Of a stretch of 34,056 nucleotides of DNA, positions 1 through 34,056 are shown one piece after another (the first letter of the stretch is position 1; every line of letters begins with the position of its first letter). Both the position numbers and the translations under genes were made by a program. The stretch is from Gammaproteobacteria bacterium (GTDB taxonomy: Bacteria > Pseudomonadota > Gammaproteobacteria > Steroidobacterales > Woeseiaceae). The notes beneath the pieces were generated by a model. That model searched no databases, was not told the origin of the DNA, and saw only the letters and a program-made list of their open reading frames with translations. The stretch lies in the NCBI GenBank assembly GCA_029863705.1, contig JAOTUU010000013.1, positions 1 through 34,056 of the forward strand, written 5' to 3'.

Positions 1-749
1 TCGACCTGCTTCCAGTACTCGATAAGTGTTTCCTTTTGCACTTCCTTAAAGTTCATGAGGCCAACGATGGGCAGTGATGCGGGCTGCGTCATGACCAGTT
101 TGCGCCGGGGGAAGTGGGCAACTGTGCCGCCGAGCTCTTCCTGTTCCAGCGTTGCGTACCGGAGCTTCGATTCTTTGGCGCCAAGTGTCGCCGAAAGACC
201 TGCAGGGCCGGCGCCCACAATAACCACGTCCAACTCATTCTGATGCGGCTGTTTGACGACAGCAGCAATCGACTGTAATGCCTGCCTGCCTTGTTCCACA
301 GCATTTCTGATCAACCCCATGCCGCCGAGCTCTCCGGCAATAAAGACACCCGGCACGTCGGTCTGAAAATCGGGGTTCACGCGTGGAATATCGATGCCCC
401 GCTTGGATGTTCCGAACACCAGCGTAATCGCATTGACGGGGCAAACGGTCTTGCAAGTGCCATGGCCGATGCAGTTGGTTGGCCCAATCAGGCGTGCTTT
501 CTTCCTGATCATTCCCAGCACTGCATGGGAGCTTTGCTCCGGACACGCCGCCACGCAATTGGTGCAACCGATGCATTTCGTAAGGTCGATTTCCGGATGT
601 AGTGTCGGTGGCTCAATCATGCCGGATTCGGTGGACGTCACAAGGACGTCCAGACTGTACGATTCCTTGTGCCTGTGACTTCGCAGGTACAACGCGAAAA
701 TCACTATGATTGGCACGGCATACAGAGCTATTTGTAGAGCATTACCCAA
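1..749 (-). CDS. Membrane-anchored ferredoxin-like/FAD-NAD(P) oxidoreductase, C-terminus cut by window edge
   Basis: 249 residues are visible and the gene runs off the left edge. Residues 6-23 form a hydrophobic anchor. A dicluster ferredoxin-like domain follows: C59, C62, C65, C69-Pro, then C93, H96, C99, C103-Pro, so the second motif has His where the second Cys is expected. Residues 131-160 (VPGVFIAGELGGMG and following) resemble the C-terminal FAD motif of thioredoxin-reductase-like proteins. They lie before the dinucleotide fold, VIVGAGPAG at residues 176-184, which leads into LGGTVAHFPRRKLVM. The family is the YpdA/TrxR-like flavoproteins with an N-terminal ferredoxin domain. The likely role is cytoplasmic-face electron exchange between NAD(P)H and the membrane or quinone pool. 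The start is a TTG at 749; two stops (TAG, then TGA) lie immediately upstream in frame, and no in-frame ATG precedes the one for M44, which would remove the anchor. The gene is divergent from the cytochrome operon and probably belongs to the same system. Confidence 0.85.
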   Translation of the reverse strand, partial: MGNALQIALYAVPIIVIFALYLRSHRHKESYSLDVLVTSTESGMIEPPTLHPEIDLTKCIGCTNCVAACPEQSSHAVLGMIRKKARLIGPTNCIGHGTCKTVCPVNAITLVFGTSKRGIDIPRVNPDFQTDVPGVFIAGELGGMGLIRNAVEQGRQALQSIAAVVKQPHQNELDVVIVGAGPAGLSATLGAKESKLRYATLEQEELGGTVAHFPRRKLVMTQPASLPIVGLMNFKEVQKETLIEYWKQV

Positions 750-811
750 TGGCTATCACTTGGTCTTGCGCGGTAAAGAAATTCAAGGTTAGTGAGGCTG
801 TGATTTCCTAG

Positions 812-827
812 TGTGACGCGAATCACA
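812..827. promoter_or_regulatory. CRP/Vfr-type operator between divergent electron-transfer genes
   Basis: TGTGACGCGAATCACA is a perfect match to the CRP half-sites TGTGA-N6-TCACA. It lies 63 bases upstream of the TTG start of the flavoprotein and 156 bases upstream of the TPR gene start, inside the 233-base divergent intergenic region. This suits activation of either or both transcripts by a cAMP-CRP-like protein. FNR sites share some bases, but no TTGAT-N4-ATCAA motif is seen here. I could not assign convincing -10/-35 elements in either direction. Confidence 0.6.
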
Positions 828-982
828 AAATAGCCTAAACAGCGGTGACTCGAGCCGTAATCCTGTCGGCAAAAAGAGACATAAGCACAAAATCGGGAAC
901 CCTTCCTACTTTTTGTTCGTGTTAATGACTAATGTGTGTTCTAGCCGGCAACTACATTGTCAGGACCGGATCAGGATTGGAT

Positions 983-1435
983 ATGTCAGGATTCTTTTGG
1001 GTAGCCAGCATCACGATGGCTAGTATCGCTTTTGCTTTTGTGGGCCTGCCGCTTCTTACAAGCGGTAAGCGAATATCGATACTCGTCACCGCTATTGCGG
1101 TGCCGCTTTTTGCGGGCGGCCTTTATTGGACTTTGGGCACACCAGCAGCGGCTGGCAAAATACCTTTGTCTGGCGAAGCGACACCAACGACGCGCAACAG
1201 CTCTTCGAAATCTGCAGAGCAGGTTGGTTCGGTTGCCAGCATGGTCGAAGGGCTTGCTGCCCGACTTGAGATGAATCCGGAAGATGGCGCGAGCTGGTTG
1301 CTACTGGCGAAGTCCTACAAACACCTGGGCCAGATCCCCGATGCGATCGCAGCGTACGCAAGAGCGGCGGCACTTGGAAAAACCGACCCGGACCTGGCAG
1401 CCCTGTCCGGCATTCAGATCCCCATCAACCAATAA
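983..1435 (+). CDS. CcmI/NrfG-like TPR protein for cytochrome c maturation
   Basis: This 150-residue protein has two N-terminal membrane helices (about residues 4-25 and 31-50), a low-complexity linker (55-83) and a C-terminal TPR region (84-140). The TPR block reads MVEGLAARLEMNPEDGASW and continues with a second helix pair typical of CcmI and NrfG. These proteins present apocytochrome c to the haem ligation machinery through their periplasmic TPR. The loop between the two helices is only about six residues, so the cytoplasmic leucine-zipper segment of full CcmI is missing. ATG at 983 is chosen over an upstream in-frame GTG/ATG because AGGA lies about 9 bases before it and the first helix follows directly. 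It is the first gene of the cytochrome operon, 14 bases before the next gene, which suggests a maturation factor dedicated to the very haem-rich products downstream. Confidence 0.75.
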   Translation: MSGFFWVASITMASIAFAFVGLPLLTSGKRISILVTAIAVPLFAGGLYWTLGTPAAAGKIPLSGEATPTTRNSSSKSAEQVGSVASMVEGLAARLEMNPEDGASWLLLAKSYKHLGQIPDAIAAYARAAALGKTDPDLAALSGIQIPINQ

Positions 1436-1449
1436 GAAGACCGATAGTT

Positions 1450-2355
1450 ATGTTGGAAGCAACTGTCATTAACGAGGCGGCGACGCAGGAAACGGCCGAG
1501 CCAAAGCAAGCGAAGAAAGTGAAGTCACGCGCTGGCCTCTACGGTTACCTGTTTCTATTCGCCGCCTTAATTGGCGGTTTGCTTTTGCGGGAACAGAAGC
1601 TCGTGAACCCCCAAAACGGTTTCGGCTATTGGCTCGGGATCGTTGGCGGATCGCTGATGCTGTTCTTGCTTCTATACCCGGCCGGAAAGAAGTCGACGAT
1701 CCTGCGACGAATGGGTCTTGTTAAGCATTGGTTTCGCATCCATATGATTATCGGCCTGGTCGGACCGTTACTCGTCCTCTATCACTGCAATTTCAGCGTG
1801 TCGGCCATGAACAGCAAAGTCGCGCTTTATAGCATGCTCGGTGTTGCAGTCAGCGGCCTCATTGGGCGCTATTTCTACACACGCATTCACCGCGGCCTAT
1901 ACGGCAAGCGAGCTGGAATTGAAGACCTTCGAGCCGAAATCGCCGATGCAATGAGCAACAGCCGCGGACTCGCGGCGATATTGCCAAAGTTTATCGACGA
2001 ACTGCACACCGTCTCCGCTGACCTGATGGGCGACAAATTCACTCGTGCCATCAGCATGCGGCGAAGCCTCTTGTGGAACATTAAATACTACGTCGTGCGA
2101 GCCCGGCTTTTCTTGACAATTCTGCGCGAATTGCACGGTCACGCGGTTGTCTCAGACACAATGCGCGCCAATAAGAAGAACCTGCAGAAAACCGCCAACG
2201 CCTATGCGGCGCAGCAAGTTCGCCTGATGCGGCAGGTCGCCCAACTTTCATTCTATGAACGACTCTTTTCGCTGTGGCACATCTTTCATTTGCCGCTTTT
2301 CATTTTGCTCGTGATATCGGCGCTGGTTCATGTGCTCGCGGTCCACATGTACTAA
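1450..2355 (+). CDS. Dihaem cytochrome b-like membrane protein
   Basis: This 301-residue protein has a charged N-terminal tail (1-27) and five predicted membrane helices at about 29-47, 60-76, 97-112, 124-142 and 278-298. A long soluble segment (145-275) lies between helices 4 and 5. Helix 3 carries H98 and H112, and helix 5 carries H280 and H294. Both pairs have the H-X13-H spacing by which cytochromes b coordinate two stacked haems. I therefore read it as a dihaem b-type quinol dehydrogenase/quinone reductase linking the inner-membrane quinone pool to the periplasmic cytochrome encoded next (17 bases downstream). Further histidines (93, 147, 277, 299) lie near helix ends. I do not recognise a named family. 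The function follows from the His spacing and the operon. Confidence 0.65.
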   Translation: MLEATVINEAATQETAEPKQAKKVKSRAGLYGYLFLFAALIGGLLLREQKLVNPQNGFGYWLGIVGGSLMLFLLLYPAGKKSTILRRMGLVKHWFRIHMIIGLVGPLLVLYHCNFSVSAMNSKVALYSMLGVAVSGLIGRYFYTRIHRGLYGKRAGIEDLRAEIADAMSNSRGLAAILPKFIDELHTVSADLMGDKFTRAISMRRSLLWNIKYYVVRARLFLTILRELHGHAVVSDTMRANKKNLQKTANAYAAQQVRLMRQVAQLSFYERLFSLWHIFHLPLFILLVISALVHVLAVHMY

Positions 2356-2372
2356 CCGCTTAGTCAAGTGCA

Positions 2373-3941
2373 ATGAACTGGCACAAATACATATTGATCG
2401 TACTAGCGATGACGTTTGCTGTTCTTAACTATAACGATGCGTTTACGCAGGAGATCGAGACGCTGGTTATGCCCGGGCAAGTGATCGCGGGACACGCGGA
2501 CATCGAGTCCGAGTGTTCGTCGTGCCACAAGATGTTTGACAAAGCGGCTCAGCCCCAACTCTGCATGGACTGTCACGAAGATATTGGCACAGACATTGGC
2601 TCATCCACCGGCTTTCACGGCCTTCATCCGGAGGCCAGCAAGGATCAATGTTCAAGCTGTCACACTGAGCACGAAGGTCGAGATGCAGTCGTTGTGATTC
2701 TCGACGAGAATCTGTTTGACCATTCTTTCACCGACTTCGACTTGTCCGGTGCGCATCTGGAGGCCGAATGTAGCGGCTGCCATGCGACTGACAAAATGCA
2801 TCGTGAAGCGCCTGCTGACTGCGTGAACTGCCACGAGGAGGACTTGCCTCACGAAGAAACGATGGGTACCGACTGTGCGGCTTGTCACCAACCGACCGAG
2901 TGGCTGGACGCGAAATTTGGTCACTCAACGACGGACTTTTTGCTCGTTGGCAAACATCAGGATGCGGCGTGCCTTGGTTGTCACGAAGATCGGACATTCC
3001 CGAGTCCGGCAACGACCTGTGTTAGCTGCCATGCGGAAGACGATGCCCACGACGGCCGCAGCGGTGATGACTGCGCCAGTTGCCACACTCCTGAAGACTG
3101 GAACGAGACGAGTTTCAATCATTCCCGCGATACGGAGTTTCAACTGTTGGACAGCCATGCGGCTTTGTCATGCGGAGACTGTCACTCCGAGAGCCCCTTC
3201 GAGGACGAGATGGAGACGGGCTGCGTCTCCTGCCATCTTGAAGATGACAGCCACGATGGCCACAACGGCGACCAATGCGACAGCTGCCACCGCAGTACGT
3301 CCTGGGAGGAACCGTTTTTCGACCATAACCGTGACACGAAGTACCGCCTTCTCGGCGGACATAAGGAAGTTGCATGTATTGATTGCCACGTCGAACCGGT
3401 TTTCGAGGTAACGCCATTGATGAGTTGTGACTCGTGCCATCTGGACGACGATGCACACGAAGAGTCGCTGGGATCGCGTTGCGGAAGTTGCCACACGGAA
3501 GTTGAGTGGCAAGACCCCGTGTTTTTCGATCACGATCTTACTCGATTCCCTCTCCTTGGCACGCACAACGAGAATAACTGCGAGGATTGCCACGAGACAC
3601 AAGCGTTCGGCCACGAGGAAGGTGACTGTGCTTCCTGCCACCGTGAAGACGACCCGCACAACGGCAATTTCCATGATCGCTGCGGTGCCTGTCACAACCC
3701 CGTTGCCTGGGAAATCTGGACATTTGATCACGACGTACAGGCGAGCTTCTCGCTTACAGGCGCGCACGTCAGCGTTGCCTGTGAAGATTGCCACCGAAGC
3801 TCGCTGGACAAGATGATGTCAATCAGTAGTAGCTGTCGCAGCTGCCATCGCGCCGATGATATCCATGATGGCGAATTTGGATCCAATTGTGGTCGTTGTC
3901 ACTCGGCTGAATCGTTTATGGAAGTGAGGTCACTGCAATGA
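2373..3941 (+). CDS. Periplasmic 21-haem cytochrome c
   Basis: This 522-residue protein has an N-terminal signal or anchor (residues 5-24) and 21 CXXCH motifs by direct count, starting with CSSCH near residue 48 and ending with CGRCH near the C-terminus. Most of the chain is a degenerate repeat of about 65 residues with three haems each. Its pattern is a Phe-x-His element, then L-x-G/S-H, then CxxCH, CxxCH followed by an acidic EDDxHDG-like segment, then a third CxxCH followed by an aromatic residue. The spare histidines suit bis-His ligation. The protein is strongly acidic. No lipobox is visible, so a soluble periplasmic location is likely, carrying electrons between the dihaem cytochrome b and the outer-membrane module. 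Its stop overlaps the next start by four bases (ATGA), which implies translational coupling. Confidence 0.85.
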   Translation: MNWHKYILIVLAMTFAVLNYNDAFTQEIETLVMPGQVIAGHADIESECSSCHKMFDKAAQPQLCMDCHEDIGTDIGSSTGFHGLHPEASKDQCSSCHTEHEGRDAVVVILDENLFDHSFTDFDLSGAHLEAECSGCHATDKMHREAPADCVNCHEEDLPHEETMGTDCAACHQPTEWLDAKFGHSTTDFLLVGKHQDAACLGCHEDRTFPSPATTCVSCHAEDDAHDGRSGDDCASCHTPEDWNETSFNHSRDTEFQLLDSHAALSCGDCHSESPFEDEMETGCVSCHLEDDSHDGHNGDQCDSCHRSTSWEEPFFDHNRDTKYRLLGGHKEVACIDCHVEPVFEVTPLMSCDSCHLDDDAHEESLGSRCGSCHTEVEWQDPVFFDHDLTRFPLLGTHNENNCEDCHETQAFGHEEGDCASCHREDDPHNGNFHDRCGACHNPVAWEIWTFDHDVQASFSLTGAHVSVACEDCHRSSLDKMMSISSSCRSCHRADDIHDGEFGSNCGRCHSAESFMEVRSLQ

Positions 3942-6895
3942 AGGAATCAATATTGAAGACCCCATTTCGACAGCGCCCGACGTCAATAGCCTGGAGCCTG
4001 TTTCTGCTGTCCATCGCGGTCGTCGGCCTGTTCGCGTCCAGCAATGCGTCATCTCAGCAGTCGTTCGATCACTTTAGCACCGGCTTCGTGCTCGATGGAG
4101 CCCACACCAGCGTTACCTGCGAAAGTTGTCATGCGGGCGGAACGTTTGGCCCGACGGACGCTGCCTGCTCAAGCTGCCATTCGCAAACCGGTGTGGTACG
4201 CGCATCATCGAAGCCGGCCAGCCATGTTGCGACGCAGGGGGAATGCTCGGATTGCCACATTACGGCGAACTGGGCCGTCGTCAATTTTATCGACCATTCG
4301 TCCCTGAGCGGAAACTGCGTCAGTTGTCACAATGGCTTCCAGGCAACCGGAAAGACCCCAACACACATCTCGTCCGGGGATCGGTGCGAAGATTGTCACA
4401 ATACGACAGGCTGGCTCCCCGCGAATTTCGACCACTCCGGCCTTTTTAATAATTGCGTAAGTTGCCATGACGGCACTACCACGACCGGCAAAAACCCGAC
4501 ACACGTGCAGACAAGCAACGTCTGCGAAGACTGTCACAGTACGATTGCGTTCGTTCCCGTCGTCACGGTCGATCACACGCAGGTTCTGGGTGCGTGCGGT
4601 TCCTGCCATGACGGCGTGACGGCGGCAGGCAAACATGCAACTCACATCAGCAGCGGCACAAATTGCGACGACTGCCATTCGACGGTTGGGTGGTTGCCCG
4701 CCAATTTCGACCATCTCGATATCACCGGCAACTGCGTGAGTTGCCACAACGGTGTCGAAGCGGCCGGCAAGAATTTTTCGCATATGCAGACAACGAATGT
4801 CTGCGAAGACTGCCACAACCCCAATTTATGGGCGCCGACATTTACCGTCGACCACACGCAGGTGCTGGGAACTTGTAGCTCCTGCCACGATGGCGTTACC
4901 GCGTTGGGCAAGAACGCAACGCATATCTCGAGTGGCATCAACTGCGACGACTGCCACTCGACGACCGGCTGGTTACCTGCAAACTTCAACCACAGCGATA
5001 TCACGGGTAACTGCAGCAGCTGCCATGACGGCGTGGATGCTACCGGCAAAGACCTTGCTCACATTCAGACCAGCAATGTCTGCGAAGACTGCCACAATTC
5101 AAATGTATGGGCGCCAGTAAACACAGTCGATCACACGCAGGTCATAGGTACTTGCAGTTCATGTCATGACGGCATCACGGCATCCGGCAAGAACCCGACA
5201 CACATCACCAGCGGCGATACCTGTGACGACTGTCACTCGACCGTCGCATGGCTACCAGCAAATTTCGACCATTTAAACATCACCGGTAGCTGCATTGACT
5301 GCCATAACGGCGTGGACGCCATTGGCAAGGACCTTACGCATATTCAGACCAGTGACGTTTGCGAGGACTGCCATAACACCAACATATTCGCGCCCGTGTT
5401 TAGCGTCGACCATACCCAGGTCATCGGCACCTGTAGCTCCTGTCATGATGGCGTGATTGCAACCGGCAAGCACCCGACGCACTTCACCAGCAGCGATACC
5501 TGCGACGACTGCCACACGACGGTCGCCTGGAGACCGGCGACATTCGACCATCTGGATATTACGGGCAATTGCACAAGCTGCCACAACGGCCTGGATGCTA
5601 CCGGCAAAAACCTGGCGCATATGCAGACGAGCAACGTCTGTGAGGATTGTCACAACAGCAGTGTGTGGGCTCCCGTCGATACGGTCGATCACACACAGGT
5701 ATTGGGTAGCTGTGGCTCCTGTCATGACGGTTTTACAGCAACAGGCAAACACCCCACGCATATCACAAGTAACGATAGCTGTGATGACTGTCATTCCACG
5801 GTTGGCTGGTTACCCGCCAATTTCGATCATGCAGGCATCGTTGGCAATTGCGTCAGCTGTCACAATGGCGTCGAAGCCACCGGCAAAAATCTCACGCACA
5901 TTCAAACGACTGATGTGTGTGAAGACTGCCATAACGCGAATATCTGGGTGCCCGTTTACACGGTAGACCATACACAGGTGCTCGGAACCTGCGGCTCTTG
6001 CCATGACGGCATAATTGCCACAGGCAAGAACGCGACGCACATTACCAGTGGCACTAATTGCGATGACTGTCATTCAACAGTCGGCTGGCTGCCTGCAAAT
6101 TTCGACCACGTAAATATTACGGGCAACTGTGCCAGCTGCCATAATGGTACCGAGGCTACGGGCAAAAACCTGACGCACATCCAGACGACCGATGTTTGCG
6201 AAGACTGCCATACTTCGAACGTCTGGGTACCGACCTACCTCGTCGACCACACCCAGGTAATTGGCACCTGCGGCTCCTGTCATGACGGCACAGTTGCGAC
6301 CGGCAAACACCCGACGCATATCACCAGCGGCAATAACTGCGATGACTGCCACACGACAGTCGCGTGGCTGCCCGCCAACTTCGACCACATCAACATCGTG
6401 GACAACTGTGTTAGTTGCCACAACGGCACGGATGCCATCGGCAAGGGACCGGCACACGTCCAGACAACCAACGTCTGCGAGGATTGCCACAGCACAGCGG
6501 TTTGGGCGCCTGTTACAACGATGGATCACAACCAGGTGCTCGGCTCCTGTTCATCTTGCCACAATGGCACCACGGCCACCGGACAGAACCCTGGCCACTT
6601 CAATACCGCGCAAGATTGTGGCGTATGTCATAGCCCGATCGCCTGGCTGCCGGCCGACTACCGGCATACCGGTCTAACGTATGAGCCACAGGATCATCGT
6701 GGTAACTTCGCTTGCACCGAGTGCCACCAGAACAATTCGGACGTGGTCAATTGGTCTTCGCCCGGTTACCAGCCCAATTGCGCAGGCTGTCACGCCGGTG
6801 ATTACAAGGCCAGCGTAAACAAGCACAACGGCCTGACACGCGATCAGAATTGTGCGTCCAGTGGCTGCCACAGAATCAGCGACAACGAATGGTAG
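3938..6895 (+). CDS. Giant tandem-repeat cytochrome c (39 CXXCH + 1 CX4CH)
   Basis: This 985-residue protein has a signal peptide (hydrophobic core about 17-34, cleavage likely after residue 38-40). I count 39 CXXCH motifs and one CX4CH motif (CASSGCH) nine residues before the end, so up to 40 haems. After three leading haems come 17 half-repeats of alternately 46 and 47 residues, each with two haems. The pattern is CxSCHxGxxATGKxxxH, then CEDCH or CDDCH, then an aromatic/Pro segment and a DH motif. A C-terminal cap with three haem sites follows. The regularity suggests an extended, wire-like molecule. No lipobox or membrane helix is visible, so it may span the periplasm, insert in the barrel encoded next, or be surface-exposed. 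The gene overlaps the previous one by 4 bases and the next by 7. Similar CHNGxxATGK repeats occur in multihaem proteins of other Proteobacteria. Confidence 0.85.
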   Translation: MKESILKTPFRQRPTSIAWSLFLLSIAVVGLFASSNASSQQSFDHFSTGFVLDGAHTSVTCESCHAGGTFGPTDAACSSCHSQTGVVRASSKPASHVATQGECSDCHITANWAVVNFIDHSSLSGNCVSCHNGFQATGKTPTHISSGDRCEDCHNTTGWLPANFDHSGLFNNCVSCHDGTTTTGKNPTHVQTSNVCEDCHSTIAFVPVVTVDHTQVLGACGSCHDGVTAAGKHATHISSGTNCDDCHSTVGWLPANFDHLDITGNCVSCHNGVEAAGKNFSHMQTTNVCEDCHNPNLWAPTFTVDHTQVLGTCSSCHDGVTALGKNATHISSGINCDDCHSTTGWLPANFNHSDITGNCSSCHDGVDATGKDLAHIQTSNVCEDCHNSNVWAPVNTVDHTQVIGTCSSCHDGITASGKNPTHITSGDTCDDCHSTVAWLPANFDHLNITGSCIDCHNGVDAIGKDLTHIQTSDVCEDCHNTNIFAPVFSVDHTQVIGTCSSCHDGVIATGKHPTHFTSSDTCDDCHTTVAWRPATFDHLDITGNCTSCHNGLDATGKNLAHMQTSNVCEDCHNSSVWAPVDTVDHTQVLGSCGSCHDGFTATGKHPTHITSNDSCDDCHSTVGWLPANFDHAGIVGNCVSCHNGVEATGKNLTHIQTTDVCEDCHNANIWVPVYTVDHTQVLGTCGSCHDGIIATGKNATHITSGTNCDDCHSTVGWLPANFDHVNITGNCASCHNGTEATGKNLTHIQTTDVCEDCHTSNVWVPTYLVDHTQVIGTCGSCHDGTVATGKHPTHITSGNNCDDCHTTVAWLPANFDHINIVDNCVSCHNGTDAIGKGPAHVQTTNVCEDCHSTAVWAPVTTMDHNQVLGSCSSCHNGTTATGQNPGHFNTAQDCGVCHSPIAWLPADYRHTGLTYEPQDHRGNFACTECHQNNSDVVNWSSPGYQPNCAGCHAGDYKASVNKHNGLTRDQNCASSGCHRISDNEW
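4316..6664 (+). repeat. In-frame tandem repeat, 279-base period, about 8.5 copies
   Basis: The repeat lies within the giant cytochrome gene. Successive haem-pair cysteine codons fall at 4316, 4454 and 4595, giving 138- and 141-base half-units and a 279-base full period that continues to the haem near 6617. The half-units differ systematically: one type carries CEDCH followed by WAPV and VDHTQV, the other CDDCH followed by STVGWLPANFDH. Third-codon positions vary freely among copies, so the copies are old and held by protein selection rather than very recent amplification. It is coding and is not a CRISPR array. Confidence 0.9.
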
Positions 6896-9333
6896 CTTCG
6901 GATTTCAATTGTAGCGGTCGCCGATTCCGCCGCTGGGTAGCTGCTACTCTGCTTGTTCTTGCGGCGCCGGTGACATGGGCCGGTCCTGGTTTTATTAGCA
7001 TCGCCCGGGTTTCAGGTGATGAGCTGAACGCCGACATTGCAATCAGTTTCAATTGCAAAGCCCAGTATATTCGACATGAACCGCAAGGCCGCGGCGACCA
7101 CGTGCGAATCTATTTGGACCCAACCGGGATCTGTAACGGTGTATCTCCACTCGTCGCAAGTTCCCGGGCACTGATGCGTCCGCTCAACGCCGACATGGCG
7201 CGGCTGTCTGACCTGGAATACGACGGCGAATCAGCGGCGGGTTCAGTCCTTACGCTGAGCTTCAGCGAACCGGTCGACTACACGGTAGATATGTCAGACA
7301 TCTCCTTCGAACTCGTTGTTCACGTTCGTCCTGTCTCGGCGCAAACCGCGGAAGCGGCAGAAAGGCCGGTAGTCGATCACCGACGCGTCGCCCAAGCGCC
7401 GGTCGAAATGCCTGACTACGCTATCAACTTGGCATCGTTCCAGCGCATACCGACCATCGCGGATGCACCCGGACTGATCCCCGCGTCGACGCAGAGACTT
7501 TACTACTCGGAGGCGAATGTCGACGGCGAAAGCTGGTATCGCCTCAGGCTGGGTAGTTTCAGCTCCGTCGACGAGGCCTCAGTAGTTCTCGCCGGGCTGC
7601 GACGAAAATTTCCCGATGCCTGGATAGGTGAGATCGACACGGATGAAGTCACCGTCGAAATGATTGCCGTCGAAGATGACGAGATACCCGTGCTCAGCAG
7701 CTTGGGCGACGGCGCCAGCAAGGTCGATTTACTAATGGAGGAAGCGCGCAAAACCATGGCGGCAGGCGACACGTCCAGAGCAATTCAGATCTATACAAAG
7801 ATTCTCCAAATGCCAGAGAATTCGCGCCAGCCCCAGGCACAGGAATACCTTGCCCTTGCGCGCGAGAAAAATGGACAAATGGCGCATGCAAAAGCGGAAT
7901 ACCGGCGATATCTGTCAATGTACCCGGATGACGATGGTGCCGCCCGAGTTGCCCAACGGCTTGCCGCCCTGCTTGCAACCGGCCGACAAGCCAGCTCCGC
8001 GAGCGGCGGACAGGGCATTGGCAAAGTCGCGAAGCAAAGCGACTGGCGAATACAGACGTTCTTTTCTCAATACTACAGGCGTGATGCGAATCAGCAGAAC
8101 GAGCAGGAACAGATCGTCAGCCACTCGGCGCTGTACTCAGACGTAAATTTCGATGCAAGGCGGCGCGGAGAGCGATTCGATTTCAGCAGCCGGGTGTCTG
8201 CCGGGTATCGCAGCGATTTTCTCGGTGAGGAAGTGGGCAGCGGCAACGAGACGAGAATTTCCTATGCGTATGCCGATTTGGCGGATGCAAAAACAGGCTG
8301 GCGTGGACGATTTGGCCGCCAGTCCAGGAATACCGGTGGGGTACTCGGTCGATTCGACGGTTTGAACGTCGGCTACCAGGCGAGCGAGCGACTGTTGCTT
8401 AACGCTGTTGTCGGCAAGCCAGCATATTCGGCATCTGACGGCGTCGATTCAGCACGGTCGTTTTACGGTGCCAGCCTCAATTTCGGGCCCATTCTGGAGA
8501 ACCTCGATCTCGGGCTGTTCTACATCGATCAGAAAATTGACGGCATCCAGGATCGGCAGGCTATTGGCACCGAGTTTCGTTATTTCGGCACCAGCCAGAG
8601 CCTTTGGGGCATGATTGACTATGATTTGGCGTTCGGCGAACTTTCCAGCGCATTCCTGCAGGGCAGCTGGCGGCTGCCGTCGCGGCTGTCGCTTCACGCA
8701 GTTATCGATCGGCGCGGCAGCCCTTTCCTGAGTACCAGCAACGCCATCATCGGCCAACCGGTGGCATCGTTTGATGAGCTCGCTGTTATTTTCAGTGAAA
8801 ATGAACTGCTGCAACTCAGCCAGGACCGCACGCCCGTTTCGACGACATTCACGGTAGGGCTGTCTTATCCGATCTCGCCGAAGCTGCAGATCAATGCCGA
8901 TACGAGCCACTCAACAATTGAGGAAACTCCGGCATCGGGAGGTGTCCTGTCGACGCCCGGCGCAACCTACAGTTACTATTCGACCAGCCTGATTGCCAGC
9001 AGCTTATTCAAAGAAGGCGATGTGACGATATTCGGTGCTCGATACTCGGACTCCGATACGACAAAGGTAGTATCGCTAACGGTCGACAGCCGCTACCCGA
9101 TCGGCAGAACCTGGCGGATAAACCCAAGGTTGAGAGTTGACCGCAGGCAAAGGCTGGCGGATTCGAGTTATGAATGGCTTTACACGCCCGGATTACGAAT
9201 ACAATATCGGCGTAGTCAAAAACTGCGCATCGAACTCGAAGTCGGCAAGCAATTCTCACAGAGAGAAACGGTCGATGCGGATTTGGACCGCGAGTCCTAT
9301 TTCATTCGCCTCGGCTATCAGCTGTTTTTCTGA
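6889..9333 (+). CDS. Outer-membrane beta-barrel with SPOR and TPR regions (porin of the cytochrome cluster)
   Basis: This 814-residue protein has a signal peptide (core about 17-29, cleavage near TWA-GP). A beta-rich domain at about 33-147 is loosely AMIN-like. A SPOR-like region at about 178-250 contains YAINLASFQ and WYRLRLGSFSS, and TPR-like helices at about 275-365 contain the repeated YTKILQMPE and YRRYLSMYPD pattern. From about 385 to the end there are alternating amphipathic strands ending in YQLFF, the C-terminal Phe signal of outer-membrane barrels. The last gene half alone could supply roughly 16-22 strands. The likely role is the porin sheath through which a multihaem cytochrome passes electrons across the outer membrane. 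The SPOR region could tether it to peptidoglycan. ATG 6889 overlaps the previous stop by 7 bases (translational coupling). An upstream in-frame TTG at 6850 would add 13 non-signal-like residues. Confidence 0.75.
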   Translation: MVASDFNCSGRRFRRWVAATLLVLAAPVTWAGPGFISIARVSGDELNADIAISFNCKAQYIRHEPQGRGDHVRIYLDPTGICNGVSPLVASSRALMRPLNADMARLSDLEYDGESAAGSVLTLSFSEPVDYTVDMSDISFELVVHVRPVSAQTAEAAERPVVDHRRVAQAPVEMPDYAINLASFQRIPTIADAPGLIPASTQRLYYSEANVDGESWYRLRLGSFSSVDEASVVLAGLRRKFPDAWIGEIDTDEVTVEMIAVEDDEIPVLSSLGDGASKVDLLMEEARKTMAAGDTSRAIQIYTKILQMPENSRQPQAQEYLALAREKNGQMAHAKAEYRRYLSMYPDDDGAARVAQRLAALLATGRQASSASGGQGIGKVAKQSDWRIQTFFSQYYRRDANQQNEQEQIVSHSALYSDVNFDARRRGERFDFSSRVSAGYRSDFLGEEVGSGNETRISYAYADLADAKTGWRGRFGRQSRNTGGVLGRFDGLNVGYQASERLLLNAVVGKPAYSASDGVDSARSFYGASLNFGPILENLDLGLFYIDQKIDGIQDRQAIGTEFRYFGTSQSLWGMIDYDLAFGELSSAFLQGSWRLPSRLSLHAVIDRRGSPFLSTSNAIIGQPVASFDELAVIFSENELLQLSQDRTPVSTTFTVGLSYPISPKLQINADTSHSTIEETPASGGVLSTPGATYSYYSTSLIASSLFKEGDVTIFGARYSDSDTTKVVSLTVDSRYPIGRTWRINPRLRVDRRQRLADSSYEWLYTPGLRIQYRRSQKLRIELEVGKQFSQRETVDADLDRESYFIRLGYQLFF

Positions 9334-9353
9334 TGATGATGGAGCAATTGGAA

Positions 9354-9938
9354 ATGTCGTTGCGGAAATTTCAGTGTCTCCTGACCGCGGTCGCACTTGC
9401 TGCACTTATTGGGTGTTCGTCCACCGCTTCAATGACGACCCAGAAACTGGATCCGTTAACGGCAGTCACGATTACATTTGCCAGGTTGCCGCTCGTTTTC
9501 TATCACGATCAGTCCGGTCGCGCCGCGCATGCGCGGGACTATATTCATTTGGCGCCGCTCGAAGTTAACCGTGGCGGAACGTACCGCTATTTTGTCTGGC
9601 TCGGAATCTGGAACACGCAGCAAGACAGCCAGACCGGCGGCCCGCGCGACGGCTTCGAGTCCATCGTCGTAATAGCGGACGGAAAGCCCAAGGTGTTGGA
9701 GCTAAGCGGGTGGACGGCGGCGTCCGTTGGCGCAAGTGAACCGATATATCTAAAACCGGTTGCTTCGTCGTCGGATGCCTACTATGAAGTGACTGCCGAT
9801 TATCTTCGCCTGCTCGCCGAGTCGAGGGAAATTCGTATTCGATCGAGCGGCTCGCGCGGAGCATCCTACGATCCTTGGGACAATCAGGAACGAGCTTTGG
9901 CGAGCTTGCGCGAATTCCTGCACGACGTCAGCTACTGA
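9354..9938 (+). CDS. Small outer-membrane lipoprotein of unknown function
   Basis: This 194-residue protein has a lipoprotein signal peptide ending in the lipobox L18-I19-G20-C21. Ser at +2 predicts sorting to the outer membrane. The mature part has a mixed alpha/beta character with a conserved-looking core (YRYFVWLGIWNT near residue 82). I recognise no domain, haem motif or catalytic motif. ATG 9354 is preferred to the upstream ATG cluster at 9333 because GGAG lies 9 bases before it and the signal peptide then has normal length. It is the last gene of the operon, 20 bases after the barrel gene. Possible roles are assembly or stabilisation of the barrel-cytochrome complex. That is inference from position only. 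Confidence 0.7.
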   Translation: MSLRKFQCLLTAVALAALIGCSSTASMTTQKLDPLTAVTITFARLPLVFYHDQSGRAAHARDYIHLAPLEVNRGGTYRYFVWLGIWNTQQDSQTGGPRDGFESIVVIADGKPKVLELSGWTAASVGASEPIYLKPVASSSDAYYEVTADYLRLLAESREIRIRSSGSRGASYDPWDNQERALASLREFLHDVSY

Positions 9939-9943
9939 TTGCT

Positions 9944-9960
9944 GCAGGCTAGTTGCCTGC
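9944..9960. terminator. Possible hairpin between convergent genes
   Basis: GCAGGC-TAGTT-GCCTGC is a perfect 6-bp stem with a 5-base loop, just after the cytochrome operon stop and overlapping the stop codon of the convergent Sel1 gene. There is no T-tract on either side, so an intrinsic terminator is uncertain. Confidence 0.3.
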
Positions 9961-10551
9961 CGCGCTCTTGAAATCGTTTATCCACTTGAGCGCTATTTGC
10001 TGTGCTTTGGCAACGTCTTCTGCTGACATTCTCTCCACGAGTTCATCGCGTTTAAGTCCCGCACCCAGGTCGTCGCCTATCTGGGCCGCGATGTCGTACC
10101 AGGCGTATGCCTGAACACGGTCTTTTGTTACGCCCATACCGTGGCCGCACGCGTAAGCCAGCGCTTTCTGCGCCGGCACGAATCCCTGCTCCGCTGCAGA
10201 CAGGTATAAACGTGCAGATTCATCCCAATTCATGTCCACGCCCCAACCATTCGCGTACATGACACCCAGGTTGAACTGCGCTTCGGCGTGACCAGCATCG
10301 GCTGCAAGGGCGTACCACTTGATTGCCAGCGCGTCGTCCATCGCCACGCCAAACCCGTTGGCGTACAGGCGGCCAACACAGAATTGAGCCCCTGCGTTGC
10401 CTGCATCGGCCAATGGCTGGCACTCTGCAAGTGACGTTTCGTAGTCGCCTTCATTGAACGCGGTGAGCCCTTTTTGCAGATCGGCAGAAACTGCCAAACC
10501 GGGCGCATGCAGAAGCGCAAGTAGAATGGCGATTCTGGTAGAAACACGCAT
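9949..10551 (-). CDS. Secreted Sel1-repeat (TPR-like) protein
   Basis: This 200-residue protein has a signal peptide (MRVSTRIAILLALLHAPGLAVSA). Three to four Sel1-like repeats at about 50-160 carry the signature A-x-x-x-LG-x-x-Y-x-x-G-x-G-V, for example AQFNLGVMYANGWGV. Sel1 proteins are periplasmic helical scaffolds for protein-protein contacts. The specific partner is unknown. ATG 10551 is preferred over one 30 bases upstream because GGAGGAG lies 9 bases before it and the signal peptide begins there. It is convergent with the cytochrome operon and separated from the upstream formylglutathione hydrolase gene by 114 bases, so it need not be related to either. Confidence 0.8.
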   Translation of the reverse strand: MRVSTRIAILLALLHAPGLAVSADLQKGLTAFNEGDYETSLAECQPLADAGNAGAQFCVGRLYANGFGVAMDDALAIKWYALAADAGHAEAQFNLGVMYANGWGVDMNWDESARLYLSAAEQGFVPAQKALAYACGHGMGVTKDRVQAYAWYDIAAQIGDDLGAGLKRDELVERMSAEDVAKAQQIALKWINDFKSAAGN

Positions 10552-10665
10552 GTTGCTTAACTCCTCCAGGCGCTGCCACAATCACCTGCAGCAGCATCGC
10601 TCCCATTTGCGCAGGAAGGCCTCTTAATCTCAATCGGGAGAACTACTTACGGCTCTAGCGCTCTG

Positions 10666-11520
10666 TCAAAGACCGAGTATTCTGGCATGGTGCCTGAGGT
10701 GGTCTTCCACAAAGGTCGAGATGAAATAGTAGCCGTGGTCGTATCCGTCGTGCATCCGCAGCTCCAGGGACAAACCGCTTTCGGCGCAGGCTGCTGCAAA
10801 GAGCTCCGGCTTCAGTTGCTCCGCAAGATACGCGTCATCATTGCCCTGATCCACAAGGATTGTCGGGCGCTGGGCACCATCTGCTACTTTTCGGGCGACT
10901 TCGCAGGCGTCGTACTCGTGCCAGGCGGACTTTTCGCTGCCAAGAAAGTAGCGCAGCGCTTTTTGGCCCCAAAGGCTGTGCAGCGTGGTACAAATCGGTG
11001 CGAACGCCGACAACGACTTGAATACGTCCGGATGTTTTAGCCCGATCGTCAAAGCACCATGGCCGCCCATCGAATGCCCGGTCAGCCCGTGCCGGCTTGC
11101 ATTGCCAGGGAAGTTATCAAATACCGCTGGTTGCAATTCGTCCATCACGTAGTCGTACATATTGTAGTGACGGGACCAGGGATCTTCGGTCGCATTAAGG
11201 TAGAAGCCGGCACCCAGACCGAAATCGTAGTCGCCATCCGGGTCGTCCGGCACGCCGTCACCGCGCGGACTGGTATCCGGGGACACCAGCATGATGCCGA
11301 GATCCGCAGCGATTCTCTGCGCACCACTTTTGACCATGAAATTTTCTTCCGTGCAGGTCAGACCTGACAGAAACGTAACAACCGGGACAGCGCCACCCAC
11401 CGCCTGGGGTGGGACGAATACTGAGAATTGCATGTCGCAATGGTTAGCGCTGGACGAATGGCGGTAGAAACCCATCTTGCCGCCAAAGCAGTGAGTCTCG
11501 CTAAGTGTTTCGAGTGTCAT
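10666..11520 (-). CDS. fghA: S-formylglutathione hydrolase
   Basis: This 284-residue enzyme is the usual length for the esterase D family. It hydrolyses S-formylglutathione to formate and glutathione, the last step of glutathione-dependent formaldehyde detoxification in the cytoplasm. The alpha/beta-hydrolase triad is visible: nucleophile S150 in GHSMGG, Asp in the DQGNDD segment at about 225-229, and H262 in YDHGYYF. The family signature LSGLTCTEENF (51-61) is intact. It lies 22 bases after fabB on the same strand. The usual partner, the glutathione-dependent formaldehyde dehydrogenase adhC/frmA, is not in this window. Confidence 0.93.
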   Translation of the reverse strand: MTLETLSETHCFGGKMGFYRHSSSANHCDMQFSVFVPPQAVGGAVPVVTFLSGLTCTEENFMVKSGAQRIAADLGIMLVSPDTSPRGDGVPDDPDGDYDFGLGAGFYLNATEDPWSRHYNMYDYVMDELQPAVFDNFPGNASRHGLTGHSMGGHGALTIGLKHPDVFKSLSAFAPICTTLHSLWGQKALRYFLGSEKSAWHEYDACEVARKVADGAQRPTILVDQGNDDAYLAEQLKPELFAAACAESGLSLELRMHDGYDHGYYFISTFVEDHLRHHARILGL

Positions 11521-11542
11521 GCGTCCGGATTATGCCCGGACA

Positions 11543-12754
11543 TCAGCTCTTCTGGAATACCAGCGTGGCGTTAGTGCCGCCAAAGCCGAAGCTGTTCGAC
11601 ATGACGGTCCTGATACCGGCATTGTCCAGACACTCAGTCACCAGCGGTGCACCTTCGATTGCAGGATCCGGGTCGTTGACGTTGATCGATGGCGCAATGA
11701 AGTCGTCTTTAAGCATAAGCAGGCAGTGAATTGCCTCCTGCACGCCGGTTGCACCCAGTGAATGCCCACACAGTGACTTCGATGATCCGAATTTCGGCAG
11801 GTCATCGCCAAACACCGAACGCATCGCCGTAATTTCGGCAATATCACCGGCCGGCGTACTTGTGCCGTGTGTGTTGATGTAGTCGATAGAACCGTCAACC
11901 GTCGAGTTGGCTAACTCCATGCATCTCTGCGCGCCTTCGCCTGACGGCGCAACCATGTCGTGACCATCAGATGTCGCACCGTAACCTACGAGCTCAGCGT
12001 AGATCTTCGCGCCGCGCGCTTTGGCGTGCTCGAGCTCCTCGAGAACGACCATGCCGCCGCCGGCAGCAATAACGAATCCATCGCGTGTCGCGTCGTAGGG
12101 CCGTGAAGCTGTCGCCGGTGCATCGTTGTACTTGGACGACAAGGCACCCATCGCATCGAACAGGCATGCGAGCGTCCAGTCTTCCTCTTCGCCGCCGCCG
12201 GCGAACACGATATCTTGTTTGCCAAATTGAATTTGTTCGGCACCGGCACCGATACAGTGGGCGCTCGTAGCACAGGCAGATGTGATCGAATAATTAACGC
12301 CTTTAATTTTGAATGGCGTTGCGAGGCATGCCGAAACAGTGCTTCCCATCGTTCGCGTAACCATATACGGGCCGATCTTTCGCACGCCACGATCGCGCAA
12401 CTTGTCCGCGCTCTGCACAATGTTCGCGCTCGAAGCACCACCCGATGCTGCGATCAGACCTGAGCGAACATTGGAAACGTCGCTTTCCTCAAGACCGGCA
12501 TCATCAATAGCCTGTTGCATCGAGATATAGGAGAATGCTGCGGCGTCACCCATGAAACGCCGAACTTTTCTATCGATGTGATCGGCGAGATCGATATTGA
12601 CGGTTCCCGAAATCTGGCTGCGCAGACCCATCTCCAGGTAGGACTCATTCGCAACGATGCCCGACCTGCCATTGCGCAATGAATCGACAATTTCCGCCTG
12701 ATTGTTGCCAATGCACGAGACAGCACCAATACCTGTAACAACAACTCGCCGCAT
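11543..12754 (-). CDS. fabB: 3-oxoacyl-ACP synthase I
   Basis: This 403-residue condensing enzyme elongates acyl-ACP with malonyl-ACP and is needed for unsaturated fatty acid synthesis. The catalytic Cys-His-His set is present: C161 in [10 protein letters not shown]296 in NTHGTSTP and H331 in CGHSLGATG. Length and N-terminus ([13 protein letters not shown]) are typical. It follows fabA by 9 bases, and the two form the standard fabAB operon for the anaerobic (FabA-dependent) route to unsaturated lipids. This pairing is a strong Gammaproteobacterial or Alphaproteobacterial marker. Confidence 0.96.
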
Positions 12755-12763
12755 CGCTAATTC

Positions 12764-13315
12764 CTAGAAGTCATCCGTGGAAGTGAACAAGCCTACCCGA
12801 AGGTCTTCAGCTACATATATTTCACGCCCATCAACCGACATTGTCGCATCGGCAATGGCCATGTTCAATTTGCGCTCAATGACACGTTTCAGGTCGATTT
12901 GATACGTGACCAGCTTGGCTGTTGGCAGGACCTGGCCCGTAAATTTGACCTTGCCTGAGCCCAGCGCCCTGCCTCGCCCGGGCAAATCTTTCCAGACGAG
13001 AAAAAATCCGACGAGCTGCCACATTGCATCCAACCCCAGACAGCCCGGCATGACCGGATCGCCCTCGAAATGACAGCCGAAAAACCACAAATCCGGGCGG
13101 ATATCGAGCTCTGCCTTAATCTCGCCTTTGCCGTATTTGCCGCCCTCGTCCGAAATATGCGTAATGCGATCCATCATCAACATATTGGGTAGCGGTAAAC
13201 GCCCGTTTTTCGGCCCAAACATGTTGCCGTGGGCGCAGTCTATGAGTTCGTCGTAACTGAATGAATTCGGTCGCCCGGGAGATTCAAGCATTGAGGAATT
13301 TTTGGAATCGGTCAT
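12764..13315 (-). CDS. fabA: 3-hydroxydecanoyl-ACP dehydratase/isomerase
   Basis: This 183-residue hot-dog-fold enzyme dehydrates 3-hydroxydecanoyl-ACP and isomerises trans-2- to cis-3-decenoyl-ACP, the branch point to unsaturated fatty acids. Catalytic H82 lies in [11 protein letters not shown] and D96 in LGLDAMWQL. The protein is about 12 residues longer at the N-terminus than E. coli FabA (171). The extension (residues 1-15) is polar and unremarkable. GGAG seven bases upstream supports the ATG at 13315. It is the first gene of the fabAB pair. Confidence 0.96.
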
Positions 13316-13392
13316 TAGGTCTCCAGCGCCTTTACGTCTGGTCGGGGATCATCGCGCAGGCGTGCGCAGTCTCACTTCGACGATCATACCGA

Positions 13393-13416
13393 TTGCGAAA
13401 AACTCGCGCTTGCGAA
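13393..13416. promoter_or_regulatory. TTGCGAA direct repeats upstream of fabA
   Basis: TTGCGAA occurs at 13393-13399 and 13410-13416. The segment between them also has short inverted elements (GCGA...TCGC). It lies about 80-100 bases upstream of the fabA start in a 131-base intergenic region. It does not match the FabR, FadR or DesT consensus as I remember them. It is a weak candidate operator only. Confidence 0.2.
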
Positions 13417-13446
13417 TACGCGCCAATCGCTCCCGATTATGGTCAG

Positions 13447-14634
13447 TCAATCGGCCGCAGCTTGAGGGTTCCTGACCGTTAATGACGCCCGCAACACCAG
13501 GTATCCACAAGCGCCGGATAGCAACGATCCAATGATGATGCCCAGCCTCTCGTCAAAGAGCAGATTGACCCCCGTTTCCTCGAACGCCAGAGATCCGATG
13601 AACAGGCTCATCGTAAAACCCACGCCACATAGCAAAGCGACGCCGTAAACGCTCAGCCAGCTAAGCTCCGGTGGCAATTTCGCCAGGCCGACGCGCACGC
13701 TCACCCAGCAGAAGATAAATATTCCGAATTGTTTACCAATGAACAAACCTGCAGCAATGCCGAGCGACACCGGATGGGCCAGGTATTGCAGTGACACACC
13801 GCCAAGCGAAATTCCTGCATTGGCGAAAGCGAATACCGGCAAAATGAAAAATGCTACCGCTGTATGCAAGTCATGTTCGAGCTCATGCAGTGGCGATGTT
13901 TCGCGCTCTGAGTTTCGAATAGGAATGAAAAAAGCCAGCACGATTCCGGTGAGAGTCGCATGCACACCCGACTTTAAAAGCGCCGCCCACATGATCAACC
14001 CAACCAGCAAGTAAGGTATTCGCTCAAGTACCTCGCGACGATTTAGAACGTAGAGCACTGGCATGCAGGCTAGTGCGACGACCAACGCGGTGACCGATAA
14101 TTTACTGGTGTAAAAAAGCGCGATAATGACGATTGCGCCGATATCGTCGAATATTGCTATCGATACCAGAAAAACTCGCAACGCGATCGGCACACGGTTT
14201 CCAAGCAAAGCGAGTATGGCCAACGCGAAGGCGATATCGGTAGCCGCCGGTATTGCCCACCCCTGTAATGCGACGGGATCGCCCTGGTTAATCCATACAT
14301 AGATGAGCGCGGGCGCCAGCATGCCGCCTATTGCCCCCATTGCCGGAAACGCTGCCTGTTTCATGTCCGAGAGCTCGCCCTCGACGATTTCTCGTTTTAG
14401 CTCCAGACCGACCATGAGAAAAAACAACGCCATGAGCCCGTCGTTGATCCAAAGGAGCATCGGCTTGGCAATCTGAAAATCACCGACCCGGATCTCGACA
14501 GGCAAATCAATGAGCGATGCATACAGCCCCTGCAGCGGTGAATTCGCCACGACCATGGCGGCAACGGAGGCAACGACCAGAATCATGCCGCTGGCCGTTT
14601 CGAGCTTCAGAAAATCGCGGAGTGCGTTGAGCAT
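13447..14634 (-). CDS. nhaA: Na+/H+ antiporter NhaA
   Basis: This 395-residue inner-membrane antiporter exchanges Na+ (or Li+) for two H+ and maintains sodium and pH homeostasis. The key residues fall at the same numbers as in E. coli NhaA: T132-D133 in the discontinuous helix IV (ATDIAFALA) and D163-D164 in IFDDIGAI. About 12 hydrophobic helices can be traced. It starts 34 bases after the TonB receptor gene on the same strand, so read-through is possible but a functional link is not implied. It fits a marine or saline lifestyle. Confidence 0.96.
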   Translation of the reverse strand: MLNALRDFLKLETASGMILVVASVAAMVVANSPLQGLYASLIDLPVEIRVGDFQIAKPMLLWINDGLMALFFLMVGLELKREIVEGELSDMKQAAFPAMGAIGGMLAPALIYVWINQGDPVALQGWAIPAATDIAFALAILALLGNRVPIALRVFLVSIAIFDDIGAIVIIALFYTSKLSVTALVVALACMPVLYVLNRREVLERIPYLLVGLIMWAALLKSGVHATLTGIVLAFFIPIRNSERETSPLHELEHDLHTAVAFFILPVFAFANAGISLGGVSLQYLAHPVSLGIAAGLFIGKQFGIFIFCWVSVRVGLAKLPPELSWLSVYGVALLCGVGFTMSLFIGSLAFEETGVNLLFDERLGIIIGSLLSGACGYLVLRASLTVRNPQAAAD

Positions 14635-14668
14635 TTGCTGTCTCTATACCAAATTTCAGGGACTGCGC

Positions 14669-16909
14669 TTAATCCATACCGGAAGGCAAACTCAGAGTAT
14701 ATCGAAGCCCGATCGTTCGCGGCGCTTCCAGGAACGGCGCACCGGGGCCAGGGTCTGTAAATGGATTACCCGTTGCTGCAGCAGCTTGCACATCCTGATT
14801 TTCGAGGTTTTTCGCCCACAGTCCCAGCGACCAGTTACGTCCTGGCGGGCGGTACGTTACCGTCATGTCCGTCTTCGTGTAGCTGCTCTGATAGAGACCG
14901 GAGGAATGTGAAAAGTCGCCCCAGAATCCACTCTCATATCGAGAGCTGATACTTGCCTCTATGGATGCGCCGGCGTGTAATTCCCACGCCCGAAAAACGC
15001 CAAGTGTCGCCGTCCAGTCCGGTGCGTTTTGAAGCTGACCGTCGTTGAAGACATCCAGTGAATCGACCAGGAAGTCCTCGTAGCGGGCATGCAAATATCC
15101 GAGCGACAACGTGAAACGCGTATTGTCTATGCTATCTGGCACGTACGCGAGATCGAGCTGATCTCCATAGATGATGACGTCGGCATTTGACAGACGATTC
15201 GTACCGGTCGCTGCATCAAAAGATTGTGTCAGAAGATTGTCGAAGGTGTAATAAAAAACCTCGTTGTTCAGCAATAGACGGCCATCGAGGAAGTGGTTCT
15301 TTGCGCCAACGGTGAACGCCAACAATTCGGACTCTTCCGTCGTTGTGTCGGGAAACACATCAAACGTACCAGGTTGAAAACCAGTCTGTATTGTTGCGTA
15401 CAGCATCGACTCGTCACTCGCATGAAATTCAATGCCGACCTTCCAGTCGACGTGATCCCAACTCTCGCTGTTCGACCATGTGGGCGGCGCGACGCCGGTA
15501 AACAAGGCGACAGGATCTATGCCCACAGCAGGCTCGGTGACGATGTCTGGTTGAAACCCAAAGCCGTCTCGATCATCGCTCGATAGCCGACCGCCCGCGA
15601 CAAGGCGCGTGTGTCCGTTGATCGCCCAGTTCACCTCGCCGAACAGCGCGTTACCTTTCAGTTCGTGATCGCGAACATCACTTGCGTCGAGCCAAAGTCC
15701 CGCTGGCGAACCCGGGAACAACTCATCCGGCCCGAACTGTATGAACAGCTGCCCGTTCGTTTCGATCCGGTAGTCATAGAGACCCGCAAGCCATGTGACG
15801 GCTCTGCCGTCATCGTAGGCCAGCCTCAGTTCATGGGTTTGTTGATCGATCTCTTCGTTGAAATCTCCGTCCTTGTGCGTCAGCCAGTACTCCTGGCGCC
15901 AGTCAAAATTGAGATAGGACGGCACATAGGTCAATGACAGCTTGTCACTGATTTGCCAATTCAGCTCGGCACCAACAAGAACGGTATCCCACTCTCGATA
16001 CTGCGCATCGATCGGACCCAAGGTCGCGAAAGACGCCAGGTCACCTTCGAGCCGATCATCCCAGGGGTCGCTATTGGGAAAAGCCTGGCTGCGGGGGCTG
16101 CCTACCTGTCCCTTGCTCAACAGGTTCGCTGAATAGCCTTCGCGCTTTTCCAGGTGGCTCCAAAGGTGAATATTCAGGTCATCGCGTGGCATCATTTCGA
16201 GCGCGAGGAATCCAGCAAGATCATCGGCAGAATCAGCGCCACTTTTGAGATACCCATCACGCTCGAGATAGCTTAATGAGCCTCGCAATCGAAAAGTTTC
16301 GCTGACAGGAATGTTCTGTGTAACCGTCGCTCGCAGGTGCGAATAGTTGCCCGCTTCGACCGTCGCTGTGGTCTCAAACTTGTCGATCGGACGGCGGGTG
16401 ATCGTGTTGACAACCCCCCCGATCGCGCCGCGCCCGTACAAAGTTCCTTGCGGGCCAGGCAGAACTTCGATGCGTTCGACGTCTACGAGCGATGCCGATG
16501 TAACTTCGCGAGGAACATAGACACCATTGATGTTGTACGCATTCGGCGGCTCGATCATCGGCACATCGAGCGTTGACCCCACGCCGCGAATATATATCTC
16601 GGTCGATGCCGATTCTTTTTGTAGCCGCACTGAAGGAACCAGGTTCTGCACATCTGCCAGAGTCGTTACGCCCCGAACGTCCAAGGTGCCGCTATCGATT
16701 GCCGTGATGGCTGCGGGTATATCCTGAATCACCTGACTTCGCTTTTGCGCCGTCACGACGATCTCATCAACGAAGTTGCCGGCGGCGGCTTCGGCCTCAT
16801 CTTCGGCGGCAATCGCACTAGTCGAATATTGCAAAGCTGCTGTTGCAAGCAGTGTCAGTACATGGCGCAGTGAGCCGTAAATTTTTTTGGGGAACAGTGG
16901 GAGTTTCAC
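14669..16909 (-). CDS. TonB-dependent outer-membrane receptor
   Basis: This 746-residue protein has a signal peptide (1-34, ending SAIAA-ED). A TonB-box/plug start EIVVTAQKR sits at about 49-57. The plug domain to about 165 contains IYIRGVGST and LPGPQGTLYGRGAIGGV, and a 22-stranded barrel makes up the rest. It imports a siderophore, cobalamin or an organic ligand using TonB energy. The substrate cannot be read. The plug style (GTLYGRGAIGGVVN) is that of the large family expanded in sphingomonads and marine Gammaproteobacteria, which often takes up carbohydrates or hydrophobic compounds. The C-terminus is LRYTLSLPSGMD, about seven residues past the normal terminal aromatic position, so the usual final Phe is absent. 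Confidence 0.9.
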   Translation of the reverse strand: MKLPLFPKKIYGSLRHVLTLLATAALQYSTSAIAAEDEAEAAAGNFVDEIVVTAQKRSQVIQDIPAAITAIDSGTLDVRGVTTLADVQNLVPSVRLQKESASTEIYIRGVGSTLDVPMIEPPNAYNINGVYVPREVTSASLVDVERIEVLPGPQGTLYGRGAIGGVVNTITRRPIDKFETTATVEAGNYSHLRATVTQNIPVSETFRLRGSLSYLERDGYLKSGADSADDLAGFLALEMMPRDDLNIHLWSHLEKREGYSANLLSKGQVGSPRSQAFPNSDPWDDRLEGDLASFATLGPIDAQYREWDTVLVGAELNWQISDKLSLTYVPSYLNFDWRQEYWLTHKDGDFNEEIDQQTHELRLAYDDGRAVTWLAGLYDYRIETNGQLFIQFGPDELFPGSPAGLWLDASDVRDHELKGNALFGEVNWAINGHTRLVAGGRLSSDDRDGFGFQPDIVTEPAVGIDPVALFTGVAPPTWSNSESWDHVDWKVGIEFHASDESMLYATIQTGFQPGTFDVFPDTTTEESELLAFTVGAKNHFLDGRLLLNNEVFYYTFDNLLTQSFDAATGTNRLSNADVIIYGDQLDLAYVPDSIDNTRFTLSLGYLHARYEDFLVDSLDVFNDGQLQNAPDWTATLGVFRAWELHAGASIEASISSRYESGFWGDFSHSSGLYQSSYTKTDMTVTYRPPGRNWSLGLWAKNLENQDVQAAAATGNPFTDPGPGAPFLEAPRTIGLRYTLSLPSGMD

Positions 16910-17018
16910 TTTCAGTATTTCCGTAGTTTATTGTTTAAGGGACGTATTGGGGCGGCATCCTACAGGTCTTTACAGATCAATTCCGCCTAAACAGACCTTC
17001 TCGTGCGATCATGCGCGA

Positions 17019-18041
17019 ATGACGGTCCGCTATGAGTTCGATTCAACGCCGGAATTGGGAAAATCCGTACCCATTGCCGATGGAGTCCATTGGCTGCGCA
17101 TGCCCCTGCCGTTTGAGCTGGCACACATCAATCTTTGGCTTCTGGAAGACAGTGATGGCTGGGTAATTGTTGACTCGGGCATGCGCACCGACGACAGCCA
17201 GACCGTCTGGAGGAAGATGATTGCTGGTCTGATGGCCGACAAACCACTCAGACATGTCGTAGTCACTCACCTGCACCCCGACCACGTTGGATGCGCCGGA
17301 TGGCTGGCTGACGAATACGACGTAGACCTCTGGATGACCCGCGACGAATATCTGCTGTGTCGCCTACTTGTCGCTGATCACGGCCGTAGCGCACCTGAAG
17401 AAGGTATTCGTTTTTACAGGGAGGCCGGGTTTCCAGATGATGCGCTCGGCAATTACAAGAAGATGTTCGGCATGTTCGGTAAGTACGTTGCACCGCTTCC
17501 TGAAGCCTACAAACGAATCAAGGATGGCGACCGGCTCACGTTTGCGGGCCATTGCTGGGAGGTAGTCGTCGGTCGCGGCCATTCGCTCGAGCATGCGTGC
17601 CTGTTTGACGCCGAGCGAAACCTGTTCATTTCGGGCGACCAGATATTGCCGACGATTTCGTCGAACGTCAGCGTGTATCCGACTGAGCCGGAAGCAAACC
17701 CTCTGCACAACTGGATACAGTCCCTGCAAATGCTCAAGACGCGCCTGCCCGAAGATGTCCTCGTCCTGCCGTCACATGGCAAACCGTTTCGCGGCGCGCA
17801 CGAAAGGCTGGATGCGTTGATTAAGGAGCATCTGGACGGGCTCGACGCCTTGCTCGCTTATTGCGATCAACCGCGCCGCGCTGTCGATGTGTTCCCTACC
17901 CTGTTCAAAGGCCGAATTACCAGCCGAAATATCATCATGGCGACCGGCGAATCCATTTCTCATCTCAACTACCTTGTTGAGGAAAACAAGATACGCAAAG
18001 AGCACGACGCCGATGGCGTCATCTGGTACCAGCAAGCGTAG
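17019..18041 (+). CDS. Metallo-beta-lactamase-fold hydrolase
   Basis: This 340-residue protein carries the metal-binding signature H84-L-H86-P-D88-H89 (THLHPDHVG), a further His in RGHSLEHA and an Asp in FISGDQILP, the set needed for a dinuclear zinc site. The C-terminal third (about 250-340) is a helical extension. Members hydrolyse thioesters, lactones, esters or sulfates. The substrate is unknown. ATG 17019 is chosen because it begins the folded domain. An in-frame ATG at 16887 would add 44 residues running back over the divergent receptor start. Its last 23 bases overlap the end of the convergent carrier gene. Confidence 0.85.
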   Translation: MTVRYEFDSTPELGKSVPIADGVHWLRMPLPFELAHINLWLLEDSDGWVIVDSGMRTDDSQTVWRKMIAGLMADKPLRHVVVTHLHPDHVGCAGWLADEYDVDLWMTRDEYLLCRLLVADHGRSAPEEGIRFYREAGFPDDALGNYKKMFGMFGKYVAPLPEAYKRIKDGDRLTFAGHCWEVVVGRGHSLEHACLFDAERNLFISGDQILPTISSNVSVYPTEPEANPLHNWIQSLQMLKTRLPEDVLVLPSHGKPFRGAHERLDALIKEHLDGLDALLAYCDQPRRAVDVFPTLFKGRITSRNIIMATGESISHLNYLVEENKIRKEHDADGVIWYQQA

Positions 18042-19443
18042 ACGTAAAGCCCACCGCGTCACCGATGTGGATGGACAAGACCAGGAATACGACAGCCAAC
18101 GCGAATATCTTGATGAGCAACGGCCCGACAAATCGCACCCAGGCCGTATACGGAACCCTGCCCAGCGCCAGTGCACCCATGACCAGCGCGCTGGTAGGAA
18201 CAATCATATTCGTGAATCCATCGCCAAATTGATAAGCGAGCACCGCAGTTTGCTGTGGCACGTCAGTCAATGTAGCGAGCGGCGACATGATGGGCATTGT
18301 TACGAACGCCTGACCGCTGCCCGACGGAATAAAGAAGTTCGTGACCGTCTGAACAACAAGCATGCCGACTGCCGAGACCTCCGGAGGCATACCCTCGAGA
18401 AGCCCGGCGATCGAAAATACGATTGTGTCGATGATCTGACCGTCTTCGAGTACAACTGCGATAGTTCGAGCAAAGCCCACGATCAGCGCAGGTGCGGTCA
18501 TCTTCGCACATCCTTCGAGAAACACGCGGCTGGTCTCGCCAGCCGGAATGCGTGAAATCAGGGCCGCCAGAATACCAATAGCAAGAAAAATCGCGTTCAG
18601 TTCAGCGATGAACCAATGGTGGTTCGATGCGCCGTAAACGAAGGCAAAAAGGCCCAAAATAAACACCACTAATATTGCGATTCGCGAACCCGTGAGATCG
18701 ATATCGCCTGGCGTTTCGAAGCCCTCGCTGTAGTCAACATGTGCGACGAAGCTCTTCGATGGGTCTTTTTGAACCATGTGCGCATAGCGAATGAGATGAT
18801 GAAAACCAATGGCCAGGAACGCCACCATCATTACAATTCGCGCTTCCCAACCCGATGTGAGTGGCACACCCGCAATGGTTTGAGCGATCATCACACCGAA
18901 CGGGTTGATGCCCGCACATCCCCAACCGATGCCGTAGGGAACCCAGACCATGCCCATCGCAACGACGGCATCCATGCGCATCGCGAGGCTCATTGTCACA
19001 ATGATGGGTATCAACGGCACGTATTCCTCGCCCATACCGATGGTGTAAGAACCCGCAGCAAACATGGCGAAGCAGCCGAGAATCAATATCCAGGGACTGT
19101 GCCCGAGATGCGCGACAGCGCGATGTAGCGCAGCGTCGATTGCCCCGCTGCGCCGCAGCACTTCTATCACGCCGCCGACGAGAAAAATCAGGAAAATAAT
19201 GTCCTGCGCGTCAGCGAGGCCCTTCGTAAGGGCCATCAGGAAATGCCACGGAGGCAAAGTGACAGCATCGACGTCGGAGACCGGCGCAAATGTACCCGCA
19301 ACAACCATCATACGATCTGGCTGATTCGGGGACGGTTCGCGATCAAACTCGCCATGCGAAATCACGTATGACAGCAGCTGTGCGACGATAATGAACGAGG
19401 AGATCAGGACCAGCGAATCGATCGTAAAGCTGCGCTTCTTCAT
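18019..19443 (-). CDS. YfcC/DcuC-family membrane carrier
   Basis: This 474-residue protein has about 12 hydrophobic helices and resembles the YfcC branch of the C4-dicarboxylate anaerobic carrier superfamily. Typical segments are GSYTIGMGEEYVPLIPII near the first half-repeat and FFIPSGSGQAFVTMPIM near the second, two inverted-topology re-entrant motifs expected to bind substrate. Members carry dicarboxylates or basic amino acids. The substrate is not predictable here. The start ATG at 19443 is preceded by an A-rich stretch. It lies 29 bases downstream of the large PQQ-type fusion gene on the same strand and may be cotranscribed with it, perhaps importing a product. It overlaps the hydrolase gene tail to tail by 23 bases. 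Confidence 0.8.
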   Translation of the reverse strand: MKKRSFTIDSLVLISSFIIVAQLLSYVISHGEFDREPSPNQPDRMMVVAGTFAPVSDVDAVTLPPWHFLMALTKGLADAQDIIFLIFLVGGVIEVLRRSGAIDAALHRAVAHLGHSPWILILGCFAMFAAGSYTIGMGEEYVPLIPIIVTMSLAMRMDAVVAMGMVWVPYGIGWGCAGINPFGVMIAQTIAGVPLTSGWEARIVMMVAFLAIGFHHLIRYAHMVQKDPSKSFVAHVDYSEGFETPGDIDLTGSRIAILVVFILGLFAFVYGASNHHWFIAELNAIFLAIGILAALISRIPAGETSRVFLEGCAKMTAPALIVGFARTIAVVLEDGQIIDTIVFSIAGLLEGMPPEVSAVGMLVVQTVTNFFIPSGSGQAFVTMPIMSPLATLTDVPQQTAVLAYQFGDGFTNMIVPTSALVMGALALGRVPYTAWVRFVGPLLIKIFALAVVFLVLSIHIGDAVGFTSTLAGTR

Positions 19444-19472
19444 GGTTTTCCCACTTTTTTTGTTGCGACGGT

Positions 19473-22400
19473 TTAGTCGTCTAGCTCATAAGCGAGCAAC
19501 ACGTTGCCCGGCATCTGGCCGAACATGCCGTAACCGGAGTACACAAACAAGCGCTTTCCATCGACAACAATACCCGACAGATCGATTGCGCCACCGTGGC
19601 CCACAAGGCCATTGTCGGCGTCGTAACGACGTTTCGTATCTATAACTTTCAGCTGCTTGCCGCTCTGCGCGTCAATAATTCGCAGTTTTCCGTCCAGAGC
19701 GCCTGCGTAGAGAACACCGTTTGCGTACAGCGGCGCAGCTGAATGTCCGTAATAAAACGAGCACTCCGGCCAGGGATTGCGCGACGCGGCATCGCGCATT
19801 GCAACAAGCCCGACGCGCGGCGCATCGGCCGGATCGAATTCGCAACCGCGTTCAATGGGCATCGACCAAACAGGCTCGCCGTCGGCAAGCTGCACAGCGT
19901 AGACCCCGGGTTTTGGAACGTATCCTTCTCGTCGACGTGGCGGGTCGGCGACTGCCGCCCATACCGAGTCTCCGTCAGTCGCGACACCCCAGTGAATTCC
20001 GCCGTTGGACGTTCCCATGCTTAATCGCTGCTGCCAGATAAGCGCGCCCTCGTTATCCGGATCGAGTGCATAGAGATGCCCGGATTTCTGCCCGGCGATA
20101 ATGATGTCCTTGCCATTCTTGTTCTGGGTCAAAGTAATCGCGCCGCCGAAATCGAAATCTGGCCCGGCATTATCCGGACAGTTCGCACCGCCAAGGTGGC
20201 ATGCCACGTTCCAGATATCACCTTGCAGCGCCTGGAACACCCACGCCTCTTCGCCGGTTTCGATATCGAGGGCGACAACAGAATCGCTGTTATGCGTCGC
20301 CGGTGCAGACATGTTTTGGGCGGTGCCGATAATTATCCGGCCGCGCTCAACATCGACCGCCGGCGTCGTCCAAACGGCCGCACCGGATGGTCCCCATATA
20401 TCGGTACCTGCGCTGGTCACGCCAATTTTCCTGGCCTGTTCTGTTGTGTGATATGTCCACTGCACCGATCCATCCGTGGCATCAATGGCCGCAACACCGC
20501 CGTGGGAACGACAGCAAGGATAGGTATCGAGCCCGGCAAGTGCCGTCTCGAATGTAGACACCGGCACGAACAGGCGATCCTCGTGAAACGCGAAAGAACC
20601 GCTGATAACCGAAACTGGAAACCAGCGCAGCGATGTCTTCCACAAAAGCTCGCCGTCGTTGGCTGACACCGCGTAGACCGTGCCGAGGTCATCGGCAAAG
20701 AACAGCGTCGCAACGTCGTCCGAAGTCGTGTCGAGGTTTAGCGACGAGCGCACGGAGCTGTCCGCCGCAAAACGCCAGTGGATACAGCTGCTTTCCTGGT
20801 CGATCGCAAAGACATTGCCGTTGGAAGTAGCTGCGAATAAAACTCCATCCGCAGCAACAGGTTGCGAGCGCATCTCCGTTACGCCCGGAAACGCCATTGA
20901 CCACTTGAGGCGCAAGTTCTCCGCGTTGCCAGGTGAGATCTTGCTGCCATTGGAAGCACGCGTATTGCCTGAGCCAAAGCCCCAGTTGTCTTCAGGCCCC
21001 GATTGAACTGACACGGCTCTGCGTGGTGAACACATCTGCGAGGCGATCCACTCATCCCTGTTCTCAGAGCTGCCCGCGCTTAGGAACTTCGCAATCATCA
21101 GCCGCTCATCGGCCTTCAGGTGCGCCGCCTGCTGCATCATCATGCCGAACTCGAGCGCGCGGGCAATGCGAGCGAATGGCATCCGCTTTAGTGTGCTTAA
21201 GTCGGGCGCCTTAAGCTCGGCGAGAGAATGGCAGCTGTCGCAGTGCTGCCCATACAGCGCGCTACCCTGCTCCATGATCGGATCTACGGGCTCAACAGGG
21301 ATGCCGGCGTCGATGCGTATCAGCGTCGGTTGTCCACCCTCGATCATCCAGCTCGGAAAATGCGAATTGCTTGTGTACACGCCGCCGTCTTCGCCAAACT
21401 CGATATCCCGAGTGAACGTGTGCTTCCGGGGCATGGGATACACACGCCAGGACTCGGTTGCGATATCGAACGAGATAATCGTGTCGGATTGATTACCGTT
21501 AATCCAGACAACGCCATTCTCCCTGTCGACATTGAGCGCATACGGCGTTTCACTGACAACCGGCAGCTCGTAGAGCGAAAACACTTCGGCAACAGGGTCG
21601 TACTTCGCCAGCTTACCGTCCGAAAAAGAAACGATCCAGACATTGCCTTTAGCATCAACGCGCAATCGACGTGGTGCGTTGAACGGCGTTTCGATCATCG
21701 TTACTTCGTCGGTCTCCGGGTCGATTTTCGCGATGTCCTTAGCATGCAGGCGTGTCGCCCAGACCGACCCATCAACCGGCGACACGTCTATGCCGTAGGG
21801 CAAAGGAAACCCTGTTGTCTCCCAGTCGAGATCTGGCCGGCCGCCAACGTAGCCATGGCCCAGGCGGAAATCGATGACCTTTAGTGCCGCCCATTCCAGG
21901 ATGCCACGGGCCGGAAGGTCGTAGTACTTGAACTCCCCGGTATTGCGATCGAACATCGCGACCTGCGATGACAGCGCGAGCGTAAACCAGACGCGATTGT
22001 TTCTGTCGGCTCGTATCGTATGCGGGTAGAAGCCCTCGTCCATTTTGTGGCGGAAAAATTCTCCGCTTTCAGGGTCAAATTCGATCAACTCCTGCTGCAT
22101 CGACGGCGTCAGGAATATGTGCCCATCCCGCGGAGCTATCGCAAACGAATGCACGCCCATGTAGTTATCCGTCTTGGGGTAGGATCCCATGCGCTTGCCG
22201 AGGATACCGCCGTGCTGCGCACCTTCATCGTGTGGCACTTTGAATACTTCGTACTCGTTCGTTTCCGGATCGAGGGCGTAAATGCGATCCATCAGGTTGT
22301 CGCCGATGTAGACCTTGCCGTTTGGATGCGCAATGAAATCGTGCATTTGCGAAAAACCATCGCCTATCGGCCATTCGGTGATCGTCACCGAGGACAGGCT

Positions 22401-23120
22401 GGCATCCCACTGCTCGTAGTCAGGCAATTGCGCGTGGTCACGGTTTAGCTTTGCATAGGCATCGACAAGCCCGGCGGCGGCGCTATCAACGAAGTCCTTA
22501 CTCGCCATCGCACCGTACATTTGCATGCGGTCGATGATGTCGACCCATTGTTGTTCTGTTCGCGACAAGCGCATGAATACCGAAGCCTGCTGGTGGCAAA
22601 AACCACAATGCAAAAGGAAGTGCTCTCTCGCCTGCGCTGGATTATCCGCCCAACTAAAATCCAGCGCTGACAGCCACAGGTTGGCCGGTTTACTTTCGGC
22701 AATGTCTTTCGCATCGGAAAGGTCTTCGAGAACAACACTAACGTCCGCGTTGTCGTCTTCCGCGGTAACTATAACGTCCGCATATCCCTGCTTGCGAATG
22801 CGATAGCTGCGTTCGCCCGCAATTGCGAGCGTATCGAAACTGACTGCCCCATCAACATCGGTGAAACGTGTGTGTTGCGGAGCCACGGTGTTGAAAAGTC
22901 CCGGTTTCGGGTAGCCGTTATCTGACGTGTCAACGCTATCGGCGCCAGCAATCGTGCGCGTCACCATGGCTGTGGCCAGCACCGCGCCCGTGGAGTCCCT
23001 GACTTCAACCGTAGCAGCGTGCGAGGCCGTGGAAATAAGGAAAACAAGTCCTGCTATGTACGGGATGCGTGATATCAGTCGACAGGGCCTATAAATCATG
23101 TTTTGGCTACTACTCATCAT
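19473..23120 (-). CDS. Secreted fusion: regulatory-like domain, cytochrome c, Vgb-like propeller, cytochrome c, PQQ-type propeller
   Basis: This 1215-residue exported protein (signal peptide ends near SHA-AT) has, in order: a carboxypeptidase-regulatory-like beta domain (about 38-135), a first haem site CGFCH (about 172-176), a propeller of the virginiamycin-B-lyase/SMP-30 type (about 245-605) with repeated DPETxE and NVWIVSFSDGKLAKYD elements, a second haem site CDSCH (about 627-631) in a class-I-like cytochrome c domain, and a C-terminal propeller (about 710-1213) like polyvinyl-alcohol and other PQQ-dependent dehydrogenases. The last starts at WGFGSGNTRASNG, carries repeated W-motifs, and contains a vicinal Cys-Cys (YPCCRSHGG), a hallmark of quinoprotein alcohol dehydrogenases. 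The probable role is periplasmic oxidation of an alcohol or polymer with internal haem electron transfer. ATG 23120 is preferred to a GTG six bases upstream; AAGAAGG precedes it. Confidence 0.8.
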   Translation of the reverse strand: MMSSSQNMIYRPCRLISRIPYIAGLVFLISTASHAATVEVRDSTGAVLATAMVTRTIAGADSVDTSDNGYPKPGLFNTVAPQHTRFTDVDGAVSFDTLAIAGERSYRIRKQGYADVIVTAEDDNADVSVVLEDLSDAKDIAESKPANLWLSALDFSWADNPAQAREHFLLHCGFCHQQASVFMRLSRTEQQWVDIIDRMQMYGAMASKDFVDSAAAGLVDAYAKLNRDHAQLPDYEQWDASLSSVTITEWPIGDGFSQMHDFIAHPNGKVYIGDNLMDRIYALDPETNEYEVFKVPHDEGAQHGGILGKRMGSYPKTDNYMGVHSFAIAPRDGHIFLTPSMQQELIEFDPESGEFFRHKMDEGFYPHTIRADRNNRVWFTLALSSQVAMFDRNTGEFKYYDLPARGILEWAALKVIDFRLGHGYVGGRPDLDWETTGFPLPYGIDVSPVDGSVWATRLHAKDIAKIDPETDEVTMIETPFNAPRRLRVDAKGNVWIVSFSDGKLAKYDPVAEVFSLYELPVVSETPYALNVDRENGVVWINGNQSDTIISFDIATESWRVYPMPRKHTFTRDIEFGEDGGVYTSNSHFPSWMIEGGQPTLIRIDAGIPVEPVDPIMEQGSALYGQHCDSCHSLAELKAPDLSTLKRMPFARIARALEFGMMMQQAAHLKADERLMIAKFLSAGSSENRDEWIASQMCSPRRAVSVQSGPEDNWGFGSGNTRASNGSKISPGNAENLRLKWSMAFPGVTEMRSQPVAADGVLFAATSNGNVFAIDQESSCIHWRFAADSSVRSSLNLDTTSDDVATLFFADDLGTVYAVSANDGELLWKTSLRWFPVSVISGSFAFHEDRLFVPVSTFETALAGLDTYPCCRSHGGVAAIDATDGSVQWTYHTTEQARKIGVTSAGTDIWGPSGAAVWTTPAVDVERGRIIIGTAQNMSAPATHNSDSVVALDIETGEEAWVFQALQGDIWNVACHLGGANCPDNAGPDFDFGGAITLTQNKNGKDIIIAGQKSGHLYALDPDNEGALIWQQRLSMGTSNGGIHWGVATDGDSVWAAVADPPRRREGYVPKPGVYAVQLADGEPVWSMPIERGCEFDPADAPRVGLVAMRDAASRNPWPECSFYYGHSAAPLYANGVLYAGALDGKLRIIDAQSGKQLKVIDTKRRYDADNGLVGHGGAIDLSGIVVDGKRLFVYSGYGMFGQMPGNVLLAYELDD

Positions 23121-23147
23121 TGGCACTGAGCCTTCTTATTTGGGGTC

Positions 23148-23178
23148 TGCACCCATTGCCTGCACATAAAAGATGCAC
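23148..23178. repeat. Three TGCAC direct repeats at exact 13-base spacing
   Basis: TGCAC occurs at 23148-23152, 23161-23165 and 23174-23178 in the 85-base divergent region between the PQQ-type fusion gene and the DUF2189 gene. The phasing is exact, but the unit is only five bases, so chance cannot be ruled out. Confidence 0.4.
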
Positions 23179-23184
23179 CATTAT
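23156..23184 (+). promoter_or_regulatory. Candidate sigma-70 promoter for the DUF2189 gene
   Basis: TTGCCT (-35) at 23156-23161 and CATTAT (-10) at 23179-23184 are separated by 17 bases and each has two mismatches to consensus. A start point near 23191 would give a very short leader before the GGGAG at 23196-23200 and ATG 23206. Confidence 0.3.
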
Positions 23185-23205
23185 CGTACACAAAAGGGAG
23201 TCGTC

Positions 23206-24033
23206 ATGAACAACGAAAATAATCCCGAAATAAAACGCGATGAAATGCCGTTCGTCGCCCCATGTCGCAAGCTGTCACCGTTGGCGCCGTTTCGCTGGAT
23301 TAGATTGGGCGTTAGCGACTTACTCCAAGCCCCTCAACAGAGTTTGTTTTATGGCCTGGCCGTAGCAGTGATGATCGCTATCGTCAGCCTGCTCGCGTGG
23401 TTCCGGGGCAGCCAGTGGATCATGTTCGCCATGTTGGGCGGCTTCGTATTTATCGCACCCCTTACGTGCATCGGCCTGTACGCAATCAGTGCGCAGCTGG
23501 AGCGTGGTCAACCACCATTACTAATGCGTAGTCTCAGGGCTGCGTTCCGGCGTCACCTCGGCAACGAGATGATATTCACTATCGTTTTACTCATCATTTT
23601 TCTCCTCTGGGCCCGGGCGGCCATCATGATAACGGTATTCATACCGACCGATGGTGATCTGACATTCCGGGAGTTGTGGCCATACCTGTCATTCGGCAGC
23701 GCTGTTGGCGCGGTGTTCGCAGGCGTGACATTTTCTGCGAGCGCGTTTTCCTTACCAATGATTATGCATCGTGATGTCGACAGCATTACCGCAATTGTCA
23801 CGTCGATAAATGCCGTGCTACGCAACAAGAGAGCGATGGTCTTGTGGCTTGTCCTGGTAATCACCAGTTTGTTGATCGGCCTATTGACTGCATTCGTCGG
23901 GCTTGTCGTGATTATCCCCGTCATCGGCTACGCCGCCTGGCACGGCTATCTCGAGACGATAGATGCGGATGAGTTTCCGCGACACGATGTCGGCATAACG
24001 TCAGTGCCACGTTCTTCGGAAGGCGAAAACTGA
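23206..24033 (+). CDS. DUF2189 integral membrane protein
   Basis: This 275-residue protein has six hydrophobic helices, at about 45-65, 68-90, 120-140, 155-180, 210-235 and 232-250, the last two close together. It matches the DUF2189 pattern: an N-terminal polar segment with a conserved region around RWIRLGVSDLLQAP, then paired helices, and ending in IPVIGYAAWHGYLE. Function is unknown. Proteins of this family are often found near cytochrome c or respiratory genes in Proteobacteria, but no such gene adjoins this one except the divergent haem-PQQ fusion. ATG 23206 is chosen over one 33 bases upstream because GGGAG lies five bases before it. Convergent with glk, 8 bases apart. Confidence 0.8.
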   Translation: MNNENNPEIKRDEMPFVAPCRKLSPLAPFRWIRLGVSDLLQAPQQSLFYGLAVAVMIAIVSLLAWFRGSQWIMFAMLGGFVFIAPLTCIGLYAISAQLERGQPPLLMRSLRAAFRRHLGNEMIFTIVLLIIFLLWARAAIMITVFIPTDGDLTFRELWPYLSFGSAVGAVFAGVTFSASAFSLPMIMHRDVDSITAIVTSINAVLRNKRAMVLWLVLVITSLLIGLLTAFVGLVVIIPVIGYAAWHGYLETIDADEFPRHDVGITSVPRSSEGEN

Positions 24034-24041
24034 GTTAGTAA

Positions 24042-25019
24042 CTAGTTCTGCAGCATTTGCAGAGCGCAATAACTCGCTCCGAGCAGTCCGGGTTGATCGT
24101 GCAAAACCAGCTGCGTTGGAACGCGTTCCATCAAGGCACGATACCGGCCTTTGCTTTCAAACCCGGAACGAAATCTGCTATTGGCCAGCAAATCGGGGTA
24201 GCGCTTAACTATACCGCCAGCAACAAAAACGCCGTCAGTCGCCCCAAGCGCTAACGCGAAGTCCCCGGCAAACTGCCCGAGCACCTCGAAGAACAGAGAT
24301 ACGGCCTCAACGGCATGAGGATCGCTTTTGTCGTCTGCTGCCGTAAATATTTCCGCCGCCGATAATCTGGGGAGCTTCACACCGTGAATACTGGCGAGCG
24401 CCCCATAGATATTTTCAATGCCGGGCCCCGAGACAAGGCGCTCCGTTGACACGCGATCAAACCGCTCGCGCAGAGCGAGAAGAACGTCCAACTGAACTCT
24501 TGTTTCCGGTGCAAAACCGCCATGACTTGCCTCGCCAGCAATCGGCACCAGCAGACCACCTTGCCTGCGCAGGCCCACAGCGCCAAGGCCCGTACCCGGC
24601 CCTACTATCGCGACAGTGTATTGCTCATCGGGAAGTGGCTCGGGATCCGGAAGCCCAATCGCTTCGCAATCGCTGCTCGCAAGCATTGGAACACTGTACG
24701 CGATTGCTTCGAAATCATTCAGCAGGCGCACCGCGTTCGCTGAGAACTCTGAGGCAAGTTCATCGCTTGCCAGTGTCCAGTGATTGTTCGTCATCCGAAC
24801 ACGTTGCCCAACGACCGGGCCAGCCGCAGCCAGGCAAATGACGTCCGGAGATGTGGCACCGACGCTGTCCAGGTAGTGCTTGATTGCAGCTTCCGTAGAG
24901 TCGTAATTGGCGCATTGCAGCGTCATCGCGTCGGTAAAACCGGGCAAATTCCTGTCGGCCAACGCGAATCGCGCGTTGGTCCCGCCTATGTCACCGATTA
25001 GCAAACTGGAGTCAGCCAT
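24042..25019 (-). CDS. glk: Glucokinase
   Basis: This 325-residue enzyme phosphorylates glucose with ATP to glucose 6-phosphate in the cytoplasm. The phosphate-binding loop GDIGGTNARFALAD (9-22) and the second motif VAIVGPGTGLGAVGL identify the bacterial group-B glucokinase family, and the length is normal. It is the last gene of the zwf-pgl-edd-glk operon, 61 bases after edd. With the symporter at 30015 it would feed imported glucose into the Entner-Doudoroff route. Confidence 0.94.
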   Translation of the reverse strand: MADSSLLIGDIGGTNARFALADRNLPGFTDAMTLQCANYDSTEAAIKHYLDSVGATSPDVICLAAAGPVVGQRVRMTNNHWTLASDELASEFSANAVRLLNDFEAIAYSVPMLASSDCEAIGLPDPEPLPDEQYTVAIVGPGTGLGAVGLRRQGGLLVPIAGEASHGGFAPETRVQLDVLLALRERFDRVSTERLVSGPGIENIYGALASIHGVKLPRLSAAEIFTAADDKSDPHAVEAVSLFFEVLGQFAGDFALALGATDGVFVAGGIVKRYPDLLANSRFRSGFESKGRYRALMERVPTQLVLHDQPGLLGASYCALQMLQN

Positions 25020-25080
25020 CGATCGTCCTGCTCAAATGGGGAGGCCTTATGCTCTCACATGCCAATTGATCACATCCACA

Positions 25081-26892
25081 TCATTCTCTACCAAATATTG
25101 TGGCGCCCGTTTCGGCACCGCTGACCTGTTTCCGGAATGCCGCAAACAACTCGCGACCCATGCCCACGTGATTGGCGGAAATATCGCAGGACTCGATGGA
25201 CCGGGCTGCTGGATCGTCATCTGCCGATACCGACAGGACGCCGGCTACTGCATCAATCGTTATCAGGTCGTCATCCCTGATTTTGCCGATGGTACCGCCG
25301 CTGATGGCTTCCGGAGTGACCTGGATGGCGGCCAGTACCTTGCCCGACGCGCCTGACATTCGGCCGTCTGTCAGTAACGCCACTTTGAAGCCGCGATTCT
25401 GCAAAACCCCGATGTACGGCGTTAGCTTGTGCAACTCAGGCATGCCGTTGGCGCTTGGACCCTGATATGGCAAGACCGCAACGAAGTCCATTTCAAGTTC
25501 GCCATTATTAAATGCTTCGGTAAACGCCACCTGGGAATGAAACACTCGCGCCGGCGCACTGACCCGATAATGATCTTTGGAAACGGCAGACACTTTTACG
25601 ATCGCCCTGCCTATGTTGCCATCAACCACACGTAATCCACCTTCCTTATCGAAAGGATCGTCAACCGGGCGCAGTATGTCTTTATCGAGCGACTCCGCCT
25701 GTGCATCTCGCCAGCCCAACTCACCGTTCTCAACCATCGGCTCCTGGCAAAACCTGTGCAGTCCACTGCCGAGAATGGTCTGCACGTCCTCGTGAAGCAT
25801 CTCCGCGTCCAATAACTGGCGGATCATGTAGCCGAGCCCGCCCGCTGCGTGGAAGTGATTTACGTCTGCCATGCCGTTTGGATACACGCGTGCCAGAAGC
25901 GGAACCTCGGCCGACAACTCGGCAAAATCGTTCCAGTCAATGACGATACCGGCTGCGGCTGCAATCGCGACGAGGTGCAATGTGTGATTCGTCGACCCGC
26001 CGGTCGCAAGCAATCCGACGATGGCATTGACGATCGCTTTCTCGTCCACGATGTGAGCGACCGGCACATAGTTATCACCGAGATCGCAAATGCCAAGCAC
26101 CGTACGCACGGCCTCTGCAGTCAGGTGTTCACGCAACTCAGTGCCCGGGTTGACGAAGGACCCGCCGGGCAGCTGCAAACCCATGAATTCCATGAGCATC
26201 TGGTTGCTGTTGGCCGTGCCGTAGAAGGTGCAGGTGCCGGGACCGTGATACGACGCCGACTCAGCGGCAAGCAGTTCATTACGGCCCACCTTGCCGGCCG
26301 CAAATTCCTCGCGAATTCTCGCTTTTTCCTTGTTAGGCAAGCCGGAGACCATCGGTCCGGCCGGCACGAAGGCAACCGGCAGATGTCCGAATGACAACGC
26401 GCCTATGAGCAAGCCAGGCACGATCTTGTCGCAAATACCAAGACACAAGGCTGCGTCAAACATATCGTGCGACAGTGCGATCGCAGTCGACATTGCGATG
26501 ACGTCGCGGCTAAACAGCGACAGATCCATGCCGTCCTGTCCCTGCGTTACCCCATCACACATCGCCGGAACGCCGCCTGCAAACTGGGCGACCGCGCCTT
26601 CGGCCGCGGCGGCCTGTTTGATGAGTGCCGGATACCGCTCAAAGGGCTGGTGTGCGCTCAGCATGTCATTGTACGCGGACACGATGCCAATGTTCGGCAA
26701 CGTCGTACCGGCCAGAACGTCTTTTTCGACCCGGCCAGACGCTGCCATGCCATGGGCCAGATTGCTGCACGACAGTGAACTACGGGACGGACCCTTGCTC
26801 GCTGCGGCGTCGACCCGTGCCAGGTATTCCCCGCGCGAGGCTGCGCTGCGCTTCTGAATTCGTTTTGTGACGCGGTCAATTGCTGGGTTCAT
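25081..26892 (-). CDS. edd: 6-phosphogluconate dehydratase
   Basis: This 603-residue enzyme converts 6-phosphogluconate to 2-keto-3-deoxy-6-phosphogluconate (KDPG). The [4Fe-4S] ligands of the IlvD/Edd family are visible as C112 (MCDGVTQG), C154 ([10 protein letters not shown]) and C221 ([15 protein letters not shown]). The C-terminal beta-barrel has [16 protein letters not shown]. The length and the SEVPL/YPNG segments separate Edd from the shorter dihydroxyacid dehydratase IlvD. It sits 12 bases after pgl in the operon. The aldolase that cleaves its product is not encoded nearby. Confidence 0.96.
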
Positions 26893-26904
26893 TACGAGTT
26901 CTCT

Positions 26905-27591
26905 CTATGGAGCCCAGTACACTTGTACTGGCGCACGTTTCTGCAATAGAAGTCGGGAAACCGGATAGCCGTTCGAATCTGCCTTCGCCCGCTCATACAC
27001 ATCACGTTTTGCCGCACCGAAAAAGAGAAGCACGACAGTATCACTGCGCGACAACGCCGCCAGAGTCAGACTGATACGCGGATGTGGACTTGCTGCCGTA
27101 TTGACGGGCAAGCACAATTGTCTGCCGTCAGTGTCGAGTCCCTGCTTGAGGTTTTCCGCATCCGGAAACAACGACGCGAAATGACCATCCTCACCCATGC
27201 CTATAAGGGAGCAGGCAAATGGAAACGGAAGGGTGCGAATGTTTTCCTTTATGGCGTCGCAGCGTTGCTCGACAGTGACGGATCCATCGTAGAAAGGAAG
27301 GAAACTTGCCTCAGCGGCGTCGCCCTGCAATAAGGACTCGCGGATCAGTTTCTCGTTGCTGTCATCGCTGTCGGCCGGCACCCATCGTTCATCGCTCAGC
27401 AGTACATGCACGCGCTGCCATTCGACGGGCATCGCTGCGAGCTCGGTAAGACAAAGCACTGGCGAAGTGCCGCCACTGACGACCAGCGATGCCTCGGACT
27501 GCTGCTGCAACCGGCTCGCCAGCGCAGCTTCAATTGCGCTGGCAGCAGCGACGGACGCTTCTTCGCGCGTTTCGAAAAATGATTCCATCAT
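26905..27591 (-). CDS. pgl: 6-phosphogluconolactonase
   Basis: This 228-residue enzyme hydrolyses 6-phosphogluconolactone. The family motifs SGGTSP (near 40), LLSDERWVP (near 68) and GMGEDGHFASLFP (near 130) are intact. The open frame extends upstream to 27897, but that part overlaps the end of zwf in another frame and has no family similarity. ATG 27591 (followed by a second ATG) has AGGA five bases upstream and gives the normal length. 17 bases after zwf and 12 before edd: part of one operon. Confidence 0.94.
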   Translation of the reverse strand: MMESFFETREEASVAAASAIEAALASRLQQQSEASLVVSGGTSPVLCLTELAAMPVEWQRVHVLLSDERWVPADSDDSNEKLIRESLLQGDAAEASFLPFYDGSVTVEQRCDAIKENIRTLPFPFACSLIGMGEDGHFASLFPDAENLKQGLDTDGRQLCLPVNTAASPHPRISLTLAALSRSDTVVLLFFGAAKRDVYERAKADSNGYPVSRLLLQKRAPVQVYWAP

Positions 27592-27607
27592 AATTTTCCT
27601 GCCTGAC

Positions 27608-29080
27608 TCAAAGATCCGGATACCAGGCGCGGCCGTCGCGATCCAGAAGCATGGCCGAAGCCGGCGGTCCCCAGGATCCGGCGACGTAGGTCTCGATCTT
27701 CTGCCGGGATTCCTCCCAGCCAGCAATGATGCCGTCAATCCAGGTCCAGGCGGCGTCCACTTCGTCTCGGCGCATAAACAGCGCCGGGTTGCCGCGTAGC
27801 ACTTCCATGAGCAGACGCTCATAAGCATCGGGGTAACGAATTCCAAACGTCTCCTCGAAACTAAGGTCGAGAGAAACGGGTCGTAGATCGAATCCACCAG
27901 GTCCGGGTTCTTTGGCCATTAGCGACAGCTTGACGCCCTCATCAGGCTGCAATCGGATCGTCAATCGATTCGGCATCACATCGAATTTCTGTTCCGGAAA
28001 AATTGAGTGCGGCACATCCTGAAATTGAATGATAATTTCAGAGTGCTTGCCTTTGAGCCGCTTGCCTGTACGGAGATAGAATGGAACATTCGACCATCGC
28101 CAGTTGTCGATCTGGACTTTCAGGGCGACGAAGGTTTCGGTGCTGCTCTTTGCCTCACCAAGCTCCTCCTCGTAGCCGGGGACGGTATTGCCTTTGATCG
28201 CACCCGCCGCATATCGGCCACGTACCGTATCGCCGCGCACAGCATCGGCGTCTATCGGTCTGAGTGCACGAAGCACTTTGATTTTTTCGTCGCGGACCGC
28301 GTCATGATGCAGGCTCGACGGCGCCTCCATTGCGGTCAGGCAAACCAATTGCAGCAAATGGTTCTGCACCATGTCGCGCAGCGCACCGACGCGATCATAG
28401 AAATCGATACGGCCACCGACGCCGAGCTCCTCGGCAACCGTAATCTGCACATGATCAACAGCGCCACGCCGCCACAATGGCTCAAATAGCGAGTTGGCGA
28501 AACGCAGTGCGAGCAGGTTCTGAACGGTCTCTTTGCCCAGGTAGTGATCGATGCGATAGATCTGGTTCTCAGCGAAACATCGACCAACCTCGTTGTTTAT
28601 TCCAGACGCCGACGCAAGATCTCGCCCCAGCGGCTTCTCGAGAACGATGCGGCTGTTGTCCGTTATCAGGCCATTCGCTTTGAGGCCTGTTGCAATCGGG
28701 CCAAACAGGCTCGGCGCTGTCGCGAGATAGGCAACACGAATGCGGTTTTCGTTGCCACCGAGAAGCCTATTGAGCGCTTCCCATTGGTCGTGGGCCAGTG
28801 CGTCAGCTTCGACATACTCTATGCGCTTGCTAAATGTCTTCCAGAAATCGGCATCGAACTCTCCGCTATCGAGATTGTCCTGCAGCGCCTTTTCGACCAG
28901 ACCGAGATAATCGTCTCGAGCCAGCGCGCTGCGACCGACCGAGACGATGCGGCTGTCGCCGGTAATCTGACCGTCACGATCGCGGTGATACAGCGCTGGC
29001 AACAACTTGCGCAGCGCAAGGTCGCCGGTGCCACCGAAGATAATCAGGTCGAAAACATCGACCGGTACGAGCTGAGCCAT
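27608..29080 (-). CDS. zwf: Glucose-6-phosphate 1-dehydrogenase
   Basis: This 490-residue enzyme oxidises glucose 6-phosphate to the lactone with NAD(P)+. The nucleotide-binding motif GGTGDLA (16-22) and the substrate/catalytic segment RIDHYLGKETVQN identify it. Length is typical. AGGA seven bases before the ATG supports the start at 29080. It is the first gene of the leftward Entner-Doudoroff operon and diverges from hexR. A HexR-like box lies 21 bases upstream of its start (29101-29115), so repression relieved by KDPG is likely. Confidence 0.96.
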   Translation of the reverse strand: MAQLVPVDVFDLIIFGGTGDLALRKLLPALYHRDRDGQITGDSRIVSVGRSALARDDYLGLVEKALQDNLDSGEFDADFWKTFSKRIEYVEADALAHDQWEALNRLLGGNENRIRVAYLATAPSLFGPIATGLKANGLITDNSRIVLEKPLGRDLASASGINNEVGRCFAENQIYRIDHYLGKETVQNLLALRFANSLFEPLWRRGAVDHVQITVAEELGVGGRIDFYDRVGALRDMVQNHLLQLVCLTAMEAPSSLHHDAVRDEKIKVLRALRPIDADAVRGDTVRGRYAAGAIKGNTVPGYEEELGEAKSSTETFVALKVQIDNWRWSNVPFYLRTGKRLKGKHSEIIIQFQDVPHSIFPEQKFDVMPNRLTIRLQPDEGVKLSLMAKEPGPGGFDLRPVSLDLSFEETFGIRYPDAYERLLMEVLRGNPALFMRRDEVDAAWTWIDGIIAGWEESRQKIETYVAGSWGPPASAMLLDRDGRAWYPDL

Positions 29081-29100
29081 AGCAAAATCCTGATGATTTC

Positions 29101-29115
29101 TGAAAGTTTACTACG
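29101..29115. promoter_or_regulatory. HexR-like box proximal to zwf
   Basis: TGAAAGTTTACTACG matches the remembered HexR consensus TGTARTWWWAYTACA at 12 of 15 positions, with one strong half-site (ACTAC). It lies upstream of zwf and 62 bases (centre to centre, about six helical turns) from the second box. Confidence 0.45.
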
Positions 29116-29162
29116 CTTTTGGGCTTTTATTCCAGATTTTGTGGAAAAATACGCCCTTATTC

Positions 29163-29177
29163 TGTATTTTTACTACA
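29163..29177. promoter_or_regulatory. HexR box overlapping the hexR start
   Basis: TGTATTTTTACTACA matches the remembered HexR consensus TGTARTWWWAYTACA at 14 of 15 positions. Its last base is the A of the predicted hexR start codon, which suggests autoregulation and a very short or absent leader. Confidence 0.7.
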
Positions 29178-30010
29178 TGTTAAGACGTATACAGCAGCAA
29201 ACCTCCGACCTGAGCCGAGCCGAGCAACGTGTCGCGCGTTGGGTACTCGAGCATCCAAAGCAGGCAGTAAGGGCAACGTTGGCCGAAGTCGCAAAGCAAT
29301 GCGGAACCAGCGAACCGACCGTTATTCGTTTTTGCCGGCACATTGGTCTGGGCGGCTTCCGGGATTTCACGATCCGATTGACTGAAACTCTGAGTCGGCC
29401 CGGCAGCAATGTACACACGAATGTCAGTTCGGAAGATACGGCGTCGGATGCGGTCACAAAGGTATTGGACGCGTCGATTCGATCGCTGATCGACATGGGC
29501 TCGCTGCTGTCCTCAATGCCCGTCGAAGACGCTGTAGCGGCAATGGTGCCAGCTCGGCAACTCGCTTTCGCCGGGCTCGGCGCTTCCGGTCACGTTGCGA
29601 ATGACGCCTGTCATAAATTCTTTCGCTTGGGCATACCTTGCACCACGCTGACTGACCCATCGAGCATCCTGCAGTTTGCAGCGATCGCGGCCATGCAAGA
29701 TGTGTTGATAATCACGTCGCATACCGGGCGTTGGCCGGAACTGGTTCGTGCATCTGAAATCGCGCGCGATAGCGGCGCGACCGTGATCGCTTTGACGGAT
29801 CCGAAGTCCGCGCTCGCCGCGGTGTGCAGTATCATGTTTGGGTGCCCGGCGCTTGAAGATTCCAGCGTATATACACCAATGAGTTCGCGACTGGCACACC
29901 TGGCATTGCTGGACGCCCTGCAAGTCGCACTCGCCTTGGCCATGGGCAGCACGGCCGTCGAAAGACTGCAGCGCAGTAAAGGCGCGTTACAAGAAAGGAA
30001 ACTGGCATAA
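29177..30010 (+). CDS. hexR: HexR-type (RpiR family) regulator of sugar catabolism
   Basis: This 277-residue protein has an N-terminal RpiR-type helix-turn-helix domain (1-77; [20 protein letters not shown] is the recognition region) and a C-terminal SIS sugar-phosphate-binding domain (about 110-250; [13 protein letters not shown]). In Gammaproteobacteria HexR represses zwf and related genes and is released by KDPG, the Edd product. ATG 29177 begins the conserved N-terminus ([17 protein letters not shown]). An in-frame ATG at 29093 would add 28 hydrophobic, poorly matching residues. No Shine-Dalgarno sequence precedes 29177. It is divergent from zwf and 4 bases upstream of the symporter gene. 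Confidence 0.9.
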
Positions 30011-30014
30011 CACG

Positions 30015-31613
30015 GTGATCATCGCCTCATTTCTGTTTTTCACGGCCCTCGTCGCTGCAGTGACGTTTTTACTAACTCGCAGGGACGACCACGCAACCAG
30101 CAAAGGCTACTTTCTTGCTGGCCGCAGTCTGACCTGGCCCCTGATCGCCGGCTCGCTGTTGCTTACGAATCTGTCAACCGAACAAATGGTTGGTCTCAAT
30201 GGCGCAGCTTTCACCTATGGTTTTGCGGTCATGGTTTGGGAGGTCGTCGCGGTTCTTGCCCTCGTTTGCATGGCGCTGTTCTTCCTGCCGCGTTTCCTGA
30301 AAAGCGGTGTGTCGACGGTACCGGAATATCTGCACATACGGTTCGATCAGCAGACTCAGATCATCACGAATTTGATTTTCCTCATTGCCTACGCCGTTAT
30401 CCTGCTGCCGATTATCCTTTATACCGGTGCGACAGGTCTTATCGGCATCCTCGATGTACAGGGACTTCTCAATCTGCAATCACACGAACAGACGTTGTGG
30501 ATCATTGTCTGGATCGTTGGCGTAATCGGTTCGACATACGCCTTGTTCGGTGGCCTGCGCACAGTCGCCGTATCCGACTTGCTCAATGGTATTGGCCTGC
30601 TCGTCGGCGGCCTGATGATCGTCTGGTTCGGCCTCAAAGCGCTGGGCGACGGTGACATACTTAATAGCTTTGCTGCACTGTCCGCCGGCAACACAGGGCG
30701 TTTCAACTCTATTGGCGGTGCTGAAAGCTCCGTACCAATCAGCACCGTGGTAACAGGTATCTTGTTGCTTAACCTGTTCTATTGGACGACTAACCAGCAA
30801 ATCATCCAACGAACCTTCGGCGCGAGTTCCCTGGCCGAAGGCCAAAAAGGCGTACTCGCAACAGGGTTCCTGAAATTGATCGGCCCGATCTACCTCGTTA
30901 TCCCGGGAATGATCGCCTATGCCATGTTTGCCGGTCAGGACGTGCGTGCAGACCATTCGTACGGATTGTTGGTCAACCAGGTCTTGCCCACGGCGTACGT
31001 GGGATTTTTCGCGGCAGTGATGATGGGCGCCATATTGTCCAGCTTCAACTCGGCACTGAACAGCACCTGCACCTTGTTCAGCCTCGGGCTCTACAAGAAC
31101 ATCATTAACAAGGAAGCAAGCAACGAACAGGTCGTGAGATCCGGCAAAATCTTCGGTTGGATCATCGCTGTTTTCGCGATGACCCTGGCGCCGTTGCTAA
31201 CTGGTCAGGACAGCATCTTCGGTTATCTGCAAAAGATGAATGGCATCTATTTCATACCGATCTTCGCCGTCGTTCTCGTCGGTATGCTGACCCGCCGCGT
31301 ACCGCCACTGGCAGCAAAGCTTGCCCTGATCATGGGATTTACGATCATTGCCTGTGGCTATTTCGTGCCCCCGTTTGCGAAGATAGTCGAGTCCATGCAC
31401 AACTTTCACTTCCTTGGCGTTGTATTCGCCTACCTGGTAATCCTGATGCTGGTTGTCGGGGAGCTCAAACCACTAGGAAAAGAGTGGATTCAGGAGGACG
31501 TCAAAGCCGTTGACATGACGCCATGGGCACACGCACGAAAGATTGGTGCAGTACTCGTTCTGATCGTTCTCACGATTTATGTGGTTTTTGCTGACCTGTC
31601 GGTGCTGTCCTAA
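30015..31613 (+). CDS. Sodium/sugar symporter (SSS family), probably glucose uptake
   Basis: This 532-residue protein has about 14 hydrophobic helices and the solute:sodium symporter fold. Recognisable segments are [20 protein letters not shown] near the N-terminus, [27 protein letters not shown] and [16 protein letters not shown]. The NQ/WTTNQQ region is characteristic of the vSGLT-like sugar branch. It starts with GTG at 30015, four bases after the hexR stop, so the two genes are cotranscribed. Context with glk, zwf, pgl and edd makes glucose or a related hexose the likely substrate, with sodium as coupling ion. Confidence 0.88.
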
Positions 31614-31673
31614 GCCACGGATTCGGCCACACGGCGCTTGAGTACGTACATATCCATCATTAATATCACGCTG

Positions 31674-31688
31674 GTTTGTGTTACAAAC
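31674..31688. promoter_or_regulatory. Palindrome upstream of the LacI-family gene
   Basis: GTTTGT-GTT-ACAAAC is a perfect 6-bp inverted repeat with a 3-base centre, 37 bases before the regulator start. It could be an operator for autoregulation. The sequence is not a known LacI consensus that I can name. Confidence 0.35.
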
Positions 31689-31725
31689 AGGTGAATATGG
31701 GGGGAATGTCAACTACTAATCAGCT

Positions 31726-32754
31726 ATGAAGGTGGAAAACCCAACCTCGCGTGATATCGCGGACCTTGCTGGCGTCTCGCAGGCGACCGTATCACGCGCC
31801 TTACGCAACAGTCCGCTGGTGCGGGAAGAGACGCGCGGTCGCATTCAACAGATTGCCCGCGAGCTGAACTATTTCGTTAACCGTAACGCAGCAGGATTGC
31901 GCACCCAGCAAAGCAATACTATTGCGCTGTTGCTCTTCGACGAGACAGACGGCACCGACAAACGGATGAATCTGTTCTTCATGTCATTCCTCGACAACAT
32001 AACGCGCGCGGCCGCACGGCGAGGATACGATGTGCTGCTGTCGCTGCAACAACTTACCGATGACTGGCATATCGAGTACCAGGCGAGCCATCGCGCAGAC
32101 GGCCTGATCCTGCTCGGCTATGGAGACTACCTGGAGTATCGTGAAAAACTCACGGCTCTGGCCAGCGCCAACACTCGTTTCATGATTTGGGGTCCGATCG
32201 TCAAGGATCAGCCGGGACACTCGTTCGGTTGCAATAATGAACACGGCGGATTCCAGGCAATACAACACCTTCTGCAACTCGGGCGTCGGCAAATCGCATT
32301 CATAGGGAATACTTCACGAGGTAGCCCGGAACATGCCGCACGGTATGCTGGTTACGTACGTGCGCTTACCGGGGCTGGCATCGAGCCGAGCGACGATCTG
32401 TGTTGCGCGGCCGATAACTCAGAGACACTAGGCTACGAAGCGGCGCAGCAATTGCTCCGCAGCGGAACGCCATTTGATGCACTTTTCGCGGTCACTGACC
32501 TGATTGCGATCGGCGCGATGCGTGCCATAAAGGACGCAGGCCTGCGCATCCCGGAGGACATAGCGGTTGTAGGCTTCGACGATATGCCGCTAGCTGCGCA
32601 CGTATCACCGGCACTGACAACCATGCAGCAAAACTCACGTATCGCCGCCGAAGGGCTTGTCAAAGGAGTCGTCGGACTAATCAAAGGCGAACCCGTTGAA
32701 TCTGCGCTGATGGAGCCGGAATTAATCGTTCGTGAATCCTGTGGTGCGAAGTAG
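31726..32754 (+). CDS. LacI-family transcriptional regulator
   Basis: This 342-residue protein has a helix-turn-helix at about 8-30 (SRDIADLAGVSQATVSRALR) and a hinge helix near 50-60 (NRNAAGLRTQQS). A periplasmic-binding-protein-like sugar domain follows to the end, with the usual C-terminal segments DALFAVTDLIAIGAMRA and EDIAVVGFDDMPLA. It probably controls the neighbouring MFS permease and an oligosaccharide locus extending past the right edge. The effector is unknown. It is convergent with the permease, 37 bases apart. Confidence 0.9.
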   Translation: MKVENPTSRDIADLAGVSQATVSRALRNSPLVREETRGRIQQIARELNYFVNRNAAGLRTQQSNTIALLLFDETDGTDKRMNLFFMSFLDNITRAAARRGYDVLLSLQQLTDDWHIEYQASHRADGLILLGYGDYLEYREKLTALASANTRFMIWGPIVKDQPGHSFGCNNEHGGFQAIQHLLQLGRRQIAFIGNTSRGSPEHAARYAGYVRALTGAGIEPSDDLCCAADNSETLGYEAAQQLLRSGTPFDALFAVTDLIAIGAMRAIKDAGLRIPEDIAVVGFDDMPLAAHVSPALTTMQQNSRIAAEGLVKGVVGLIKGEPVESALMEPELIVRESCGAK

Positions 32755-32791
32755 GAGCGCCTTTATGCCCTTTGAGTGCCATGAGCGCGAT

Positions 32792-34056
32792 TCATTGCGG
32801 CTCGGCCTCTTTGTCCACCAGCAGTGTCGCCAATCCGCCAATGATCATTAGCACGCCACCAATAACCAGGCCGTAAATACTCCGCAGGTCGAAAAACTCC
32901 CTGAGGATCAACCCCAGCACGCTCGCCGCGACGAGTTGCGGTATTACGATGAAGAAGTTGAAGATGCCCATGTAGATACCCATCTTGTGCGACGGCAGGT
33001 TGCTCGACAGGAGCGCGTACGGTAACGACAGGATGGATCCCCACGCTATGCCGACACCAATCATCGAAACGAGCAAGAGCTTCGGGTCGTTGATAAACAG
33101 GAAACTGATCAGCCCGATTCCACCAATCATCATGTTGACGAGGTGGCTCAGCCGGCATCCGAGCCGGCGGGCAACGACCGGGATAAGGATCGCGGCAAGC
33201 GCTGCAATTCCGAATTTGGCTCCAAAAAGCACACCCACCCAGTTGGCGCCTTCGTTGTAAGCGGCCGATGCAACATCGGTCGTCCCGAAGTGATGACTTG
33301 TTACGCCGGACGTTCCGTAAATCCACATTGCAAACATTGCGAACCAGGAAAAGAACTGCACAACCGCAAGTTGCCGCATGACCTTCGGCATGTGAAACAG
33401 GTCATGCATGATGTGATATAGCCCGTTATCAATCTTGTTATTGTTCTGCAGCAGGCTCGTGACGACCTGAAGCAAGCCAAACACTGTGAATCCGCCGGCG
33501 AGGACATACAGCTGCTTATCGAGGCCCCGGCTCATGATCCAGTACCAAAGCGCAACGCCAATAACGGCCCAGACGACGCCGCCGTTGCGGTACTTCGAGG
33601 CGGGACGAAGTGCCGTGTCCTCGGCAACGTGTTCGGCCGGTCGCGCAGCGTCGAATTCGGCCAATTCCTCGGGCGAATACTCTCGGGATCGAAATACCGT
33701 CCAGCTCACGGCGAGCAGGAACGCCGCACCCCCCAGGTAGAACGACCACTTGACCGAATCAGGTACCTGGCCGGGCGCCGCTACATTGCTGATGTCGAAC
33801 CAGTTGGTCATCATGTACGGCAGTGCCGAGGCGACGACCCCGCCAATGCCGATGAAAAACGTCTGCATCGCGAATCCGGATGTGCGCTGCTTCTCCGGCA
33901 ACATGTCACCGACGAACGCGCGAAACGGCTCCATCGAGACGTTAATACTCGCATCCATGATCCAGAGCATGCCGGCGGCGACCCACAGCACCGGGGAATT
34001 GGGCATGACGAACAGCGCCAGCGACGCAAGGATCGCACCAACCAGGAAAAACGGAC
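32792..34056 (-). CDS. SLC45/GPH-like MFS sugar transporter, N-terminus cut by window edge
   Basis: 421 residues are visible and the frame continues beyond the right edge with PFFLVGAILASLALFV. About ten hydrophobic helices remain. The segment MDASINVSMEPFRAFVGDML with MLPEKQRTSGFAMQ is characteristic of the SLC45-like sucrose/maltose proton symporters of the major facilitator superfamily. Such genes usually sit with LacI regulators, glycosidases and TonB receptors in maltodextrin or sucrose loci. The substrate is inferred from family only. The first one or two helices should lie outside the window. Confidence 0.85.
   Translation of the reverse strand, partial: PFFLVGAILASLALFVMPNSPVLWVAAGMLWIMDASINVSMEPFRAFVGDMLPEKQRTSGFAMQTFFIGIGGVVASALPYMMTNWFDISNVAAPGQVPDSVKWSFYLGGAAFLLAVSWTVFRSREYSPEELAEFDAARPAEHVAEDTALRPASKYRNGGVVWAVIGVALWYWIMSRGLDKQLYVLAGGFTVFGLLQVVTSLLQNNNKIDNGLYHIMHDLFHMPKVMRQLAVVQFFSWFAMFAMWIYGTSGVTSHHFGTTDVASAAYNEGANWVGVLFGAKFGIAALAAILIPVVARRLGCRLSHLVNMMIGGIGLISFLFINDPKLLLVSMIGVGIAWGSILSLPYALLSSNLPSHKMGIYMGIFNFFIVIPQLVAASVLGLILREFFDLRSIYGLVIGGVLMIIGGLATLLVDKEAEPQ

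Follow-up and report, generated by a model that had tools for sequence, protein, structure and literature searches.

The best-known porin-cytochrome conduits draw on quinol, and the inner-membrane donor of the Mtr system is the quinol oxidase CymA. The PCC3 porin-cytochrome cluster was named in 2017 by He et al. (PMC5566968), and ever since then it has stood as a candidate for an iron oxidase. It is defined by an outer-membrane barrel, a large periplasmic and a large extracellular cytochrome, and an inner-membrane protein (IMP). The IMP has about 300 amino acids (aa), five transmembrane helices, an SGXXG motif, and two WX3HX13H motifs, and its likeness to the ferric reductase (FRD) family was remarked by the same authors (PMC5566968). 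The median haem number is 34 for the outer and 21 for the periplasmic cytochrome, the maximum is 85 in one protein, and the residue-to-haem ratio ranges from 22 to 39 with a median of 26 (PMC5566968). In the model of He et al., electrons pass inward to the quinone pool via the IMP, and Fe(II) oxidisers are among the carriers of the cluster (PMC5566968). PCC4 comprises Fe-S and other redox genes along with 4-, 5-, and 10-haem proteins and has no extracellular cytochrome (PMC5566968). Later papers describe PCC3 as predicted or unverified (PMC12442390; PMC13386937; PMC12016527; PMC10734462). The text of He et al. names no flavoprotein, CcmI-like, or lipoprotein-like gene, and its figures may show a gene unlabelled (PMC5566968). 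In searches of the PCC3 and Woeseiaceae literature, mostly in the form of open-access main text, we found no mention of such a flavoprotein as a part of PCC3. We describe here a PCC3 locus in which a flavoprotein appears to be a component outside the published definition. It is a candidate for the missing inner-side partner of the conduit, and would predict both the donor (NAD(P)H) and the direction of PCC3.

The DNA that was analysed (the window) is 34,056 nucleotides long and makes up an entire contig. The MAG to which it belongs is fragmented into 402 contigs, with a completeness of 93.8% and a contamination of 5.5%. The host is a marine sediment bacterium, a gammaproteobacterium of the Woeseiaceae type. 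The first 9.9 kb contain a divergent gene at the left, which is cut by the contig end, followed by six close-packed forward genes. The tight spacing seen in a first-pass annotation of the window holds, with gaps of 14, 17, -4, -7, and -1 bases when the barrel is taken to start at ATG 6889; with this start the protein is 814 aa long and equals its closest relative in length. The features are as follows.

3..749, minus strand: FAD/Fe-S flavoprotein (Pfam Fer4_7/Fer4_21/Pyr_redox), divergent, cut by the contig end
812..827, no strand assigned: CRP-type palindrome TGTGACGCGAATCACA, an exact TGTGAN6TCACA in the divergent promoter region
932..1435, plus strand: CcmI/CycH-type TPR protein, 167 aa, two transmembrane (TM) segments (Pfam TPR_CcmH_CycH)
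1450..2355, plus strand: dihaem cytochrome b-like IMP, 301 aa, with two WX3HX13H and SGXXG as in He et al. (2017)
2373..3941, plus strand: 21-haem c-type cytochrome, 522 aa, predicted PCC3 periplasmic wire (21 CXXCH; Cytochrome_C7, Cytochrom_c3_2)
3938..6895, plus strand: 40-haem c-type cytochrome, 985 aa, predicted PCC3 extracellular wire (Cytochrome_C7, Paired_CXXCH_1)
6889..9333, plus strand: outer-membrane barrel, the PCC3 porin, with N-terminal beta domain, SPOR, and TPR (Pfam, AlphaFold2)
9333..9938, plus strand: lipoprotein-like protein, 201 aa (LIGC lipobox by eye; no Pfam family)

Judged by its gene set and IMP motifs, this locus is a PCC3 porin-cytochrome cluster, which bears out the resemblance proposed in the first-pass annotation. 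The same four genes are present, and the residue-to-haem ratio is similarly low (24.6 and 24.9 in the two cytochromes). The novelty suggested at that time concerns function, since later papers treat PCC3 as unverified, and not discovery, since the cluster was named in 2017. The components of the locus, their motifs, their synteny, and their co-occurrence are all read from sequence. The locus was compared with 80 named loci, the best 80 of 187 retrieved with an alignment in which the window was combined with 13 relatives, and this set is for that reason biased to near relatives. The nearest of these best 80 is L042, which is 91% identical to the window, and no title among them names S. lithotrophicus ES-1 or L. 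cholodnii SP-6. Open reading frames were taken from stop to stop without a gene finder, and overlaps hid some genes (the IMP of L027 and the flavoprotein of L126). Counts over related loci are counts of non-independent events. MAG names are given as deposited, and binning errors may account for a few of them (Acidobacteriota, Nitrospira, Deltaproteobacteria, Planktophila).

The estimate of about 61 haem sites is upheld by the count. The 21-haem protein contains 21 CXXCH and the 40-haem protein contains 39 CXXCH and one CX4CH (CASSGCH, near the C-terminus), so that 60 of the 61 sites are canonical; 0.3 and 0.6 CXXCH, respectively, would be expected by chance from each protein's own Cys and His content. 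This number is ordinary for PCC3 when set against the published medians of 34 and 21. The 21-haem protein has 27 His and the 40-haem protein 44 His outside the haem sites, and there are therefore enough second ligands for every haem. The 40-haem protein has a hydrophobic N-terminal segment and is built of 93-aa units with four haems each, the mean identity between its eight repeats being 70%. The predicted assignment of one cytochrome to the periplasm and of the other to the outside follows gene order and published usage. A periplasmic cytochrome is present in 79 of the best 80 loci. Its homologues carry 21 sites in 66 of the 72 complete copies having at least 14 sites, whereas the outer cytochrome ranges from 11 to 54 CXXCH among 48 complete copies having at least 10 sites; the inner wire is therefore of near-fixed length and the outer wire is variable. 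The fixed length of the inner wire may match the width of the periplasm, as has been suggested earlier (PMC10734462). An odd number of CXXCH was found in 42 of the 48 outer cytochromes, as expected if they grow by two- or four-haem units. A very high haem load and an outer wire of variable length would also suit cytochromes that act mainly as a charge store or redox-stress buffer and not in continuous respiration, and such a capacitor role has been discussed for PCC3 (PMC10734462). We regard this as very improbable, because the locus apparently encodes a full path across two membranes, which would be needless for storage alone.

In MtrCAB and MtoAB, too, the outer membrane is crossed by means of a barrel and of periplasmic and outer multihaem cytochromes. 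The locus differs from these systems in having cytochromes with 21 and 40 haems where theirs have 10, an IMP of its own, and a barrel in which Pfam MtrB_PioB (PF11854) was not matched. When the 40-haem protein was scanned with TIGR03508, the model for DmsE-family decahaem cytochromes, repeated pieces of it gave 171 bits, below the cut-off of 192. PCC4 resembles the locus in having an IMP with the same histidine pattern and Fe-S/redox genes in the cluster, but it is described as lacking an extracellular cytochrome, of which the window has a predicted one with 40 haems. In the window's barrel, SPOR scored above the Pfam cut-off and TPR weakly. Its AlphaFold2 model has a pLDDT of 85 and shows 22 strands within residues 386 to 813, and the C-terminal Phe reported previously was confirmed. 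A plain phmmer search found 42 homologues of the barrel in the best 80 loci, of which 38 form set A3 together with the window. Among 39 PCC3 barrels scanned at E up to 0.01, SPOR was present in 29 and TPR_9 in 30. A SPOR/TPR porin is thus not an addition to PCC3 as had been supposed, and neither is an inner-membrane module, as the IMP is already one of the defining components.

The gene upstream of the IMP had been read as a TPR haem-ligation helper, and a CcmI/CycH-type identity is supported by its longer relative in L021, whose C-terminal Ig_CycH domain scores 89.1 bits over a cut-off of 27. The window's own protein scores 26.9 bits with TPR_CcmH_CycH, which is under the cut-off of 42, and has no Ig-like domain. 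A search of the host genome with TIGR03142 gave no match and missed even the CcmI-like gene itself, and it therefore says nothing on a second CcmI. At the other end of the cluster, the proposed lipoprotein has a LIGC lipobox by eye and no Pfam family, and we call it lipoprotein-like. It has a homologue in 30 of the best 80 loci, a count in which loci ending before the gene are not separated, and 22 of these 30 have a lipobox-like pattern.

The IMP was correctly recognised from the first as a dihaem cytochrome b-like protein. Its HX13H pairs start at residues 98 and 280, each with a Trp four residues ahead, and this pattern was invariant first in 14 and then in 58 aligned sequences, window included (set A2, 57 of 64 sequences of suitable length plus the window). 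Among the 58, W94, H98, H112, S135, G136, W276, H280, and H294 are invariant and G139 is nearly so. Hydropathy alone, at a lower threshold, gave five regions after overlaps were merged, and the structural model has helices at 28-45, 58-72, 91-112, 120-146, and within 242-300. Pfam did not find the FRD domain PF01794 in the 301-aa protein at E up to 0.01, and a fold search with the model gave no Foldseek match below E 0.001. In a second structural look the match to NOX was weak and unrelated helical bundles scored above it.

The divergent gene encodes a flavoprotein with an N-terminal membrane anchor, a ferredoxin-type Fe-S domain, and a TrxR/FNR-like FAD/NAD(P)H domain. The domains had been recognised in the first-pass annotation as those of a membrane-anchored NAD(P)H/FAD ferredoxin-like protein; the gene is, however, divergent and not forward, and 249 aa of about 427-438 aa are kept before the contig end. 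Of the best 80 loci, 75 have the flavoprotein. In 74 of these it is separated from the IMP by 2.1 kb or less on the upstream side, and in L079 it is found some 7 kb downstream. The five loci that lack it have at most 1.5 kb of sequence upstream of the IMP; in two of them (L046 and L109) 10 kb downstream are visible and the flavoprotein is absent there.

A less biased test than the named loci is provided by a phylum sample of 397 other genomes, in which at most 5 or 4 candidates were scored per genome and flavoprotein matches were taken to E 1e-20. Strong matches to the flavoprotein (475-518 bits) and to the IMP (241-279 bits) fall in the same five genomes (Fisher 1.2e-11); the matches listed for the other 392 include none of that strength to either protein. 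"Strong" was set after the gaps in score were seen (241 vs 50 bits for the IMP and 475 vs 163 bits for the flavoprotein). Within the five genomes, the flavoprotein is upstream and divergent in G423, past a block containing a CycH-type gene in G206, and downstream of the barrel in G305. In G101 it is downstream of a PCC3-type barrel at a contig end, on a different contig from the IMP, and in G425 it comes some 7 kb behind the barrel, from which it is separated by ccmF and CycH-type genes; this contig starts with the final part of an outer cytochrome. Among 59 relatives, a strong PCC3 IMP was found in 14 and one more, G039, has a contig-cut cluster; at a threshold of at least 499 bits, the flavoprotein occurs in 11 of these 15 and in 0 of the 44 others (Fisher 4.9e-9). 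Both genome tallies, 59 and 397, exclude the window's own genome. Wide conservation of synteny and a strong association between the flavoprotein and PCC3 are thus indicated, and the suggestion that an NAD(P)H/Fe-S gene belongs with the cluster gains support. The conduit can also exist without it, because four PCC3 genomes (G005, G021, G030, and G039) have no flavoprotein. Their outer cytochromes have just 5-9 haems, and a search of these genomes with the 40-haem protein gave no longer outer cytochrome elsewhere. Absence of the flavoprotein is not the rule wherever the outer cytochrome is short, since L071 and L091, where a 5-haem protein adjoins the barrel and an extra 26-haem protein is present, keep it.

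The architecture of the flavoprotein was studied in 67 full-length relatives, 37 of which form set A4. The full-length protein of L042 combines Fer4_21 and Pyr_redox_3 and has a TM segment at residues 4-22. In L042 numbering, Cys 59, 65, 69, 93, 99, and 103 are invariant among the 67 and Cys 62 is kept in 65, and a His (consensus CIGHGAC) takes the place of the second Cys of a putative second [4Fe-4S] motif. The core, residues 173-436, aligns with YpdA, thioredoxin reductase, and TrxR-like ferredoxin-NADP reductase. It differs from these enzymes in that it lacks the dithiol, is fused to an Fe-S domain and a membrane anchor, and is permuted. The FAD-closing segment is C-terminal in those enzymes; a profile of it matches the C-terminal end of the glutamate synthase small chain at E 0.0008 and, more weakly, the C-terminal ends of thioredoxin reductases at E 0.02 and up. 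Here it lies ahead of the core in 88 of the 97 proteins scored, which is a circular permutation; the 88 include genes counted twice under different locus ids. The remaining 9, with the segment behind the core, belong to a longer type, and a scan of one of them (L036) showed two cNMP-binding stretches along with an Fe-S domain at the C-terminus.

Our preferred reading, to which we give a probability of roughly 0.55, is that the locus is a PCC3 conduit joined to a split, NADPH-oxidase-like transmembrane reductase formed by the flavoprotein and the IMP, and that it works outward. Electrons would pass from NAD(P)H to FAD and on to the Fe-S clusters of the flavoprotein, and then to the two haems b of the IMP and across the inner membrane. 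From the haems b they would enter the 21-haem cytochrome that is predicted to span the periplasm, pass through the barrel to the 40-haem cytochrome, and reach an outside acceptor, which might be an oxidised Fe or Mn mineral, humic matter, an electrode, or another cell. Haem loading may be aided by the CcmI-like protein. Within this scheme we infer cofactor binding, the transfer of electrons and its outward direction, the nature of the acceptor, and that NADPH is used in preference to NADH. The scheme resembles NADPH oxidase/FRD proteins such as S. pneumoniae NOX in its proposed NAD(P)H/FAD module feeding two stacked haems b, in the two HX13H pairs, and in the weak model match of the IMP. It differs in that flavin and haems are assigned to two distinct proteins, with Fe-S motifs between them, and in that the IMP has no FRD Pfam match. 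The flavin domain of NOX is also of another kind than the TrxR-like one. If true, an NAD(P)H-fed conduit would join the best-known porin-cytochrome conduits, in sediment bacteria. We put forward tentatively the broader proposal that PCC3 in essence exports electrons at the expense of NAD(P)H, being a split reductase with a two-protein cytochrome cable and not an Fe(II) oxidase. Cytoplasmic reductant could in that case be dumped on minerals, electrodes, or partners while bypassing the quinone pool.

A second pairing of the two protein types was found in the neighbourhoods of 13 weak IMP matches (5 from relatives and 8 from the phylum sample). Distant IMPs adjoin the longer, non-permuted flavoprotein in L035-L039, the full set of five relatives of this kind that were retrieved, and also in L126, L127, L128, and L131, out of eight further weak-match loci; in the other four (L129, L130, L132, and L133) the weak-match IMP does not have a flavoprotein of the longer type beside it. 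Decahaem genes adjoin the pair in seven of these nine loci, and none were seen there in L035 and L036. At phylum level this second pairing is loose: the longer flavoprotein occurs in 13 genomes and a weak IMP match in 27, and 5 genomes have both. One relative, G043, has a flavoprotein and no IMP match.

The neighbours of the flavoprotein also bear on whether it feeds the conduit at all. It sometimes adjoins ccm genes and might therefore serve cytochrome maturation, as a haem or thiol reductase for the proteins that carry the 61 haems. A CcmI/CycH-type gene is directly 5' of the IMP in 45 of the best 80 loci, ccmF and a CycH-type gene are near the flavoprotein in L142, and a CycH-type gene adjoins it in L122. 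The few haems in the outer cytochromes of the four PCC3 genomes without a flavoprotein are consistent with this role. Against it, all seven Cys of the L042 flavoprotein sit in the Fe-S region, so that it has no dithiol, and the membrane-anchored protein is predicted to be cytoplasmic. The second pairing, moreover, places the flavoprotein beside the IMP with no ccm family in the scanned neighbours (five in L036 and one in L037). We therefore consider a maturation role quite improbable.

The host genome bears on the direction of electron flow. The host had been thought heterotrophic-looking, which is too simple a view. A family search found a RuBisCO-family gene whose neighbours resemble, by eye, genes of the CBB cycle, and elsewhere in the genome there is an MtrAB-type locus comprising an MtrB_PioB barrel together with a decahaem gene matched by TIGR03508. 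The RuBisCO-family search also matches in Bacillus subtilis, and for this reason a family match alone is no proof of carbon fixation. With these genes the host may be capable of carbon fixation and also of metal reduction by means other than PCC3, and PCC3 could still serve inward flow. In that case electrons from Fe(II) or reduced minerals would reach the quinone pool via the IMP, and the flavoprotein would be a side branch or an indirect link to NAD(P). Electron uptake of this kind agrees with the published model and its Fe(II)-oxidising carriers (PMC5566968), with the RuBisCO-family gene and its neighbours, with the presence of a separate MtrAB-type locus that could handle metal reduction, and with the PCC3 copy-2 IMP gene of Sideroxydans CL21, which is up when cells can oxidise iron (PMC12442390). 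In S. lithotrophicus ES-1, on the other hand, both PCC3 clusters are down on Fe(II)-citrate relative to thiosulfate, and they are down as well after an Fe(II) spike (PMC8788666). The frequent partnership with a cytoplasmic NAD(P)H flavoprotein is likewise hard to fit to uptake, because electrons from Fe(II) need an energy input to reach NAD(P)+ and no such coupling was seen. Uptake is in our judgement unlikely as the main function of this locus.

Other observations concern the rest of the window and its regulation. Genes at 24042-29080 look by eye like those of the Entner-Doudoroff pathway, which within Woeseiaceae has been described as restricted to the genus UBA1847 (PMC12175321). Plasmid carriage was considered and rejected, as a tblastn search of 72,556 plasmid records gave a single distant match (28% identity, Emticicia). 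The divergent promoter region was compared across 65 regions (64 named loci and the window), many of which are related. A CRP-type box within one mismatch is present in 20 of the 65 against 0.93 expected, and an exact box in 6 against 0.03 expected, from 30 shuffles that kept two-base blocks only. FNR-type boxes (TTGATN4ATCAA) were rejected as candidates, since with at most one mismatch they occur in 1 of 76 regions and in 1 of the reduced set of 65, with no excess over shuffles. The exact CRP-type pattern is found once more in the window, at position 5639, inside the 40-haem gene.

In the PCC3 porin-cytochrome cluster, the CcmI-like TPR protein is 167 aa long in the window (932-1435) and 168 aa in L042, the nearest relative locus, whereas in many relatives it reaches 260-310 aa; in the relative locus L021 the additional length is a CycH Ig-like domain. 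One relative (L027/L066, G026:C9) has an additional, shorter copy of IMP, the inner-membrane dihaem cytochrome b-like protein, which comprises 262 aa and is flanked by the CcmI-like gene and the flavoprotein. Three loci (L031-L033, in genomes G021, G030 and G005) contain a PCC3 subtype in which the outer cytochrome has 5-9 haems and the flavoprotein is absent. A long ORF with two CXXCH motifs lies close to PCC3 in all three, and in L033 this ORF carries HYR domains and adjoins an ankyrin protein.

A longer flavoprotein adjoins a distant IMP in a second cluster of relatives (L035-L039, L126-L128 and L131), which resembles PCC4, another porin-cytochrome type, in part. In L036 the longer flavoprotein is a 789-aa protein with FAD/NAD(P)H, cNMP-binding and Fer4 domains. 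The gene that follows in L037 encodes a decahaem protein carrying an FHA domain, and both L036 and L037 additionally contain 10- and 4-haem genes.

Further multihaem and redox proteins are encoded in the window and elsewhere in its own genome (G000):

Window, 19473-23126: 1217-aa protein with 2 CXXCH
L137 (G000:C54:8000-24000), within 5183-13280: MtrB_PioB barrel, 438 bits
L137, within 5183-13280: decahaem protein above the TIGR03508 cut-off
L137, within 5183-13280: two more 9-10-haem proteins
L138 (G000:C202), 7442-12212: a pair of multihaem proteins (11 and 19 CXXCH) whose chains also include a cytochrome b561-type domain

The 1217-aa protein combines in a single chain a virginiamycin-lyase-like propeller, a weakly matched c-type haem domain and a PQQ-dehydrogenase propeller. 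The multihaem and MtrB_PioB genes of L137 adjoin a gene that is FNR-like as judged by eye, and those for the multihaem-b561 proteins of L138 adjoin genes that, again by eye, are fumarate reductase subunit-like. Another locus of this genome (L139, G000:C50:4000-20000) has a RuBisCO large subunit family match above the Pfam cut-off, in an assembly with 5.5% contamination. This gene adjoins genes that on visual inspection are CbbR-like and phosphoglycolate phosphatase-like.
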